Source of the DNA: Gammaproteobacteria bacterium
GTDB taxonomy: Bacteria > Pseudomonadota > Gammaproteobacteria > Pseudomonadales > Pseudohongiellaceae
DNA length: 64,000 nucleotides
Assembly: GCA_002711845.1 (NCBI GenBank)
Contig: PASF01000005.1
Location: 62,001 to 126,000 of the forward strand
Reading direction: 5' to 3'
The translations under genes and the position numbers were made by a program. This document shows, in pieces, positions 1 to 64,000 of the stretch (positions are counted from its first letter, which is position 1; the number at the start of each line of letters is the position of its first letter). The notes below the pieces were generated by a model that worked only from the letters and a program-made list of their open reading frames with translations, did no database searches and was not told where the DNA came from.

Positions 1-408
1 GCGCACCCCCTGCTGCATCATGTTTTCCAGCACTGACGGAATCGACGGGTTGCCGTAGCGCATGGCGAAGTCCACCACCAGGTCCTCATGCCCGCGCGCC
101 TGCAGTGCCTGTGCCAGTGCCTGCGCCTGGTGGCGGGTGTGGAACAGCAGTGGTGAGCCTTCGTCGGTGAACACCGTGGCATAGGCTTTGGCTGACCGCC
201 GCGGACGGATATTGAGGATGGCGCCGTTGAGGATCAGCCACCACAGCGGGCGGGGGAGCTCGACCACCCTCGGGTCCCAGAGAAACTGTTTGAGGTAGCG
301 CCGCAGCGCTGATGGCGTCGGCGCGTCAGGTGTCCCCAGGTTGGTGACCAGGACCCCGATACGATCCTGCTGTGCATGCGTAAAACCTGGACTGCCTTGA
401 AATTTCAT
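1..408 (-). CDS. hemH: Ferrochelatase, N-terminal part (runs off the left edge)
   Basis: Ferrochelatase inserts ferrous iron into protoporphyrin IX in the last step of haem synthesis. Reading leftwards from the ATG at 408, the 136 codons present encode the family's N-terminal region: IGVLVTNLGTPDAPT near residues 17-31, then RRYLKQFLWDPRVVELPR, and VDFAMRYGNPSIP near residue 120. These match the conserved opening of bacterial HemH. The C-terminal part, with the remaining active-site residues, lies outside the window. The start overlaps the stop of the upstream gene as ATGA, so the two are probably translationally coupled. Confidence 0.93.
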   Translation of the reverse strand, partial: MKFQGSPGFTHAQQDRIGVLVTNLGTPDAPTPSALRRYLKQFLWDPRVVELPRPLWWLILNGAILNIRPRRSAKAYATVFTDEGSPLLFHTRHQAQALAQALQARGHEDLVVDFAMRYGNPSIPSVLENMMQQGVR

Positions 409-803
409 AATGGATCCTGTGGGGTTGAGTCTTCACGGGCGGCACCTGCCCGGGCACCGAACACGCCGGCGACAAACTGCGGCGCCGACAGCAGTGTGAC
501 AAATAACATGGCCTGCAGCACGAAACTGGCATTGCCAAAAAAAATCGACGAAAACACCTGTCCCAGCATCATGCTCAGCGTCCAGCGCCAGGCATTGTAC
601 GGGAACCGCCGTGCCAGCCAGTACACCATGGCACACATGACCGGCCAGCCCAGCACATAATACACCGGCGTCGCCCAGGCTACCGACGTGCCGCCCATAT
701 AGGCCATGGCCGTGGCGACGATAAACCCGGCCACAAACGCGGTCAGGTGTACCTTGCCGTCGCGCAGCAACGGCGCTTTGGGTTTCACGTCAGGCTCGGT
801 CAT
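405..803 (-). CDS. Small polytopic membrane protein, function unknown
   Basis: A 132-residue protein of unknown function that I do not recognise. About four hydrophobic segments are visible (roughly residues 19-36, 42-60, 74-90 and 95-113). They are preceded by a short basic/proline N-terminus and followed by a charged tail (GARAGAAREDSTPQDPL). There is no signal peptide cleavage motif and no catalytic motif. Its TGA overlaps the ATG of hemH by 4 nt, and it starts 3 nt after the sulfhydrylase gene, so all three are probably co-transcribed. A link to haem synthesis is suggested only by position. Confidence 0.7.
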   Translation of the reverse strand: MTEPDVKPKAPLLRDGKVHLTAFVAGFIVATAMAYMGGTSVAWATPVYYVLGWPVMCAMVYWLARRFPYNAWRWTLSMMLGQVFSSIFFGNASFVLQAMLFVTLLSAPQFVAGVFGARAGAAREDSTPQDPL

Positions 804-806
804 GCC

Positions 807-2084
807 TCAGACCGTCACCTTGGCCAGCGCCTGATCGATATCGGCGATGATATCGTCGATGTGTTCGATGCCCACCGAGATGCGCACCAGATCCTCACTC
901 ACGCCCGCCTGTGCCAGCTCGGCCGGATTCAGCTGCCGGTGCGTGGTGCTGGCCGGGTGACAGGCCAGTGACTTGGCATCGCCGATGTTGACCAGCCGCA
1001 GAATCATCTGCAGTGCGTCGATAAACTGCGCGCCTGCGTCGCGACCACCAGAAATCCCGAAACTCAGAATGCCCGATGCACGACCGCCACAGATCTTCTC
1101 GCATGTGGCCCGGTACGGACTGTCCGCCAGACCCGCGTAGTTGACCCACGCCACTTTGGCATGCTGTTGCAGGTGCTGCGCCACCGCTGTTGCGTTTTCA
1201 CAATGCCGGTCTATACGCAGGCCGAGCGTTTCCAGACCTTGCAGAATCAGAAATGCGCTGTGCGCCGCCAGAGCCGCGCCGGTGTTGCGCAGCGGAACCA
1301 CACGACAACGACCGATAAAGGCCGCTTCGCCCAGGGCTTCGGTGTACACCACACCGTGATAGGACGGATCCGGCTCGTTCAGCATCGGGAAGCGCTTCTT
1401 GTTGGCCACCCAGTCGAACTTGCCGGAGTCGATGATGATGCCGCCCACGGTGGTGCCATGACCGCCAATATACTTGGTCAGCGAGTGCACAACGATGTCC
1501 GCACCGTGATCGAAAACCCGGCACAGGTAGGGCGTGGCAACGGTATTGTCGACAATCAGCGGCACGCCATGACGGTGAGCAATCTCGGCCAGGCGCTCGA
1601 TGTCCACCACATTGCCCGCCGGGTTGCCGATGGATTCACAGAACACCGCTTTGGTGTTGTCGTCGATCAGTTTTTCCAGGCCATCGTAGTCGTCAAACGA
1701 AGCCATGCGGACATCCACGCCCTGTGTCGGCAACGTGTGGGCAAACAGGTTATACGTGCCCCCATAGAGCTGACTGGTGCTGACAATGTTGTCGCCGGCA
1801 CGGGTGATGCACTGGATGGCGTAGGTGATTGCTGCCATGCCGGAGGCCAGTGCCAGCGCGCCAATACCGCCTTCCATTTCTGCCAGCCGTTGCTCGAGAA
1901 CGGCGTTGGTGGGGTTCATGATGCGGCTGTAGATATTACCCGGCACCTTCAGGTCAAACAGGTCCGCGCCATGCTGGGTATTGTCAAAGGTATACGAGGT
2001 GGTCTGGTAGATGGGCACGGCGGCCGCCTTGGTGGTCGCTTCGGATTCATAACCGTGGTGCAAGGCCAGTGATTCAAGTTTCAT
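807..2084 (-). CDS. metY: O-acetylhomoserine sulfhydrylase (aminocarboxypropyltransferase)
   Basis: A PLP-dependent Cys/Met-metabolism enzyme that joins O-acetylhomoserine with sulfide to give homocysteine for methionine synthesis. The 425-residue product has the family landmarks: YQTTSYTFDN near residue 27, NIYSRIMNPTN near 53, LASGMAAI, ESIGNPAGN, the PLP-contacting VDNTVATPYLC, and the Schiff-base lysine in VHSLTKYIGGHG. Length and the insertion pattern fit MetY better than cystathionine gamma-synthase. An ATG 12 nt further upstream (2096) is possible, but it would put the GGGGA ribosome site inside the gene, so 2084 is preferred. Tandem 14-bp repeats lie just upstream. Confidence 0.92.
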   Translation of the reverse strand: MKLESLALHHGYESEATTKAAAVPIYQTTSYTFDNTQHGADLFDLKVPGNIYSRIMNPTNAVLEQRLAEMEGGIGALALASGMAAITYAIQCITRAGDNIVSTSQLYGGTYNLFAHTLPTQGVDVRMASFDDYDGLEKLIDDNTKAVFCESIGNPAGNVVDIERLAEIAHRHGVPLIVDNTVATPYLCRVFDHGADIVVHSLTKYIGGHGTTVGGIIIDSGKFDWVANKKRFPMLNEPDPSYHGVVYTEALGEAAFIGRCRVVPLRNTGAALAAHSAFLILQGLETLGLRIDRHCENATAVAQHLQQHAKVAWVNYAGLADSPYRATCEKICGGRASGILSFGISGGRDAGAQFIDALQMILRLVNIGDAKSLACHPASTTHRQLNPAELAQAGVSEDLVRISVGIEHIDDIIADIDQALAKVTV

Positions 2085-2113
2085 GTGATTCCCCATGGGT
2101 GATGCAAGTGATG

Positions 2114-2155
2114 ATTGCGTATTTATGATTGGCTTATGTTGATTGACTTATGTTG
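2114..2155. repeat. Tandem 14-bp repeat upstream of metY
   Basis: ATTGGCTTATGTTG at 2128-2141 is followed directly by ATTGACTTATGTTG at 2142-2155, with one mismatch. A degenerate third unit (ATTGCGTATTTATG) precedes them at 2114-2127. The last unit overlaps the stop codon of the GTPase gene. The position, 30-70 bp before the metY start, suits a regulator operator, but no known site (MetJ or MetR type) is recognised. Confidence 0.6.
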
Positions 2156-3575
2156 ACTGGGCCGGGCTTGGCTGACGGCTGGCCAGTATCTCCACCAGCT
2201 CGTCCAGCGCCTGCTGGCGCCGGTCTTCAAAATCGAAGGACGGTTTCGCGGATGCCCAGTCCGGATTGGCCTGCGCCTGACGCAGCGGCGCGGGCAATCG
2301 CTGACCCTCAAATATCGTATCGGCAGCCCCGGCCGCGATGATCTTGTGCTGCGCAGCGTGTCCGCGAGCTTCCAGTGCCTTCAGCAGCTGACACTGCCGG
2401 GCCGCCAGCGCGCGCAGAATGTTATCATCAATACGCAGGACTTTTTCGCCGGAGATCATCCCCATCAGGCTGCTGCCGTAGTGGCGCAGGGTTTGCAGAC
2501 CGCCGCCCAGCAGGGCACCCACAGCCGCGGCAGCGCCCAGCGTGATGCCGCCCACCATCAGGTCAACACCGACACCGGCGGCGGCGCCAGCGGCAGCACC
2601 ACTGCCCACTTTCAGGCCCATGGTCTGCAGGGTGTAGGGATCAAACAGATCCTGTTGCCACCGCCCTTCCACCAGCGGCAGTGCCGCGCTCTCCAGGTCA
2701 TCCGGGTAGAACCGGTACAGACTCAGCAGACGTTCCACGCAGGCCTGCTCGCGTTCGCGCACCCGTTCATTGAGGGTGGCTGATGCCTTGTCCAGCACCG
2801 CCGCATCCAGCGACGAAACCCGCTGTTGCAGGGCGGCCACACCGATCAGTAAATCGGCAATCAGCATCAGCGCCGAATGGTGGCGCTGGCGGGCATCCTC
2901 GGCGTGGCTGGCCATCAGGGCATTGAGGGTCGCGCTGTGGGCATCCAGCAGATTGGCGAGTTTGCTGTACAGTAAACGCTCACCATCCTGGGTGGGCGTC
3001 ACCGTATCAAAGCGCACAATGGCATGCAGGCCCAGGCCCGCCAGCGCGTCCCGCCATTCGTCTTCGCGGGCAGCCGGATCGGCGACAAAGTTAAGCAGAG
3101 GCAACAGCGGCACACCACACAGACGCAGGATTTCCAGTTCATCCCGGTGCTTGGCCAGCACCGGGTCGCGCGCATCCAGCACATAAAAGGCCGCGTCGCT
3201 TTTTATCAGCTGGCGCAGCACTTTGGCTTCCTGATCATAACGCTCCTTTGCCGGGGCCGAGTCCAGGAAGCGGCGAATGCGCGTACGGCCATCTTCGTTG
3301 CCGGCATTGCCGGCCTGTTCAGTCAGCAGCGCCAGCAGGTCGATAGGCTCCTCGATGCCCGGTGTGTCATAGAGCTCCAGCAGCACCTTGCCATTGACCA
3401 GCAAGCGCGCTGCTTCAACGTGGCGCGTGGTGCCAGGCCGACCGGACACCTCGCCGAAACGGGCATCGCGGGTCAGGGTGCGCAGCAGGGATGTTTTGCC
3501 GGTATTGGTATGGCCGGCCACCGTCACCCGCAATGGCTCGGTAACGGCGTTCAGCAATTGTTCGTTGGTGGACAT
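2148..3575 (-). CDS. DUF3482-family GTPase
   Basis: A TRAFAC-type GTPase followed by a DUF3482-like region, 475 residues. G1 is GHTNTGKTS near residues 21-29, G2 is the TT of GRPGTTRHV, G3 is DTPG near residue 70, and the G4 position reads LLNFVAD instead of the usual NKxD. The C-terminal half carries a Gly/Ala-rich hydrophobic stretch near residues 325-365 (GSGAAAGAAAGVGVDLMVGGITLG), which could insert into a membrane. The start ATG shares one base with the stop of the DUF2868 gene (TGATG), so the two are almost certainly translated together. DUF2868 and DUF3482 genes are commonly paired in proteobacteria; the role is unknown. Confidence 0.85.
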   Translation of the reverse strand: MSTNEQLLNAVTEPLRVTVAGHTNTGKTSLLRTLTRDARFGEVSGRPGTTRHVEAARLLVNGKVLLELYDTPGIEEPIDLLALLTEQAGNAGNEDGRTRIRRFLDSAPAKERYDQEAKVLRQLIKSDAAFYVLDARDPVLAKHRDELEILRLCGVPLLPLLNFVADPAAREDEWRDALAGLGLHAIVRFDTVTPTQDGERLLYSKLANLLDAHSATLNALMASHAEDARQRHHSALMLIADLLIGVAALQQRVSSLDAAVLDKASATLNERVREREQACVERLLSLYRFYPDDLESAALPLVEGRWQQDLFDPYTLQTMGLKVGSGAAAGAAAGVGVDLMVGGITLGAAAAVGALLGGGLQTLRHYGSSLMGMISGEKVLRIDDNILRALAARQCQLLKALEARGHAAQHKIIAAGAADTIFEGQRLPAPLRQAQANPDWASAKPSFDFEDRRQQALDELVEILASRQPSPAQST

Positions 3576-4966
3576 CAGGATGTCTCCCCCAGCCAGGCCA
3601 GCGCCTGTTCGTTGACGTCGTAAATCGCCGACTCGGCAATGCCCATGTCCAGCAGGGACTGGCGCCAGATGGCCAGGCGCTCGGCACCGGCACGCTCAGC
3701 CCCCATCAGCCACACGGCCACCGCGGCAGTCTGACTGGCGGCATCGGCCAGCCAGTGCAGGCTGCCGCGGTCCGGCGACTGTGCCGCGGCACAGGCCAGT
3801 AGCAGTTTCTGTGGCGGATCCAGACTCAGCTGTTCCAGCACGTATTCGCGCTGCTGACGACTGTCCACCAGATGGGTTTGCACACGGTCGGCCAGGCCTG
3901 CTGGCGGCCACGGCAGGTCACTGGCAATCTCCAGGCCGACCAGCAATCTGCCATCCCCAGACCGTGCTTTGCCGGCGCGGCGCCTGAATGCCGGCACTGC
4001 CGCTGGCGCCGGATCGGTGACCCCGGCCTGTTCGCTGTCAGGCGCCAGCCGCGATGCCAGCGCAACCCACGCCAGGGCATTGGGCTGCAGACGTATTTTG
4101 CGCAGTCCCAGGCCCAGGCGCAGCCAGCACCAGACACTCAGGCACAGCCGCGGCAGTATGCCGTAGACCAGCACACAGCCGCTCAGCCACGACGCCCAGG
4201 CCCGGCGCGCGGTATCATCCTGCTCCGCCAGCGCCGAGGCCGCGGCAGAGCCGCTGCTGACAATGGCATCTGCCGACGGTGTGGCAAAACCCAGCAAACC
4301 GGGCAGCACCCCCAGCGACTCCACCAGTGCAACAAACACTGACGTTGGCAGGATCGTGGTTTCCCAGACGAACACATAACTGCGCAGCGCCAGCGCCAGC
4401 ATCAGGCCGGCGACAATCCCCAGCATGATGCACAGCCAGCTCAGGTGACTGACCAGGCTCAGCCACCAGCGGCTCAGCCCCGCCTGCGAGGTCAGGACAT
4501 TAAACGCCTGGGTGATGGCAGCAGCGCCGCTGTTATCATGGAGCCGTTTCTGGATGGCAACGGTGATGACATACCAGAGCCGGCCCAGCGAGCCGCCCTG
4601 GGCATTGACGCTGAAGCTCAGCAGCCAGGTCAGTAACAACAGGAGGTTGATGCCCAGCAGACTGCCCAATGCCCAGATCACATTGACCGGTGCCTGGCTG
4701 TCACCGAGCACCGCCAGCGCTGCGCTGAAACCACTGAGCAGCGCCACTGCCAGCAGGCCCAGCAGGGCCCAGAAAGCGCCCTGTCGCCAACGCTGCAGGC
4801 GCTCGTCGAGGCCATCGCGCGCGGCGATAACTGCGGCCCATGCCAGAATGCGCTGCTCAGCGTCCCCTGCCAGGCTGCGGGCGTGCTTTTCAGCCGCCTC
4901 GTCTCGTGTATCTGCCCGGTCCCGCCTTACTGCTTCGGCGAGCCAGCGCTTGTTGAATTCCGACAT
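3575..4966 (-). CDS. DUF2868-family membrane protein
   Basis: A membrane protein of about 463 residues that I assign to DUF2868 from the N-terminal RWLAEAVRRDR-like opening and from its pairing with a DUF3482 GTPase. It has a soluble N-terminus, then hydrophobic segments at roughly residues 58-85, 95-120, 165-195 and 255-280, and a soluble C-terminal domain rich in Ala, Trp and Gln. The start at 4966 (MSEFNKRW) matches where family members begin. An ATG at 4999 would add 11 residues, and neither start has a strong ribosome site. It probably forms a membrane complex with the GTPase; this is inference from coupling. Confidence 0.8.
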   Translation of the reverse strand: MSEFNKRWLAEAVRRDRADTRDEAAEKHARSLAGDAEQRILAWAAVIAARDGLDERLQRWRQGAFWALLGLLAVALLSGFSAALAVLGDSQAPVNVIWALGSLLGINLLLLLTWLLSFSVNAQGGSLGRLWYVITVAIQKRLHDNSGAAAITQAFNVLTSQAGLSRWWLSLVSHLSWLCIMLGIVAGLMLALALRSYVFVWETTILPTSVFVALVESLGVLPGLLGFATPSADAIVSSGSAAASALAEQDDTARRAWASWLSGCVLVYGILPRLCLSVWCWLRLGLGLRKIRLQPNALAWVALASRLAPDSEQAGVTDPAPAAVPAFRRRAGKARSGDGRLLVGLEIASDLPWPPAGLADRVQTHLVDSRQQREYVLEQLSLDPPQKLLLACAAAQSPDRGSLHWLADAASQTAAVAVWLMGAERAGAERLAIWRQSLLDMGIAESAIYDVNEQALAWLGETS

Positions 4967-5081
4967 CGATTGGTCTTTTGCTGGACGTTGTGCTGACATT
5001 CTATCTGATACGCGCCAGACACTGTAACTTTGTTAAGATGGCTTGTCAGCTACCCACCGTGCAACCACAAAGGGAGAATGT

Positions 5082-5579
5082 GTGCCAAAACCTGTCGCCA
5101 GAGCTCAACGCCTGACCACCGTCGCCGTGCTTGCGCTGGTGTATGCCGCGTTATGGCTGGTGCTCAGCAACAACCAGGGCTGGGGCTTTGGCCTGGTGTT
5201 TATCGCCCTGGCGGTGCTGTGCGCCCTGTCGGCGAAGGTCAGGGTGCGACCGGTCGCCTGGCGTTATCTGCCCGCCTTTCTGATGTTTTTCCTGCGCAGC
5301 ATGACCATGGGCGGACTCGACGTGGCGCGCCGCACCGTGGGTCGCGCCGATGATGTTCATCCAGGCTGGGTGCATCATCAACTGGGGGAGTCATCACCGC
5401 TGGCCCGCCTGCTGCTGTCCGCCATCACCGGCCTGTTGCCCGGCACGCTGGCTGCCCGCATCGACGGCGACAGCATGCATGTGCACACCCTCGACACGCG
5501 CCAGGACTGGCAGCGTGACGTCAGCCAGCTGGAACATCACCTTGCCCGGCTGCTGCCAAAGACAGAGGAGACACCATGA
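5082..5579 (+). CDS. mrpE: Mrp cation/proton antiporter subunit E
   Basis: A 165-residue MnhE/MrpE-family subunit at the start of the antiporter operon. Two N-terminal hydrophobic segments are followed by the family's conserved core: LRSMTMGGLDVARRTV near residue 80, then a soluble tail with ITGLLPGTLAARIDGDSMHVHTLD. The start is set at GTG 5082 because AGGGAG at 5071-5076 sits 5 nt ahead; an upstream TTG at 5043 lacks such a site. The ORF ends with an ATGA overlap with mrpF. The subunit is needed for assembly or activity in characterised Mrp systems, but its exact role is unclear. Confidence 0.9.
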   Translation: MPKPVARAQRLTTVAVLALVYAALWLVLSNNQGWGFGLVFIALAVLCALSAKVRVRPVAWRYLPAFLMFFLRSMTMGGLDVARRTVGRADDVHPGWVHHQLGESSPLARLLLSAITGLLPGTLAARIDGDSMHVHTLDTRQDWQRDVSQLEHHLARLLPKTEETP

Positions 5580-5824
5580 TCTGGCTGACCAGTGTCATTC
5601 TGCTGACGGCATTGGCCGGCCTGTGGCGCATGACCCATGCGACCACCATCGCCGACCGGCTATTGGGCCTGCAGATGGTCAGCAATACCGGCATCGCCTT
5701 TCTGTTGCTGCTGGCGCAGTGGCAGGGCAATGCCATCTGGCGCGACGTCGCACTGGTGCTGGCCCTGCTGGCGGCGGTAATTACCGTGGCGCTGGTGCAG
5801 ATGCTGAGAAGGAGGCGCGCATGA
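5576..5824 (+). CDS. mrpF: Mrp antiporter subunit F
   Basis: An 82-residue MrpF/MnhF protein with three hydrophobic segments and the family motif TTIADRLLGLQMVSN near residues 23-37, which carries the conserved Asp-Arg pair. It ends in a basic RRRRA tail. It overlaps mrpE upstream and mrpG downstream by 4 nt each (ATGA), which indicates strict translational coupling inside the operon. Confidence 0.9.
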   Translation: MIWLTSVILLTALAGLWRMTHATTIADRLLGLQMVSNTGIAFLLLLAQWQGNAIWRDVALVLALLAAVITVALVQMLRRRRA

Positions 5825-6174
5825 GTGATGCCGGTATCGCCCTGTCCACCGTTGCCGTGTCCACCGTTGCCTTCTACACGGGCTGGTTGTGCCTGCTGGC
5901 CGCCAGTGCGTTCTTTGTGACGGCGGCCCTGGGCCTGCTGCGTTTTCCCGATCTGTACAGCCGCCTGCACGCGGTGACCAAAACTGACACGCTGGGCCTG
6001 GGCCTGCTGGCCCTGGGATTGACCCTGCTGGATCCATCCTGGCGCACAGCGCTGATTCTGCTGCTGGTGTGGCTGCTGGTAATGGCCTCGGGCGCCGTCA
6101 ATTGCCAGCTGCTGGCCCGTTACAACCTTGAGCAGGACGAGCAGGACGAGGAGGACGATCAGCATGTCCGCTGA
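5821..6174 (+). CDS. mrpG: Mrp antiporter subunit G
   Basis: A 117-residue MrpG/MnhG subunit. The family motif LGLLRFPDLYSRLHAVTKTDTLG lies near residues 38-60, with a hydrophobic segment before it and two after. The C-terminus is unusual: an acidic tail (EQDEQDEEDDQ) encoded by near-repeats of GAGCAGGAC. The stretch encoding the tail also supplies the GAGGA ribosome site of the next gene, which starts inside mrpG. It probably contacts the other small subunits in the membrane. Confidence 0.9.
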   Translation: MSDAGIALSTVAVSTVAFYTGWLCLLAASAFFVTAALGLLRFPDLYSRLHAVTKTDTLGLGLLALGLTLLDPSWRTALILLLVWLLVMASGAVNCQLLARYNLEQDEQDEEDDQHVR

Positions 6175-7132
6175 GCTGCTACCCGACATGACCCTCACCC
6201 TGCTGCTGCTGATCATGGCGTGGGGCGCCCTGTATGCGCCGCAGCGCTCTGATGCCATGGCGCTGTTTATTGCCTTTGGTGTGGTGGTGGCGCTGATCTG
6301 GGCTCGCCTTGACGCGCCCGACCTGGCGCTGGCAGAGGCGGCCATCGGCGCCGGCCTGACCGGGGTGCTGTTGATGCACGCAGCCCGTGCGCTGCCCGAT
6401 GAACTGCACCGCAGTAACCGCACCGCCACATACTGGGGCGCACTGGCATTCGCGGTGGTGGCCAGCCTGATGTTTCTGGCGCACCTGCTGACCGACGATT
6501 CGTTGCTCAATGCGGGTCTGCTGGACACCGACAGTGATGTCACGCCGAGTTTGCGGGTGCTGGCCGATGCCAACGTGGCCGACAGCGGCGTCAGCCATCC
6601 GGTCACCGCCGTGCTGCTCAACTTCCGGGCCTGGGACACGCTGCTGGAACTGCTGGTTCTGCTGTTTGCGTTGAGCGGACTGCGGCAACTGTTCCCGCGC
6701 GAGTCAGCACCCGATGACCATGCCACCTCGCGCTGGCCGGAAAGCCTGGCGCTGATGTCAGCCTGGGCACGGGTGCTGGCCCCGTTGCTGGTGGTGACCG
6801 GCGGCTACCTGCTGTGGCGCGGTTCCAGCGCGCCCGGCGGCGCGTTTCAGGCCGGTTCGCTGCTGGCGGCGGCGGCAGTGATGCTGCGGCTGACCGGTCT
6901 GCTGCCGGCCCTGCGCTGGTCCTCTGTGTGGTTGCGCCTGTCGGTGGTGGCCGGTGCCCTGTTTTTCCTGAGCGTGGCAGCTGCCACCGCGATCTGGGGC
7001 GACGGCTGGCTGACCTATCCGGCCGCCGCCAGCGGCCTGCTGATTGTCAGTATCGAGATCTTTGCCACCCTGTCGATCGCCATTACCCTAAGCCTGCTGG
7101 TCATCGGCGAATGGGAGGACCTGCGCTCATGA
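6164..7132 (+). CDS. mrpB: Fused DUF4040 (MbhD-like) and MnhB antiporter subunit
   Basis: A 322-residue membrane protein combining two modules. The N-terminal part (about residues 1-75) resembles DUF4040/MbhD, normally the C-terminal end of MrpA, with ARLDAPDLALAEAAIGAGLTG-type sequence. The C-terminal part is MnhB/MrpB, with LLVVTGGYLLWRGSSAPGGAFQAG near residues 215-238. The hydrophobic region between them may correspond to an MbhE-like segment. The start at ATG 6164 overlaps mrpG by 11 nt and follows GAGGA. This split-A arrangement is known in Mbh-like and group-2-type Mrp clusters; here it means no single MrpA exists. Confidence 0.87.
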   Translation: MSAELLPDMTLTLLLLIMAWGALYAPQRSDAMALFIAFGVVVALIWARLDAPDLALAEAAIGAGLTGVLLMHAARALPDELHRSNRTATYWGALAFAVVASLMFLAHLLTDDSLLNAGLLDTDSDVTPSLRVLADANVADSGVSHPVTAVLLNFRAWDTLLELLVLLFALSGLRQLFPRESAPDDHATSRWPESLALMSAWARVLAPLLVVTGGYLLWRGSSAPGGAFQAGSLLAAAAVMLRLTGLLPALRWSSVWLRLSVVAGALFFLSVAAATAIWGDGWLTYPAAASGLLIVSIEIFATLSIAITLSLLVIGEWEDLRS

Positions 7133-7473
7133 CGGACACACCGCTGATGACTGCCATTGAGTTATACCTGACGCTTGGCGTTGCCGTCTTCCTGCTGTCG
7201 CTGCACGGACTGATGACCCTGCATGACCCCATCCGGCGCCTGATTGCCGTCAACCTGATGGGGGCCGGCACGTTTCTGGTCATGGTCAGCCTGGCCAGAC
7301 GCAGTGAGGTCCCTGACCCGGTCCTGCACGCACTGGTGGTGACCGGGCTGGTGGTGGCGATCAGCGCCACCGCCTTTGCCCTGCGCCTGATCATCGCTGC
7401 GCACACGGAGGGCGGCAAGCAACGCGACCGCGAGGATCGCAACACCGAGGGCGGAGGCAAACAGCCACCATGA
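7129..7473 (+). CDS. mrpC: Mrp antiporter subunit C (NuoK-like)
   Basis: A 114-residue MnhC/MrpC subunit related to NuoK of complex I. It has three transmembrane segments. Conserved features include LTLHDPIRRLIAVNLMGAGTFLV near residues 25-47 and the closing VPDPVLHALVVTGLVVAISATAFAL typical of the family. The hydrophilic tail is charged (EGGKQRDREDRNTEGG). It has a GGGAGGA ribosome site at about 7113-7119 and ATGA overlaps with both neighbours. Confidence 0.92.
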   Translation: MTDTPLMTAIELYLTLGVAVFLLSLHGLMTLHDPIRRLIAVNLMGAGTFLVMVSLARRSEVPDPVLHALVVTGLVVAISATAFALRLIIAAHTEGGKQRDREDRNTEGGGKQPP

Positions 7474-8906
7474 ACTTTGCCCTGCTCAGTCTCGCCATTC
7501 CGCTGTTCTCAGGCCTGCTGCTGTTGCTGTGCGGCCGCGCACTGCGCACCCGCATCACCGGGTTCATCGCCATTGCCAGCACGCTGATCAGCCTCGTCTG
7601 CGCCTGGTTTGCATTGCAGGAGGTGGCCGCCGCCGGCACCAGTCTGCTGCTTAATCTGGGCGGCTGGGAGACCGGACTGGCAATCCGCATGCGCCTGAGC
7701 TCCCTCAGTGCGCTGTTGCTGCTGTTTACGGCGCTGATGCATCTGCTCATTGGTCTGTATGCCGGGCTTAACCGCGCCGGCATTAACCGCGACTTCTGGG
7801 CCCTGAGTTGTTTCCTGCATGGCTCACTGGCAGCCCTGTGGCTGTCGGCGGACCTTTTTAATCTGTATATCACCCTGGAGCTGCTGGGGTTGACGGCCGT
7901 GGCGATGGTGGCGCTGTCGGGCAAAAAGGCCTACCGCCCCGCTGCCCACTACCTGATCCTGTCGCTGGCGGCCTCGTTGTTCTACCTGCTCGGGGTTGCG
8001 CTGCTGTATGGCCGTTACGGCGAGCTGGATGTGTTGCTGCTGGCGCCGCGCACCGAAGCGGACGTCACCACCCGCCTTGCGCTGTTGCTGATGACCACCG
8101 GCCTGATGCTGAAGTCGGCGCTCTGGCCGCTGCACCTGTGGCTGCCGCCTGCCCATGCCAGTGCGCCGACTGCGGTCAGTGCGCTGCTGTCGGGGCTGGT
8201 GGTCAAAGGCCCTCTGTACATTCTCTGGGTGTTATGGAGCGAGGTGGCACCTCCTGCGCTGGCGCAGCAGATTGGCCCGGTGCTGGCCATCGCCGGCATG
8301 ATCGCGCTGACCGCCGGCGGGCTGTCGGCCATGCGCAGCCCCTCCATCAAAACCCTGGTTGCCTATTCTACCGTGGCGCAACTGGGTTACGCACTGATGG
8401 CACTGGGCTTGCTGCTGACCTGGCAGTTACCGCAGATGCATATCGCACTGTGGCTGTTTGTGATTGCGCACGGACTGGCCAAGGCGTCACTGTTCCTGGC
8501 CGCCGGCGAGATGCAGTCGAGCCTGGGCACGCGCCGCGTCGCAGGACTGCGCGGCGCCACACAAACCGTGCCGGTGGCGATGTTCGCCTTTGCGGTTGCC
8601 GGTGGCAGCCTGATCGGCCTGCCGCCCAGCGGCGGCTTTCTGGCCAAATGGGTGTTGCTGGAACCGCTGCTCAGTCAGCCGCAGAACTGGCCCTGGGCGC
8701 TCGGTGTCTTGCTGGGCACACTGGTGTCGGCGGCCTACATTTTTCGTGTGGTGGCCCTGTCATTTGATCGCGCCCGCATTAATCCACCGGATATCAATCC
8801 GGACCGTGTCGGCCACTGGCTGGCCCTGTTGCCGGCTCTGATGGTGTGGGGCATGGCGCTGTCAGGCGAATGGCTGATCCAGTTGCTGGCCGGAGGTGGT
8901 GTATGA
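7470..8906 (+). CDS. mrpD: Mrp antiporter subunit D-like (first NuoL/M/N paralogue)
   Basis: A 478-residue proton-conducting membrane transporter of the NuoL/M/N family. About 14 hydrophobic segments are present. The channel signature is LKSALWPLHLWLPPAHASAPTAVSALLSG near residues 208-236, with the conserved Lys and Pro residues, followed by KTLVAYSTVAQLGYALMALG near 290-310 and GLPPSGGFLAKW near 385. These lysines and acidic residues form the ion path in characterised relatives. ATGA overlaps link it to mrpC and the next paralogue. Whether it carries sodium, potassium or protons cannot be read from sequence. Confidence 0.88.
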   Translation: MNFALLSLAIPLFSGLLLLLCGRALRTRITGFIAIASTLISLVCAWFALQEVAAAGTSLLLNLGGWETGLAIRMRLSSLSALLLLFTALMHLLIGLYAGLNRAGINRDFWALSCFLHGSLAALWLSADLFNLYITLELLGLTAVAMVALSGKKAYRPAAHYLILSLAASLFYLLGVALLYGRYGELDVLLLAPRTEADVTTRLALLLMTTGLMLKSALWPLHLWLPPAHASAPTAVSALLSGLVVKGPLYILWVLWSEVAPPALAQQIGPVLAIAGMIALTAGGLSAMRSPSIKTLVAYSTVAQLGYALMALGLLLTWQLPQMHIALWLFVIAHGLAKASLFLAAGEMQSSLGTRRVAGLRGATQTVPVAMFAFAVAGGSLIGLPPSGGFLAKWVLLEPLLSQPQNWPWALGVLLGTLVSAAYIFRVVALSFDRARINPPDINPDRVGHWLALLPALMVWGMALSGEWLIQLLAGGGV

Positions 8907-10411
8907 CCCTGAGCTGGACCACCTTACTGCCGGTGCTGATCATCCTCAGTTCCCTGATTCCCGGGCTGCTGATTTTTGCCACACCGGAGGCCGCTGCCCG
9001 CAGACGCATTACGCTGAACCTGACCGGTGTCTCGTTAAAGCTGCTACTGGTCGGGCTGATGCTGGCAGGCGTCAGCCAGGGCCTTGAGTTTCGCTTCGAG
9101 TTGACCTTTCTGCCCGGTGCACAACTGGTGCTGCAGGGAGACGCGCTGGCGCTGCAGTTTGTCGCGCTGTCCTCGGTGCTGTGGCTGATGACCACAATCT
9201 ATGCCATTGCATACCTGGAGAACTCCCCGCTGCGCTCGCGCTTCTTTGGTTACTTCAGCCTTTGTGTCAGCACCACCGTCGGCCTGGCACTGGCCGGCAA
9301 CATGATCACGTTCCTGTTGTTCTACGAGTTGCTGACCCTGGCGACCTTCCCGCTGGTGGTCCATCGTGGCACGCCCGAGGCCTTGCGTGCCGGTCGCGTC
9401 TATCTGGCTTATACCCTCGGCGGTGGGGCCTTGCTACTGATGGGCATTGCGCTGTTGCACTCCATTGCCGGCACCCCGGACTTTGTGCCCGGCGGCTACC
9501 TCACGGCCCTGGCTGACGAACATGCCTTCAGCCTGCGCATCGCCTTTGGCCTGATGATCCTCGGCCTCGGCGTCAAGGCTGCGCTGGTGCCACTGCATGG
9601 CTGGCTGCCGCAGGCGATGGTGGCACCGGCACCGGTCAGTGCGCTGTTGCATGCAGTGGCGGTGGTCAAGGCCGGCGCCTTCGGTATCATCCGTGTGGTT
9701 TATGATGTTTATGGCATTGAGGCCACCACCTTGCTGTCGCTGACTCAGCCCTTGATGTGGCTGGCGGCCATCACCATCATCTTTGCCTCGATCCGGGCGC
9801 TGCAGCAGCAGGACATCAAAAAACGACTGGCCTACTCTACCGTAAGCCAGGTCTCTTACATTACCCTCGGCGTGTCTCTGGTCGGGCCCATTGCCGCGGT
9901 TGGCGCGATTGTGCACCTGGTGCATCAGGGCCTGATGAAAGTCACGTTGTTCTTTTGCGCCGGTAACTTCGCCGAAACCCTGGGTATTCACAAGATTCAG
10001 GAGATGGACGGCCTGGGCCAGCGCATGCCCTGGAGCATGGCCGCCTTTACCGTCGGCGCGCTGGGCATGATCGGTGTGCCACCCATCGCCGGTTTCATCA
10101 GCAAGTGGTATCTGATCACCGGTGCCCTGGAGGTCAATCAGCAGTGGGTGCTGCTGGTGCTGGGCGGCTCCGCGCTGCTGAATGCCGCTTACTTTTTACC
10201 GCTGATCTACCGTGGCTGGTTCCGTGCCCCGCCGGCCGGCGGCTGGCATGACAACAATTTTGCCGACCAGCGTTTGGAGACCCACTGGATGTTGTTGCTG
10301 CCACCGCTGATCACCGCGCTGCTGTCCATTCTGGTCGGGGTATTTGCCGGCACCATCTTCAGCCCATTGGGCTGGAGCCAGTTTATCGTCAATCGGGAGT
10401 TTGGCCTGTGA
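8903..10411 (+). CDS. Mrp antiporter NuoL/M-like subunit (second paralogue)
   Basis: A 502-residue proton-conducting transporter-family protein, the most canonical MrpD/NuoM-like of the three in this operon. Motifs are FYELLTLATFPLVVH near residue 140, LGVKAALVPLHGWLPQAMVAPAPVSALLHAVAVVKAG near 227-262, KKRLAYSTVSQVSYI near 310 and GVPPIAGFISKW near 395. The start at ATG 8903 follows GGAGGTGG at 8892-8899 and overlaps the preceding stop by 4 nt. The next gene starts at a GTGA overlap. Confidence 0.88.
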   Translation: MTLSWTTLLPVLIILSSLIPGLLIFATPEAAARRRITLNLTGVSLKLLLVGLMLAGVSQGLEFRFELTFLPGAQLVLQGDALALQFVALSSVLWLMTTIYAIAYLENSPLRSRFFGYFSLCVSTTVGLALAGNMITFLLFYELLTLATFPLVVHRGTPEALRAGRVYLAYTLGGGALLLMGIALLHSIAGTPDFVPGGYLTALADEHAFSLRIAFGLMILGLGVKAALVPLHGWLPQAMVAPAPVSALLHAVAVVKAGAFGIIRVVYDVYGIEATTLLSLTQPLMWLAAITIIFASIRALQQQDIKKRLAYSTVSQVSYITLGVSLVGPIAAVGAIVHLVHQGLMKVTLFFCAGNFAETLGIHKIQEMDGLGQRMPWSMAAFTVGALGMIGVPPIAGFISKWYLITGALEVNQQWVLLVLGGSALLNAAYFLPLIYRGWFRAPPAGGWHDNNFADQRLETHWMLLLPPLITALLSILVGVFAGTIFSPLGWSQFIVNREFGL

Positions 10412-12156
10412 GCGCCTGGATCTGGGCAAGTGTACCGGCCGCGCCGCTGCTGGCGGCGCTGTTGCTGTTCGCCTGCCGGGCGCGCACGCGGGCGCTGGCA
10501 CCGTGGCTGAGCCTGAGTCTGCTGCCAGCCTTGCTGGCCTGTGTCATTGGCGACGCGGCCTTCACCCCGGCCGCGCTTTGGGAAGGCGCCCGCTGGGCGG
10601 CCGACAGCCCGGTGACGCGGCCCTGGCTGGCATTCACTGCGACGTTGTGGGGTATCGCCGGTTACTATGCCGGCTACAGCCAGCGCGATGACGCCGGCCT
10701 GCTGCGCTTCTGGCTGTTCTGGCTCACCGCGCTGAGCGGCAATCTGCTGTTGATCATTGCCCAGGATGCGCTCAGCTTTTATGTCGGCTTCTCGATGATG
10801 AGCCTGTCAGCGTACGGACTGGTCATCCACAGCGGCAAGCCCCAGGCGCGCCGCGCTGGTCGCCTGTACCTGCAATTGGCCGTGCTGGGCGAGGTGCTGT
10901 TGCTGCTGGGGCTGGCGATGCGAGTCCACGCTGCGGACGGTGCATTGCTGTTTGCCGACTGGTCTGCCACCCCGGTGACGCCGGTCAGCGCGGCGCTGCT
11001 GTTAACCGGCCTGGGCCTGAAGGCCGGGTTCTGGCCACTGCACGTATGGTTGCCCCAGGCCCACCCGGTGGCGCCGGCACCGGCCAGTGCCGTGCTGTCC
11101 GGCGCCATGCTGAAGGCCGGCATTCTGGGGTTGTGGCAGTTCCTGCCCGGCGCCCTGCCGGAGGCCGACAATGGCGTTCTGTCGGCCTGGGCGACGCCGG
11201 TGATGGCCATCGCCGTGATCAGTATCGTCCTGGCCGCTGTTTTCGGTCTGACGCGCAATGACGCGAAGCAGGCGCTGGCGTATTCCTCGGTCAGCCAGAT
11301 GGGCTTCCTGCTGTTCCTGATTGCGCTGGGCTGGCTGCTGCCCGGGCAACGCGCAACCATCGGCGTCGCACTGACGCTGTATGCCGTGCATCACGCGTTT
11401 GCCAAAGGCGCGCTGTTTATGGCGGCCAATGTGGTCAAGGCCGGCGGCGCACCTTTGCGCCTGCATCAAGGCTGGCTGGTCGTTGCCATTGGCTTGCCGG
11501 CGCTGGCACTGGCCGGCCTGCCACTGAGCAGCGGCGCGGCCGCCAAGACGGCGCTGAAAGCCATGCTGGAAGACCCCGCCCTGTCACACTGGCTGGTCTG
11601 GTTGCAGATCGGCGCACTGGGCACAACCCTGGTGGTGGCCCGTGCCTGCTACCTGTTATGGCAGTTGTGGCAAAAGGCCGGGGAGAAGCCCGCAGGCCCT
11701 GACATGCCCCTGGCGGCCGTGCTCGCCTGGCTGATACTGTGTGCGGCATCAGTGAGCCTGCCCTGGCTGTGGCCGCTGATGCAACCTGCCGCCGTCGACA
11801 GTCTGCCGCTGTACAAGTGGCAGGAACTGGGCTGGCCGATCGGCGTTGGCGTGCTGCTGGCCGTCCTGGCATGGCGTTACCACTGGCAGGCGCCGTCCGC
11901 CCTGCAGCGTCAGCATACGCCATTGCTGCACCTGTCTCTGGGCCTGAAACGTCGACTGAATCAAGCTTTGCTGCCGTCATTTACGCTAACATGGTTAGAT
12001 CGCGACTGGCGAAGGCATGAACGGCGCTGGAGCCGTTTCTGGCAGGGACACACGGTTAACCGGAGTGCCACGCTGTTGCTGATATTCATGATTGTTGCCG
12101 GACTGACCATTTTCCGACCATCCGATTTGCAGGAGCTTTTGTCATGGCTACAGTAA
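10408..12156 (+). CDS. Mrp antiporter NuoL/M-like subunit (third paralogue)
   Basis: A 582-residue NuoL/M/N-family membrane protein, longer than its two neighbours because of a C-terminal extension (about residues 490-582). The extension includes a charged stretch (TWLDRDWRRHERRWSRFW) and a final hydrophobic segment. The core motif LGLKAGFWPLHVWLPQAHPVAPAPASAVLSG lies near residues 203-233, and KQALAYSSVSQMGFLL near 288. It starts at GTG 10408 (GTGA overlap). The last segment resembles the terminal helix of NuoL/MrpA-type subunits, so this protein may stand in for the antiporter half of MrpA. Its end overlaps the beta-CASP gene by 13 nt. Confidence 0.85.
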   Translation: MSAWIWASVPAAPLLAALLLFACRARTRALAPWLSLSLLPALLACVIGDAAFTPAALWEGARWAADSPVTRPWLAFTATLWGIAGYYAGYSQRDDAGLLRFWLFWLTALSGNLLLIIAQDALSFYVGFSMMSLSAYGLVIHSGKPQARRAGRLYLQLAVLGEVLLLLGLAMRVHAADGALLFADWSATPVTPVSAALLLTGLGLKAGFWPLHVWLPQAHPVAPAPASAVLSGAMLKAGILGLWQFLPGALPEADNGVLSAWATPVMAIAVISIVLAAVFGLTRNDAKQALAYSSVSQMGFLLFLIALGWLLPGQRATIGVALTLYAVHHAFAKGALFMAANVVKAGGAPLRLHQGWLVVAIGLPALALAGLPLSSGAAAKTALKAMLEDPALSHWLVWLQIGALGTTLVVARACYLLWQLWQKAGEKPAGPDMPLAAVLAWLILCAASVSLPWLWPLMQPAAVDSLPLYKWQELGWPIGVGVLLAVLAWRYHWQAPSALQRQHTPLLHLSLGLKRRLNQALLPSFTLTWLDRDWRRHERRWSRFWQGHTVNRSATLLLIFMIVAGLTIFRPSDLQELLSWLQ

Positions 12157-13547
12157 CCTTTCACGGCGCTGCGCAGGAAGTGACCGGATCCTGTCACCTG
12201 ATTGAGTCGCCGGCGCTGGGCCGGGTGTTGCTTGACTGCGGCATGCACCAGGGCGGCGATGCCGTCGAGCGTGTGCAGGACGAAACGTTTGCCTTTACGC
12301 CTGCCGAGATCGACGCGGTGGTGTTGTCACATGGCCATCTCGACCATTCCGGCATGCTGCCGAAGCTGGTCAGTCAGGGTTTCAGTGGACCGATCTACTG
12401 TACGCAATCGACCCGTCACCTGCTGCGCATCCTGTTCGAAGATGCCCTCAGTCTGTACGAACGCGACCTGGAACGGGAGAATCTGCGTCGCCAGCGCAGC
12501 GGCCGGCCGCTGATCGAACCGGAGTACACAGCAAAGGATGTGGAAGCGACGCTGAAACAGTGTCAGGGCCAGCCCTATCGCACCCGGGTCGACATCGGTG
12601 CGCAGGCCAGTGTGCGCTTCCTGGATGCCGGGCATATCCTCGGCTCAGCCATCGTGGAGCTGACACTCACGGAACAGGGCCAGGACAAGGTACTGGTGTT
12701 TTCCGGCGACCTGGGCAACCGGCATTCCGCCCTGATGAACGACCCAGCGTCACCGACACGTGCCGACCTGGTGATGATGGAGGGCACCTATGGCAATCGG
12801 GATCACCGCTCGCATGAACAGACCCTGGACCAGTTCCGCGAGGTGTTGGCCGAGACCTGGGCGCGCGGCGGCAATGTGATGATTCCGGCATTTGCCATTG
12901 GTCGCACCCAGGAGCTGATTTTTCACCTGGGCTGCCTGCATCAAGCGGGTGAACTGGACGACTGGCAGGTATTTCTGGACAGCCCCATGGCGATTGAAGT
13001 GACGGAAGTGTATGACCGCTGGCTGCACATCATGGACGACGAGGACATCCGCTGCCTGACCGAGTCCGGCCGCGACTCACTGGCCAAATTTCTGCCCAGT
13101 CTCAAGCTGTGCCGCAGCGCCGAAGAGTCCATGGCCATCAACAAGATCAAGCAGGGCGCCATCATCATCGCGGGCAGTGGCATGTGTACGGGTGGCCGCA
13201 TCCGGCATCACTTCAAGCACCGCATCTGGCGCGAAGAAAACACCATCATCTTTATCGGGTTTCAGGCGCAGGGCACCCTGGGGCGGCTGCTGGTTGATGG
13301 CAAGCAGGACATCAGGATGTTCGGCGACGAATTCAGGGTCCGGGCCCGCATCGAAACAATCGGCGGCCTCTCCGCCCATGCCGGCCAGCGCGAGCTGATC
13401 GAGTGGGCGGCGGCGTTCAGTGGCAAACCCAAACTGATCCTGGTGCATGGTGAAGCATCGGCGCTGGACGCGCTGTCGCAGAAGCTGTGGCTGGATCAGG
13501 GTATTCGCTGCGAGATCCCAGCACGGGGCAGCTGTATCGCGTTCTAA
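12144..13547 (+). CDS. Beta-CASP metallo-beta-lactamase-fold RNA-processing enzyme
   Basis: A 467-residue zinc-dependent hydrolase of the CPSF73/Ysh1-like branch. The metal-binding motif SHGHLDHSG (HxHxDH) is near residues 59-67, DAGHILGSA near 160, FSGDLG near 188, then the beta-CASP domain and the RMMBL end with SGMCTGGR near 348 and GLSAHAGQRE near 410. Relatives are RNA endo- or exonucleases. The ATG follows AGGAG at 12130-12134 and overlaps the last antiporter gene by 13 nt, so it is translated with that operon. It meets the PRPP synthase gene tail to tail with overlapping stop codons. The substrate is unknown. Confidence 0.88.
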   Translation: MATVTFHGAAQEVTGSCHLIESPALGRVLLDCGMHQGGDAVERVQDETFAFTPAEIDAVVLSHGHLDHSGMLPKLVSQGFSGPIYCTQSTRHLLRILFEDALSLYERDLERENLRRQRSGRPLIEPEYTAKDVEATLKQCQGQPYRTRVDIGAQASVRFLDAGHILGSAIVELTLTEQGQDKVLVFSGDLGNRHSALMNDPASPTRADLVMMEGTYGNRDHRSHEQTLDQFREVLAETWARGGNVMIPAFAIGRTQELIFHLGCLHQAGELDDWQVFLDSPMAIEVTEVYDRWLHIMDDEDIRCLTESGRDSLAKFLPSLKLCRSAEESMAINKIKQGAIIIAGSGMCTGGRIRHHFKHRIWREENTIIFIGFQAQGTLGRLLVDGKQDIRMFGDEFRVRARIETIGGLSAHAGQRELIEWAAAFSGKPKLILVHGEASALDALSQKLWLDQGIRCEIPARGSCIAF

Positions 13548-14422
13548 CCCTGCAACAAAGCGTCGGCTATCAGCGGTGCCAGGTCGATGGCGTTACTGAC
13601 GTCGGCGATGCTGTTGCTGGTGACCACCTGCAGGTCATGCTGTTGCATGTCGGCCAGCGCGCCGTCGGCGAAAACGCCGTGCACCGCCAGACAGACCGGC
13701 GCGCACAGCCCGGCTGCCCGCAGATGCGAGGCTGTCTGAATCATGGTTTTACCAGTGCTGATGATGTCGTCGACCAGCACCGGTGTGTACCCGCGGTAGC
13801 GATCAACATGCGGCAGCGAAACCGATACACTGCGATCACCCAACCGGGTTTTCTGCAGCACTTCCCAGGGGCAGCCCGCCAGCTTCGCAACATTCGCGGC
13901 CCATTGCTCCGATTCGCTGTCCGGACCGATGACCAGCGGCTGATGGATGTTGGCCCTGATCCAGTCGGCCATGGGGACCACGGCGGTGAGTGACCGGGCC
14001 GGTATCGAGTAGATCTGCGCCAGGTCGCTGATGCGGTGCAAGTGCGGGTCCACAGTCAGCAGCCAGTCCAGGTGGTCGCTGAGCAGCCTTGCAAAATAGT
14101 GTGACGTGATACCTTCGCCAGCCTTGAAGCGCCTGTCCTGACGCATGTAGGCCAGGTACGGTGCAATCAGGCCGATACGCCGGGCACCCAGGTCACGCAG
14201 CGTGTCAGCCAGCAGCAACAGTGGCATGAGTTTGCTGTCGGGCTGATGCAGCTGACACAGAATCGCCACGTCGCAGTCGCGGACGTCACTGTCGATACGA
14301 ATGTAACTTTCGCCGTCCGGGAACCGCCGCATGTCCAGATTACCCGGTTGCCAACCGGTGGCGGCCAGCAACCGGCTGCCAAAGTGTATCTGCTCGGGAA
14401 AACTGAAAAGCAACGTCGTCAT
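13544..14422 (-). CDS. Ribose-phosphate pyrophosphokinase (PRPP synthase) homologue
   Basis: A 292-residue PRPP-synthase-family protein, shorter than the roughly 315-residue housekeeping Prs and closer to archaeal-type or secondary bacterial forms. Motifs are RRFPDGESYIRI near residues 32-43, YLAYMRQDRRF near 88-98, VDPHLHR near 119-125 (metal and nucleotide contact) and the PRPP loop VLVDDIISTGKT near 208-219. It is the last gene of a three-gene run, and its ATG overlaps the phosphorylase stop by 4 nt. The expected reaction is ribose 5-phosphate plus ATP to PRPP plus AMP. In this setting it may serve a catabolic or salvage route rather than general supply; that is inference. Confidence 0.85.
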   Translation of the reverse strand: MTTLLFSFPEQIHFGSRLLAATGWQPGNLDMRRFPDGESYIRIDSDVRDCDVAILCQLHQPDSKLMPLLLLADTLRDLGARRIGLIAPYLAYMRQDRRFKAGEGITSHYFARLLSDHLDWLLTVDPHLHRISDLAQIYSIPARSLTAVVPMADWIRANIHQPLVIGPDSESEQWAANVAKLAGCPWEVLQKTRLGDRSVSVSLPHVDRYRGYTPVLVDDIISTGKTMIQTASHLRAAGLCAPVCLAVHGVFADGALADMQQHDLQVVTSNSIADVSNAIDLAPLIADALLQG

Positions 14423-15930
14423 ACAATTTCCGCCTCTATATGGACAACGTCCGGGTGCGACTGGTAAAAATCCAGCGCGTACTCAAGTTCGCCGGCAGCC
14501 TCCGCGTGCAGCGTCATCAGCACGCTGCCGGGTTCCACTACATCGCCGACGCTGACGTGCAGATAGACGCCGGCGGCAGGCGAACTGGGTGCCCCCGCCA
14601 GGCTCGCCAGTCTGGACATCACCCGATTGTTGATCATGGCAATGACACCGGCCCGTGCGGCAACAATATCGTGCGTGAAAGCGGCGACCGGCAGTTTTTT
14701 CAACGCGCCCTGCGCCAGACAGATGGCCTCAAACTTGTTCCAGGCAGCGCCGCTGTCCAGCGTCTGCTGCGCCAGCTGCAGACAGTGATCAGCACTGCCC
14801 AGCCCGCCCATCTCCAGCAATGCGGCGGCCAGCGTCAGTGACCGTTCACGCAGATCCGCCGGCGCACCAGGCTCGTTGCGCAACACCGCCAACAGGTCGG
14901 CAGCTTCCAGGGCCGGCCCGATGCCGCGACCGACCGGTTGGCTGCCGTTGCTGAACAGCACGTTGATGGTCAGGCCCAGTGCCTCGCCGGTTTGGCGCAA
15001 CCGATCCGCCAGGGTGTTGGCCAACGCGGTGCTGCGCACCTTGGCGGTGGCACCGACAGGAATGTCGATCAGCACGTGGGTGGAGCCGGCAGCGACCTTC
15101 TTGGAAATCACCGAGGCCACCAGCTGCCCCTCACTGTCCAGGTCCAGCGCCCGCTCAACGCGGATGATCACGTCGTCGGTAGGGCTCAGCGACACTGAAC
15201 CGCCCCAGGCCAGGCACGCACCCTGCTGTTCGACAACGGCGCGCATCTGGTCAAACGCCAGCCTGACATGGGTCAGCGTCTCCATGGTGTCGGCGGTACC
15301 GGCCGGTGAGGTGATGGCGCGCGATGACGTCTTGGGCATGACCAGGCCATTGGCTGCCACAATCGCCACCACGATCGGCGTTGTCCGGTTGCCGGGCAAG
15401 CCGCCAACACAATGTTTATCGACGATGATGCGGCCCTTGCCCCACTCAAACCGCCGCCCGACATCGACCATGGCGCGGGTGATGGCAATGGTCTCCGCCA
15501 GATTCAGGTTGTTGGCTGCACAGGCAGTGACATAGGCGGACATCTGAATGTCAGAATAGCGGCCCTGGCTGATGTCGCTGATGATACTGTGCGCGCCCTC
15601 GGCTGATATCGTTTTCCCGTACAGTTTGCCCCGCACCACGCTCATCGAATCGACCGGCGGTGCATGGCGAAAGAACGCCTTGTCGCCTTCACTGGCGCCC
15701 AGCAGACGCCAGGCTGCTTCACTCAGGGCAGCCTTTTCATGACTGAGGAAATCGCCGGTGACGATATTGAGCGTCGCGATGATGCTGGTCTGGCCGGTGC
15801 AAACTTCCACCCGCCCTTGCGCATCAAAACCCTCGGAATGGCAGACATGACAATCCTCCCGCATGTAAACCACAGGCTCCTGGTGCGTATCGATGCCCGC
15901 GCGGGTGAGGTAGAGGAAATTTCTGTTCAT
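14419..15930 (-). CDS. AMP phosphorylase-like / long-form thymidine phosphorylase
   Basis: A 503-residue member of the nucleoside-phosphorylase family (class II glycosyltransferase fold). It has an extra N-terminal domain of about 85 residues, as in archaeal AMP phosphorylases and the bacterial 'putative thymidine phosphorylase' long form. The phosphate/substrate loop reads VDKHCVGGLPGNRTTP near residues 168-183, and PKTSSRAITSPAGTADTME follows near 200. Both are closer to AMP phosphorylases (KTSSRAIT, PGN) than to E. coli DeoA (KLSGRGLG, GDK). Known relatives split NMPs with phosphate to ribose 1,5-bisphosphate and base. The gene lies between a phosphoketolase homologue (15 nt gap) and prs (4 nt overlap). 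Confidence 0.85.
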   Translation of the reverse strand: MNRNFLYLTRAGIDTHQEPVVYMREDCHVCHSEGFDAQGRVEVCTGQTSIIATLNIVTGDFLSHEKAALSEAAWRLLGASEGDKAFFRHAPPVDSMSVVRGKLYGKTISAEGAHSIISDISQGRYSDIQMSAYVTACAANNLNLAETIAITRAMVDVGRRFEWGKGRIIVDKHCVGGLPGNRTTPIVVAIVAANGLVMPKTSSRAITSPAGTADTMETLTHVRLAFDQMRAVVEQQGACLAWGGSVSLSPTDDVIIRVERALDLDSEGQLVASVISKKVAAGSTHVLIDIPVGATAKVRSTALANTLADRLRQTGEALGLTINVLFSNGSQPVGRGIGPALEAADLLAVLRNEPGAPADLRERSLTLAAALLEMGGLGSADHCLQLAQQTLDSGAAWNKFEAICLAQGALKKLPVAAFTHDIVAARAGVIAMINNRVMSRLASLAGAPSSPAAGVYLHVSVGDVVEPGSVLMTLHAEAAGELEYALDFYQSHPDVVHIEAEIV

Positions 15931-15945
15931 GGTGTCATGGCATTC

Positions 15946-18315
15946 TCACCGCACCGCGTCCGGGTTGCCGACGCCATGCAGGGCCTGCCATTGGGCAGTA
16001 TCCAGGCAGCGCGCCACGTCGATATCCAGTAGTTCCGCCGCGTGCAGAACGATGTGTGCCCAGGTCTGGCCATTGGCCAGTAACATACCGAACACATCCA
16101 GCGTACCGCCGCGATTACGGTAGCCAAGAAAGCGGCAGTTGCGCGGACCGGTGTCCAGGGGTCGCAACACACCGGTCATCACTTCTGCGTGGGTATGACA
16201 CACGAAAACGCGCTTGCTCACCGCTGGCAAAATGTCACGTATGGCTGCGGCTGACCAGGTGTAACGCGCCTCCATGGCATCACGCGGTTGCCGGAAACGA
16301 CCGGGCTCTGTGATCGCCACCACTGAACAGCGGATACCGCAGCTGCGCAACCGTCTGGCAGCACCTGTCACTTCCCGCAGCTGATAGGCGCCCACTGCCA
16401 GTAGCTGAATGTCGGCGCCGTCATCATGGCTGAGCACCAATGCGCCATCCCGGGCACACCGCTGAGCCTGCGGCAGACTGGTGACACTGGTTACCGGATT
16501 TTTCGGTGCCACCACGACGGCGACCCGTCCGCGTTGTCCGTACAGTGCAGCCATGGTTGTCACCAGGGTGTTGGCATCGCAGGGAAACAACACGGGCGCC
16601 ATATCGGACATTTCTCCCAGCCAGGCTTCACCCAGCGTGGGGTCCTGGTGGGAAATCTCGTTCTTGCCGTTCTCCCAGGTATGCGAACTGGCAATGACCG
16701 GGACGCTCAACCAGTTGACCTGACGCCCGGTCTCCAGCGCATGGCGCGCAAAGATCACCTCCTGGCGCATCGCGCCCAGCATCTTGACCGCAAACGCCTC
16801 ATAACTGACCGCGAGGTTGATGCCCTGTTTGTTGGCCAGCACGGCGGACACCACCGCCTCTTCATTGAGCGCGGTGATCACGGCGCCGTTCAGTGACTCG
16901 GCAACCCCCGGTTCCGGCGACGTCACCCGGTGCTGCAGCAGATCCAGGGTCTGGTTCATGCGATTGCTGCGAATCTCATCGGGATTGCCGACCCGTACCC
17001 GATGTCCTGGGTTAAGTGTCACCAGGTCACAGAACCAGCCATCAAAGTGCGCCATCGGCGAGACGTTTATGCCGGTCTCTGCAGCAACCACGTCCGGCAG
17101 GCAGAGCGCCGGTACATCCATGGCGCGCAGCCAGTGATCCTTCTCGGCAAGCCGCTGTTGCCGGGTGTGGTTGGTCAGGCTGGCGATAGCATCACGCAGT
17201 TCGGTTTCGGGCACGTACAGCCGCGCGCAACCCTCATTGAAGATAGCGCGCGTTTCGTCATCATGTGCCGGATTCCCGGGCAAGGGGAGATTGTGCGCGG
17301 CATTGGTGCCGGCGCCAGGGAAACCAAAACCCTTAACGGTTTCGGCGATGGCATAGGGCAATAACACCGGATACTGGCGCTCATTGATGGTCACCTGCCG
17401 ATGCTGTTCCTGCAACCGGTCGGCCATGGTGATGATGGCCCAGGCAAACGCCGCCGGATCCCGGCCGTCTATATCGATGGGTTCAAAACCGTTCAGCGCC
17501 AGATGCTGACGGAACCAGTCCACACCCCCCGCCTGCGCCATGGTGGTACGCTGGTCGATGCGCCGACCGTTGGCGATCATCACCGGCATCACCAGACCGC
17601 TGTCTTCCCCTCGCCACCAGCGTGGTGACCAGTCGCTGCCGCGCTGCTCTTCAAACGCGCCGTCGCTCAGAAAAGCCACCAGTTCCTGACCCGGCAAGGG
17701 CATGTGGACGTATTGCAGGCCGGCGAACCCCAGATAGCCACCTTCGCTGGCGCCGCCGGCTGTATGAACATTGACATGGCTGCCCAGCGGCGCGACGGTG
17801 CGGCCGTCCGCGCCGACCTCATAACTGTAAAAGTCCTGGCACAGACGGCTGAGACCGTCGTCACTGAACGGGTATCGCTGCGCCTGTTCTGCCTCGACGT
17901 TGCGGGTCAGTATGTTGAGTGAATCAATGGCAGCGACACAATGTCCCTGACCCATCAGCCAGGCGCGGGTCTTGCCGGTCAGGGCATTGGCCAGCAGATA
18001 GCCGACGTAGGCTGGCACCATATTCAGGGCGCCGCCGGTATGGCCTTCAGGTTTATCCTTGAAGTCCGCTGCCGCCATCGCCCGCCCGTCCAGGTAGACG
18101 CGTCGGGCATAGGTCATGTGCGCCGTCAGCCACAATCCCATATTGCCAAGCCGGTCGGCGGCAGCCAGCAATCCATACGCCTCGGCGGGGGCACACAGGC
18201 CACGCTCAGCCAGCGATGCCACCAGCGACTCGACACGCGCCTGGGTGAGCTGGCTGTGCTCGATGACGCCGCAACCACTGGACCATGTTTGTTGAGCCGT
18301 GTGATGACCGTTCAT
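15946..18315 (-). CDS. Divergent phosphoketolase-family, thiamine diphosphate-dependent enzyme
   Basis: A 789-residue protein with the architecture of xylulose-5-phosphate/fructose-6-phosphate phosphoketolase. Canonical Xfp features survive in altered form: GHTGG near residue 91 (for GHWGT), GQGHC near 122 (for GPGHG), SHVNVHTAGGASEGG near 179 (for SHVAPETPGSIHEGG), SDG near 217 (for the GDG of the ThDP motif), AHNLPL (for AHQVPL), SYEAF (for the catalytic-Glu CYEAF) and EISHQDP (for the ISHQDP histidine). Catalytic His and Glu are therefore kept while several loops differ. Classical members give acetyl phosphate plus an aldose phosphate. Some databases, as I recall, label related proteins 'xylulose 5-phosphate 3-epimerase'. 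It is first in the run with the phosphorylase and prs. Confidence 0.8.
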   Translation of the reverse strand: MNGHHTAQQTWSSGCGVIEHSQLTQARVESLVASLAERGLCAPAEAYGLLAAADRLGNMGLWLTAHMTYARRVYLDGRAMAAADFKDKPEGHTGGALNMVPAYVGYLLANALTGKTRAWLMGQGHCVAAIDSLNILTRNVEAEQAQRYPFSDDGLSRLCQDFYSYEVGADGRTVAPLGSHVNVHTAGGASEGGYLGFAGLQYVHMPLPGQELVAFLSDGAFEEQRGSDWSPRWWRGEDSGLVMPVMIANGRRIDQRTTMAQAGGVDWFRQHLALNGFEPIDIDGRDPAAFAWAIITMADRLQEQHRQVTINERQYPVLLPYAIAETVKGFGFPGAGTNAAHNLPLPGNPAHDDETRAIFNEGCARLYVPETELRDAIASLTNHTRQQRLAEKDHWLRAMDVPALCLPDVVAAETGINVSPMAHFDGWFCDLVTLNPGHRVRVGNPDEIRSNRMNQTLDLLQHRVTSPEPGVAESLNGAVITALNEEAVVSAVLANKQGINLAVSYEAFAVKMLGAMRQEVIFARHALETGRQVNWLSVPVIASSHTWENGKNEISHQDPTLGEAWLGEMSDMAPVLFPCDANTLVTTMAALYGQRGRVAVVVAPKNPVTSVTSLPQAQRCARDGALVLSHDDGADIQLLAVGAYQLREVTGAARRLRSCGIRCSVVAITEPGRFRQPRDAMEARYTWSAAAIRDILPAVSKRVFVCHTHAEVMTGVLRPLDTGPRNCRFLGYRNRGGTLDVFGMLLANGQTWAHIVLHAAELLDIDVARCLDTAQWQALHGVGNPDAVR

Positions 18316-18434
18316 ATGCCTGTCCTCGCGCCCGGATGCTGAAGCAGTTCATACTGCCTCAGCTGCTCATGCAATTCATTGACAGGTATCAAACAGATGG
18401 CTGTCGGGCTGCCGGCGCGTCCCGAACCCAGGTG

Positions 18435-18938
18435 TCAGTCGCCGATGCGGCGCCAGGTCAGGGTGCCGGTCGTGCGACCGTTGTCGTCGCGGATCGACAG
18501 TTTCAGCAAACCGTCGTCAGTGAATTCGTAATAGCGCACGTTGTCCTCACCAACCCAGCTGCCGCGCGTCGGCGAGCCTTCCACGTGGTGTGTCACCCGA
18601 TTGTTGGCGACATCCCAGGTGACCGGCCCCCAATAGGCAAAACCGCCACGCACCAGCTCGGTGGTCTGCGCCGCGCGCGCAGGCAGATCCCTGGGCATGC
18701 CCTGGGCCGACATGTGATCATGCTCGTCATACATGATGCGGCCAATGTAGTTGGCGTCCACTTCGCCGCCTTCGGCCGGATACTGGATAAAACTGACCAG
18801 TTCATAGTGTCCAACAAACTGTTGTTTGACGGCTTCCAGCGAAGGGGTGTCAGCGGCGGTTGCGGGCGTCATTTGCATCCAGGTCGTGGTCGCGGCGATC
18901 GCTACCAGGGCGGCAAGAGTCAGGGTTGGGTGTCGCAT
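18435..18938 (-). CDS. Secreted lipocalin-like domain protein
   Basis: A 167-residue exported protein. A signal peptide with a hydrophobic core (LTLAALVAIAATTTW) ends near ATAA|D around residue 29. The rest is a small beta-rich domain with the opening VGHYELVSFIQYPAEGG and the central GRIMYDEHDHMSAQ, which resembles the lipocalin-like PF13924 family (YxLVSxxxxxxxG and GxLxYxxxGxMSxQ). No enzyme motif is seen. It stands alone, between the phosphoketolase operon and divergent tesB. The substrate is unknown. Confidence 0.75.
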   Translation of the reverse strand: MRHPTLTLAALVAIAATTTWMQMTPATAADTPSLEAVKQQFVGHYELVSFIQYPAEGGEVDANYIGRIMYDEHDHMSAQGMPRDLPARAAQTTELVRGGFAYWGPVTWDVANNRVTHHVEGSPTRGSWVGEDNVRYYEFTDDGLLKLSIRDDNGRTTGTLTWRRIGD

Positions 18939-19111
18939 ATCGGTCTCCTGTGAGAGAACAGTTGTTGTTATTTTCCTGCGATCTGATCATACGCCCGGCA
19001 CCAGGAAGGGTAAAGTCATGGCGCCGATTGCCAGGATAGCTGTTAAACTGGCATGCTCGAACCCGTTATCCGTCTTATCGCCCCATTCGATTCAAAAAGG
19101 GAAGCAAGCAC

Positions 19112-19996
19112 ATGGCAGTCACCCCCGACGCACTGGAAAACCAGCAGCTGCAGCAACTGTTTAATCATCTGGAGCTGGAAAAGCTTGATGAGAATCTGTA
19201 CCGCAGCGCCCACAAGAACGAGGGCTGGTTCCGTGTGTATGGTGGCCAGGTTCTGGCCCAGTCGCTGCTGAGCGCCAGCCACACGGTGCCGGGCGATCGA
19301 CATGTGCATTCATTACACGCCTATTTTCTGCGGCCCGGCGACCTCGAGCAGCCGATCATCTTCCATGTCGATCGCATCCGTGATGGCAAGAGTTTTACCA
19401 CCCGGCGCGTGGTTGCCATGCAGCATGGCAAGGCCATCCTCAACATGGCCGCATCGTTTCAGATTCCCGAGGACGGGCTGTCGCACCAGGCACAGATGCC
19501 CGATGTGCCGCCGCCCGAAGACTGCGCCAATCGCAAGGAAATGGCCGAGCGTTTCCGTGGCAGGATCAGCGAAGACCTGCTGGAACGCTTTTCCCGGCAG
19601 TTCGCGGTTGACCTGCGTCATGTCGACATCAACAGCCTGTTCGACAATACCCCCAAAGAGCCGGTCACCAGTGTCTGGTTCCGGGTCAACACCGAGCTGC
19701 CGGCGGACTATGATCGCCACGCTCACCTGCTGGCCTATGCCTCGGACATGACCTTGCTGCAGACCAGCCTGCGGCCCCACGGACAAAGCCTGTTTGATCC
19801 CAAACTGCAGATTGCCAGCCTGGATCACGCCATGTGGTTCCATCGCCCGTTCCGCACCGATGACTGGCTGCTGTACGCGCAGGACAGCCCGTCATCCTCC
19901 CAGGCCCGTGGTTTCAACCGTGGCAACATCTTTACCCGCGACGGTGTGCTGGTGGCATCGGTGTGCCAGGAAGGTCTGATGCGGGTACGCGGCTGA
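19112..19996 (+). CDS. tesB: Acyl-CoA thioesterase II
   Basis: A 294-residue double-hotdog thioesterase that hydrolyses acyl-CoA to free acid and CoA in the cytosol. The N-terminal hotdog carries VYGGQVLAQSLLSA near residues 40-54 and HSLHAYFLRPGD near 65-77. The C-terminal hotdog has YASDMTLLQTSL near 207, containing the Asp and Thr of the TesB catalytic set, and SVCQEGLMR near the end with the Gln. Length equals the E. coli protein within a few residues. AAAGGGAAG just upstream of the ATG is a good ribosome site. It converges on dinB with an 11 nt gap. Confidence 0.95.
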   Translation: MAVTPDALENQQLQQLFNHLELEKLDENLYRSAHKNEGWFRVYGGQVLAQSLLSASHTVPGDRHVHSLHAYFLRPGDLEQPIIFHVDRIRDGKSFTTRRVVAMQHGKAILNMAASFQIPEDGLSHQAQMPDVPPPEDCANRKEMAERFRGRISEDLLERFSRQFAVDLRHVDINSLFDNTPKEPVTSVWFRVNTELPADYDRHAHLLAYASDMTLLQTSLRPHGQSLFDPKLQIASLDHAMWFHRPFRTDDWLLYAQDSPSSSQARGFNRGNIFTRDGVLVASVCQEGLMRVRG

Positions 19997-20007
19997 CAGC
20001 GACCGGG

Positions 20008-21102
20008 TTACAGTTCCAGCGGCAGTGCCAGCTGGTCAGCAGCCCGCTCATCGCGGGGCACCAGTCTGACCCCCACACCGATCAGACGCACTGGACGCTG
20101 GTGCCGGGCCCAGGCCTGCGCCATCAGTCCCGGAAACAGGTCCAGCGCACAGGAATCCGCACTCTGCTCGGCAGTGGTGGAAACAAAGTTGTCGAATTTC
20201 AGCTTCACAAACGTCCCACCCACCTGATAGCGCGCCTGCAGGGGCTGCCAGCGTTTCAGCATCTGCGCATGCAACTCGTGCAGACGCTCGATGCAAGCCG
20301 GCAGGTCCGCCAGATCCCGGGCAAAGGTGTTTTCCACACTCAGTGATTTGCGTTGCCGCTCAACCTTCACCTCGCGATCATCAATGCCACGGCACAGCTG
20401 AAACAGACGCGACCCAAAGCTGCCGAACTGCGCCAGCAGCGCTTCCTCACTGACATCACGCAGATCAGCGCAGGTCTGCACACCCAGGGCATGCAAACGC
20501 GCCGCGGTCACTTTGCCCACGCCAAACAGTTTTTTAACCGGCAGTTGCAGCACAAAGGCATCAATCTGGTCCGGGCGGATAACAAACTGGCCGTCAGGCT
20601 TTTCCCAGTCGCTGGCGATCTTGGCAAGAAACTTGTTTGGGGCGATGCCGGCGGATAGGGTGATACCCAGTGTGTCCCGGGCCCGGCTGCGGATATCCCG
20701 GGCGATCAGCGTGGCACTGCCCTGGAAGGCCCGGGCGTCGCTGACATCAAGATAGGCCTCGTCCAGAGACAGGGGTTCGATCAGGTCGGTATAGTCCGCA
20801 AAAATCTGCTGCACCTGCCGTGACACCCCCCGGTACACATCCATGCGCGGCGGCACCACAATCAGCCCCGGGCAACGGCGCAAGGCGGTCGCCGTGGGCA
20901 TCGCCGAGTGGATGCCGAAACGGCGTGCCTCATAGTTGCAGGTCGCCACCACCCCCCGGCGCTCGCTGGCACCTCCCACAGCCAGTGGTTTGCCACGTAA
21001 CGAGGGGTCATCACGCATTTCGATAGCCGCATAAAAGCAGTCGCAATCACAATGGATGATCTTGCGTTGACGCGGCGGAATCTGTGGGTTGTCGGACGTC
21101 AT
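20008..21102 (-). CDS. dinB: DNA polymerase IV
   Basis: A 364-residue Y-family translesion polymerase. The first metal-binding motif is HCDCDCFYAAIEMRDDP near residues 17-33, and the catalytic SLDEAYLDVS lies near 113-122. The helix-hairpin-helix GVGKVTAARL is near 195. The C-terminus ends in QLALPLEL, a beta-clamp binding motif. The 65 bp between this start and pepQ contain no clear LexA box (CTG-N10-CAG), so SOS control is not evident from sequence. Confidence 0.95.
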   Translation of the reverse strand: MTSDNPQIPPRQRKIIHCDCDCFYAAIEMRDDPSLRGKPLAVGGASERRGVVATCNYEARRFGIHSAMPTATALRRCPGLIVVPPRMDVYRGVSRQVQQIFADYTDLIEPLSLDEAYLDVSDARAFQGSATLIARDIRSRARDTLGITLSAGIAPNKFLAKIASDWEKPDGQFVIRPDQIDAFVLQLPVKKLFGVGKVTAARLHALGVQTCADLRDVSEEALLAQFGSFGSRLFQLCRGIDDREVKVERQRKSLSVENTFARDLADLPACIERLHELHAQMLKRWQPLQARYQVGGTFVKLKFDNFVSTTAEQSADSCALDLFPGLMAQAWARHQRPVRLIGVGVRLVPRDERAADQLALPLEL

Positions 21103-21167
21103 CGGGCGACAGGATTTCCTCAGCAGGGCGATGTGCCAGTCAGCATTTTCGCGTATTATCCCACAGC

Positions 21168-22499
21168 ATGGATACTCAAACGCTATTTCAGCAACATATC
21201 GCCACCGTGCAGGATGACTGGGCGCGCGCGCTGCAGCATACCCTGCCCGGCTGTGACGCTATTCTGGTCCACAGCGGTGGCAGTCACAACTATTTCGCCG
21301 ATGACCACGCGCCGCCGTTCAAGGCCTGGGGCCACTTTCTGCGCTGGGCGCCGCTGGACCGACCGGACCAGTTTGTGCTGTTTCGGCCGGGACAAAAACC
21401 GCAGCTGCTGGCGCTGGTACCGCGCGATTTCTGGCATGATCAGACGCTGGTCACCGAGAACTGGTGGGCCGACCGCCTGGATATCACCTGCCTGGAAAAT
21501 CTGTCGGAACTGGCAGCCCGGTTGCCGGCCGCTGCCACGCTGGCGTTTCTGGGTGAAAATCACGCGTTGGCCGCCGAACTGGGTATCCCGGCTTCACAGA
21601 TCAATCATCGGCAGCTGCTGAACTGGCTGGACTACGACCGAGCGGTGAAAACCCCGTACGAGATAAGCCGCCTGCGCCAGGCCAATGCCCATGCGCTGCA
21701 AGGCCATGCTGCGGCTGAACAGCGCTTCCGCGCCGGCGGTGACGAGTACGACATTCATCACGCCTACCTGGCCGCATGCCGGTTACTGGACCAGGAGCTG
21801 CCCTACTCCAATATCATCGCGCTGAACGAAAAAGCCGCCATCCTGCACTACCAGAACAAACGCCGTTATGCCGACCGCGCCAGCCAGCCGCCCAACCAGG
21901 TGCTGCTGATTGATGCCGGTTGCCGGGCCTACGGCTACTGTTCGGATATTACCCGCACCTGGGCCGCACCGGATACGCATCCGGTGTTCCACGCGCTGTT
22001 ACAGGGCATGCAGGCACTGCAGACATCGCTGGTGAACAGCGTCATGCCTGGCGTGTCCTTTGCCGACCTGCACCGACAGGCACATCTGGCTATCGGGCAA
22101 TTGCTGGTGGACTGTGACATTTGTCACGGTGACGCACAGACGCTGGTCGATAGTGGCACCAGTACCGTGTTTTTCCCCCACGGCCTTGGCCACCTGTTGG
22201 GTCTGCAGGTACACGATGTCGGCGGCCGACTTGCCAATCGCGACGGGGAGCTGGCACCACCTCCGCCTGCCTGGCCGGGCTTGCGCAATACCCGTACGCT
22301 GGATGCCGGCGCCGTGGTGACCATTGAGCCGGGGCTGTACTTTATACCGGCACTGCTGGAAACCGCTCGCAATGGGGCAATAGCCAGTCACATCAACTGG
22401 CCATTGACTGACGCATTGCGGCCATTAGGCGGGATACGGATCGAAGACAATGTGCTGGCCACCGCAGACGGCGCCGACAACCTGACCCGCAACGCCTGA
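21168..22499 (+). CDS. pepQ: Xaa-Pro dipeptidase
   Basis: A 443-residue M24B metallopeptidase that cleaves X-Pro dipeptides, the same length as E. coli PepQ. The pita-bread domain supplies the metal ligands: LLIDAGCRAYGYCSDITRTW near residues 246-265 (two Asp), HGLGHLLGLQVHDVGG near 337-352 (His), VVTIEPGLYF near 382-391 (Glu) and GGIRIEDNV near 422 (Glu). Start ATG 21168 (MDTQTLFQQH) is chosen because in-frame codons further upstream overlap the divergent dinB start region and encode no conserved sequence. Confidence 0.94.
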   Translation: MDTQTLFQQHIATVQDDWARALQHTLPGCDAILVHSGGSHNYFADDHAPPFKAWGHFLRWAPLDRPDQFVLFRPGQKPQLLALVPRDFWHDQTLVTENWWADRLDITCLENLSELAARLPAAATLAFLGENHALAAELGIPASQINHRQLLNWLDYDRAVKTPYEISRLRQANAHALQGHAAAEQRFRAGGDEYDIHHAYLAACRLLDQELPYSNIIALNEKAAILHYQNKRRYADRASQPPNQVLLIDAGCRAYGYCSDITRTWAAPDTHPVFHALLQGMQALQTSLVNSVMPGVSFADLHRQAHLAIGQLLVDCDICHGDAQTLVDSGTSTVFFPHGLGHLLGLQVHDVGGRLANRDGELAPPPPAWPGLRNTRTLDAGAVVTIEPGLYFIPALLETARNGAIASHINWPLTDALRPLGGIRIEDNVLATADGADNLTRNA

Positions 22500-22540
22500 C
22501 CCGACACACCGGAACGGGAAAGCGGCCAGGTGGGGCAACC

Positions 22541-23827
22541 CTAGGTACCCAGGTACTGTACCGTCAGGTCATATATCCGGTCCAGCGCGCCTTTATTGGC
22601 GCCCACGGCTACCCGGCCGTGCTCACCCATGGTGTGACGCGCGTCGTCATCCTGCAACAACCGTACTACGTCCGTCGCCAGGCCATTTTCGTCGGCCACG
22701 GTGCGCAGCGCGCCCACCTCTGCCAGTTGTTCACAGATCGTCTGGAAGTTGAATTGCGAGGGCCCGACCAGCACCGGCAAACCCAGCGCAGCCGGCTCCA
22801 ACACATTCTGGCAGCCGGTATTGACCAGACTGCCGCCGACAAAAGCCAGTTGCGCCAGACCGTAATACACCAGCATCTCGCCCATGCTATCGCCCAGCAA
22901 TATATCCGTGGCGGCATCAACCGGCACATCGCTGCTGCGCCTCACCACCTGCAGTGAGTGCTTGCGACACAGCCGCTCAACCGGCGCGAACCTTTCCGGG
23001 TGACGTGGCACCAGAATCAACAGAACATCGGGCACGTGCTGCTTAACCTGTGCAAATGCCGCCAGCACTTTTTCTTCCTCGCCATCGCGGGTACTGGCGG
23101 CAATCCAGGTTGGCCGGTTGCCCTCTATACGCTGCGCCATCGCTGCTGTCAGCGCCGCCAGATTATCCGGCAGGCTGACATCAAACTTCATGCTGCCGGT
23201 GACGTGCAGGGCCTGCTCAGCCACCCCCAGACGCCGGAAGCGTTCGGCGTCCCTGGGCGCCTGGGCGGCGATGCAGTCTATTTGCTGCAGCATGGGCCGC
23301 CCCAGTGCCGAAAACTTCTGGTAACCGCGATAGGATTTTTCTGACAGTCGCGCGTTGGCCACCATGATGCGGGCGCCGCTTTTTTTGCTGTAATGCACCA
23401 GATTGGGCCACAGCTCGGTCTCCACCAGGACCACCAGCGCCGGTTTGAAGGTGGCAAGAAAACGCTTTACCGCCCCGGCGTAATCATAAGGCGCATAGAC
23501 ATGACAGACATCGCTGCCGAACAGCTCCTCGATACGTTCGGAGCCGGTGGGGGTCATGGTGGTGACCACGATGCCCCAATCCGGTTTTTGCGCGCGTAGC
23601 CGGGTAATCAGTGGCGAGATGGCCACCGACTCACCCACCGACGCCGCATGTACCCAGATCCAGCGCTGTTCGTCGCGATGGGCATGAGCCAGGTCAACAA
23701 AGCCCAGCCGTTCACCCCAGCGTTTGGCATAGGCCGGTGCCGGCAGCACCAGGGCACGCCAAAGCAGCCGCAGCACAATGAAGGGCAGCAGCAGATAGAA
23801 AGCAAAGTTGTAGATGGCTCTGTTCAA
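22541..23827 (-). CDS. waaA: 3-deoxy-D-manno-octulosonic acid transferase
   Basis: A 428-residue GT30 Kdo transferase that adds Kdo from CMP-Kdo to lipid IVA on the inner face of the cytoplasmic membrane. An N-terminal membrane anchor (residues 5-25) is followed by WIWVHAASVGE near residues 57-67, VTTMTPTGSERI near 88 and ETELWPN near 136. The C-terminal Rossmann domain contains GDSMGEMLVYYGLAQLAFVGGS and QNVLEPAALGLPVLVGP. Since kdkA is also in the window, this enzyme may add a single Kdo, as in other kdkA-bearing bacteria (inference). Confidence 0.94.
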   Translation of the reverse strand: MNRAIYNFAFYLLLPFIVLRLLWRALVLPAPAYAKRWGERLGFVDLAHAHRDEQRWIWVHAASVGESVAISPLITRLRAQKPDWGIVVTTMTPTGSERIEELFGSDVCHVYAPYDYAGAVKRFLATFKPALVVLVETELWPNLVHYSKKSGARIMVANARLSEKSYRGYQKFSALGRPMLQQIDCIAAQAPRDAERFRRLGVAEQALHVTGSMKFDVSLPDNLAALTAAMAQRIEGNRPTWIAASTRDGEEEKVLAAFAQVKQHVPDVLLILVPRHPERFAPVERLCRKHSLQVVRRSSDVPVDAATDILLGDSMGEMLVYYGLAQLAFVGGSLVNTGCQNVLEPAALGLPVLVGPSQFNFQTICEQLAEVGALRTVADENGLATDVVRLLQDDDARHTMGEHGRVAVGANKGALDRIYDLTVQYLGT

Positions 23828-24017
23828 GCGAATTCCCTTCGAGTCAATGCGCGCGCATGCGCCAGCGTGCTACCATTGACGCTGTAAAAGCGAGGATGAT
23901 TGCAGGAAACGGCAGTCAGCGCAAATTCTGCCCACATCATAGACGCACTTGTTGTCACTTTGCTGCAGGTCGGCACACCGAGGCTGTTTTTATGGTTTGC
24001 AAATGGCGTAATTGCAT

Positions 24018-25259
24018 ATGAGCGCAGATCTGAAAGTACAGATTGCCATCGTCGGCGGCGGCATTGCCGGGTTGTGGCTGCTCAATCGCCTCAATCAGGC
24101 AGGATATGACAGCATTCTGATTGAGAAAAACGCGTTGGGTGGCGGCCAGACCCTGGCCTCCCAGGGCATCATTCACGGCGGCCTGAAGTATGCGCTGGAC
24201 GGCAACCTGAGCCCGGCCAGCAGCGCCATTGCCGACATGCCCGGGCGCTGGCGGGCCTGCCTGAAGGGCGACGGCGAACTCGACCTGCAGGGTTGCCAGG
24301 TGCTGTCATCACATTTTTACATGTGGTCCAGTGGCAGTTACCGGTCACGCCTGAAGGCTTTCCTCGGCAGCAAGGCATTGCGCGGACGTATTGACGCACT
24401 GCAGCCGGCGCAGTATCCGGCTTTTTTTCAGGATACCGGTGAGCACAAGGTCAAGGGCACTGTTTACCAGTTGACCGACTTTGTTGTGGATACCCCCTCG
24501 TTGCTGGCAACGCTGGCCGCGCCCTGGCGTGACCGACTGTTCCAGTGCCGTGATATTCAGCTGAGCGGCGGCGAAGGCAACAACAGTGGCGCGGAACTGA
24601 CACTCGACACCGGCGAGTCATCACTCACGTTGCGGGCCGCACGCGTCATCCTGTGTGCCGGCGAAGGCAACGAAGCACTGCTGGCAGACTGGCAGCATCC
24701 ATACACGCTGACACCGCCATCAATGCAGCGCCGCTCTCTGCACATGGTGACGGTCAAAGTCACCCACCCGGCACCACCCTATATGCACTGTATTGGTGAC
24801 AGTTTTGGCATGACACCGCGACTGACGGTCACCGCACACCCCTGCAAAGAGAGCAACGGCTCGCAGTGGGTCTGGTACCTGGGCGGTGAACTGGCAGAGT
24901 CGGGTGTACAGCGCAGCGAGCAGGATCAGCAGGCGTTCGCCCGGCAGGAACTGCAAAGCCTGTTCCCATGGATCGATTTCAGCCAGTCGGTCTGGAGCAG
25001 TTTTTTTGTCAACCGTGCCGAACCCCGTGTGACCGATCAGCAGCGTCCGGACAATGCCTATATCGAAGCCTGCGGTGATGTGCTGGTGTGCTGGCCCACC
25101 AAACTGACCCTGTGCCCCAATCTGGGTGACGCGGCGGTCGCCATGCTGGATGAACAGGGTCTGATTGGTGAAGACGATTCCCGGCGCACGCTGAAAACAC
25201 TCAACGAGTTACTGTCCACACCGGACGTGGCGATTTCCCCGTGGGAGACCCTGCGCTGA
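24018..25259 (+). CDS. FAD-dependent oxidoreductase (DAO fold)
   Basis: A 413-residue flavoprotein of the D-amino-acid oxidase / glycerol-3-phosphate dehydrogenase superfamily. The FAD-binding loop is IAIVGGGIAGLWLLNRL near residues 8-24, with LIEKNALGGGQTLASQG near 33-49. A second nucleotide-contact region is RVILCAGEGNEALL near 205. The substrate cannot be inferred. ATG 24018 is used rather than the TTG two codons upstream. The stop overlaps the start of an aldo/keto reductase gene (TGATG), so the two probably act together. Confidence 0.78.
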   Translation: MSADLKVQIAIVGGGIAGLWLLNRLNQAGYDSILIEKNALGGGQTLASQGIIHGGLKYALDGNLSPASSAIADMPGRWRACLKGDGELDLQGCQVLSSHFYMWSSGSYRSRLKAFLGSKALRGRIDALQPAQYPAFFQDTGEHKVKGTVYQLTDFVVDTPSLLATLAAPWRDRLFQCRDIQLSGGEGNNSGAELTLDTGESSLTLRAARVILCAGEGNEALLADWQHPYTLTPPSMQRRSLHMVTVKVTHPAPPYMHCIGDSFGMTPRLTVTAHPCKESNGSQWVWYLGGELAESGVQRSEQDQQAFARQELQSLFPWIDFSQSVWSSFFVNRAEPRVTDQQRPDNAYIEACGDVLVCWPTKLTLCPNLGDAAVAMLDEQGLIGEDDSRRTLKTLNELLSTPDVAISPWETLR

Positions 25260-26122
25260 TGGCAGCACTGCCTCGCCGCCCGCTGGGCAACACCGGCATC
25301 GACGTCTCCTGTCTGGGGCTGGGCACCGTCAAGCTCGGTCGCAGCGAAGGCGTCAAGTACCCCGGTAAATTCACCATCCCTGATGATCAGGCGGTGCTGG
25401 CATTGCTGGCGCAGGCGCAGGCGCTGGGCATCAACCTGATCGACACCGCTCCGGCCTATGGCAACAGCGAGGAGCGCCTGGGAAGGCTCATGCAGCAGCG
25501 CCAGGACTGGGTCATCTGCAGCAAGACCGGTGAAGAATTTGTGGGTGGCAAATCCACGTTTGATTTCAGCGCCGGTCATACCCGGAAAAGCGTCGAACGC
25601 AGCTTGCGACGCCTGAACACCGACTATCTGGATCTGGTGCTGGTGCACTCCGACGGCAACGACGTCGGTATTATTGAACAGACAGACTGTTTTGAGACCC
25701 TGGCCAGATGCCGCGACCAGGGCAAGATCCGCGCCTTCGGGATATCAGGCAAAACCGTGGCCGGGGGGCTGCTGGCGGCGCCACTGTGTGATGTGGTCAT
25801 GGTCAGTTGCAACCCGGGATATACCGACGAGCTGGAGGTCATCCAGCGCGCCGGGGACCTGCACAAAGGTGTCCTGATCAAAAAGGCCTTCGCCAGTGGC
25901 CATGCGCTGGCCAGCAGCAGACACGATCAGGCGCAGCCAACACCAGGGCGCCCCACAGACGATACAGTCGATACAGTTTACCGTACGCTGCGCTTCATCT
26001 TCGCCCAGCCCGGTGTCACGTCAATCATTGCCGGCACCATCAATCCGGCGCACCTGCAGCACAATGTCGATGCCGCCACGCGCGCCGTTGCGGTCACGGT
26101 GGCGGAAAGGCATCGCGGTTGA
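25259..26122 (+). CDS. Aldo/keto reductase family protein
   Basis: A 287-residue TIM-barrel oxidoreductase. The family opening LGNTGIDVSCLGLGTVKLGR is near residues 9-28, LIDTAPAYGNSEERLG near 65-80 (Asp and Tyr of the catalytic tetrad), the Lys in ICSKTGEE near 92, and DLVLVHSDG near 128, which replaces the usual LxxLHxPD. No clear C-terminal NADPH-binding RxxxxR element is seen. It is coupled to the FAD oxidoreductase by a TGATG overlap and ends inside the convergent membrane-protein gene (29 nt overlap). Confidence 0.82.
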   Translation: MAALPRRPLGNTGIDVSCLGLGTVKLGRSEGVKYPGKFTIPDDQAVLALLAQAQALGINLIDTAPAYGNSEERLGRLMQQRQDWVICSKTGEEFVGGKSTFDFSAGHTRKSVERSLRRLNTDYLDLVLVHSDGNDVGIIEQTDCFETLARCRDQGKIRAFGISGKTVAGGLLAAPLCDVVMVSCNPGYTDELEVIQRAGDLHKGVLIKKAFASGHALASSRHDQAQPTPGRPTDDTVDTVYRTLRFIFAQPGVTSIIAGTINPAHLQHNVDAATRAVAVTVAERHRG

Positions 26123-27998
26123 TATTGAAGCGCCGCTGCTGGTAAGTCTCAATGTCAGCAAACATCTGTTGCGCAGCGCGGGCATAGGCATCCTTGAGTG
26201 CCACGCGCATGGCAGCCTCGTCCTCGGCAAGCACCGCCATCATGTCGGCCCGCATCTGCGCCCGGTTCAGCGACTCATCCACTTCATTGATCAGCAGGTC
26301 GGTGCCCACCCAGGTGGCCGCCGCCAGCGCCGGAGCACAGATAAACACCAACGGTCCGCACAGCGCGCCGGTGCTGCCGGCGGCAGCGCTGGTCGCCAGC
26401 CTGCCGGTGAGCCGGGCAAACCCGCCGGAGATCACGCGCCTGGTGGCTGTGCGACTGACCACGCGTGACCCCATGCGCATGCTCGCGCGCGCGGCCAGCA
26501 CGCCGGCACCGGAGCCGGCCCCCACCAGCGACTTGTTCATGTAATCGTCCAGTGCCAGCGTCGGCTGCGGCAAGCTCAGGCAGTTGGCGGACGCCAGCAG
26601 TCGTGACATCAAGGCATCCTGCAACTGGTAAACCTGACGCACTTCGCTGTCAAAACGCCCCGCCAGCGTTTCGTTGATATCGGTCAACCCCGTGACCACG
26701 GTACTGCCTACATAGTGATCAATCTGGCCGCCGATATAGTCTGCAAAGGTCGATTCGGCGATGGCGGTGCGCCCCATGAACGCCAGTTGGGTGTACTGCC
26801 CGCGCAGACTGAAATTCCAGTCCAGAAACCGCTCGACGCCGACCGAGGCCGGCGCAAAAGCCTGCCCGACAAGCGCGTCGATATCATTGTTGAGGCGGCC
26901 GATCATGGCCTGCTGCTGGGCGGACAGCGCGCGCTGCGCCTGGTCCGCCAGTGCCTGTTGCTGTTGTTGTTGCTGTTCGCTGCTGACATTGGCGCATGGA
27001 TCAAGTGGCCCGGCCAGCGGCGCCATAGTGGGCGCTGTATCAACCCCCCGTGTTGGCGCGAAATAACTGCCGATATTGACCTGGGTCAGCAGCAGGTAGA
27101 CGATCAACAGCACAATCATGGCCATGGAGAAATGACGGCTGAACGGCGACGCGCCCAGGGGCGATTGATTGCCGCTCTGCAGGCCTGTCACCAGCGTCAC
27201 CATGCCCAGTAACAGCACCCAAAGGGCGCCCAGCTTCAAGGCGTTGACCAGCAGGAAAATCAGCCAGACCCCCAACTTGACGGGTGTCAGTAGCGCGTCA
27301 CTGTCAGAGGCCAGCTGCATCAGATGCCACATGCCGTCACTCAATGCAGCATTGCTACCCAGTAGCACGCCGACCGGCGCCAGGGCGGTCTGCGCAGCCT
27401 GGCGCTGATAACCGGCCTGCAGGACCAGGGACAGGTCCAGATGCCGGGTATCAGGCACATCCGCCAGATAGAACTGCAGCCATACCAGCACCACTGCGCT
27501 CACCGCCAGGGTGCAACGGTGACTGATCCTCAGCAACACCGGCAGCCGGTACCGGGGCGTCAGCTCCGCTGCAAACAGCCGGTGACTGAGTCCGTAGAAC
27601 AACAGGAACAGCGGCAGACTGCCGATAATGACAACCCATTCCAGATCAGTGAGCGCACTGGTCATGGTCAGGGCAATGAGCGCGCTGGTCAGCGCCGCAA
27701 TCAACAACAGCAGGCGCTGCCACAGACTGTCCCAGAACAGACGGCGCAATCGGCTGCCTTCCTGGGTGACGTGGCTGAGCAATGCATGGCGGCGCATCAG
27801 GTTGATCCGGGCCAGATACTGGTAGGCCAGCCATGACAGGACCACCACCACGACCAGCAGGCCGGACAGGTTCATCGCCGCCAGCGGGTAGTAGCGTATG
27901 ACGCCCAGCACCAGCAGGGCACCGGCCAGGGCGTAGAGGCCGGTCCTGATGGGGCGTCTGTTTTCAGGCTGCCTGTCTGTCATAGCGCTTACTGTCAT
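26094..27998 (-). CDS. Large polytopic membrane protein, function unknown
   Basis: A 634-residue protein that I do not recognise. It has paired hydrophobic segments in the first 320 residues (about 20-40, 42-62, 90-130, 160-180, 235-270 and 285-310). A periplasmic or cytosolic region follows with a run of seven Gln near residue 343 and Ala/Gln-rich coiled-coil-like sequence. The C-terminal third has Gly/Ala/Arg-rich sequence and a hydrophobic hairpin with CGPLVFICAPALAAATW near 540. The hairpin is followed by DLLINEVDESLNRAQMRADM and an amphipathic helix to the end. The start has an AAGGA ribosome site 6 nt ahead. It overlaps the convergent aldo/keto reductase gene. Confidence 0.75.
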   Translation of the reverse strand: MTVSAMTDRQPENRRPIRTGLYALAGALLVLGVIRYYPLAAMNLSGLLVVVVVLSWLAYQYLARINLMRRHALLSHVTQEGSRLRRLFWDSLWQRLLLLIAALTSALIALTMTSALTDLEWVVIIGSLPLFLLFYGLSHRLFAAELTPRYRLPVLLRISHRCTLAVSAVVLVWLQFYLADVPDTRHLDLSLVLQAGYQRQAAQTALAPVGVLLGSNAALSDGMWHLMQLASDSDALLTPVKLGVWLIFLLVNALKLGALWVLLLGMVTLVTGLQSGNQSPLGASPFSRHFSMAMIVLLIVYLLLTQVNIGSYFAPTRGVDTAPTMAPLAGPLDPCANVSSEQQQQQQQALADQAQRALSAQQQAMIGRLNNDIDALVGQAFAPASVGVERFLDWNFSLRGQYTQLAFMGRTAIAESTFADYIGGQIDHYVGSTVVTGLTDINETLAGRFDSEVRQVYQLQDALMSRLLASANCLSLPQPTLALDDYMNKSLVGAGSGAGVLAARASMRMGSRVVSRTATRRVISGGFARLTGRLATSAAAGSTGALCGPLVFICAPALAAATWVGTDLLINEVDESLNRAQMRADMMAVLAEDEAAMRVALKDAYARAAQQMFADIETYQQRRFNINRDAFPPP

Positions 27999-28067
27999 AG
28001 GACTTCCTTAGGGCTGCCACAGGGTTCATCACCCGCTCAGCCACCCGCCAGAACAACCCACTTCCGG

Positions 28068-29957
28068 CTATAGAGGTGCCAGCACACACAAATCGCAGAG
28101 CATCAGCGTGCGCAGGCGTTGCGCCGGATAATTGCCGGGCAGCACCAGATCCAGCATCGACTGCCAGCGCCGCACCTCATGCGCGGGCAGGCCCGCCAGA
28201 ACCCGTGACAGATCAAGGGCGCTGCCACTTGACGCGTCATGCAGATTGCCCATGACACTGCTGCGCCAGTTGGACAGCAGCTGGGCGCCGCCCATGCTGT
28301 CCATCATCTGCATCAGCATCTGTTCAGTCAGGCTGAGCGGTCGCTGCACGGTGATCGTCTGCCAGCTCTGCAGCCCGGCCAGGTCTGCCGCCGATGCGAT
28401 GGCCGCGTCCAGATCGCCCAGTTCATCCACCAGTCCCAGCTCCAGCGCCCGGGCGCCCGTCCATACCCGGCCCTGTGCCATCGCATCAACGTCAGCCAGC
28501 GGAATGTCACGGCCATCGGACACCAACTGGATGAAACGCTGATAGGCATCATCAATGGTGCTCTGATAGATCGTGCGCAATACCTCGTCCATGCCGGTCA
28601 ACGGATCGCCGGCGCGAGACAGGGCCGTGGTGCTGACGCCGTCAACACCGATACCCAGATTATCCAGGGCGTCTTCAAAGGTCGGGATCATGCCAATGAC
28701 CCCGATCGAGCCGGTAATGGTGGCGGAGGACGCCACGATCCGGTCGGCCGTGGACGCGATCCAGTAACCACCCGAGGCTGCCGTGCTGCCCATGGACACC
28801 ACAACGGGGCGGCCGGATTGCTGAAACTGTAACAGCGCTGCGCGAATCTCTTCGGAGGCCAGTGCCGCACCGCCGGGCGAATCGATACGCAGCACCAGCG
28901 CCTTCACGGCAGCATCCTGTTGTGCCATGCGCACCAGTTCCGACACATTGTCGGCGCCGATCAATCCCTGAGGCTGTTCGCCCGGCATGATCGTGCCCTG
29001 AGCGACAATGACGGCCACCTGGTCGTTCATCGGCGGCAGCAGGCGGTCGGTGGCCGCCAGATAATCCTGGAAATGTATCTGCCGGAAGCTGCCATTGCGC
29101 ACGCCAACACTGGCTGCCACCTGGCGCCGGAACGCATCAACCCCGGCAATATTGTCGACCAGCCCCTGTTCAAAGGCGACGCGTGACATGTCGCCACCGG
29201 CGGCCATCAGCAGGGCCGGAAAACGATCGGCATAATTCTGCAGATCATCCGGGCTGCGCCCCCGGTTGGGCGCAACGCGCGCCAGGTAAGCAGACCATAG
29301 CTCCCCGAGCAGGTTTTGCGCATCGGCCCGCGCTTCCTCGGACATGTCCATGCGGGTAAAGGGTTCGGCGGCCGATTTGAATTCACCCACGCGGAACACG
29401 TGCACGTTGATATTGAGCCTGTCCAGCAGATCGCGGACAAACAACTGATTGCCGCCATAGCCGGTCACCATGATACTGCCCATGGGGTGCAGGGTGATGG
29501 TGTCGGCATAGGACGCCAGCGCATACTGGCCCTGGGAAAAATAGTCGCCGTAGGCATAGATGAGCTTGCCACTGTCCTTGAAGTCAGCCAGCGCGTCGCC
29601 CAGAATTTCGATATGCGCCGGGCTCACGCCCAGCAGGTCTTCCAGATCCATGACCAGCGCGGTGATCCGCTCATCGGTTTTGGCCCGCGCCAGGGCATCC
29701 ACCAGATCCTGCAACACGGAGTTCTGCGGTAATGCCGACCCCGCCAGCAGGTCAACAGGATTGGGCTGACTGCGCTGTTCGGTAATGACGCCGGATGGTG
29801 CCCACACCAGGGCCGACTGCTCCGGTACGGTCAGCGGCTCGGGACCGGAAAATGCCACGAACAGCACAATGCCCAGAATCAACACGAACAGCAGCCGCCC
29901 CAGTATCACGCGCACCGCGTCTATCATGCGCCCCAGAAACGAGAATATTTTTTTCAT
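28068..29957 (-). CDS. sppA: Signal peptide peptidase, long form
   Basis: A 629-residue S49 serine protease that clears cut signal peptides in the cytoplasmic membrane. An N-terminal membrane anchor occupies residues 17-36. The double-domain form uses a Lys/Ser dyad. The general-base Lys is in FRVGEFKSAAEPFTRMDMS near residue 193, and the nucleophile Ser is in VSMGSTAASGGYWIA near 393. SITGSIGVIG-type sequence (ITGSIGVIGM) and GRVWTGARALELGLVDELG complete the fold. Length is close to E. coli SppA (618). It starts about 145 bp from divergent wrbA. Confidence 0.95.
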   Translation of the reverse strand: MKKIFSFLGRMIDAVRVILGRLLFVLILGIVLFVAFSGPEPLTVPEQSALVWAPSGVITEQRSQPNPVDLLAGSALPQNSVLQDLVDALARAKTDERITALVMDLEDLLGVSPAHIEILGDALADFKDSGKLIYAYGDYFSQGQYALASYADTITLHPMGSIMVTGYGGNQLFVRDLLDRLNINVHVFRVGEFKSAAEPFTRMDMSEEARADAQNLLGELWSAYLARVAPNRGRSPDDLQNYADRFPALLMAAGGDMSRVAFEQGLVDNIAGVDAFRRQVAASVGVRNGSFRQIHFQDYLAATDRLLPPMNDQVAVIVAQGTIMPGEQPQGLIGADNVSELVRMAQQDAAVKALVLRIDSPGGAALASEEIRAALLQFQQSGRPVVVSMGSTAASGGYWIASTADRIVASSATITGSIGVIGMIPTFEDALDNLGIGVDGVSTTALSRAGDPLTGMDEVLRTIYQSTIDDAYQRFIQLVSDGRDIPLADVDAMAQGRVWTGARALELGLVDELGDLDAAIASAADLAGLQSWQTITVQRPLSLTEQMLMQMMDSMGGAQLLSNWRSSVMGNLHDASSGSALDLSRVLAGLPAHEVRRWQSMLDLVLPGNYPAQRLRTLMLCDLCVLAPL

Positions 29958-30101
29958 GACAGCGTGCTCTCCTGATGCAGACCCGGGTTGGCCCCTGTTA
30001 ACCTATCGAAATAACCGATGTGTAAGCGTCAATAATTGCGCCATTCATCGGATGGTTTTCGCTTAACCTGTACTCAGTCATTTTAGCAGGAGGAATAATC
30101 C

Positions 30102-30701
30102 ATGACTCGAGTACTCGTACTTTACCATTCCATGTATGGCCACATAGAAACCATGGCCCAGGCTGTTGCCGATGGCGTTGCCCGGGTTGAGGGCGCTGAG
30201 GTTACCATCAAACGTGTGCCGGAAACCATGCCGGAGGACGCCTTCAAGGCCGCCGGTGGCAAGACCGGACAGGATGCAGGCATCGCCACCCCCGGTGAGC
30301 TTGCCGACTATGACGCCGTGATTTTCGGTGTCCCGACCCGCTTCGGCAACATGTCCGGCCAGATGCGCAACTTTCTGGACCAGACTGGCGGTCTGTGGGC
30401 CAAAGGTGCGCTGGCGGGCAAGGTGGCCAGTGTCTTCGCTTCCACCGGAACCGGGGGCGGGCAGGAAATGACCATCACCTCCACCTGGACCACGCTGGCG
30501 CACCACGGCATGGTCATCGTGCCGCTGGGTTATACCGCGCCGGAACTGTTTGATATTTCCACGGTCAGCGGCGGCACCCCTTACGGTGCCACCACCATTG
30601 CTGGCGGCGACGGCTCGCGCCAGCCGGATGACCGGGAACTGGCCATTGCCCGCCATCAGGGTGAGCACGTGACCCGTATCGCGGCAAAACTGAAAGGCTG
30701 A
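30102..30701 (+). CDS. wrbA: NAD(P)H:quinone oxidoreductase, WrbA type
   Basis: A 199-residue flavodoxin-fold FMN enzyme that reduces quinones by two electrons in the cytosol. FMN-phosphate loop [13 protein letters not shown] is near residues 7-19, [24 protein letters not shown] near 77-100, and [10 protein letters not shown] near 115. Length and spacing equal those of known WrbA. A strong AGGAGGA ribosome site (30088-30094) sits 7 nt before the ATG. A hairpin terminator follows. Confidence 0.96.
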
Positions 30702-30756
30702 CTCACAGGGAACATCGCAAGGGCATCTCCGAGGCCGGTATCTCCATGACAGGGTG

Positions 30757-30783
30757 CCGGCCGTTTTTTTGGCCGGTTTTTTT
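30757..30783 (+). terminator. Rho-independent terminator after wrbA
   Basis: CCGGCC (30757-30762) pairs with GGCCGG (30771-30776) around a GTTTTTTT loop and is followed by seven T residues. A further GGCCGG at about 30733-30738 could pair with the same CCGGCC, giving an alternative hairpin that ends at the loop T-run. The T-tract direction fits wrbA transcription, not transaldolase. Confidence 0.8.
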
Positions 30784-30807
30784 GCCCGGCTTTTTAGTCC
30801 CCCGGCG

Positions 30808-31758
30808 TCAACCCGGATAGGCGTCCAGCACGCGTCGCAGCGCCAGATAGTCGGCATGGAACTTACGGATGCCTTCCGCCAGTTTTTCCGTGGCCATCGC
30901 ATCCTCGTTCAGCAGCCAGCGGAAATTGGCTTCCGGCAGACTGATCCGCGCCTCCTCACTGACCTGGTCTGCAGACAGCGCCTGCGGCAACACACCCGTG
31001 TCAGCGGCCAGCTGTTCCAGCAGCGCCGGCGAAATGGTCAGGCGGTCGCAGCCGGCCAGTGCTTCGATCTCCCCGGTATTGCGGAAACTCGCACCCATCA
31101 CAATGGTGGGATACCCGTGGGTCTTGTAATACCGGTAGATGCGTTGCACCGACAGCACGCCGGGATCGTCGGTGGCCGTATAGTCCTTGCCCGTGCTGGC
31201 CTTGTACCAGTCCAGAATGCGCCCGACAAAGGGCGAGATCAGGAAGACACCGGCCTCGGCGCAGGCAACGGCCTGATTAAAACCGAACAGCAGCGTCAGG
31301 TTGCATTTGATCCCGTCTTTCTCCAGCTGCCGCGCCGCCTGTATGCCTTCCCAGGTCGCGGCAATCTTGATCAGGATCCTTGAGGTATCCACACCCGCCT
31401 GGGTATACAGCTCCAGCAAACGATTTGCTTTGCGGATGGTGCCCTCGGTATCAAAGGACAACCCGGCATCGACCTCGGTAGACACATACCCGGGCACGGC
31501 GTCGGCAATGCGCTGACCGAAGTTGACTGCCAGCTTGTCCATGGCGGCGTCGGTGCGCGCCTCGGTGCTGGCGCCCGTGCGCTGACCAAAGGCGATGGCA
31601 TCCTGCACCAGGTCCGCGTATCGGGATTGCTGGGCGGCGTTGAGCAGCAGTGACGGATTGGTGGTCGCGTCCTGCGGGGTAAACCGTCTGATGGCCTCAA
31701 AATCGCCGGTATCGGCCACCACCGTGGTCATTTTTTTGAGGGCGTCCAGTTTGTTCAT
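30808..31758 (-). CDS. tal: Transaldolase
   Basis: A 316-residue class I transaldolase of the non-oxidative pentose phosphate pathway that moves dihydroxyacetone units between sugar phosphates. The Schiff-base Lys lies in [17 protein letters not shown] near residues 126-142. Also present are [25 protein letters not shown] near 13-37 and [30 protein letters not shown] near 153-182. Length fits E. coli TalB. AGGA lies 8 nt before the ATG. It is the only classical pentose-phosphate enzyme in the window besides the phosphoketolase homologue. Confidence 0.96.
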
Positions 31759-31992
31759 ATCGATATCCTGTTGAATCCGGTAAATTTTCCATCCAAGCGA
31801 GCCAGTCCGTGAATATCCTGCATATCAGCCCCCAGCGTCAATGTAATAAATCTGCAACGATCTGGGTACCCGCGAGCAGGCCCGTTACCCCCTCGCCAAC
31901 CCGAAAATGCCACAGCAGGGCTGACAGGGCCGGGCGGCTGAGGTATTGTTTCGCTCACGTTAACGCTGGTATAACTTACCACTGGTATCCCT
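31759..31992. promoter_or_regulatory. Divergent intergenic region between tal and the hydrolase gene
   Basis: This 234 bp is the longest non-coding stretch in the window. It must hold promoters for both divergent genes, but no convincing -35/-10 pair, operator or RNA element could be assigned by eye. It contains several short AT-rich patches (for example GTAATAAATCTG near 31843) between GC-rich segments. Confidence 0.4.
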
Positions 31993-33285
31993 ATGAGAAT
32001 CCTGATTGTCAGCCTGCTTATGTCCCTTATCAGCTCCACCCTGCACGCCCAGACCAACCGGATTGATCTGATCCGCCCCGATGCGCCCGAGCTGGCCCAC
32101 TTCGGCGAACTCGATGTTGGCGTGCGCACTGTCGAGGTCACCGACAGTGACCGTCCCGATGTCCTGAACATGCGTCGTGACGAAGAAACACCTTTGTATG
32201 ACCGCAGCCTGACACTGGAAATCTGGTATCCCGCACAGCTGTCCGCCGGGCAGACCCCCGGCACCCAATATCAGGCGCGCACGCGTAACGTGGATCTGAT
32301 CGCCACCCTGCACGGCCGAGCCGTGCGTGATGCCGACCCGCTGCGCAGCGATACCCGCTTCCCTCTGATCATCATTTCCCACGGCTATCCCGGCAACCGT
32401 TACCTGCTCAGCCATCTGGGGGAAAACCTGGCCAGCAAAGGGTATGTGGTGGCGTCCATCGACCATCGCGACAGCACCTATGAAGACCAGCAGAATATCA
32501 ACAGCACGCTGTACAACCGCGCCATGGACCAGCGCTTTGTGCTGTCGGCGATCGCCGACTTCGGTGCCGACAACAATCACTTTCTGGGCGGCCTGGTTGA
32601 CGCTGACAATACCGGCCTGATTGGTTATTCCATGGGCGGCTTTGGCGCGGTCAACAACCTGGGCGCTGGCTACAGCGATGCCGGCGTGGGTTTTATCGCT
32701 GCCCCGCCCAACGGGCTGCTTAATGAACTGGCCGCGTCAAACCCCGACTTCAGCGCCAGCGTTGACCCACGCATCAAGGCCGGCGTGCCGATTGCCCCCT
32801 GGGGCATGAACACCGGTTTCTGGGACGCCGACGGCCTGGCTGGCATCCGGGCGCCGACGCTGTTTGTCGCCGGTGATGCCGATACCACCTCCGGTTATGA
32901 AAATGGCATCAAGGCCATCTACGACGGCGCCGTGAACAGTGATCGTTACATGCTGGTATTCAAGAACGCCGGTCACAGCGCCGCAGCGCCGATTCCGCTG
33001 CCAGTTGAATTTCTGGATCGCGAAGACACGACCGGCGCCAGCCACTACACCGACCCGGTGTGGGACACGCTGCGCATGAACAACATCCTGCAGCACTTTG
33101 TCACCGCATTTCTGGATCTGCACTTGAAGGGAGAGGGTGACAAGGCCGCGTACCTGGACGTGGTCGAAGATGGCGCCGACGGCGTCTACGCCATGAACCC
33201 GGACGGCCAGGCGCGCGCCAACCATACCTACTGGCGCGGTTTCGGACAGGGCTCAGCGGTGGGCCTGAAGCTGTATCGCAACTAA
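31993..33285 (+). CDS. Secreted alpha/beta hydrolase (dienelactone hydrolase / PAF-acetylhydrolase-like)
   Basis: A 430-residue exported esterase-like protein. The signal peptide is ILIVSLLMSLISSTLHAQ, with cleavage expected after HA near residue 19. The fold has LIIISHGYPGNRYL near residue 125 (oxyanion-hole HG), the nucleophile elbow GYSMGGFG near 213, and the C-terminal FKNAGHSAAAP histidine near 325. THRAPTLFVAGDAD-like sequence (APTLFVAGDAD) supplies the acid region. The natural ester is unknown. The gene stands alone and is convergent with the downstream glycosyltransferase. Confidence 0.82.
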   Translation: MRILIVSLLMSLISSTLHAQTNRIDLIRPDAPELAHFGELDVGVRTVEVTDSDRPDVLNMRRDEETPLYDRSLTLEIWYPAQLSAGQTPGTQYQARTRNVDLIATLHGRAVRDADPLRSDTRFPLIIISHGYPGNRYLLSHLGENLASKGYVVASIDHRDSTYEDQQNINSTLYNRAMDQRFVLSAIADFGADNNHFLGGLVDADNTGLIGYSMGGFGAVNNLGAGYSDAGVGFIAAPPNGLLNELAASNPDFSASVDPRIKAGVPIAPWGMNTGFWDADGLAGIRAPTLFVAGDADTTSGYENGIKAIYDGAVNSDRYMLVFKNAGHSAAAPIPLPVEFLDREDTTGASHYTDPVWDTLRMNNILQHFVTAFLDLHLKGEGDKAAYLDVVEDGADGVYAMNPDGQARANHTYWRGFGQGSAVGLKLYRN

Positions 33286-33290
33286 ATGCG

Positions 33291-34199
33291 CTAGCCTTTA
33301 ACCTGGGCCACCAGCCGGCGCAGGCCACTGCGCAGGCCGGTATTGAGCCTGCCGCCGGTATACCGCCCCTTGGCCACATGCCGTATCCGGTAGACGCCGG
33401 GCACATCGATGGCCTCACCCTGGGTCCGCAACAGCCAGCGAAACGCCCGGTCCTCATAGGCTTTGCACCAGGTGTCCGAGGGCTGCTGGTAATACGGCAG
33501 ACTGTCGCAGTAGCCCACCGCCCGCGCCACATCGCCGTGGGTGATCTGCAGCGGGCCGGTGGCCCGGTCACGGGGAAAATGCGTAAACAGCGATGGATCG
33601 ACATCCAATGGCTGCAGCGGCGCCATCACCGGCGACAGGATCGGCGCCTCCGGTGGCAGCAGGCCGGTGCAATGCTCCGCTGACGGAAACACCAGGGCGT
33701 CACGCCGCCCCTGCAGCGCGTCTGCCAGACCCTCGAGACAGCCGTCACGGAACAACAGATCACAGTCGGTAAACCAGACCCAGTCCGCCTGGGTAGCCTT
33801 GGCCGCCAGGTTACGACCGATGGCCCGCCGAAACAGCGCCTGGCGCGGCAGCTTTTGCCAGTTCCAGCGCACGCCGGGTATCTGCAGACTGGCAAAATAG
33901 TCGAGTAGCGCCACGGTGCGGGCATCTTCTTCGCCGTAATAGACGGTCATCGTGACATCCACCTGTTGCGGCGGAAACAGCACCAGCGAACTGAGCTGGT
34001 ACACCAGCATGTGGGCGTAATTCCAGCAATGGCTGACGATCTCGATATGCAGCCGGCCTGCGCGTGCAGCGCGCTGCGCCGGCCCCGGCAGATCCGGCAG
34101 AAACCAGCGCGCTGGCACCATCCCGCTGGCGGCCAGTCGCAAAAAACGGCCCTGGATCGGGTCGCTCCAGCGTGGCTCGGGCACCTTGAATTCATTCAT
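33291..34199 (-). CDS. GT-A fold glycosyltransferase, probably for LPS core
   Basis: A 302-residue glycosyltransferase-like protein with a short N-terminal extension. It then has HIEIVSHCWNYAHMLVYQL near residue 50, a repeated beta/alpha pattern, and the metal/nucleotide-sugar motif in DWVWFTDCDLLFRDG near residues 138-152 (DxD as DCD). The C-terminal part has KAYEDRAFRWLL, likely the catalytic-base helix, and a basic end. It lies divergent from kdkA, so a role in LPS outer-core or Kdo-region assembly is likely. Donor and acceptor are unknown. Confidence 0.72.
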   Translation of the reverse strand: MNEFKVPEPRWSDPIQGRFLRLAASGMVPARWFLPDLPGPAQRAARAGRLHIEIVSHCWNYAHMLVYQLSSLVLFPPQQVDVTMTVYYGEEDARTVALLDYFASLQIPGVRWNWQKLPRQALFRRAIGRNLAAKATQADWVWFTDCDLLFRDGCLEGLADALQGRRDALVFPSAEHCTGLLPPEAPILSPVMAPLQPLDVDPSLFTHFPRDRATGPLQITHGDVARAVGYCDSLPYYQQPSDTWCKAYEDRAFRWLLRTQGEAIDVPGVYRIRHVAKGRYTGGRLNTGLRSGLRRLVAQVKG

Positions 34200-34376
34200 A
34201 TTGCGTGGCTTTTGGCTAAAAAGGACTATCTTAGCGGAAAAATGCGGGTTAATCTCTCAGCTGAGCCGCCGGAATCGGCACTGGTTTGTATCAGGGATAA
34301 CCACATCCGTAATAAAAACTATAAAACACCTGTCACTGTCACCTTGTTGACAATGACAGCATGATAAAGTGAAGCG

Positions 34377-35144
34377 ATGCGACATACCCAATACAAAAGC
34401 GACCATCACTATGTGTTGTTGAATCAGGACGTGCTCAGCGCGTTTTGTGATTCTGTTTTTGAAACCTCTGCAGACCATGTCACCCATATCTGCAGCGATG
34501 CGCAGGGGCGCGGCACGGTGGTGTTCTTTCAGCATGAGGACCGCGAGCTGGTGCTGAAACGCTACCACCGCGGCGGCCTGATTGGCCGGTTTGTCAAAGA
34601 CACGTATTTCTTTCGGGGTCTGAACAAAGTGCGCATGTGGCAGGAGTTCCGGCTGCTGGCACACATGCGCGACCTGGGCCTGCCGGTCCCGCGTCCGATC
34701 GCCGCCCGCTGCAGTAAAACCTCCCCGTTTACCTATCAGGGCGAGGTAATTGTCGAACGTATCTGCAACGCCCAGACGCTGGCCGAGCTGCTGTGTCAGC
34801 AGGCCCTGCCGGAGAAAACCTGGGAAGCCATCGGTCTGGTGATCCGGCGTTTCCATCAGCACCATGTTGACCACGCCGACCTCAATGCCTGCAATATCCT
34901 GATCACTGCGTCCGGGCAAATCTACCTGATCGATTTTGACAAAAGCCATATCCGCTCACCGCACGACCACGGCTGGAACCAGGTCAACCTCAGCCGCCTG
35001 CGCCGGTCGCTGCAAAAGTGGCAAAAACAGCAGCCGTATTTTCATTTCGAGTTGCGCCACTGGCTGGCACTGGAACGCGGCTATCAGGGCGCCCGATCAA
35101 TGCCTGCCCAGGTCTCGCGCTCCGCATCGGCCATCAGCCGCTAA
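34377..35144 (+). CDS. kdkA: 3-deoxy-D-manno-octulosonic acid kinase
   Basis: A 255-residue protein-kinase-like enzyme that phosphorylates Kdo on lipid A precursors with ATP. The N-lobe carries LVLKRYHRGGLIGRFVKDTYFF near residues 57-78 (Lys for ATP). The catalytic loop is DHADLNACNILIT near 163-175 and the metal motif YLIDFDKS near 180-187. These match the KdkA branch (HxDLNxxNIL and IDFDK). It pairs functionally with waaA at 22541. The stop region overlaps the convergent monooxygenase gene by 4 nt. Confidence 0.93.
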   Translation: MRHTQYKSDHHYVLLNQDVLSAFCDSVFETSADHVTHICSDAQGRGTVVFFQHEDRELVLKRYHRGGLIGRFVKDTYFFRGLNKVRMWQEFRLLAHMRDLGLPVPRPIAARCSKTSPFTYQGEVIVERICNAQTLAELLCQQALPEKTWEAIGLVIRRFHQHHVDHADLNACNILITASGQIYLIDFDKSHIRSPHDHGWNQVNLSRLRRSLQKWQKQQPYFHFELRHWLALERGYQGARSMPAQVSRSASAISR

Positions 35145-36628
35145 CGAAAGCTCAAGACACCGTCTTCCAGTTTGCCATGTCGCAACAGCTTGCGGTCACG
35201 GTTGTAGTCCTGGGTATTGACCCAGGGTTCCCGGTCACCCTGCCTGGGAAAGCGGTGCATCATGCGCTGCATGTAGCCCGCAGAGAAATCGTCGATAAAC
35301 GGCCGGGCCGTCATCTGCCGGTCTGTCTCTCTTAATGCCGGCCGGCAGCTGCGGGTGCCGGTCTCATCCAGATGATTGACCAGCCGGCAGAAGAATTCCG
35401 CTGTCAGATCGGCACGCAGGGTCCATGAAGCATTGATGTAACCAAAGGTGAACACCAGGTTGGGCACACCGGAATACATCAGCCCTTTGTAGGTCCAGGT
35501 GTCGGCAAAGTCCAGCGGTTTGCCATCCAGACTGAACGCCACCCCTCCCAGCACTTTCATGTTCAGCCCAGTCGCGGTCACGATGATGTCAGCCGGCAGC
35601 GTCTGGCCACTTTTCAGCAAAATGCCCTGCCCGGTAAACCGCTCGATATGGTCGGTGACCATGGTGGTGTCACCCTGCCTGATGGACTTGAACAGATCGG
35701 CATTGGGCACCAGACACAGGCGCTGATCCCAGGGGTTGTAGTTGGGGGTGAAGTGCGTGGCCACATCGTAGTCCGGCCCCAGCTCCTTGCTGACCATGTG
35801 CAGCAATTTCTCCTTCATTTGTGCCGGCCGGGTCCGCGAGCGGCGATAGATGAACTGCTGCAACAGCACATTCTTCCAGCGCGTGATGGCGTACGCCCAG
35901 GTCTCCGGCAGTATTTTGCGCATGGCATTGGCCACCACGTCCCGGTCCGGGCGCGACACCACGTAGGTGGGCGAGCGCTGCAGCACCGTGACCCGGGCGG
36001 CCTTGGCGGCCATGGCCGGCGCCAGTGTCATGGCGGTGGCGCCGGAGCCGATGATCACCACCCGTTTATCGGTGTAATCCAGATCGTCCGGCCAGTGCTG
36101 CGGGTGTACCACCGGCCCGGTGAAGTCTTCGCGACCCTCGAAGTCCGGCGTGTAGCCCTGGTCATAGCTGTAGTAACCCGAGCACATCAGCAGCATCCGG
36201 CAACGCAGGAGAACAGTTTCCTTACCGGCGACCGCCACGGTCAGCGTCCACAATGCGTCCTGTTCAGACCAGTCTGCCTTCAACAGTTTGTGCTTATAGC
36301 GGATATGCGGGTTGATGTCGCGCTCGGCTGCGGTTTCCCTGATATAGTCGAGGATCGCGGGACCGTCGGCGATGGACTTGGCCGCACGCCAGGGTTTGAA
36401 GCGGTAACCCAGCGTATGCATGTCACTGTCCGAACGGATGCCCGGATAACGAAACAGATCCCAGGTACCGCCCATGTCAGCGCGCGCCTCGAGAATGCAA
36501 TAGGTCTTGCCCGGACAATTGTCCTGCACATGGGCGGCAGCGCCAATGCCCGACAGGCCGGCGCCGATAATGATCACGTCCAGCGCCACTTCATGACCGG
36601 TCATTGCGTCTTGTTTAGTATTCACCAC
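35141..36628 (-). CDS. EthA-type Baeyer-Villiger flavin monooxygenase
   Basis: A roughly 495-residue FAD/NADPH monooxygenase that inserts oxygen next to ketones or oxidises S and N atoms. FAD loop IIIGAGLSGIGAAAH is near residue 19, then GGTWDLFRYPGIRSDSDM. The type I BVMO fingerprint FxGxxxHxxxWP is exact (FTGPVVHPQHWP near 165), and the NADPH loop is VVIIGSGATAMT near 188. The long colinear resemblance to mycobacterial EthA (SDSDM, NYNPWDQRLCLVPN, NASWTLRADL) is striking. GTG 36628 is preferred since AGAGG sits 7 nt ahead; ATG 36604 (MTGHEVALD) is the alternative. Upstream in-frame codons are antisense to the PQQ gene and are rejected. Confidence 0.9.
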   Translation of the reverse strand: MVNTKQDAMTGHEVALDVIIIGAGLSGIGAAAHVQDNCPGKTYCILEARADMGGTWDLFRYPGIRSDSDMHTLGYRFKPWRAAKSIADGPAILDYIRETAAERDINPHIRYKHKLLKADWSEQDALWTLTVAVAGKETVLLRCRMLLMCSGYYSYDQGYTPDFEGREDFTGPVVHPQHWPDDLDYTDKRVVIIGSGATAMTLAPAMAAKAARVTVLQRSPTYVVSRPDRDVVANAMRKILPETWAYAITRWKNVLLQQFIYRRSRTRPAQMKEKLLHMVSKELGPDYDVATHFTPNYNPWDQRLCLVPNADLFKSIRQGDTTMVTDHIERFTGQGILLKSGQTLPADIIVTATGLNMKVLGGVAFSLDGKPLDFADTWTYKGLMYSGVPNLVFTFGYINASWTLRADLTAEFFCRLVNHLDETGTRSCRPALRETDRQMTARPFIDDFSAGYMQRMMHRFPRQGDREPWVNTQDYNRDRKLLRHGKLEDGVLSFR

Positions 36629-36772
36629 GTGCAAACCTCTGCTGTTTTTATGTGTCGGCAGTATACCTAACAAGCGCTCGCATCTATAACTGTGGTTAAT
36701 TGACACTTGCAGATGCGCACAGACAGGCATAATCTGCGGCTGGTAACAAAAAATAAAAATGGGAGTTACACA

Positions 36773-38827
36773 ATGACAATAATAAACAGAGCCGGCTATG
36801 GCTTTGCGGGCATGGGCCTGCCCGGCGGACAACGGCACCTGGCCAGTGCGCTGGCCTTGACACTGGGGCTGACCGCGTCCGCTGCGCTGAACGCACAAGA
36901 GAGCGCACAGGACAATGTGGAATGGGTCACCCTGGGCGGTGATCACGCACACACGCGCTACACCCCCGCCGACCAGATCAACGCCGACAACTTCACCGAA
37001 CTGGAAACAGCCTGGGTCTGGGACGGCGCCAGTTTCAATGCCTCCAGCGGCCGCTCCACCCCCAGCTATGTCGATGGCAAACTGTTTACCGTGGCCGGCG
37101 AGCGCCGCCATGTCGTCGCCATCGACCCGGAGACCGGCGAGACCATCTGGTCCTACCGCGAACCGCATACCTTCCGGCATGAATACTCCATGCGCAAAGA
37201 TTATGGCAAGGGCGTGGCCTATGGCGAAGTGGATGGCAAGGGCGTCATTTACATCATCAGTCCGGCGTTCTTTCTGACCGCGCTGGACGCCGACACCGGC
37301 GCGCCACTGGAAGGCTTTGGTGGCCCGGTAGGCCTTGACGGCTTCCCGGAGACCGGTGTGGTCGACATGCAGCGCATCATTGCCGAGCGCATGGGCTACG
37401 ATTTTGACCCCTACTACGGCATTCCGCTGGAAGAAGGGTATATCACCGCGTCCTCGCCACCCATTGTGGTCAACAACACCGTGGTGGTGGGCAACTCCGC
37501 CGAGCAGGGTTATAACCAGACCCGAATTGAAAACATTCCCGGCGACATCCTGGCCTTTGACACCAAAACCGGTGACTTCAAATGGAAGTTCAATGTCATT
37601 CCTGAAGCCGGTGAATTCGGCATCGACACCTGGGAAGGTATCCCCAACCCGCGCGAGCTGACCGGAGAAGTATCACCCTGGGCGCCGCTGTCTGCCGACG
37701 TCGAAGCCGGCATCGTGTATGCGGTGACCAACCCGCCAACCATTGACTACTACGGTGGTCACGCACCGGGCGACAACCTGTTCGGCACCAGCATCATCGC
37801 CATGGATGCTGAAACCGGTGAGCGCGTCTGGCACTTCCAGTTTGTCAAACACGATGTCTGGAACTACGACACACCCACGGCGCCGGTGCTGCTGGATGTG
37901 GAAATCAACGGCCGGACCGTGCCTGCCATCGCGCAGGTCACCAAGCAGGCGTTTGTTTATGCCTTTAACCGCCTGACCGGTGAACCGCTCTGGCCCATCG
38001 AAGACCGACCAGTGCCGCCGTCGCGGATCCCGGGTGAGCAGTTGGCGGCGACGCAGCCTTTCCCGACCAAACCCGCGCCGTTTGACATGCAGGGCCTGAC
38101 CCACGACAACCTGATCAACTTCACGCCAGAGCTGCGTGCCCAGGCGATTGACGCGATTGCCGATTACGAGATCGGCCCACTGTTTAATCCGCCGCTGCAT
38201 CGCGACAATGATCTGGGCAAAGTGGCGGCGCTGTGGTGTCCGGGTGATGGCGGTGGTGCCAACATTCCCGGCCCCGCTGTCGCCGACCCGACCCGTGGTG
38301 TGCTGTATGTGACCTCACGCTCGGCCTGCTCTTCGCGCATGGTGACCACCGCACAGGAGCGTGATGCCATGATTGAACTGCCTACCGGCAGCACGTTCTC
38401 GCGCTACGCCTCACTGCGCGCACTGCCGGTGCGTGGTCCCCAGGGTCTGCCGCTGTATCAGCCGCCCTACAGCCGCATCACCGCCATCGACATGAACACC
38501 GGTGAGCACCTGTGGATGATTCCAGTGGGTGAAACGCCGGACCGCATCAAGAACCACCCGGCCCTGGCCGGCGTGGACGTGGGCAACACCGGCACCGGCG
38601 CCCTGGCGCCGATGACCGTGACCCCCAACATGTTGCTGTACGCCGGCCTGGGTGCGGGTGATACACCCTACCTGTTTGCGGTCGACAAACTGACCGGCGC
38701 AGAGATTGGTCGTGTGGAAGTACCGGCAAACAGCAACTTCGGTATGTCCAGCTACCAGCACAACGGCAAGCAGTACGTGATGCTGCAAACCGGCAGTACG
38801 CTGACGGCGGTTGCCCTGCCCGACTGA
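36773..38827 (+). CDS. PQQ-dependent dehydrogenase, periplasmic
   Basis: A 684-residue quinoprotein with an N-terminal export signal (hydrophobic ALALTLGLTASAALNAQ ending near residue 41) and an eight-bladed propeller. Propeller landmarks are GDHAHTRYTPADQINADN, DGKLFTVAGERRHVVAIDPETGETIW, GDILAFDTKTGDFKWKF, LFGTSIIAMDAETGERVWHFQFVKHDVWNYDTP and GTGALAPMTVTPNMLLY. No haem motif (CxxCH) is fused, unlike quinohaemoproteins, so electrons must go to a separate carrier; the cytochrome downstream is the natural candidate. The substrate (alcohol, sugar or aldehyde) is not determined. GGGAG lies 7 nt before ATG 36773. Confidence 0.88.
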   Translation: MTIINRAGYGFAGMGLPGGQRHLASALALTLGLTASAALNAQESAQDNVEWVTLGGDHAHTRYTPADQINADNFTELETAWVWDGASFNASSGRSTPSYVDGKLFTVAGERRHVVAIDPETGETIWSYREPHTFRHEYSMRKDYGKGVAYGEVDGKGVIYIISPAFFLTALDADTGAPLEGFGGPVGLDGFPETGVVDMQRIIAERMGYDFDPYYGIPLEEGYITASSPPIVVNNTVVVGNSAEQGYNQTRIENIPGDILAFDTKTGDFKWKFNVIPEAGEFGIDTWEGIPNPRELTGEVSPWAPLSADVEAGIVYAVTNPPTIDYYGGHAPGDNLFGTSIIAMDAETGERVWHFQFVKHDVWNYDTPTAPVLLDVEINGRTVPAIAQVTKQAFVYAFNRLTGEPLWPIEDRPVPPSRIPGEQLAATQPFPTKPAPFDMQGLTHDNLINFTPELRAQAIDAIADYEIGPLFNPPLHRDNDLGKVAALWCPGDGGGANIPGPAVADPTRGVLYVTSRSACSSRMVTTAQERDAMIELPTGSTFSRYASLRALPVRGPQGLPLYQPPYSRITAIDMNTGEHLWMIPVGETPDRIKNHPALAGVDVGNTGTGALAPMTVTPNMLLYAGLGAGDTPYLFAVDKLTGAEIGRVEVPANSNFGMSSYQHNGKQYVMLQTGSTLTAVALPD

Positions 38828-38848
38828 TAACCGACAGGCAGCACCAGA

Positions 38849-38882
38849 GGGGCGGAAAGCAGATGTTTTCCGCCCCTTTTTT
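38849..38882 (+). terminator. Rho-independent terminator after the PQQ dehydrogenase gene
   Basis: GGGGCGGAAA (38849-38858) pairs perfectly with TTTCCGCCCC (38867-38876) over an 8-nt loop, followed by TTTTTT (38877-38882). It lies between the dehydrogenase and its cytochrome, so the cytochrome gene either has its own promoter or receives reduced readthrough. Confidence 0.9.
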
Positions 38883-38937
38883 ATGTAGCATGCAAACGAA
38901 TCTGCAATCGCTCAATTCACCTGCGAGGTAAAGGTTC

Positions 38938-39804
38938 TTGAATACCCGATGGTTGTTTATCCTGATCGCGTTTGCCGGGGTTGCCGTGGCCGCACTGATG
39001 CGCGCGCCGTCGCTGCCGGATGTTGCAATTCCTGACGACGCAGCCAGCATTGAACGCGGACGTTATCTGGTGCACGCCGGTGGCTGCATCAGCTGCCACG
39101 AAGATGACAGCGGCAGCCTGAGTGGCGGCCTGGCCATTGAATCCCCTTTCGGCACCTTTTATGCTTCCAATATTACACCTGACCCCGATACCGGTATTGG
39201 CGGCTGGCAGGGCAGCGACTTTCTGCTGGCGCTCAAGCATGGCCGCACGCCTGCCGGCGGATTTTATTACCCCGCGTTTCCGTATCGCGCCTACGCCAGC
39301 GTGAGCGATGAGGATGTGTTGGCCATTGCGGCCTACCTGCTGTCACTGGACCCGGTGGCGGCACAGACTCCCGCGCACGATCTGCCCGGCTGGGTGGGTC
39401 GCTGGCAGATGGCCGGCTGGAACCTGCTCGCTGATATGGCGGCGCCCGAACCGGTGCAATACCACGATGCGCAGATCGCTCGCGGCGCCTACCTGACACA
39501 GAGTCTGGGCCATTGTGGCGAATGCCACACCCCGCGCAATGCCCTGGGCATCAGTCAGCAGGAGCAGGCGTTTGCCGGCGCCGACATGCCGGATGGGCAT
39601 GTTGACGCCATTGATGCAGAAGCCCTGGCCAGCTGGTCACAGGATGACCTGGCGCTGTTCCTGTTTATCGGGCTGAAACCTGACGGTGAGTATGTCGGTG
39701 GCAAGATGGAACCGGTGATTGAACACAATACCAGCCAGCTGACCGACACGGACCGGCAGGCGATGGCAGCATTCCTCAAACACCGGATACCGGGCTTGGA
39801 TTGA
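38938..39804 (+). CDS. Di-haem cytochrome c
   Basis: A 288-residue exported cytochrome with two c-type haem sites, CISCH near residues 50-54 and CGECH near 193-197, each in a separate cytochrome domain. The N-terminal hydrophobic helix (FILIAFAGVAVAALM) serves as signal or anchor. The domain layout (GRYLVHAGGC, GTFYASNITPDPDTGIGGW, GAYLTQSLGHCGECHTPRN) is typical of cytochromes that accept electrons from quinoprotein or molybdenum dehydrogenases. It starts at TTG 38938, a few nt after GAGGTAAAGG. It lies 110 bp behind the PQQ dehydrogenase and is its likely partner. Confidence 0.87.
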   Translation: MNTRWLFILIAFAGVAVAALMRAPSLPDVAIPDDAASIERGRYLVHAGGCISCHEDDSGSLSGGLAIESPFGTFYASNITPDPDTGIGGWQGSDFLLALKHGRTPAGGFYYPAFPYRAYASVSDEDVLAIAAYLLSLDPVAAQTPAHDLPGWVGRWQMAGWNLLADMAAPEPVQYHDAQIARGAYLTQSLGHCGECHTPRNALGISQQEQAFAGADMPDGHVDAIDAEALASWSQDDLALFLFIGLKPDGEYVGGKMEPVIEHNTSQLTDTDRQAMAAFLKHRIPGLD

Positions 39805-39856
39805 CGTCGAAACATCGCTTGAACGCTCGTGAACATGCCGCAGGCGATGTACATGC

Positions 39857-40108
39857 TCAGGGATCTGGACACGCGCTGGACTGTTGATGACCGGCACGCA
39901 AAGTGACATAGCCATACCGTATTCTGGAGGCTGCCATCACAGCAAAGGCAAGAAAGCTGATACCGGTGCCCACAAACGAGAGCATCAATAACAACGCCCA
40001 GGATAGGTTGGCGGGGTCAGCAAGGCCAAATGCAAATACCACCGCCTGATAAAAAATAAAATCCAGCGTGATATCCAGAAACCCGCCAGCATCACTGGGT
40101 GTTCCCAA
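39857..40108 (-). pseudogene. ynjF: Remnant of ynjF-type CDP-alcohol phosphatidyltransferase
   Basis: An 83-codon fragment whose SDAGGFLDITLDFIFYQAVVF and FVGTGISFLAFAVMAAS sequences match the middle of YnjF-type CDP-alcohol phosphatidyltransferases. The family motif DGxxARx8GxxxDxxxD is cut: only GGFLDITLD (Gx3Dx3D) remains, and the DGxxAR half with the first membrane helices is absent. After ...AAS the sequence jumps in frame to RIRYGYVTLRAGHQQ, resembling the protein's far C-terminus, so an internal segment of about 60 residues is also missing. Family members are about 200 residues. It sits behind ynjD, the position ynjF has near E. coli ynjBCD, and is very probably inactive. Confidence 0.75.
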
Positions 40109-40121
40109 CCCGGGCCAGGCG

Positions 40122-40751
40122 TCAACCGAGCTCTACAACAGGGCCGCCACTGGCAGCGGCATCCTCGGCATCGTGGGTGACCAGAATGGTCGGTAAACCG
40201 GCATCCTTCAGCGTCTGAAACACATGCTGACGAACCTCCTGGCGCAAATGTGCATCGAGCCGTGAAAACGGTTCATCCAGCAGTACCGCTTTGGGTTGTG
40301 ACAGCAGCAGGCGCTGCAGTGCCACCCTTGCCTTCTGACCGCCAGACAACGTGGCTGGATCACGATGACCAAAGCCCTCCAGACCCACCGCCCGTAACGC
40401 CTGCTCTACCTGCGCCCGGCGATCCCGCACATGACCGGGCAACGCAAAACTCAGATTCTGGGCAACCGACAGATGCGGGAATAGCAACGGATCCTGGAAC
40501 AGCAGACCAACCTGACGCCGCTCTGCGGGCAGCCCGTTTAGACTTCGGTCATTCAGATATATCTCACCACTGGCCTCAAACTCTGGCGCGAGGAAACCGG
40601 CAATATAAGCCAGCAATGAGGACTTGCCGATACCCGAGGGCCCCATGACTGTCAATGTGGCACCCGGCTCTATCGCCGTATCCAGTTGCAGCAGCCTCCG
40701 GCCATGCAAGCGTATATCAATATTTTTTAATGTCAGCCGTGAAGCGCTCAT
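40122..40751 (-). CDS. ynjD: ABC transporter ATP-binding subunit
   Basis: A 209-residue ABC ATPase that powers the YnjBCD-type importer. Walker A GPSGIGKSS is near residues 37-45, Q-loop LLFQDPLLF near 85, signature LSGGQKARVAL near 135, Walker B AVLLDEPFSRLDA near 157 and H-loop LVTHD near 190. The start at ATG 40751 (MSASRLTLKN) overlaps the permease stop as ATGA; longer in-frame starts would run back into the permease gene. Length is close to E. coli YnjD. The substrate is unknown. Confidence 0.9.
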   Translation of the reverse strand: MSASRLTLKNIDIRLHGRRLLQLDTAIEPGATLTVMGPSGIGKSSLLAYIAGFLAPEFEASGEIYLNDRSLNGLPAERRQVGLLFQDPLLFPHLSVAQNLSFALPGHVRDRRAQVEQALRAVGLEGFGHRDPATLSGGQKARVALQRLLLSQPKAVLLDEPFSRLDAHLRQEVRQHVFQTLKDAGLPTILVTHDAEDAAASGGPVVELG

Positions 40752-42430
40752 GTCAGCTGCCCTCGCATATCGCGTCGGTGGCGCCACCAGAATCGGGGCC
40801 AGGCAATCGCCAGCGCAAAACCCAGCATGGGAATGGCTGCCTGCAACAATGCCCATACTGCAATTGTGCCGCGTGTGCCACCTGAGGCCAGGGCTACGGC
40901 TTCAGTGGTCAGTGTGCTGACACGCCCCGCCCCTGTCAACAACGTCGCCAGGTACTGCCCGATACTGACAGCCAGGCCAACTGCGCCTGCAGTGGCGATC
41001 GGCGCCATCAGCATCGGCAGCTTGATCCGCCACAAACTGCGATTGGCGCTGACACCGAGCGTGGCAGACAATTGCTGCCAGCGCGGGTCCAGGCGACGAT
41101 AGGGCTCAGCCAGGGACAGGTACACATACGGCACAACGAACAGGCAATGTGCAAAGCAGACCATGACCAGGCCCGGTAGCCAGCGGAGTTGCTCCAGCAA
41201 CAGGGTCAGGCCATACAGAAACACCACCTGAGGCACCAGTAGTGGCAGATAGATTGCCCACAGCAGCCGCGCCGGTGCCCGAGCCTGACGGCTTTCATGC
41301 TCCAGCGCGGCAATCACCAGCACGACAGCAAGCAGTGTCGACCCCAGGGCCAGCAGCATGGTGTTGCGCAAAGGGGTCAGCAGCACCGGCCCCACGGAAA
41401 GCCAGTGTTGTGTGGTCCAGGTGCCCGGCAGGTTGGCCGGGAAACGCCAGGGCCCGGCAAATGCATGAACAATCAGCAGCACAAGACTCAACAGCAGCGC
41501 CCCGAGCGTCAACACCATCAGCCCTTTACCGGCTATATTGAGCAGGGTATGGCCGGTGTTCCGTACGCCGCTTAGCAATACGCGGCGATAAAGGCGGGCA
41601 ACGACTTTTTCAGCGGCGATCCACAGCCCGATGGCAGACAGCGTAATGGCCAGTTGCATCAAAGCAGCGGCCGAGGCCAGCAAACGCTGGTTCAGGTCGG
41701 GGTCGCTGAACCAGCCGATAATGCGGACGCTCAATGGCGGCGGCAACGTTGGACCAAGAATCAGGGCAACGTCGACGGTGGCCGAGGCGAAGGCAATGAC
41801 GGCAAACAACGGCAGCCGCAACATGGGGTAAAGCGCCGGCGCCACGGTCCAGAACCAGGCCAGTATGGGCCGATAGCCCAGGGTGCGGGCCATCGCCACG
41901 CGCTGGTCCGGATTGAGCTGTGGCAGGGCAGCCAGGGCCATGAGCAACAAAAAGGGTATTTCCTTGAGCACCATTCCCAGCATCATGGACAGGCCCAATG
42001 GATCATTGAGTATCAACAGGTCTGGGGGGCGTTGCCAGCCACTAAGTTCGGGAGAAATCAGACGCAGGGCGAACCCGGACGGTGCCATCAGAAAAGCCAG
42101 GCCAAAGGCTGCGGCGGCATGCGGTACCGCCAACAGCGGCGCCACCAGTCGACGCATGGCATGAGCCCAGCGCGTTCCACTGGCGCTGGCCAGAAACAGC
42201 ATGACCAGTGCCAGCGACAGCAGCGGTGTCAGCAGACCGGCAGCAAAGCTGAGCATGGCGCTGCGGCCTATACCCGGGGTGTCCAGCAGATCCACCCATA
42301 CTGCCAGTCCGGGCTCGGTGTGCTGCAGGGCTGGCAGATAACCAAATGCCGGCAGGACGATCGTTGCCAAGCCAGCCACCACCGGCAGGACCAACAAACC
42401 AAACATGAACCAGGGCGCGACTCGCAGCAT
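40748..42430 (-). CDS. ynjC: ABC transporter permease, fused two-domain
   Basis: A 560-residue inner-membrane permease with two tandem BPD-transp domains (about 12 hydrophobic segments), as in YnjC and ThiP-like proteins. Each half carries an EAA-type cytoplasmic loop that contacts the ATPase: ARTLGYRPILAWFWTVAPAL near residues 180-200 and SATLGVSANRSLWRIKLPML near 460-480. It follows the binding-protein gene by 26 nt and overlaps ynjD by 4 nt. It differs from classical two-polypeptide permeases by being one chain, so a single copy is enough per transporter. Confidence 0.9.
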   Translation of the reverse strand: MLRVAPWFMFGLLVLPVVAGLATIVLPAFGYLPALQHTEPGLAVWVDLLDTPGIGRSAMLSFAAGLLTPLLSLALVMLFLASASGTRWAHAMRRLVAPLLAVPHAAAAFGLAFLMAPSGFALRLISPELSGWQRPPDLLILNDPLGLSMMLGMVLKEIPFLLLMALAALPQLNPDQRVAMARTLGYRPILAWFWTVAPALYPMLRLPLFAVIAFASATVDVALILGPTLPPPLSVRIIGWFSDPDLNQRLLASAAALMQLAITLSAIGLWIAAEKVVARLYRRVLLSGVRNTGHTLLNIAGKGLMVLTLGALLLSLVLLIVHAFAGPWRFPANLPGTWTTQHWLSVGPVLLTPLRNTMLLALGSTLLAVVLVIAALEHESRQARAPARLLWAIYLPLLVPQVVFLYGLTLLLEQLRWLPGLVMVCFAHCLFVVPYVYLSLAEPYRRLDPRWQQLSATLGVSANRSLWRIKLPMLMAPIATAGAVGLAVSIGQYLATLLTGAGRVSTLTTEAVALASGGTRGTIAVWALLQAAIPMLGFALAIAWPRFWWRHRRDMRGQLT

Positions 42431-42456
42431 GTCAGAGTCCTGTCAGCCAGAGGCAG

Positions 42457-43713
42457 TCAGCGGACACCATAACGCGCCATCCACGCCTGCTCCAGGGCAT
42501 CCATCCAGCTGGGATGCGGTTCCTGCAGTTGCCGACGATCACTCATCAGCGGGGGTGCTGCCGGGTGATCCTGGCGCGTGGCGGCAAACTGTTGCTGCTC
42601 GGCGGATGGCAGTGAATCAATGTCGATGACCGGGGTACCACCCAGATGCCGGGGATCCAGCGCCCGCAGTTGTGCTTCGACCGACAGCAGAAAATTGGCC
42701 GTCACCATGGCCGCCGCTTTATGGCTGGCATTGAAGGGGATGGCGACAAAACTGACGTTGGCCAGCGTTCCACGGTCAGGCAGGATTGTGCGAACAGTAT
42801 CCGGCAGTTCATTGCGGATAACACTGTTGACCGCTTCAGCCGGATTAAAGGACAGGGCCAGCGACGTCTCGCCGTCTGCCATCAGCCGGCGCAACTCCGC
42901 TGCGTTTGCCGGGAAGGTACGCCCCTGACGCAATAACAGCGGGTGCAACGCATCCAGAAACGTCCATAGCGGCGCGGTAATGCTTTCAAAATCGCTCTCG
43001 CCTGCGGGCCGGTAAAGCGGCTGGTGATCATCAGTCAGCTCCAGCAAGGCCTGTTTCAGAAATGTTGTTGCCAGAAAGTTTGGTGGGCGGGGATAAGTGA
43101 ATTCACCCGGGTACTGCCGTGCCCAGGCCAGCAGCTCTGCCACGTTACGTGGCGCCGCCTCGACATAGGCACTGTCATAATAGAACACCAGGTGGGCGCG
43201 CAGCCAGGGTGATTCATAGCCTTCAACGGGCACCGTGAAATCGAATCGTACATCCGGATTGTCATCCGCATTGACCAGTGCGAAGTTGGGCAGTTGCTCC
43301 GCCCAGGGTCCAAACAGCAGGTCGTTGGATTTCAGACTGGCAAAGTTTTCGCCGTTCAGCCACAACAGGTCAACGGCGCCGTCCTGCAGGGTACCGGCCT
43401 GCCTTTCGGCGAGCACCCGGGATACGGCATCAGAGGTGTCACCCAACCGCACATGAGTCATGCGCACACCGTGCAGTTCATTCACGCGTCGGCCCACCCA
43501 GGCCAGATAATCATTAATTTGCGGGTCCCCACCCCAGGCATAAAAGAATAACGCCTGACCCTCGGCAGCCTGCACGACAGACGGCCAGTCGGAGGGCGCG
43601 GGTGACTGCGCCGACAGCTTACCGACCGCGCCTGATGTCAGCACCACAGCCGCTGCCAGCCACCCACATAGCCGGCGGCCATATCTGGAGGCTGTCATGA
43701 AAGGCCGGTTCAT
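42457..43713 (-). CDS. ynjB: ABC transporter solute-binding protein
   Basis: A 418-residue exported periplasmic binding protein. The signal peptide (LCGWLAAAVVLTSGAVGKLSAQ) is cut after about residue 36. The mature protein has the type II binding-protein pattern of YnjB: ALFFYAWGGDPQINDYLAWV, DLLWLNGENFASLK, VNADDNPDVRFDFTVPVEGYESPW, and TYPRPPNFLATTFLKQALLEL. These aromatic and Asn/Asp-rich loops line the ligand cleft in relatives. ATG 43713 overlaps the radical SAM stop by 4 nt, tying uptake to that enzyme. The ligand is unknown. Confidence 0.88.
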   Translation of the reverse strand: MNRPFMTASRYGRRLCGWLAAAVVLTSGAVGKLSAQSPAPSDWPSVVQAAEGQALFFYAWGGDPQINDYLAWVGRRVNELHGVRMTHVRLGDTSDAVSRVLAERQAGTLQDGAVDLLWLNGENFASLKSNDLLFGPWAEQLPNFALVNADDNPDVRFDFTVPVEGYESPWLRAHLVFYYDSAYVEAAPRNVAELLAWARQYPGEFTYPRPPNFLATTFLKQALLELTDDHQPLYRPAGESDFESITAPLWTFLDALHPLLLRQGRTFPANAAELRRLMADGETSLALSFNPAEAVNSVIRNELPDTVRTILPDRGTLANVSFVAIPFNASHKAAAMVTANFLLSVEAQLRALDPRHLGGTPVIDIDSLPSAEQQQFAATRQDHPAAPPLMSDRRQLQEPHPSWMDALEQAWMARYGVR

Positions 43714-44807
43714 GATGTCTGGTGCGCAGGGATCACATTGATGCGCCGTTTTAATCGTTGCCGGTGCAGATCAGCCAGCACGGGGCCCAGGTGGTCGCGA
43801 AAGAACGTATCACAGCCGATGCAGATATTGCTGTAGCTGCTGCCATCCGGGGTGGTGGTGTGACAGGCGTCCAGGAACTGCGGCACCTGCCAGTCCATGT
43901 TCAGGCCCATGCGCTCGGGCTTGCCCGCGTTGATGGCTTCAAACACCGGGTGCCCCGCCAGACTGTCCAGAATATCCAGCAGCGGTTCTTCCGTCAGGTT
44001 GCCCAGCGGTCGCGCCGTTTTCAGGCAACAGGGGTAGACGTTGCCGTCCGGGTCGATGGACACCTCGGAGCCGCTGTAGCCGTGCTCCAGGAAACCCAGG
44101 CCGCCCGACCAGGCATTACAGAAGTTGTCCTGCAGAGTGGCTTTGGACAGATTATTGCGCCAGGCACGGCCGCGAGGCCAGATCTTGCCGATCCAGGCAT
44201 CGTCGGTCGCACCGAACAGGCTATACACCGGCGGGCCGCCCTGGTCCGTATCGCGACGCTCATCGTGATCGGCCATGCTGATCATGCCCGCCGCTTCAAA
44301 CATCTTTTTCAGCTTTTCGGCCAGTTCATATTTCTTCTCGCCCTGCATGCCGACATGATAGTCGTCGATGCCAGCTGCCGACACTGACCAGACACCGCGG
44401 CTGAGCAATTCATCCAGTATCTGCGCGGTGAGCAGGTCGCCGGTGGTCTGCACAATGACCTTGACGCCGCCCCGGTCCCGGTATTTGTCACGGATCGCTT
44501 CCAGCGCGGGGTATAACACCCGCTCACGTACCGGCTCGGTCAGCACATCACCGCCGGAGATGATGATACGACCGGTGCGGCGCCGGAAACCATCCGGGCT
44601 GTCCGGGTCGGGGGTATTGCGATCCAGATACTGCATGGATGCCGGCAGGTTGTTGATGATCGCAGGCGCGCTGCTGGCCGCTTCACTGACCACGGACTCC
44701 AGCTCATCGCGCACATAGGGGCGGAAACGTTCATCGTAACAATGCTTGCAGCGCCGGTGACAATGCCAGCACAGGACGTAATATATGGACTCCAAGGGCA
44801 ACTCCAT
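43710..44807 (-). CDS. Radical SAM/SPASM-domain enzyme, substrate unknown
   Basis: A 365-residue radical S-adenosylmethionine enzyme. The [4Fe-4S] triad is C16-x3-C20-x2-C23 (CHRRCKHC), followed by the SAM-contact loop ISGGDVLTEP near residues 83-92. The C-terminal part has cysteines at 230, 260, 261, 315, 329 and 332, a SPASM/twitch-like arrangement for extra iron-sulfur clusters. Such enzymes typically modify peptides or proteins or do difficult C-H chemistry. No family assignment is possible by eye. Its stop overlaps ynjB (4 nt), and it lies 88 bp behind cytochrome c'. The first Cys at 13 is outside the motif and may be structural. Confidence 0.85.
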   Translation of the reverse strand: MELPLESIYYVLCWHCHRRCKHCYDERFRPYVRDELESVVSEAASSAPAIINNLPASMQYLDRNTPDPDSPDGFRRRTGRIIISGGDVLTEPVRERVLYPALEAIRDKYRDRGGVKVIVQTTGDLLTAQILDELLSRGVWSVSAAGIDDYHVGMQGEKKYELAEKLKKMFEAAGMISMADHDERRDTDQGGPPVYSLFGATDDAWIGKIWPRGRAWRNNLSKATLQDNFCNAWSGGLGFLEHGYSGSEVSIDPDGNVYPCCLKTARPLGNLTEEPLLDILDSLAGHPVFEAINAGKPERMGLNMDWQVPQFLDACHTTTPDGSSYSNICIGCDTFFRDHLGPVLADLHRQRLKRRINVIPAHQTS

Positions 44808-44848
44808 TGTTATGGTCGATCAACGGTCAGGACCGACAGACTTACCAG

Positions 44849-44895
44849 GTTCAGACCGGCTGCACCGGGCAGGTCGTTCAGACAACGCCGGGCAG
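44849..44895. repeat. Paired short direct repeats between cytochrome c' and radical SAM genes
   Basis: GTTCAGAC occurs at 44849-44856 and 44876-44883, and CCGGGCAG at 44865-44872 and 44888-44895, interleaved within 47 bp of the 88-bp gap. No complete Rho-independent terminator is present. The function, if any, is unknown; a regulator site or RNA structure is possible. Confidence 0.45.
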
Positions 44896-45381
44896 TCAGT
44901 CGACCCGGTACTCGCGGTGGCAGTTGCCGCAGGTAGAGCCGAAGGCCCGGATGCCGGCGATGGTGGTATTGCGATCACCACCTGACGCGATGCCGGCAAA
45001 GGTAATCGCGGCGGCGCGCAGATCGGTTGCCTTCTGGGCGAAGTCGGGCTGACTTTCCCAGATCACCGGCAGTGCCTCGGTGTCGACATCAAACTCGCGC
45101 GTATCGTACACATCAAATACTTCCGGAATCATCGGTGCCAGGTCAGCGATACGTAACGCGTTGCGCTCGGCCAGTTCCGCGTCAAACTCCATGGCACCAC
45201 GGGCCATGCGGCTGATGGGGGCCATATTGAAGGCCAGCAGCTTGAAGACTGCCTGGCGGGTTTCGGTCGCCGCGGTGGCCAGTTCAGCCGGTGTGGGCGG
45301 GGTGTCTTCCTGCGCATAGGCATTGACGATCAGGGCCGAGGTCAGCGCCAGGGCGCCCACACTGAGTACTTTTTTCAACAT
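44896..45381 (-). CDS. Cytochrome c' (class II c-type cytochrome)
   Basis: A 161-residue exported monohaem cytochrome of the four-helix-bundle c' family. The signal peptide (VLSVGALALTSALIVNAYAQ) is cut after about residue 23. The haem site CGNCH lies near the C-terminus (residues 152-156), as in all class II cytochromes. The conserved RQAVFKLLAFNMAPISRMARGAMEFD is near 42-67. Family members bind nitric oxide or act in electron transfer in the periplasm. It is on the same strand as the radical SAM/ynj genes with an 88-bp gap, so it may be co-transcribed with them. Confidence 0.9.
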   Translation of the reverse strand: MLKKVLSVGALALTSALIVNAYAQEDTPPTPAELATAATETRQAVFKLLAFNMAPISRMARGAMEFDAELAERNALRIADLAPMIPEVFDVYDTREFDVDTEALPVIWESQPDFAQKATDLRAAAITFAGIASGGDRNTTIAGIRAFGSTCGNCHREYRVD

Positions 45382-45435
45382 ACGGTCTACTCCATTGTTG
45401 TTATTGCGAATAGGTCATAATACCGGGACCCGGCA

Positions 45436-46878
45436 TCAACTCTGTTGCATTTTTTCCACAATAGCAGACGTGGAACAATTGTCCAGAAAGGCCAGCACAC
45501 GCACCTCACCGCCATACCCTTGCACAAATTCACCCCCGACAACGGTGTCAACAGAGTAGTCACCGCCTTTGACCAGCACGTCCGGGCGCAAGGCCTGTAA
45601 CAGTGCCTCCGGTGTATCCTCGGGAAAACTCACTACCCAGTCGACAGCCGACAGACCGGCCAGCACGGCCATGCGCCGGTCGACCGGGTTGATAGGCCGC
45701 CCACTGCCTTTCAGACGCTTGACCGAGTCGTCGTCATTGATGGCCACGATCAAACGGTCACCCTGCCGGCGCGCATCTTCCAGATACCCGACATGGCCGG
45801 CATGAATGATGTCGAAGCAGCCATTGGTGAAGACAATTTTCTCGCCCTGGACGCGTGCATCGGCGACCACCGTGGCCAATTGCTCGGCGGTCATCACACC
45901 CCGGCCGCTGCCTTCCTGCAGCTGAATGGCACGGCGCAGTTCCGGTCCACTGATGGCGGCCGTACCCAGTTTGGCGACCACCAGGCCGGCGGCCAGATTG
46001 GCCAGCGCGGTGCCGGTTTCCAGTGACTGGCCGGCGGCCAGGGCGGCGGCCAGCACCGACACCACGGTGTCGCCGGCGCCGGTAACATCGAACACTTCGC
46101 GCGCCTGCGCCGGCAGGTGCAGCACCGGGCGGGCCGCCTGCAGCAGAGTCATGCCGTGTTCGCCGCGAGTAATCAGCAGCGCATCCAGTTCCAGACTCTC
46201 ACGCAGGGCCTGGCCTTTGCTGACCAGTTCCTCTTCATTGCGACAGGGGCCAGCCACGGCCTCGAATTCACTGAGGTTGGGGGTGATCACGGTGGCGCCG
46301 CGGTACTTGCTGAAGTCATCGCCCTTGGGGTCCACCACCACCGGCATGGCGCGCGCACGGGCGGCCTGGATCAGCGCCTGGGTCTGCCCCAGGGCGCCTT
46401 TGCCGCCCAACGTGCCTTTGCCATAGTCGGACAGGATCAGCACCTGGGACGCAGGCATCGCCGCGATCGCCTGCTGTTGCAGTTTCGCGACGTCATCGTC
46501 CGCAAACGGCTCTTCAAAATCCACCCGTAGCAGCTGTTGATGCTGGCTGGTGACCCGCAGCTTGGTAATGGTCGGCGCGCTGAGTGAGGCCTGGAAATGA
46601 CACAGCACACCGGCTGCCGCCAGGCGGCGGCCCAGTTCGTCGCCGGCTTCATCCTGGCCGGTGATGCCCGCCAGCGATGCGGCGGCGCCCAGGGCGGCGA
46701 TATTGAGCGCCACGTTGGCAGCGCCACCGGGCCGATCATCGTTACCATGGACCTTGACCACCGGCACCGGGGCCTCCGGTGATATACGGGTGGCCTTGCC
46801 ATGCCAGTAGCGGTCGAGCATGACATCACCGACCACCAGTACCGTCGCCTGCTGAAAAGGAGGCATCTCCAGCTTCAT
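45436..46878 (-). CDS. hldE: Bifunctional heptose-7-phosphate kinase / heptose-1-phosphate adenylyltransferase
   Basis: A 480-residue cytosolic enzyme making ADP-glycero-manno-heptose for the LPS inner core. The N-terminal RfaE1 kinase domain (PfkB fold) has GGAANVALNIAALG near residue 50 and FDVTGAGDTVVSVLA near 260. The C-terminal RfaE2 nucleotidyltransferase has FTNGCFDIIHAGHVGYLEDARRQGD near 350 (HxGH motif) and CSTSAIVEKM at the end. Start ATG 46878 (MKLEMPPF) follows AGGGGAAAG. Longer in-frame starts lack a ribosome site and conserved sequence. It supplies the heptose used by WaaC and WaaF. Confidence 0.95.
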   Translation of the reverse strand: MKLEMPPFQQATVLVVGDVMLDRYWHGKATRISPEAPVPVVKVHGNDDRPGGAANVALNIAALGAAASLAGITGQDEAGDELGRRLAAAGVLCHFQASLSAPTITKLRVTSQHQQLLRVDFEEPFADDDVAKLQQQAIAAMPASQVLILSDYGKGTLGGKGALGQTQALIQAARARAMPVVVDPKGDDFSKYRGATVITPNLSEFEAVAGPCRNEEELVSKGQALRESLELDALLITRGEHGMTLLQAARPVLHLPAQAREVFDVTGAGDTVVSVLAAALAAGQSLETGTALANLAAGLVVAKLGTAAISGPELRRAIQLQEGSGRGVMTAEQLATVVADARVQGEKIVFTNGCFDIIHAGHVGYLEDARRQGDRLIVAINDDDSVKRLKGSGRPINPVDRRMAVLAGLSAVDWVVSFPEDTPEALLQALRPDVLVKGGDYSVDTVVGGEFVQGYGGEVRVLAFLDNCSTSAIVEKMQQS

Positions 46879-47065
46879 TGCTTTCCCCTGAGAATCCTGC
46901 GTGACCGGCGCAGCGCCGTTCCATAAAAGACGCGCTGTAGCCAGCCGCCATCTGCGGGCATGATACCACCGGCCGGGGCCGCCATAAACCACACGCGCCA
47001 CGGCTGCGGCGAGTCTGCTACAATGCGACCTGACAAGTCGCAAAACAACGACAACAGGACAGGGC

Positions 47066-48031
47066 GTGGGACGACCAGCACAACAAGACGCAAAACTGAG
47101 CGATTTTCTCGGCCCCCGCTTTTGGCCAACGTGGCTGGGTTACGGCTTCATCTGGTGCATCGCCCGGCTGCCTTTCGCCTGGCAGATGGCCATGGGCCGC
47201 GCGCTGGGACTGATCAGCTATCGGTTCGCCCGCAGCCGCCGGCATATCTGCGAAGTCAACATTGCACTGTGCTTCCCGGAACTCTCCGCCGCCGAGCAGC
47301 ACAAACGGGTGCGTGACACCTTTATTTCCAACGGCATTGGGGTCATGGAGATCGGTCTGGCCTGGTGCCGCAACCCTGAAGATTTCCGTGACCGGGTAAC
47401 GGCCACCGGACTGGATAATCTGGTGGCGGCGCAGGCACAGGGGCGTGGTGTGTTATTGGTCAGCGCGCACTTCTCCACCATCGAGTTTGTCGGTTCACTG
47501 ATGTCCCTGTTGCATCCGTTCGACGTCACTTACCGGTATCACAAGAACCCCCTGTTCGACACCTTGATGAAGCGCGGCCGGCAGCGACTGTACGGCGCGG
47601 TGATCGAGCGCAAAGAAGTCAGGTACGCACTGCGCCGCCTCAAGGAAGGCCATGTGGTGTGGTACGCCGCCGATCAGGATTACGGGGCAAAGTACTCGGT
47701 GTTTGTGGACTTCTTTGGCATCAAGGCCGCCACCATAACCGCCACGCAGAAGTTTGCCAGCTTCAATAACTCGCCGGTGATATTCCTGTCCCATTACCGC
47801 AACCCGGACAACGCCAGTTACCATCTGTATTTCAGCGAACCGCTGCCTGACTACCCCAGTGGCGATGAGCATACTGACGCGCGACGCATCAATGAACTCA
47901 TTGAAGCCGCGATACGTCACGAACCGGCGCAATATATCTGGTTACATCGACGCTTCAAATCCAGGCCGCCCGGCATGCCCGACCTTTACCGGCGCAAACC
48001 GGTCAGGCCGCCCGGGAGCGCAGACGCATGA
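47066..48031 (+). CDS. Lipid A late acyltransferase (LpxL/LpxM family)
   Basis: A 321-residue membrane-anchored acyltransferase that adds a secondary acyl chain to Kdo-lipid A. The N-terminal hydrophobic region (LGYGFIWCIARLPFAWQ) is followed by the family's catalytic HxxxxE motif, SAHFSTIEFVG near residue 132. Then come GHVVWYAADQDYGAKYSVFVDFFGIKA near 190 and QYIWLHRRFKSRP near 292. The YAADQDYG pattern is typical of LpxL. It starts at GTG 47066, divergent from hldE across 187 bp, and overlaps the next gene by 4 nt. The acyl chain cannot be told from sequence. Confidence 0.92.
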   Translation: MGRPAQQDAKLSDFLGPRFWPTWLGYGFIWCIARLPFAWQMAMGRALGLISYRFARSRRHICEVNIALCFPELSAAEQHKRVRDTFISNGIGVMEIGLAWCRNPEDFRDRVTATGLDNLVAAQAQGRGVLLVSAHFSTIEFVGSLMSLLHPFDVTYRYHKNPLFDTLMKRGRQRLYGAVIERKEVRYALRRLKEGHVVWYAADQDYGAKYSVFVDFFGIKAATITATQKFASFNNSPVIFLSHYRNPDNASYHLYFSEPLPDYPSGDEHTDARRINELIEAAIRHEPAQYIWLHRRFKSRPPGMPDLYRRKPVRPPGSADA

Positions 48032-49554
48032 TGCGCACCGATGCCATGCCAGCCGTAAACGGCATCAATCGCATCCGCTGGCTGACGGTCATTATCAGCG
48101 TGTTGCTGTCCGGGCTGGCCCTGACACTGAATGATCAGCCCAATCACGATGCCTACGAATATGTCCGGGCCGCCGAGATCGCCCTGCAAAGCGGGATATC
48201 TGACGCCTATGCGCATTATCAATGGGCACATTATTCGCTGCTGCTGGCCGGCATCCATGCCTTGACTGGGCTCGACCTGTTCACCGCAGCCCATCTGCTC
48301 AATGCCATACTGTTTGCCCTGATCAGCCTCGGTTTTGTCAACCTGGTGGCCGCGGCCACGCCATCACGGCGCGTCGTCTGGCTGGCGGCGCTGATCATTC
48401 TGATTTTCCCCACACTCAATGAATCGCGCTTTCTCATCGTCCGTGATACCGGCTTCCTGGCTTTCAGCCTGCTGGCCATGCTGCAACTGCTGCGCTACTG
48501 GCTGACCCTGCGTTTGCGCCATGCCGTGCTGTTCGTCGTCAGCTGTCTGCTGGCCACGCTGTTCCGGCCCGAAGCCATCGCTTTCTGGTTACTGAGCCCG
48601 CTGGCGCTGCTGTTCAACAACACCCACCCGGCTGCCGCCTGTCGCCGGGCGCTGGCAGTGATCACGGGGCTCAGCGCCCTGCTCGCCCTGCTGGTGGTGA
48701 TCACCGTGGCCGCGCTGGGCCAGATCGACCTGCCGCAGTTGCTGCGCAGCTTCGCCGGCATCTATCAACCGTTTGCCAACAATATCGCGCAACTGCTGGG
48801 CAACAATACCTATGAGCTGAGCCGCTCGGTGTTTGGTGACTACGCCGCGCAGTTCGTGGACCACTTTACCCATTTTTTCCTGCTCGCAGGGTTGCTGGGG
48901 CTGCTGCTGGTCTTCATCATTGATGGCCTGGGCCTGGCGGCCGTACCGCTGCTGATTTACGGCGTCAGCCGCCGCCTGTACCGGCTGCCAAACGGCGCCA
49001 CCACCGTGTTTGTGGCCTGGATGACGGTGGCCCTGCTGATCCTGATCGGCTTCATTCTGCTGACCCGGTTTACCACCACGCGATATACCCTGTTGCTGTG
49101 CCTGATCCTGCTGCTTTGGTTGCCCTTTATTGTGGATCGCGCCTGGAGCCTGGCCGCGGCCAACAGCCATCTACAACGTTTTTCCTGGATAGTGGGTTTC
49201 CTGGCGCTGTTTTCAGCGGTTGACGCCCATGTGTCTTTCGGGGCCTCCAAGGCGCACCTGGATGACGCCACCGCCTGGCTGTTGCAGAACACCCGTGCCG
49301 AAGCGGCACTGGTGACCAACGAGATACGCGTGGCTTACGATAGCGGCCGGGTGGCCGAATTTGATCGCGTTGAGAGAGAACTGGATCCGGCGGTGATCGC
49401 CAATGCGGCACCCGGCAGCATTATCGCCGTGACGTTACGGCGCGGATTCTCGGAGCTGGTGGAGGCACAGCTGGCCAGCGGCCAGTTGCGACTGCTCCGG
49501 CAGCTGCCCGCCGAGCGTGGCGGCGACTTCCTGATCATGGAAAAAGACTTCTGA
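48028..49554 (+). CDS. Polytopic membrane glycosyltransferase-like protein
   Basis: A 508-residue membrane protein with about ten hydrophobic segments. Near the start is NDQPNHDAYEYVRAAE, with acidic residues in the first periplasmic loop, as in ArnT/PMT-type GT-C enzymes. The C-terminal soluble part (about residues 390-508) is periplasmic or cytosolic. GT-C enzymes use polyprenyl-phosphate sugars outside the membrane, and the coupling to a lipid A acyltransferase (ATGA overlap) supports lipid A or LPS modification. Family assignment is inferred from topology and one motif; it could be another O-antigen-type membrane protein. Confidence 0.62.
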   Translation: MMRTDAMPAVNGINRIRWLTVIISVLLSGLALTLNDQPNHDAYEYVRAAEIALQSGISDAYAHYQWAHYSLLLAGIHALTGLDLFTAAHLLNAILFALISLGFVNLVAAATPSRRVVWLAALIILIFPTLNESRFLIVRDTGFLAFSLLAMLQLLRYWLTLRLRHAVLFVVSCLLATLFRPEAIAFWLLSPLALLFNNTHPAAACRRALAVITGLSALLALLVVITVAALGQIDLPQLLRSFAGIYQPFANNIAQLLGNNTYELSRSVFGDYAAQFVDHFTHFFLLAGLLGLLLVFIIDGLGLAAVPLLIYGVSRRLYRLPNGATTVFVAWMTVALLILIGFILLTRFTTTRYTLLLCLILLLWLPFIVDRAWSLAAANSHLQRFSWIVGFLALFSAVDAHVSFGASKAHLDDATAWLLQNTRAEAALVTNEIRVAYDSGRVAEFDRVERELDPAVIANAAPGSIIAVTLRRGFSELVEAQLASGQLRLLRQLPAERGGDFLIMEKDF

Positions 49555-49568
49555 CGCCTCGTTAACCG

Positions 49569-51317
49569 CTAGAAATCGGTTGATTCCGGGCGCTTGGTCA
49601 CCAGCACATCCTGCATGATCAGGTAGTCCAGGTCTGAGCCAAAAAACATGGCCAGCGCATCTTCGGGCGAACAGATCATCGCCTCGCCTGGCCGGTTCAG
49701 CGACGTGTTAAGCACGATGCCGTGGCCGGTGTGTTTCTCCATGGCCTCCAGCAACGCATGAAAGCGCGGGTTGACGGCTTTGCGCACAACATGGGCACGC
49801 GTGGTGCCGTCCTGGTAAACCACCGCCGGGAACAATGCCCGCCACTTTTCCCGGACGTTGAACGTAATGGTCATGAAATCGGCCGGGTGCGTCTCTTCAA
49901 GCATCTCGCTGGCGACACTTTCCAGCATGCTCGGTGAAAAGCAACGCCAGGCTTCACGGAATTTCACTTTCTTGTTGATCATCTCAACGCTGTCGTGAGA
50001 GCGCGGGTTGCCCAGAATACTGCGGTTGCCCAATGCCCGGGGACCAAACTCCATGCGTCCCTGGAACCAGCCCACCAGGTGCCCTTCGGCCAGCAGTCCG
50101 GCGGCGGTTTCTGCCGGGTCTTCCACCACCTCCCACACCGGTTTGTCGCGATGCGATTCGCAGGCACGCACGCAGCGGTCACTGGTAAAACGTGGCCCCA
50201 GAAATGTATGGCGCAGCCTGCTGACCGGTACATTCTGTTTCGCCACCGCATAGGCCCCGGCACCGATGGCTGTGCCGGCATCACCGGCGGCCGGCTGCAC
50301 AAACAGCTCCTTCACCCAGGGCAGCGCCTGCAGACGCTGGTTCAGTTTCACATTGAAGGCGCCGGTACCGGCGAACACCAGACGGCCGCTGTCCTTGATG
50401 ACATCGGCCAGATAATGCGCGGTCATGGCCGTGGCGATCTCTTCATACAGCCGCTGGATGGACGCAGCATAGTGTACATAGGGATCCTGAAACATGTCAC
50501 CGGCGCGACGGGGCCCCAGCTTCTCGATCAGCTTGGGGCTGAAGTAGTGGCCCACATCACGGTGCTTGTAGCGGCGCAGCCCGACTGTGCCGATCAGCTT
50601 GGTATTGATGCGGAAGTCCTTGCCACTGTAGTCGGCCAAAAAGGACAGGTCGTATTTGTCCGGGTTGCCGTGCGTGGCGATACCCATGACCTTGGCTTCA
50701 CCGTCCAGCATGTTGAACCCCAGGTAATCGCACATCGCCGCATACATGCCGCTGAGCGAATCAGGCTCGTAGAGCTCCTTGATTTTGTGGATCTGGCCAT
50801 TCTCGCCATAACCAAAGAAGGTGGTGGCGTATTCGCCTTTCAGATCAACACCCAGAATGGCGGTTTTTTCCTTGAAGCCGCTCAAGTGATAGGCACTTGA
50901 TGCATGCGCCAGCTGATGTTCGACCGGCACAAAACGAATCTTTTCCCAGGGAATGGCCAGTTCACTGAGCATGGCACGTACCTGACGCACGTAGCGCCGG
51001 TAGCGCCGGTTGCCATTGAGCAAAGCATCCAGGCTGCGCTCGGGGGCGTACCAGAGCCGGCTGGCATAGTGCCAGCGCGCGGGACTGAAGATCGAGATAG
51101 GTGCATAGGCAATGGCCACCTGTTCAATCTGTCGCGGCTTCAGTTTGGCCGCACGCAGGCAGTAGCGGACGGCTTCCACCGGCATCATGCCCTTGGCGTG
51201 TTTGCTGCGAACCAGGCGCTCTTCTTCAACGGCCGCTATCAGCTCTCCGTCAATGTATAACGCCGCGGCGGCATCATAGCCCAACGCACCGGAGAGCCCG
51301 AGGGTAATCAATGACAT
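49569..51317 (-). CDS. Carbamoyltransferase (NodU/CmcH family), probably LPS core
   Basis: A 582-residue O-carbamoyltransferase that uses carbamoyl phosphate and ATP to carbamoylate a hydroxyl group. The N-terminal ASKHA-type domain has GALGYDAAAALYIDGELIAAVEEERLVRSKHAKG near residues 10-43 and HQLAHASSAYHLSGF near 135. The C-terminal YrdC-like part has EFGPRALGNRSIL near 418 and LNTSLNRPGEAMICSPEDALAMFFGSDLDYLIM near 530. In Pseudomonas a homologue near the same waa genes carbamoylates inner-core heptose. Here it ends the glnE-waaFCGP operon, so the same role is likely. Confidence 0.87.
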   Translation of the reverse strand: MSLITLGLSGALGYDAAAALYIDGELIAAVEEERLVRSKHAKGMMPVEAVRYCLRAAKLKPRQIEQVAIAYAPISIFSPARWHYASRLWYAPERSLDALLNGNRRYRRYVRQVRAMLSELAIPWEKIRFVPVEHQLAHASSAYHLSGFKEKTAILGVDLKGEYATTFFGYGENGQIHKIKELYEPDSLSGMYAAMCDYLGFNMLDGEAKVMGIATHGNPDKYDLSFLADYSGKDFRINTKLIGTVGLRRYKHRDVGHYFSPKLIEKLGPRRAGDMFQDPYVHYAASIQRLYEEIATAMTAHYLADVIKDSGRLVFAGTGAFNVKLNQRLQALPWVKELFVQPAAGDAGTAIGAGAYAVAKQNVPVSRLRHTFLGPRFTSDRCVRACESHRDKPVWEVVEDPAETAAGLLAEGHLVGWFQGRMEFGPRALGNRSILGNPRSHDSVEMINKKVKFREAWRCFSPSMLESVASEMLEETHPADFMTITFNVREKWRALFPAVVYQDGTTRAHVVRKAVNPRFHALLEAMEKHTGHGIVLNTSLNRPGEAMICSPEDALAMFFGSDLDYLIMQDVLVTKRPESTDF

Positions 51318-51372
51318 TACTTATCCTGTCCTGTGTGTGTTCAACTTACAACCATCTGTGTATGTGTCTGGT

Positions 51373-52167
51373 TTACCGGTCTGGGCTGTTGTCCTGCAAA
51401 ACCGGTAACAGATCCGGCCGATGTCGCCAGTTTGCCAGCCAGCGCCTGATATCCCGATTGAAGTAGTGCCTGAACGCCCGCCGGTTTCTGACCTCGCGTG
51501 TGGCATCCAGATCGAGCACAACCAGTGCGTCATCAGTGACAACAAAATTGGTGGCCTTCATGTCGCCGTGGACAACGTGATGTTCCCGCATGGTTTGCAG
51601 CAGATCACGGAAGCGCGCCAGGGTTTGCTGCCAACGGGCGCTGTTTATAGGCTCATCACCTACGAATTGCAAGACATCCGGACCTTCAACCAGCGCTGTC
51701 ATGTAATAGGCCTGACGTCGCAGCGGACCCCAGCGCCGCTCCAGCATCAGCACCGGGGCCGGCGTCGCCACGCCAAAGGTCTGCAGCATGTGGGCGCTGC
51801 TCCAGCAGCGCCAGGCCCGGGTGGGCCGGAACAGGCGCCGGATACCATACCAGACGTTGCGCAGGTTATAGCGCTTGACCACATAGGTCTGGCCATCCAG
51901 CGTAATGGCCATCACGGTCGTGGAATCACCGTCCTTCAGCATCCGGCCCTGGTAAAAGAAGCTGTCCGGATCCCGAATGAACGCCTCGAAGGCGGGTGTG
52001 GCCAGTGCGCGCTGATACATGGCAAAGCGTCCCCACTCCCGGTGACAGACGAGTTTGTTACCCGCCGTGAACAGGGTCGGTTTGAGTGCCTGCCACTGGC
52101 GTCTGCGCTCGACCACTTGGTCGCTCGGCTGATGTCCGTCGTTGACCAACCTACCTGCCCTCATCAT
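51373..52167 (-). CDS. LPS core kinase (InaA/WaaP-like fold)
   Basis: A roughly 264-residue protein-kinase-like enzyme. ATP-site Lys in TYVVKRYNLRN near residues 95-105, catalytic loop VHGDMKATNFVVT near 198-210 and metal motif LVVLDLDATRE near 214-224 are all present, in the HGDxxxxN form of InaA-type kinases. It follows waaP with an overlap of 17 nt, so the pair probably phosphorylates different heptose positions. Start ATG 52167 is chosen (a second ATG lies at 52164). An upstream in-frame start at 52215 would overlap waaP by 65 nt and is not needed by the family length. Confidence 0.8.
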   Translation of the reverse strand: MMRAGRLVNDGHQPSDQVVERRRQWQALKPTLFTAGNKLVCHREWGRFAMYQRALATPAFEAFIRDPDSFFYQGRMLKDGDSTTVMAITLDGQTYVVKRYNLRNVWYGIRRLFRPTRAWRCWSSAHMLQTFGVATPAPVLMLERRWGPLRRQAYYMTALVEGPDVLQFVGDEPINSARWQQTLARFRDLLQTMREHHVVHGDMKATNFVVTDDALVVLDLDATREVRNRRAFRHYFNRDIRRWLANWRHRPDLLPVLQDNSPDR

Positions 52168-53014
52168 CGACCTGCGGCGCGATAAGTTTATGCTGACGGG
52201 CCTTGCGCTGGTCACGCTGCCAGGTGCGGTCTGCCCTGGCCTGTATGCGCCGCAGAAACCCGGCGTGGGTGATCAGTGCTTCGCGCAGCGGCTGCCCGGT
52301 GTACAGTTTCACAAAGCGCAGCAAGTCTGTGTGTGTCAGACCGATCTGCAGGCTGGAAAAATACAGCCCGGCGATGTCTTTTTCTATCCAGCGACGGCTG
52401 AGCCGGTCGCGGATCATGGCCCGATGCAGATCAATCACCGACAGCCGGGGGTTCTTCTGCGAGTCTGACTCGGCGTCTGCCTGAACGCCGGGTGGGCAGT
52501 GCAGCAGAAAATGGCAGAGATAAAAGTCCCGGTGGCAGACGCCGTTTTCGTGCAGACGGCGACTGATCCGGGCAACCTCCTCCAGCAATCGGTGTTTGAA
52601 TGCAAACCTTGGGCGCTGCCGTGGCCAGTCGGCACACAGGGTTTCCAGACTGACGGTATTTGCCAGCTCATCGGTTATCAGAAAGGAGTCCCGACGCGCC
52701 GGATTCCAGCCCCGCTCGCCAAAGCCGGCGATGGTCATGGTCGGCACGTCCAGCTCGGTCAGCCGCCTGATCGCCCGCCATTCCTGACGGGCACTGATGA
52801 TGGGCAGGCGACCACTGATCAGATTCTTGATGATCTCCGGCCAGCCAACACCGTGATGGATCTTGATGAAGTATTGGTGGCCGGCAGCCTCGAAGCGCAG
52901 GGTGCGGCGGTTTTTCACCGCGCGAAAGATCTCGCCCTGCAGCTGTTCCGCCGCCGCGAACGGATCCTGTCCCGCCCACAGGGCAGCGATATCGTCACGC
53001 AGATGCACGGTCAT
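52151..53014 (-). CDS. waaP: LPS core heptose(I) kinase
   Basis: A 287-residue kinase that phosphorylates the first heptose of the LPS inner core. It has QYFIKIHHGVGWPEIIKNLISGRLP near residues 47-71, VPTMTIAGFGERGWNP near 90, catalytic loop VCHRDFYLCHFLLH near 163-176 (HRDFY...H) and SVIDLHRAMIR near 195-205. These define the WaaP/RfaP group. GGAGGTGA lies just before ATG 53014; a GTG at 53020 inside the ribosome site is rejected. It overlaps waaG by 20 nt and the second kinase by 17 nt. Confidence 0.93.
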   Translation of the reverse strand: MTVHLRDDIAALWAGQDPFAAAEQLQGEIFRAVKNRRTLRFEAAGHQYFIKIHHGVGWPEIIKNLISGRLPIISARQEWRAIRRLTELDVPTMTIAGFGERGWNPARRDSFLITDELANTVSLETLCADWPRQRPRFAFKHRLLEEVARISRRLHENGVCHRDFYLCHFLLHCPPGVQADAESDSQKNPRLSVIDLHRAMIRDRLSRRWIEKDIAGLYFSSLQIGLTHTDLLRFVKLYTGQPLREALITHAGFLRRIQARADRTWQRDQRKARQHKLIAPQVDDEGR

Positions 53015-54161
53015 TATCACCTCCGTGTTGGCGCCCGGGCCCGGCCTGCACCACCTGTTCGATCACCGCCAGCGCCCGGTCTGCCAGACCAAACAGATCC
53101 ACTTTCTGGGCATAGGCCAGGCCCTTGCGCTGCCAGCTGGCACGATCAGAGGAGATCAGCATTTCATGCAGGCGTGCATTCAGATCCTTTTGTGCAAAGG
53201 GTGACGGGCACACCTGGCCGGCACCCGCATCCGTGACATGGAACGCATACCCGCAGGTGTCTGTGGTCAGCACCGGCAGCCCGTTGATCACCGCTTCCAG
53301 CAGCGTATAACCGGCGCTTTCGCTCAACGCCGGGTGCAGCAGCAGATCACATCCCTGCAGGAACCTGGGGACATCATCGCGTCCGCCAAGAAATTCGATG
53401 CGGTGTGCAATGCCTAGGCGCTCTGCCAGACGCTGATAGCGGCCCGGCTTGTCCTGCCCGACGATGAAGAAGCGGGTTCTGCTGCGCAGTGCGGCAGGCA
53501 GGGCGGCTAGCGCCCGCAGGGAGCGGTCCAGGCCTTTAACACGGAACCCCGAACCAATCTGCAGGACCGCATATTCATCATCCCGCACGGCAAACTGCTG
53601 CCGGAACGCCGCCCGGGTCGCCGACGCATCTGCACCCGGCAGGCGGTCCCGGTCCAGGCCCGGCGGCAGTCGGTGCAGGCGGTGTTCACAACCCGGGTAG
53701 TGGGCAGTGAAATCCTGTTGCTGCCGCGGCGACAGCAGCATCACCGTGGTCGTGCTGTCAGCACCAAACACCGCCTGTTCCTGACGCATAAAGTGACGGT
53801 AGCGCGGCAGCAATCGCGTGACAAAGCGGCGCTCGCGGCGCATCCGCTCAGCGAAACAGGGGTCAGCGGCAAAGTAAACATCCAGGCCCGGCATCTTGCT
53901 GAAGCCCACCACGGCCGCCACCGGGTTTTGCCGGAGGGCAGCCCCCACCCACTCGGTATAGCGTTGATACATGACATGCCGTGACAGCGCACTGACCGGT
54001 ACTCTGATCACGGTCATGCCGTCCGGGATATCGCCCTGCCACTTAAGGCAGTAGACGCGCACCTGATAGCCAGCCGCGAGGCAGCGACGGGCAATACGCA
54101 TGAAGTCGCGTTGCTGGCCACCGTAGGGGAAGTACTGATAAATCAGCAAGGCCAGCGTCAT
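52995..54161 (-). CDS. waaG: LPS core glycosyltransferase family 4 (WaaG-type)
   Basis: A 388-residue GT-B glycosyltransferase that adds the first outer-core sugar to heptose II. The N-terminal nucleotide-sugar acceptor side shows YQYFPYGGQQRDFMRIA near residues 8-24, and VVGFSKMPGLDVYFAADPCF near 84-103 matches WaaG. The donor side has GSGFRVKGLDRSLRALAAL near 203 and LHPALSESAGYTLLEAVINGLPVLTTDTCGY near 290-320 (Ex7E). ATG 54161 overlaps waaC by 4 nt. The C-terminal tail is basic and Gly/Gln-rich. Confidence 0.92.
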   Translation of the reverse strand: MTLALLIYQYFPYGGQQRDFMRIARRCLAAGYQVRVYCLKWQGDIPDGMTVIRVPVSALSRHVMYQRYTEWVGAALRQNPVAAVVGFSKMPGLDVYFAADPCFAERMRRERRFVTRLLPRYRHFMRQEQAVFGADSTTTVMLLSPRQQQDFTAHYPGCEHRLHRLPPGLDRDRLPGADASATRAAFRQQFAVRDDEYAVLQIGSGFRVKGLDRSLRALAALPAALRSRTRFFIVGQDKPGRYQRLAERLGIAHRIEFLGGRDDVPRFLQGCDLLLHPALSESAGYTLLEAVINGLPVLTTDTCGYAFHVTDAGAGQVCPSPFAQKDLNARLHEMLISSDRASWQRKGLAYAQKVDLFGLADRALAVIEQVVQAGPGRQHGGDNDRASA

Positions 54162-55273
54162 GGCAGGTCTCCGGCCCCGGCCGTGGTGGCAGCCGCCTGA
54201 CTGATCATACGCTGCAAATGACTCAGCACCTCGCCCGGCGGCGAGGCTCGATAGCAGGCCGGCGTTACCACAAAACTCTCGCCATTGCTGAGGGTGTCGG
54301 TCAGTGGCTGGCCCTGATAGTGGCAGTGTTTACGCATGCAGGGCGAGCACGGCAGGTCCGATTTCAACTGCAACTGATGATAACCAAAGGTACCCGATAA
54401 AAAGGGATTCGTGGCCCCGTATATGGAAACCGTGGGACGGTTGAGTGCTGCAGCCAGATGCCCCAGGCCGGTGTCCACCGCGACGACACCGTCACTGGCA
54501 GCCAGCTCCCCGGCCAGCGAGCTCAACGACATGCGCGGCAAGACTGTCACACCCGGCAGATCCTGTGCCACGCTGACTGCCCTGGCTTCCTCATCGGATG
54601 TGCCCCAGGGCAGCTTCACGCGATAACCCGCGCCCGTGGCCAGCTGTGCCAGTTCACGCCAGTAGAGCTCGGGCCAGTGCTTGCTGTCCCAGGTGGTGCC
54701 GTGCAGAAACATCAACGTCGGCGCCACATCAGCAGACGCGTCAGCCACCCGGCCGGTCGTACGTTCAACCTCTCGCACCCTGATGCCGTAGTTCAGGGCA
54801 TTGGCGTCAAAGCCGTAGCCCAGGGATTTGGCAAACAGCTGGCGAACCCGCTGCACGGCATGATCGGCCCTGGGCACGTCATGACGCTGCTGGTACAACC
54901 AGCTCGCCGCCGGCTCCTTGATGCTGTGTTTGTCCAGCCCGGCAATCGGGCCACGCGCCTGGCGACAGACAATGGCACTTTTTAGCAGGCCCTGCGCATC
55001 AATGATCAGGTCATAACGATTCTGCTTCAGCTGTTGCCGGAAGCGCCGTACTTCGCCCCCCAGCAGGTTCTGCCACGCGTTTTTACGCCAGCGCCGGATC
55101 GCCACCGGAATCACCCGGCCAACAGCCGGATGCCAGGACGGTATCTCCGCGAAAGCCTCTTCCACCACCCAGTCGATCGTCAGCCCCGGTATGGCGCGAG
55201 CGGCATCGCTGACGGCCGGCAACGTGTGGATGATGTCGCCGAGCGACGAGGTTTTTACAATCAGTATGTGCAA
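54158..55273 (-). CDS. waaC: LPS heptosyltransferase I
   Basis: A 371-residue GT9 enzyme that transfers the first heptose from ADP-heptose to Kdo. Family landmarks are ILIVKTSSLGDIIHTLPA near residues 3-20, YDLIIDAQGLLKSA near 90, FLHGTTWDSKHWP near 187-199, and VDTGLGHLAAALNRPTVSIYGATNP near 262-286 with the sugar-nucleotide loop. The start is TTG 55273 (LHILIVKTS), with GGAAA about 9 nt ahead. Longer in-frame starts carry no conserved sequence and overlap waaF. The stop overlaps waaG as ATGA. waaF ends 26 nt upstream. Confidence 0.92.
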   Translation of the reverse strand: MHILIVKTSSLGDIIHTLPAVSDAARAIPGLTIDWVVEEAFAEIPSWHPAVGRVIPVAIRRWRKNAWQNLLGGEVRRFRQQLKQNRYDLIIDAQGLLKSAIVCRQARGPIAGLDKHSIKEPAASWLYQQRHDVPRADHAVQRVRQLFAKSLGYGFDANALNYGIRVREVERTTGRVADASADVAPTLMFLHGTTWDSKHWPELYWRELAQLATGAGYRVKLPWGTSDEEARAVSVAQDLPGVTVLPRMSLSSLAGELAASDGVVAVDTGLGHLAAALNRPTVSIYGATNPFLSGTFGYHQLQLKSDLPCSPCMRKHCHYQGQPLTDTLSNGESFVVTPACYRASPPGEVLSHLQRMISQAAATTAGAGDLP

Positions 55274-55299
55274 AACAGCGTTTCCATGTATGTCCCTGT

Positions 55300-56379
55300 C
55301 TAGATTGACCGGGTTGCGATCAGCGGCTGCGCCAGACGCTGCAGCGCCTCGATAACGCGCGCCGGGGTCAGTTCTGTCAGGCACCTTTTGTGACCAAGCG
55401 GACAGGTGCGCTTGAAACACGGACGGCATTCGATATCGGTGAACAGCAATTCTACCCGATCTGTCAGCGGCGGCGTGAATCCGGGTGATGTAGAGCCATA
55501 GACTGCGACCACCGGCCGGTGCAGTGCCGCCGCGATATGCATGAGGCCGGAATCATTACTGACCACGGCATCCACCACCGACAGCAGGTCTATCGCCTGT
55601 GCCAGCGATGTGCGCCCGGCCAGGTTGTGACAGCGCTGGCGCAGGGACGTATCCAGCTGTCCGACAATATCGTCGGTCACGGCACGGTCCTTGGCTGAGC
55701 CGAACAGCCAGACCTGGCCGCCGGCGTGCAGGTGCGCACGGGCCACTGCGGCGTAGTGCGCCGCCGGCCATTGTTTGGCATCACCGAATTCCGCCCCGGG
55801 ACACAGCGCCAGAATCCCCGGCGCACGGGCCAACCCGAAAGCCTGCATGGCGGCGGCCACCTGAGCCGGATCGGACTTGAGTTGCGGCACGGGCAGCGGG
55901 TCGGGCAAGGCGGATGGTAACGCTGCATCGGCCGGCAACGCCAGCGCGACAAAGCGCTGCACCATCAATGGCAGCTGCGCCGGCGCCAGCACCCGGCTAT
56001 CATTGAGTATCCAGCTGCGCATTTCGCCACGCCAGCCGGTCCGCAGGGGAATGCCCGCAAACCAGGGCACCAGCGCCGACTTGAACGAGTTGGGCAACAG
56101 CAGGGTCTGATCGTAATGATTGGCGCGCAGCGACCTGCCCAGCGCATACCGGCGCCGCAACCCCAGTTCGCCGTGGGCAAATGGCAGATCAATGGCCAGC
56201 GAGACCTCAGGCATGCGATCCAGCAGAGGGCGGCTCCACGATGGCGCCAGCACATCAATGTCCGCATCCGGATGCTGTGCCTTCAGGGTGATGAACAATG
56301 ATTGCGCCATAACCATGTCGCCGACCCATGACGGGCCGACCACCAGAATGCGCTTGGGTGATGCAGCGTTACGCGTCAT
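55300..56379 (-). CDS. waaF: LPS heptosyltransferase II
   Basis: A 359-residue GT9 enzyme adding the second heptose. Features are ILVVGPSWVGDMVMAQSLF near residues 11-28, LLPNSFKSALVPWFAGIPLRTGWRGE near 98-123, LCPGAEFGDAKQWPAAHYAAVA near 190, SNDSGLMHIAAALHRPVVAVYGSTSP near 270, and the C-terminal ECRPCFKRTCPLGHKRCL typical of RfaF. ATG 56379 lies inside the end of glnE (11 nt overlap), making it translationally linked to nitrogen-control glnE. Longer starts within glnE are rejected. Confidence 0.94.
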   Translation of the reverse strand: MTRNAASPKRILVVGPSWVGDMVMAQSLFITLKAQHPDADIDVLAPSWSRPLLDRMPEVSLAIDLPFAHGELGLRRRYALGRSLRANHYDQTLLLPNSFKSALVPWFAGIPLRTGWRGEMRSWILNDSRVLAPAQLPLMVQRFVALALPADAALPSALPDPLPVPQLKSDPAQVAAAMQAFGLARAPGILALCPGAEFGDAKQWPAAHYAAVARAHLHAGGQVWLFGSAKDRAVTDDIVGQLDTSLRQRCHNLAGRTSLAQAIDLLSVVDAVVSNDSGLMHIAAALHRPVVAVYGSTSPGFTPPLTDRVELLFTDIECRPCFKRTCPLGHKRCLTELTPARVIEALQRLAQPLIATRSI

Positions 56380-59300
56380 AGTCGGAGAATACCTTATGCC
56401 ACAGCCGGGTGACATCCGCCCGCCGCGCCGCCAGCGGCGCCAGTGCGTCCGTGATCGCCTGGTCATGGGCCTGCGACTCCGGACCGGACTCAGTGTACTG
56501 CAGCGCAAATTCATGCAGCGTTCCGCGCAGCGCCAGATAGGCCTGGGTCAGGCTGTCGATGTCTGCCGGCGACAGGACACCGCAGCCGACCGCAGCTTCC
56601 AGTATCCTGATATTGTCAGAATAGGTAAGCAGGGCCGGGCAGTCGTTCGACGCAGACAGCACAAAAAACTGGACCATAAACTCAATATCAACGATACCGC
56701 CTTCACCCTGCTTGATCACAAACGGCGGCTGCGAGGCGCCGCGGCCAGCCTTGCGCGTCAGCTCTTCGCGCATGCGCTTGCGCATGCTGATGACATCGCT
56801 GGCCAGTGCTGCCGTGTCGCGGGGCTGTGACAGAATGCGCGCCCGCAGTGCTTCGTACTCGGCGGCCATGGCCGCGGATCCGGCGACGGCGCGCGAGCGC
56901 ACCAGCGCCTGCTGCTCCCAGGTCCACGCCTCCTTCTGCTGATACTGTTCAAACGCCGGCAGTGTGCTGACCAGCAAGCCGGATTCACCCGATGGCCGCA
57001 GCCGCATGTCCACTTCGTACAACTTGCCTGACATGGTATGCGTACCCAGCATGGTGATCACACGCTGCGCCATGCGCGTGTAGAACTCACGGCTGTTGAT
57101 GCTTTTCTGGCCCTCGGCCGCTACCGTGTCTTCATCCAGGGCACCGTCATGCAGAAACACCAGATCCAGATCGGAAATGTAACTCAGCTCGATGCCGCCC
57201 AGCTTGCCATACGCCACCGTGACAAAATCCATATGACCGTGGTCACCACGCTGGTTGACCGGATAACCATGCTTGCGCACCAGGTGCTGCCAGCACAGCG
57301 CCAGCACCTGCTCCAGCACCGCCTCGGCAGTAAAGGTGAGATAGTCACTGACCTTCATGACGGTCATGGTGCCGGTAATCTGTGCGGCGGCCACCTGCAG
57401 GGTATGCGACAGCTTGAAGTAGCGCAGGTACTCCATCTGCTCTTCAAAGCTGTCTTCGCCCAGTCGCAGCAGCCCCTGCGCCAGTTCGGCCTGCAGTGCG
57501 GATTTCTCCGGCGGTTTTTCCATCACCGTCAACAGCTCGTCAAGCAGCACAGGGTGCTTGCTGATAAACTCGGCCACAAACGGACTGGCAGTACACAGGC
57601 GGACAAACTGTTTCATGGCGCCCGGGTTCTCGGACAGCAGAACAATATAGGCCGTGCGCCGCGCCACCGCCTCCACCATCTTCATGACCCGGGTAAAGCC
57701 GACGCTGGGTGTTTTTTCCGTCGCCAGCGTAGCCAGCAGCAATGGCATGAAGCGCGCGAAGCGTGTGCGACTTTCAGCCGGCAGGGTCTGGAACACCTTT
57801 TCCTTGCGGAAGGTCAGCAGCTCCTGCCAGGTCTGCCCGGCGGCCTCATAGCCGAGGCCCTCGAGCAGCGCCACCGCGGCCTGTTCGTTGAGCTCCTGCT
57901 GCCACAGCGCCTGCAGCTCATCGTCGTCCACATCGTGCCGGCTGGCATCATCGTCGTCTTCATCACTGTGAATAACATCGGTGAAATGCTGACGCACAAT
58001 GTCACGATGCTGTTCCAGAACCGACAGCAGCGCTGACCAGTCGGCATGTTTCACATCGGGCACGGCCATCGCCACCGCCACACGCAACTGCTCCTGCTGC
58101 GCCGCGGGCAATGACTGCGTCTGTTTATTGGCGAAACCCTGCAGCTTGTGCTCCAGGTCGCGAAGGAAGCTGTAGGAGTTGCGCAGCGCCTGCACCGTTT
58201 CTGCAGGCAGGTACTGTCCCTCGCGCAACACGTCCATGGCGTCGTACAAGGAAGTCTGTTGCAGCCGTTTGTCGCGCCCGCCGTGCACCATCTGCAGCGC
58301 CTGTATGACAAACTCGACCTCACGAATGCCGCCGGCGCCGAGTTTGATGTCCTGATTCATGCCTTTCTTGCGCACCTGTTTGTTGATCTGCTGCTTCATG
58401 CTGCGCAGCGCCTCAAACGCGGAGAAATCCAGGTAACGCCGGTAGCTGAACGGCCGCAGGCGCTGCATCAGCTCCGCTCCTGCGGCCTTGTCGCCGGCCA
58501 CAGTGCGCGCCTTGATCATGGCATAGCGCTCCCAGTCCCGGCCCTGGGACTGGTAATAGTTCTCCATGGCATCAAAGCTGCACACCAGCACGCCTTCACT
58601 GCCGTATGGGCGCAGTCGCATGTCGACACGGAACACAAAGCCGTCGGCAGTGACCGCATCCAGCGCGTCCACCAGTTGCTGACCCAGACGCAGAAAGAAC
58701 TGCTGACAACTGACGCCTTTGTCGGTCTCACCCGCTTCGGGATAGGCAAAGATCAGGTCGATATCGGAGGACAGGTTCAGCTCCGAGGCGCCGAGCTTGC
58801 CCATGCCCAGCACCACCAGCTGCTGGGGCTGCCCCGAACGCTCGCCGACCGGCTCACCGTGCGCCTGCACCGCCCAGCGATGCAGTTGCTGCAGGGTGAC
58901 ATCCAGACAGGCCTCAGCCAGCGCCGACACCTCGCCAGCGGTTTCCCGCACCGACGACAGTTTGCAGACATCACGCCAGATCAGCCTTAACATCTGCCGC
59001 TGCTGAAACTGACGCAGCCCCGATTTCAGTGCCGCCTCGTCAGGCTGTGCCCGTCGCTCAGGCTGTTCCAGTCGCTCAGGCTGCTCAAACAGACCGGCCA
59101 GGGCCTGCTGTAGCTGTTGTGCGTAGTCATCCCTGATCAGGTGCAGCAGCTCGTTACTCGCCACCAGTTGTACCAGCAGCGCCGGTTGTTCTATGCAGAG
59201 ATTGGCCGCGTAGTCGCTGGCCGCCCAGACCAGCGCCATCTGCTCCGCCAGGCGCCCCTGCTGCGCCAGCAATTCAGGCAACCCTGATGGTGCCTCGTGC

Positions 59301-59407
59301 TCACGCTCCAGCAGCCGTTGCCAGTATCGGTCGATAACCGGCTTGAGCGCGTCGGGCAGGTGGTCGCAAGGCAGATGATCTAAAGCGGGGCTGGCGTTGT
59401 CGGGCAT
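56369..59407 (-). CDS. glnE: Glutamine synthetase adenylyltransferase/deadenylylase
   Basis: A 1012-residue bifunctional enzyme that attaches AMP to, or removes it from, glutamine synthetase in response to nitrogen state via PII. The N-terminal half is the adenylyl-removing domain, with GKLGASELNLSSDIDLIF near residues 172-189 and VDMRLRPYGSEG near 228. The C-terminal half is the adenylyltransferase with GKLGGIELSYISDLDLVFLHD near 725 and VDMRLRPSGESG near 788. ATG 59407 (MPDNASPAL) has AAGGA close by; an alternative ATG at 59479 adds 24 poorly conserved residues. The first third contains a small EQPER repeat. Confidence 0.94.
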   Translation of the reverse strand: MPDNASPALDHLPCDHLPDALKPVIDRYWQRLLEREHEAPSGLPELLAQQGRLAEQMALVWAASDYAANLCIEQPALLVQLVASNELLHLIRDDYAQQLQQALAGLFEQPERLEQPERRAQPDEAALKSGLRQFQQRQMLRLIWRDVCKLSSVRETAGEVSALAEACLDVTLQQLHRWAVQAHGEPVGERSGQPQQLVVLGMGKLGASELNLSSDIDLIFAYPEAGETDKGVSCQQFFLRLGQQLVDALDAVTADGFVFRVDMRLRPYGSEGVLVCSFDAMENYYQSQGRDWERYAMIKARTVAGDKAAGAELMQRLRPFSYRRYLDFSAFEALRSMKQQINKQVRKKGMNQDIKLGAGGIREVEFVIQALQMVHGGRDKRLQQTSLYDAMDVLREGQYLPAETVQALRNSYSFLRDLEHKLQGFANKQTQSLPAAQQEQLRVAVAMAVPDVKHADWSALLSVLEQHRDIVRQHFTDVIHSDEDDDDASRHDVDDDELQALWQQELNEQAAVALLEGLGYEAAGQTWQELLTFRKEKVFQTLPAESRTRFARFMPLLLATLATEKTPSVGFTRVMKMVEAVARRTAYIVLLSENPGAMKQFVRLCTASPFVAEFISKHPVLLDELLTVMEKPPEKSALQAELAQGLLRLGEDSFEEQMEYLRYFKLSHTLQVAAAQITGTMTVMKVSDYLTFTAEAVLEQVLALCWQHLVRKHGYPVNQRGDHGHMDFVTVAYGKLGGIELSYISDLDLVFLHDGALDEDTVAAEGQKSINSREFYTRMAQRVITMLGTHTMSGKLYEVDMRLRPSGESGLLVSTLPAFEQYQQKEAWTWEQQALVRSRAVAGSAAMAAEYEALRARILSQPRDTAALASDVISMRKRMREELTRKAGRGASQPPFVIKQGEGGIVDIEFMVQFFVLSASNDCPALLTYSDNIRILEAAVGCGVLSPADIDSLTQAYLALRGTLHEFALQYTESGPESQAHDQAITDALAPLAARRADVTRLWHKVFSDYDA
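59041..59094. repeat. Triplicated 18-bp repeat inside glnE
   Basis: Three tandem units beginning CAGGCTG at 59041, 59059 and 59077 (the third degenerating after 8 bp) encode, on the minus strand, EQPERLEQPERRAQPDEA in the linker between two helices of the adenylyl-removing domain. The units keep the frame. This is a likely slipped-strand expansion. Confidence 0.7.
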
Positions 59408-59563
59408 GAGTTCCTTGGGGTGGACACGACCGAACGAAGCGGGCGAGTCCGTGTCACGGGTTCCGGGGTTTACTGTCATACTTAGCCCGATAAGTTTATA
59501 CTGCAGCGCCTCAAATACAAGCCGCAGACGCCCGTGCGCGGCGCATCCAGGACGTTCATTGTT

Positions 59564-61510
59564 ATGCTGCTGTTCCGACTCAACAATCTCTCTCTCGCGT
59601 TTGGCGACCAGCCGCTGCTCGACCAGGTCAACCTGACCATCCACAAAGGCGAACGTATCGGTATTCTGGGACAGAACGGCGCTGGCAAATCCACCTTCAT
59701 GAAGGTGTTGATGGGCCAGATCGTGCCTGACAGCGGCGAACTGTGGCGTGCCGAGAGCATCAAGGTGGCCTATCTGGACCAGAGCCTGCCGGCGCAGGAC
59801 GAACAGACCATCTACGACTATATCGCCAATGGCCTGGAGGGCCTGGGGATCGTGCTGGCCCGCTACCATGCGCTGACGCATGATGAAAACCTGGACTGGG
59901 GCGACGAAAAGAACATGCATGAGCTGTCGGCGCTGCAGAAACAGATTGAAGAACGCGACGGCTGGGCATTCGAGCACAAGATCGAAGGCATGCTGGACAT
60001 TCTCAACCTGCCGGCCGACGCGCGCATGAAAACCCTGTCCGGCGGCAGCCGTCGCCGCGCCGCACTGGGCCGGGCGCTGATCAGCGACCCCGACCTGCTG
60101 ATGCTCGACGAACCCACCAACCACCTCGACATCCCCACGATCGAGTGGCTGGAGAAGGCAATCAGGGATTTTCGCGGCGCCATCCTGGTGATCACCCACG
60201 ATCGGCACTTTTTGCAGCAGATCAGCAACCGCATTATCGAATTGGACCGCGGCCATGTGCGTAGCTGGGACTACGGTTATGAAAGCTTCCTCGAATTCCG
60301 CGACCAACAGCTGGAAGCCGAAGAAAAGGCCAATGCCGAATTCGACAAAAAACTGGCCGACGAAGAGCGCTGGATACGCCAGGGCGTCAAGGCGAGGCGC
60401 ACACGCAATGAAGGCCGGGTGCGGGCACTGGAAAAAATGCGCGAGGAGCGCAGTCAGCGGCGTGAACAGACCGGCAAGGCCAAGTTCGGCCTGGAACAGG
60501 GCAGCAGCTCAGGCAAGATTGTGGTGGAAGCCAACAACCTGACCCACGGTTATGACAAACCCATTCTGAAGAACTTCTCCACCAAGATTCTGCGCGGCGA
60601 CCGGGTCGGTTTTATCGGCGCCAACGGCAGCGGCAAGACCACACTGCTGCGCATTCTGCTGGGCGAGACCCAGCCCGATGCTGGCGACCTCAAACTGGGC
60701 ACCAACCTGGAGATCCTGTATTTCGACCAGCTACGCAACAAACTCGATCCGGAGGCCACGGTGATCGACAACCTTGCCGAAGGTCGCGAGTTCATTGAAA
60801 TAAATGGTAAAAACCGGCACGTCATCAGCTATCTGCAGGATTTCCTGTTCCCACCCAAACGCACGCGACAGCCGGTCAAGTCACTGTCCGGCGGTGAACA
60901 GAACCGCCTGATCCTGGCCAAACTGTTCAGCAAACCAGCCAACCTGATTGTGCTCGACGAACCGACCAATGACCTGGACATGGAAACCCTGGAGCTGCTG
61001 GAGGAATTGCTGCTGGAATTCACCGGCACCCTGCTGGTGGTCAGCCACGACCGGAAGTTTCTCGACAACGTCATCACCAACTGCATCGTGTTTGAAGCCC
61101 CGGGCGTGGTGAAAGAGTACGTGGGCGGTTACCAGGACTGGCTGAACCAGGGTGGCAAAATGATGTCCTTTGAGGACGCGCCGTCGGAGGCCAAAGCGGC
61201 CGCAGAAAAGGCAGCGGCCCCTGCGACCCGTGACGCGCCTGCTGCAGCGGGTAAAGAGCCTTCAGCGGGCAAAGAGCCTGCAGCAACCAGGAAACCATCC
61301 TATAAAGAGCAGCGTGAGCTCGAACAGGTCACCCGGGACATCGAAAAAACCGAGGCCGCGATCGCCGACATGACCCGGGCCATGGAAGACCCCGGTTTTT
61401 ACGAGCAGCCACCGGCCGAGGTGCAGAAGAAACTGCAGGCACTGGCCTCACAACAGGATACACTGGACAAGCTGTTTGAGCGCTGGGCTGAGCTGGAAGG
61501 CGGCAGCTGA
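59564..61510 (+). CDS. uup: ABC-F ATPase, Uup type
   Basis: A 648-residue cytosolic ABC-F protein with two ATPase domains and no membrane part. Such proteins act on ribosomes or on DNA recombination intermediates; Uup affects excision of transposons and ribosome assembly. Domain 1 has GQNGAGKST near residue 36, LSGGSRRRAAL near 157 and LMLDEPTNHLD near 177. Domain 2 has GANGSGKTT near 353, LSGGEQNRLIL near 443 and LIVLDEPTNDLD near 463. A Lys/Ala/Pro linker leads to a C-terminal coiled coil (about 575-648), the hallmark of Uup. ATG 59564 is chosen over longer starts. Confidence 0.94.
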   Translation: MLLFRLNNLSLAFGDQPLLDQVNLTIHKGERIGILGQNGAGKSTFMKVLMGQIVPDSGELWRAESIKVAYLDQSLPAQDEQTIYDYIANGLEGLGIVLARYHALTHDENLDWGDEKNMHELSALQKQIEERDGWAFEHKIEGMLDILNLPADARMKTLSGGSRRRAALGRALISDPDLLMLDEPTNHLDIPTIEWLEKAIRDFRGAILVITHDRHFLQQISNRIIELDRGHVRSWDYGYESFLEFRDQQLEAEEKANAEFDKKLADEERWIRQGVKARRTRNEGRVRALEKMREERSQRREQTGKAKFGLEQGSSSGKIVVEANNLTHGYDKPILKNFSTKILRGDRVGFIGANGSGKTTLLRILLGETQPDAGDLKLGTNLEILYFDQLRNKLDPEATVIDNLAEGREFIEINGKNRHVISYLQDFLFPPKRTRQPVKSLSGGEQNRLILAKLFSKPANLIVLDEPTNDLDMETLELLEELLLEFTGTLLVVSHDRKFLDNVITNCIVFEAPGVVKEYVGGYQDWLNQGGKMMSFEDAPSEAKAAAEKAAAPATRDAPAAAGKEPSAGKEPAATRKPSYKEQRELEQVTRDIEKTEAAIADMTRAMEDPGFYEQPPAEVQKKLQALASQQDTLDKLFERWAELEGGS

Positions 61511-61597
61511 GTCGAAAAATGCCATAAGATAGAACTGTTTTGATCGCAAGTCCGTAACAACAACACCCAACGGATGGCCCCCCAGGCTGGAGATATC

Positions 61598-62512
61598 ATG
61601 ACAGAGGCTAAAAACAACAACACCAACACGCCAACTGGCAACGTCAAACTGCTATTGTTCATCATCATTGCCGTGGTTTTTGCCTCGCTGATTGCGCTGG
61701 CTGGCAGCCAGGGCGGTGCCCGCACCAACCTCGGCGGCATCGACATACCCGTCTTCGCCCTGTGCGCACTCATTGCCTTTGGCCTCAACTGGCTGATATT
61801 TGTGCCCTCCTACCTGGCCCAGACCGAACATTATTTTGATCTGACCGGCAGCCTGACCTTTGTCACAGTGATCCTGACCGCGCTGGCGCTGTCCCCGGAC
61901 CAGGACTGGCGGGCGGCCGTGCTGGCCGTGCTGGTGTGTATCTGGGCGACGCGACTGGGCGGCTTCCTGTTTCTGCGAGTCCGCAAGGACGGCTCCGACG
62001 GGCGCTTCGACACCATCAAACCGCATTTCACGCGCTTTCTGCTGACCTGGACGCTGCAGGCAGTCTGGGTGTTTGTCAGCAGTGCAGCCGCCCTGGCGGC
62101 CATCACCGCCACGCAACGCGTGGAAATGGACCTGCTTGCCATCATCGGCCTGATCATGTGGCTTACCGGGTTTGCCATTGAGGTGGCGGCTGATGCGCAG
62201 AAGCGCGCATTCAGCGCCAACCCCGCCAATAAAGGGCAGTTCATCCGCAGCGGACTGTGGGCCTGGACCCGGCACCCGAACTATTTTGGCGAAATTCTTC
62301 TGTGGATCGGCGTTGCCGTGATTGCGCTGCCGGCACTCAGCGGCTGGCAACTGGTGGCGCTGATTTCACCGGTGTTTATTACCTTGCTGATCACCCGCGT
62401 CAGTGGCATACCCATGCTGGAGGCCCGCGCCGACAAACGCTGGGGCGACGACCCGGCCTGGCAGGCCTACAAGGATCGCACCCCGCGCCTGATCCCCCGC
62501 CCACCGCGCTGA
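61598..62512 (+). CDS. DUF1295 membrane protein (steroid 5-alpha-reductase-like fold)
   Basis: A 304-residue polytopic membrane protein. The C-terminal motif SGLWAWTRHPNYFGEILLWIGV near residues 225-246, with DAQKRAF before it and W-x-x-YKDRTPRLIP at the end, is typical of DUF1295 / 3-oxo-5-alpha-steroid 4-dehydrogenase C-terminal family proteins, including isoprenylcysteine carboxyl methyltransferase relatives. About seven hydrophobic segments are visible. The substrate is unknown. CTGGAGA lies 5-7 nt before ATG 61598, and an upstream in-frame ATG at 61574 has no such site. The 87-bp gap from uup allows independent or shared transcription. Confidence 0.85.
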   Translation: MTEAKNNNTNTPTGNVKLLLFIIIAVVFASLIALAGSQGGARTNLGGIDIPVFALCALIAFGLNWLIFVPSYLAQTEHYFDLTGSLTFVTVILTALALSPDQDWRAAVLAVLVCIWATRLGGFLFLRVRKDGSDGRFDTIKPHFTRFLLTWTLQAVWVFVSSAAALAAITATQRVEMDLLAIIGLIMWLTGFAIEVAADAQKRAFSANPANKGQFIRSGLWAWTRHPNYFGEILLWIGVAVIALPALSGWQLVALISPVFITLLITRVSGIPMLEARADKRWGDDPAWQAYKDRTPRLIPRPPR

Positions 62513-62622
62513 TTCTGCTCATTTGGGGTTAATGATTCGCCGTCATTGCCGATACACATGCCTGATTCATCATCAATCGACAGGCTTGTCCATCGGCAGT
62601 TTCCAGACGGCGTTTTTTCTCT

Positions 62623-64000
62623 ATGAACAGTATTCAGGCACGACTCATGACCGCTGTGGTCAGCGGCATCACATTATTATCCATCGTCAGTCTCGCGGCC
62701 ATCTGGTCGCTCACCGGCAAAGTTGGCGAGTATCGGCAACTGATTGATGTTCAGGTTGCACAGGAACGTGAAATCCACATCATCAACCTGAATTTCAAGA
62801 TCCAGGTGCAGGAATGGAAAAACGTGCTGTTGCGCGGCCAGGATCCCGACCGCCGCGCTGACTACTGGAACCGTTTTACCCGTTTGCACAATGACATACA
62901 GGCGCGCAGTGGCGCGTTGCTGGCCGCCATGGCGCCCGGTGCAGCACGCAATACCGTGCAGTCGTTTCAACGCAGCCACCAGCAGTTGCTGGGACAATAT
63001 CAGGCCGGCCTGGAGGCGTTCAATGCCAGTGGTTTCGACCATACGGCCGGCGACCGCGCCGTGTCAGGCATAGACCGCGAGCCCACGGCTGTGCTGCAGG
63101 AAGCCGCTGATATGCTGAGCGCGCAGAATGAAAACATCGCCGCGCAGCTGTCCCAGAGCAGTCAGCAACTGGCGTCGCTGGCCATGGTCGCGGTGTTATG
63201 TGTGGCAGTGCTGATCATGCTGGCGACCTGGCAGACCATCAGGCGAGGCTTTATCGCACCACTGCAGACCGTGATGCAGGCCATCCACAATCTGTCCGAC
63301 GGCAACTTCCAGCAGTCGCTGACCAGTGTCCGCAAGGACGAGCTGGGCACACTGACGCGCGATCTGGCGTTCATGCAGTCCCAGATTGCGGCGATCATCG
63401 GCGCTGTGCAAACCACCAGCGACGAACTGGGCGTGGCGTCCAGAGACATCAACCGCTCCGCCAACGAGATTGCCCGCCACACCGGTGACACTGAAACCTG
63501 CACCGACCAGGTAGCGTCAGCAATCACCGAAATGAGCCAGACTGCGCAGGAAGTGGCTGGCAACGCCAACAATGTCGCCTCGTCGGCGGAGCAGGTGGAC
63601 AAGGCATCGGCGGAAGGCATGGCAATCATGGATCGCACCATTGCCGCCATGAACGACCTGTCCGGGGAAGTCGACAACGTGTCACAGGCCATGGCCAGAC
63701 TGGAACAGGACACGGCTGCCATAGGCACGGTGCTGGACGTGATCCGGGGCATTGCCGAACAGACCAACCTGCTGGCTCTGAACGCCGCTATTGAAGCCGC
63801 ACGGGCCGGGGAGCAGGGCCGGGGCTTTGCCGTGGTGGCCGATGAGGTCCGCGCGCTGGCAAGCCGCACTCAGGCGTCCACGGCCGAGATCCAGCGCATG
63901 ATCGAAACCGTCCAGTGGGGCGCTGCCAGTGCCGCAGCGGCCATGCGACTGGGCCAGGAAAGAACCCTGAGCACCGTTGACCTGGCACAGGCATCGGGGC
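62623..64000 (+). CDS. Methyl-accepting chemotaxis protein (runs off the right edge)
   Basis: The first 459 residues of a chemoreceptor. TM1 (about residues 8-29) is followed by a periplasmic sensor helix bundle to about 185, with charged heptad-like helices ([30 protein letters not shown]). TM2 is near 188-205. A HAMP domain follows, then the signalling domain with the ultra-conserved hairpin tip [41 protein letters not shown] near 376-415, which binds CheA and CheW. The ATG at 62623 lies 110 bp after the DUF1295 gene. The C-terminus is outside the window. The ligand is unknown; the sensor type is a simple four-helix bundle. Confidence 0.92.

Follow-up and report, generated by a model that had tools for sequence, protein, structure and literature searches.

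A divergent radical SAM gene conserved beside the genes of the YnjBCD importer

The 64-kb stretch of DNA analyzed here, referred to below as the window, contains a gene for a radical SAM/twitch protein (rSAM), the genes of a YnjBCD importer, a remnant of ynjF, and a gene for cytochrome c' (Table 1). The genes lie in the interval given by the initial annotation, all on the minus strand, and both of the overlaps that this annotation described can be read in the sequence, each as an ATGA in which a stop and a start codon share 4 nt, namely the rSAM stop with the ynjB start and the ynjC stop with the ynjD start. ynjC begins 26 nt past ynjB, and the cytochrome c' gene does lie 88 bp upstream of the rSAM ATG on the same strand. 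The N-terminus of rSAM relatives reads MESIYYV, and since the matching codon in the window is a TTG 12 nt past the ATG, with GGAG six bases upstream of it, the true start of rSAM may be this TTG inside the ATG-initiated frame. Of 41 further loci with listed ynjB starts, at least 12 have a candidate start that would overlap the rSAM stop by 4 nt, so translational coupling between the two genes probably recurs.

Table 1. Genes and gene remnant of the rSAM-ynjBCD region, in window positions
Feature	Position	Strand	Remarks
rSAM (radical SAM/twitch protein)	43710-44807	minus	365 aa; below all NCBIfam cut-offs; TTG at 44795 the probable start
ynjB, periplasmic solute-binding protein	42457-43713	minus	418 aa; NF008633
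ynjC, permease	40748-42430	minus	560 aa; ThiP/PhnV-like below cut-off; next to ynjB in relatives too
ynjD, ABC ATPase	40122-40751	minus	PF00005, 109 bits
ynjF remnant (CDP-alcohol phosphotransferase)	39923-40108	minus	inside ORF 39857-40108
cytochrome c'	44896-45381	minus	PF01322, 91.9 bits; neighbor, not conserved with the unit

The cluster site of rSAM, CX3CX2C, consists of C16, C20, and C23, which are invariant in 63/63 aligned relatives. Six further cysteines are found at positions 230, 260, 261, 315, 329, and 332, and all of these except C315 are invariant in the same 63 relatives. SPASM-domain radical SAM enzymes, which have two auxiliary clusters, carry a seven-cysteine motif. The protein had been described as a radical SAM/SPASM enzyme with CxxxCxxC and six more cysteines; the motif and the count stand, while the cysteines do not bear out the full SPASM type, since the conserved auxiliary set is a four-cysteine, twitch-like one plus C261. 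The invariance of C230, C260, C329, and C332 is what would be expected of a twitch domain with one auxiliary cluster (cf. a section of PMC9012708), and the conserved auxiliary cysteines thus fit the short twitch set with one predicted cluster. The Pfam SPASM model scores 30.4 bits on rSAM, above its cut-off of 21.5, and Pfam Radical_SAM scores 20.6 bits, below its gathering cut-off of 29.5. We treat rSAM as a divergent member of the radical SAM superfamily because of its motif and its predicted fold, an N-terminal partial barrel with structural matches to radical SAM enzymes. No NCBIfam cut-off was reached by the window protein or by the relatives searched, a sequence search against proteins of solved structure gave nothing useful, and plasmid records held no match to rSAM.

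The predicted model of rSAM (pLDDT 87.8) has Foldseek matches that include anSME and BtrN as well as EpeE, SuiB, and other RiPP enzymes, and these matches are loose, with TMq of 0.39-0.50 among the best eight and a peptide epimerase at the top. This epimerase is the RiPP enzyme EpeE (8ai4, E value 7.3e-8, TMq 0.50), a radical SAM protein that differs from rSAM in that the two are 12% identical and no precursor gene is seen within the window operon. BtrN, the twitch-domain radical SAM dehydrogenase of butirosin, resembles rSAM in its CX3CX2C motif, in having one auxiliary set of four cysteines, and in its Foldseek match (4m7t, E value 5.8e-6, TMt 0.57). This likeness is one of cysteine set and predicted fold only, at 14% identity, with another genome context and with the extra invariant C261 on the rSAM side. 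Part of PMC9012708 describes BtrN as carrying a four-cysteine auxiliary cluster and performing a two-electron oxidation. With EpeE, SuiB, and other RiPP enzymes among the structural matches, and with weak similarity to DynA in 14 of the 63 rSAM family members, rSAM could be read as a peptide (RiPP) maturase whose importer serves peptides or is incidental. We consider this very improbable: no RiPP family was over its cut-off in the window rSAM or in the 63 members, the auxiliary cysteines form the shorter twitch-like set, and the spaces between the genes of the operon are too small to hold a precursor gene. Because of this lack of room, the small-molecule substrate that had been suggested from the sequence fits the locus.

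We compiled 80 rSAM loci from genome contigs, mostly proteobacterial. ynjB is beside or near rSAM in 59 of them; in 56 it directly follows on the same strand, in two it is separated from rSAM by one gene, and in one it lies on the opposite strand. The pair is thus not rare in related genomes, and the functional link between enzyme and importer proposed in the initial annotation, together with the gene order on which it relied, withstands this comparison. The cytochrome c' gene fares differently; a relative was found in 0/80 of these loci, and we rejected it as a conserved member or partner of the unit. Within the window's family, both rSAM and ynjB occur in 36 of 137 genomes and one alone in two, the exceptions being G128, which has an rSAM copy at a contig edge, and G032, which has ynjB only.

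In 42 loci with kept gene order, the mean identity is 62% for rSAM and 53% for YnjB, and the distances of the two proteins correlate (r = 0.78, a value reached in 0/2000 permutations), with shared ancestry contributing to the correlation. The YnjB sequences of rSAM loci also cluster, with 4 label changes versus 13.4 in shuffles. An APH gene lies between rSAM and ynjB in L093 and L148, glycosyltransferase-type genes lie between ynjB and ynjC in L112 and L116, and at L111 an inversion has left the linkage of rSAM and ynjB in place. The linkage survives rearrangement. The chromosomal site of the unit differs within a genus, being pepA-valS in L070, L072 (Pseudohongiella nitratireducens, which can be cultured), and L180, and in L069 and L179 a position after a tRNA-Leu gene and near a superoxide dismutase gene; neither pair of flanks is found in the window. 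Such varied sites, one of them beside a tRNA gene, look like mobility, as does the patchy presence of rSAM in 37 of the 137 family genomes, and one rSAM clade is without ynjB. It is nevertheless quite improbable that rSAM and ynjBCD merely travel together by horizontal transfer with no shared function, since their order is kept at the identities given above, after relocation, and amid surrounding rearrangement, and since rSAM and ynjB co-occur in some genomes even where they are apart (e.g., G818).

The converse tie, of importer to enzyme, did not hold up. Most sampled genomes with ynjBCD are without rSAM, which was found in 1 of 60 other ynjB genomes, and the dependence is one-way in that ynjBCD can do without rSAM. 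Among 18 rSAM genomes with no ynjB at the rSAM locus, four have ynjB elsewhere. In a set picked for its richness in loci without ynjB, 14 of 27 rSAM genomes had no ynjB at an E value of 1e-30, so rSAM can act on something that is not imported by YnjBCD.

The ynjF remnant of the window corresponds to residues 74-135 of the intact ynjF of locus L179, to which it is 87% identical, and is the sole match to ynjF in the window's genome at an E value of 1e-8. An earlier reading of the window had missed it. An intact ynjF relative scores 36 bits with PF01066 (cut-off 22), and the best NCBIfam match of YnjF is archaetidylinositol phosphate synthase at 57.6 bits, under the cut-off of 180; YnjF is below the cut-off of every NCBIfam family listed and resembles the CDP-alcohol phosphotransferases like that synthase. 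In the sampled loci, ynjF and linked rSAM nearly exclude each other: ynjF is nearby in 43/59 ynjBCD loci without linked rSAM (11/12 and 32/47) and in 2/49 rSAM-linked loci, a contrast drawn after the pattern was seen and with counts that ignore relatedness. The remaining 16 of the 59 lack ynjF as well, and 6 of the 43 carry it on the opposite strand at a distance of 1.4-1.9 kb past ynjD. Both genes are present in L069 and G023. At L179, in G032, the site is without rSAM and ynjF is intact. The window and this sister lineage thus show opposite losses, the former keeping rSAM with a remnant of ynjF and the latter having lost rSAM and kept ynjF.

YnjB scores 485 bits against NF008633 (cut-off 203), and with ynjC and ynjD adjacent the genes are those of a YnjBCD transporter, which a passage of PMC9207381 presents as an uncharacterised transport system (COG4134-4136). 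The predicted model of YnjB has a binding-protein fold, and its structural matches include binders of polyamines, metal-citrate, sugar-phosphates, iron, and thiamine. Sequences of solved structures gave weak matches, the best of them polyamine binders, and a table in one review groups YnjB of E. coli with the proteins of polyamine transport (part of PMC9397018). YnjB pocket residue 321 was tried and rejected as a predictor of rSAM presence, as a prediction written beforehand failed when 47 new loci with ynjB were examined. The 33 loci of the His type were all without rSAM, as predicted, and 13 of the 14 genomes of the Ser/Asn type were as well, with one having it; residue 321 therefore marks a clade.

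The same importer family is found in the E. coli ydjXYZ-ynjABCD-ynjE stretch, E. coli being the only control genome matched by NF008633. Besides ynjBCD and ynjE, the annotation of this stretch has two proteins of the DedA family, one 4Fe-4S protein, and one AhpD-like protein. In E. coli, ynjF lies beyond ynjE. Unlike the window unit, the E. coli stretch has no rSAM in the part shown, while in the window no DedA/VTT, AhpD, or ynjE gene was identified beside ynjBCD and ynjF is a remnant. One section of PMC3688515 lists ydjXYZ-ynjABCD-ynjE as an FNR-regulated operon. Among the open-access papers searched, we found none that pairs ynjB with a radical SAM enzyme.

The inheritance and movement of rSAM as a unit with the importer suggests that the enzyme works on imported cargo, acting on whatever YnjBCD brings in. 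We give about an even chance to the proposal that rSAM and YnjBCD belong to a single metabolic unit, in which an imported hydroxylated small molecule has rSAM or YnjF as its fates; the cargo is called hydroxylated because of the YnjF family name. YnjB would capture a small polar molecule of this putative class in the periplasm, and YnjCD would presumably carry it inward to the cytosol. There, the cluster at C16/C20/C23 would generate a 5'-deoxyadenosyl radical able to abstract a hydrogen atom from the cargo, and a single auxiliary [4Fe-4S] cluster bound by C230, C260, C329, and C332 would accept or relay an electron. As a guess at the reaction type, the outcome would be a two-electron oxidation as in BtrN or an epimerisation as in EpeE, with C261 a possible hydrogen donor; put otherwise, a BtrN-like enzyme would oxidise or rearrange the imported molecule. 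In lineages without rSAM, this molecule or its product would mostly pass to YnjF, with a kinase/glycosyltransferase set receiving it in a small number of them, so that rSAM and YnjF may be alternative fates of one cargo pool. A wider version seems rather unlikely, in which one hydroxylated cargo could take any of three or more interchangeable routes in the cytosol: YnjF would couple it in phospholipid fashion, a kinase/nucleotidyltransferase/glycosyltransferase set would process it, or rSAM would oxidise or epimerise it by radical chemistry. Were this wider version true, the rSAM family would define a radical pathway of a new kind that is coupled to import, and the ligand would at the same time be the cargo sought for YnjBCD of E. 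coli. With the conserved pair, two orphans become a single problem, because the binding protein offers a bait for the substrate of the enzyme, and the relation to ynjF connects this problem to the operon of E. coli K-12, where genetics is easy.

Linkage and coupling would be predicted equally well if rSAM took part in the synthesis of an exported small molecule and YnjBCD retrieved this product, free or loaded, in the manner of siderophore systems. A biosynthetic look is given by added glycosyltransferase, nucleotidyltransferase-like, or kinase genes in L093, L100, L111, L112, L116, L129, L133, L135, L146, and L148. Across the loci, however, neither an exporter gene nor another biosynthetic gene turns up as regularly as ynjBCD, with the next commonest families in at most 17/80 loci (ORFs of at least 70 aa), and ynjBCD is commoner than rSAM, which is odd for a product-specific importer. 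We regard retrieval as a minor possibility.

Another reading is the scavenging of organoarsenicals or arsenosugars, in which YnjBCD would bring in an arsenosugar-like compound of algae, or some other methylated compound of a metalloid, for rSAM to break or rebuild. Relatives of TIGR04282 and TIGR04283, both named arsenosugar biosynthesis glycosyltransferase in NCBIfam, lie near rSAM in 7/80 and 8/80 loci, and these families are over their cut-offs in the six loci scanned, three with rSAM (L100, L112, L146) and three without (L165, L271, L292). In Bosea (L112), one strand carries, in this order, a VTT-MerA-like gene, ynjF, rSAM, ynjB, TIGR04283, TIGR04282, ynjC, and ynjD. Genes of the VTT-MerA-like and DUF547 types are repeatedly found with ynjBCD, and in Kordiimonas (L226) they stand alongside an ArsM-like methyltransferase and another radical SAM protein, although these two proteins are under the cut-off of every family shown. 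Arsenosugar-type sets (ArsS/ArsM, TIGR04282, TIGR04283) thus have TIGR04282, TIGR04283, VTT, and MerA-like genes in common with some rSAM/ynjBCD loci, but an NCBIfam name does not prove a substrate, and the window ORFs scanned around the unit included no identified gene of this kind. The window rSAM differs from such sets in that the ArsS family TIGR04167 is not among its matches at an E value of 0.01. ArsS is over its cut-off in only 5 of 51 rSAM genomes; TIGR04283 is so in 46 of these 51, yet also in 105 of the 137 family genomes. Because TIGR04283 is widespread in the family whether or not rSAM is present, we dropped its co-occurrence as support, and these counts show no genome-level link of arsenic to rSAM. 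The open-access papers searched yielded none that combines arsenosugars with this system. Metalloid scavenging is, on this evidence, very unlikely.

Sought as clues to the ligand, riboswitches and other Rfam elements gave no match at the gathering cut-off in the loci scanned, 20 of them short and 8 long; in the scan of window positions 35000-50000, one weak Rfam match lies at 47171-47241, outside the operon. Promoter and terminator scans gave no usable excess over shuffles. A search for FNR-like boxes gave no match upstream of rSAM or the cytochrome c' gene, and two matches with 2 mismatches lie inside genes of the region, at 41022 and 43213. Over the whole window, 25 FNR-like matches were counted versus 13.5 expected.

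The gene for the 365-aa radical SAM protein (rSAM) has ynjB as its neighbor in most of its relatives, in agreement with the functional link proposed in the initial annotation. Among the best 80 of 105 rSAM relatives in genome contigs, 56 have ynjB as the adjacent gene on the same strand, 2 have a single gene in between, and 1 has ynjB in the opposite orientation; 21 loci have no ynjB in the stretch (2 of these with less than 700 nt of room). Of 18 genomes tested with such a ynjB-less stretch, 14 lack ynjB and 4 have it elsewhere (two Nisaea, L109, and L146, a fragmented assembly). Within Pseudohongiellaceae, 37 of 137 genomes contain rSAM and 37 contain ynjB, with both in 36. Distances among rSAM proteins follow those among YnjB proteins (r=0.78, 42 loci), with 0 of 2000 permutations as high. 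Within the genus the site of the unit varies: loci L070, L072, and L180 carry it between pepA and valS, L069 and L179 carry it following a tRNA-Leu gene, and neither set of flanks is beside it in the window. Since the unit is mobile and rearranged yet kept together, passive linkage is unlikely. We found no paper coupling "ynjB" with "radical SAM" in the open literature searched.

The gene layout in the window is listed below. The 4-nt overlap of rSAM and ynjB was confirmed, with a single ATGA ending the former and starting the latter, and the reported ynjC/ynjD overlap is likewise an ATGA common to both genes.

Genes of the rSAM-ynjBCD region of the window, in transcription order
Feature	Coordinates	Strand	Position
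cytochrome c' gene	44896-45381	minus	first
rSAM gene	43710-44807	minus	second, after cytochrome c' gene
ynjB	42457-43713	minus	third, after rSAM gene
ynjC	40748-42430	minus	fourth, after ynjB
ynjD	40122-40751	minus	fifth, after ynjC
short ORF holding ynjF remnant	39857-40108	minus	sixth, after ynjD

The ynjF remnant is closely flanked, on the opposite strand, by a PQQ-type dehydrogenase gene and then a cytochrome c gene (36707-39804, plus). Three gene matches have identical scores in contig C6 of this genome and, reversed, in contig C14, a pattern that points to duplication or double assembly of 46 kb or more.

Dependence within the rSAM-ynjBCD unit is one-way. In a class-wide sample ynjB occurs in 14 of 369 genomes, with rSAM in the window's own genome only, and in a phylum-wide sample ynjB occurs in 51 of 398. 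Only 1 of 60 ynjB genomes (both samples plus G032, excluding the window's genome and G221) has rSAM, and in that genome, G818, it is on another contig.

The CDP-alcohol phosphotransferase gene ynjF and rSAM nearly exclude each other in the loci sampled. ynjF was found in the stretch of 11 of 12 ynjBCD loci without linked rSAM versus 2 of 49 rSAM-linked loci having enough sequence (uncorrected Fisher p 2e-9, in a comparison drawn post hoc, after the pattern was seen, with counts that ignore relatedness). A second set, G818 included, has ynjF in 32 of 47 loci without linked rSAM; in 6 of these 32, ynjF is encoded on the other strand at a distance of 1.4-1.9 kb past ynjD. Whole-genome searches of 30 rSAM genomes found YnjF matches in 4 (G023, G031, G528, and G531, the last as two pieces) besides the window's remnant. 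Within the genus, both genes are present in L069 and G023, and losses elsewhere are opposite. The window's genome has retained rSAM and lost most of ynjF: positions 39923-40108 align at 87% identity with residues 74-135 of the intact YnjF of L179 (205 aa; PF01066, CDP-alcohol phosphatidyltransferase), the remainder was not found, and this is the genome's sole YnjF match at E 1e-8. Judged from this alignment, the short ORF should not be counted as a new gene. In G032, the genome of L179, ynjF is retained and rSAM is absent, the site measuring ~0.14 kb versus ~1.35 kb in L069 between flanks 89-90% identical. We interpret these opposite losses, together with the near-exclusion, to mean that one imported compound is used in either of two ways.

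A recurring set without rSAM joins VTT-MerA-like and DUF547 genes to ynjBCD and ynjF (L278, L279, L283, L284, L286, L287, L288) and is reminiscent of ydjXYZ-ynjABCD in E. coli.

YnjB residue 321 (window numbering) was considered as a predictor of rSAM. It is Ser or Asn in 42 of 43 rSAM-linked proteins (His in L117) and His in 12 of 12 rSAM-less proteins of the same comparison; G032 YnjB, without rSAM, has Ser. Among 47 new ynjB loci, all 33 His types lacked rSAM, and the prediction, made beforehand, was rejected because 13 of 14 Ser/Asn types lacked it also. The residue thus marks a clade, not the pair.

The window's rSAM falls below every NCBIfam cut-off (its only matches being DynA, 21 bits against 450, and StsB, 18 against 625), and 63 relatives gave weak matches only, 14 of them to DynA and 1 to heme b synthase. 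All 63 relatives keep the three rSAM-site cysteines as well as C230, C260, C261, C329, and C332; C13 and C315 are not invariant. BtrN is described as having a twitch arrangement with one auxiliary cluster (PMC9012708), and rSAM would similarly have cysteines enough, four of the invariant, for one such cluster. The SPASM label is therefore better taken in its shortened, twitch-type sense. The AlphaFold model (pLDDT 87.8) matches EpeE, anSME, BtrN, and viperin so loosely that the reaction type is a guess steered by the fold.

The YnjB model (pLDDT 88.3) has a periplasmic binding protein fold. Salmonella solute-binding protein STM0429 is first of the 50 matches listed, which include metal-citrate, polyamine, sugar-phosphate, iron, and thiamine binders (13-18% identity), and such matches name no ligand. 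One review table (PMC9397018) counts YnjB of E. coli among proteins for polyamine transport. YnjC resembles ThiP/PhnV families, below the cut-off of all families listed, and YnjD resembles PhnT/PotA families, likewise below the cut-offs of those listed (25 of 184). Most likely, YnjBCD would import a small hydroxylated compound from which, guessing from fold and cysteines, rSAM might then abstract hydrogen; two-electron oxidation or epimerisation could follow, with one auxiliary cluster helping.

An arsenic substrate is possible from gene content. NCBIfam names both TIGR04282 and TIGR04283 "arsenosugar biosynthesis glycosyltransferase", and TIGR04283-like and TIGR04282-like genes are near rSAM in 8 and 7 of 80 loci. 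In Bosea L112 one strand carries, in succession, a VTT-MerA-like fusion, ynjF, rSAM, ynjB, TIGR04283, TIGR04282, ynjC, and ynjD. An APH-type kinase, TIGR04283, and TIGR04282 form a third set, which accompanies ynjBCD without rSAM or ynjF (L165, L271, L292, L296); of its parts, APH genes occur with rSAM in L093, L146, and L148. An arsenic substrate is weakly supported, since ArsS is above cut-off in just 5 of 51 rSAM genomes and TIGR04283, which passes its cut-off in 46 of these 51, is widespread in the family in any case (105 of 137 genomes). Kordiimonas L226 (4199-11005) has MerA-like, VTT, and DUF547 genes beside genes resembling TIGR04282 and TIGR04283, a methyltransferase gene similar to ArsM (174 bits, cut-off 263), and a different radical SAM gene (Rv1681-like, 107 bits, cut-off 380); by these matches the group resembles an arsenosugar set.

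The window's genome is Pseudohongiella-like, its 5 nearest rSAM tree rows including 3 Pseudohongiella records and 1 MAG titled Rhodoferax, probably misnamed. Two MAGs, L069 (titled Rhodoferax sp.; rSAM 86% identical to that of the window) and L075 (titled Klebsiella pneumoniae; 66%), probably bear wrong titles and seem to correspond to G031 and G046 in the window's family. The G085 match (C170:15763-16820) is split into two pieces that overlap and differ in frame, so this rSAM is broken or misassembled.

Upstream of rSAM are madL and madM (malonate transporter) in 16 loci and an AMP-binding enzyme gene in 17; such loci include L077, L079, L080, L082, L088, L089, and L094, and the association is possibly chance because they are mostly one related group. 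The ynjB-less rSAMs mostly form one clade (12 of 17 such tree rows), where a TauD-family dioxygenase gene (PF02668) often precedes rSAM and may be an alternative partner. It lies directly before rSAM in nine ynjB-less loci (L118, L120, L121, L124, L131, L132, L138, L139, L144; the L115 stretch is cut at its edge). An MMPL-type transporter gene is next in L115, L118, L120, L138, and L139, in L118 after a TetR-type regulator.
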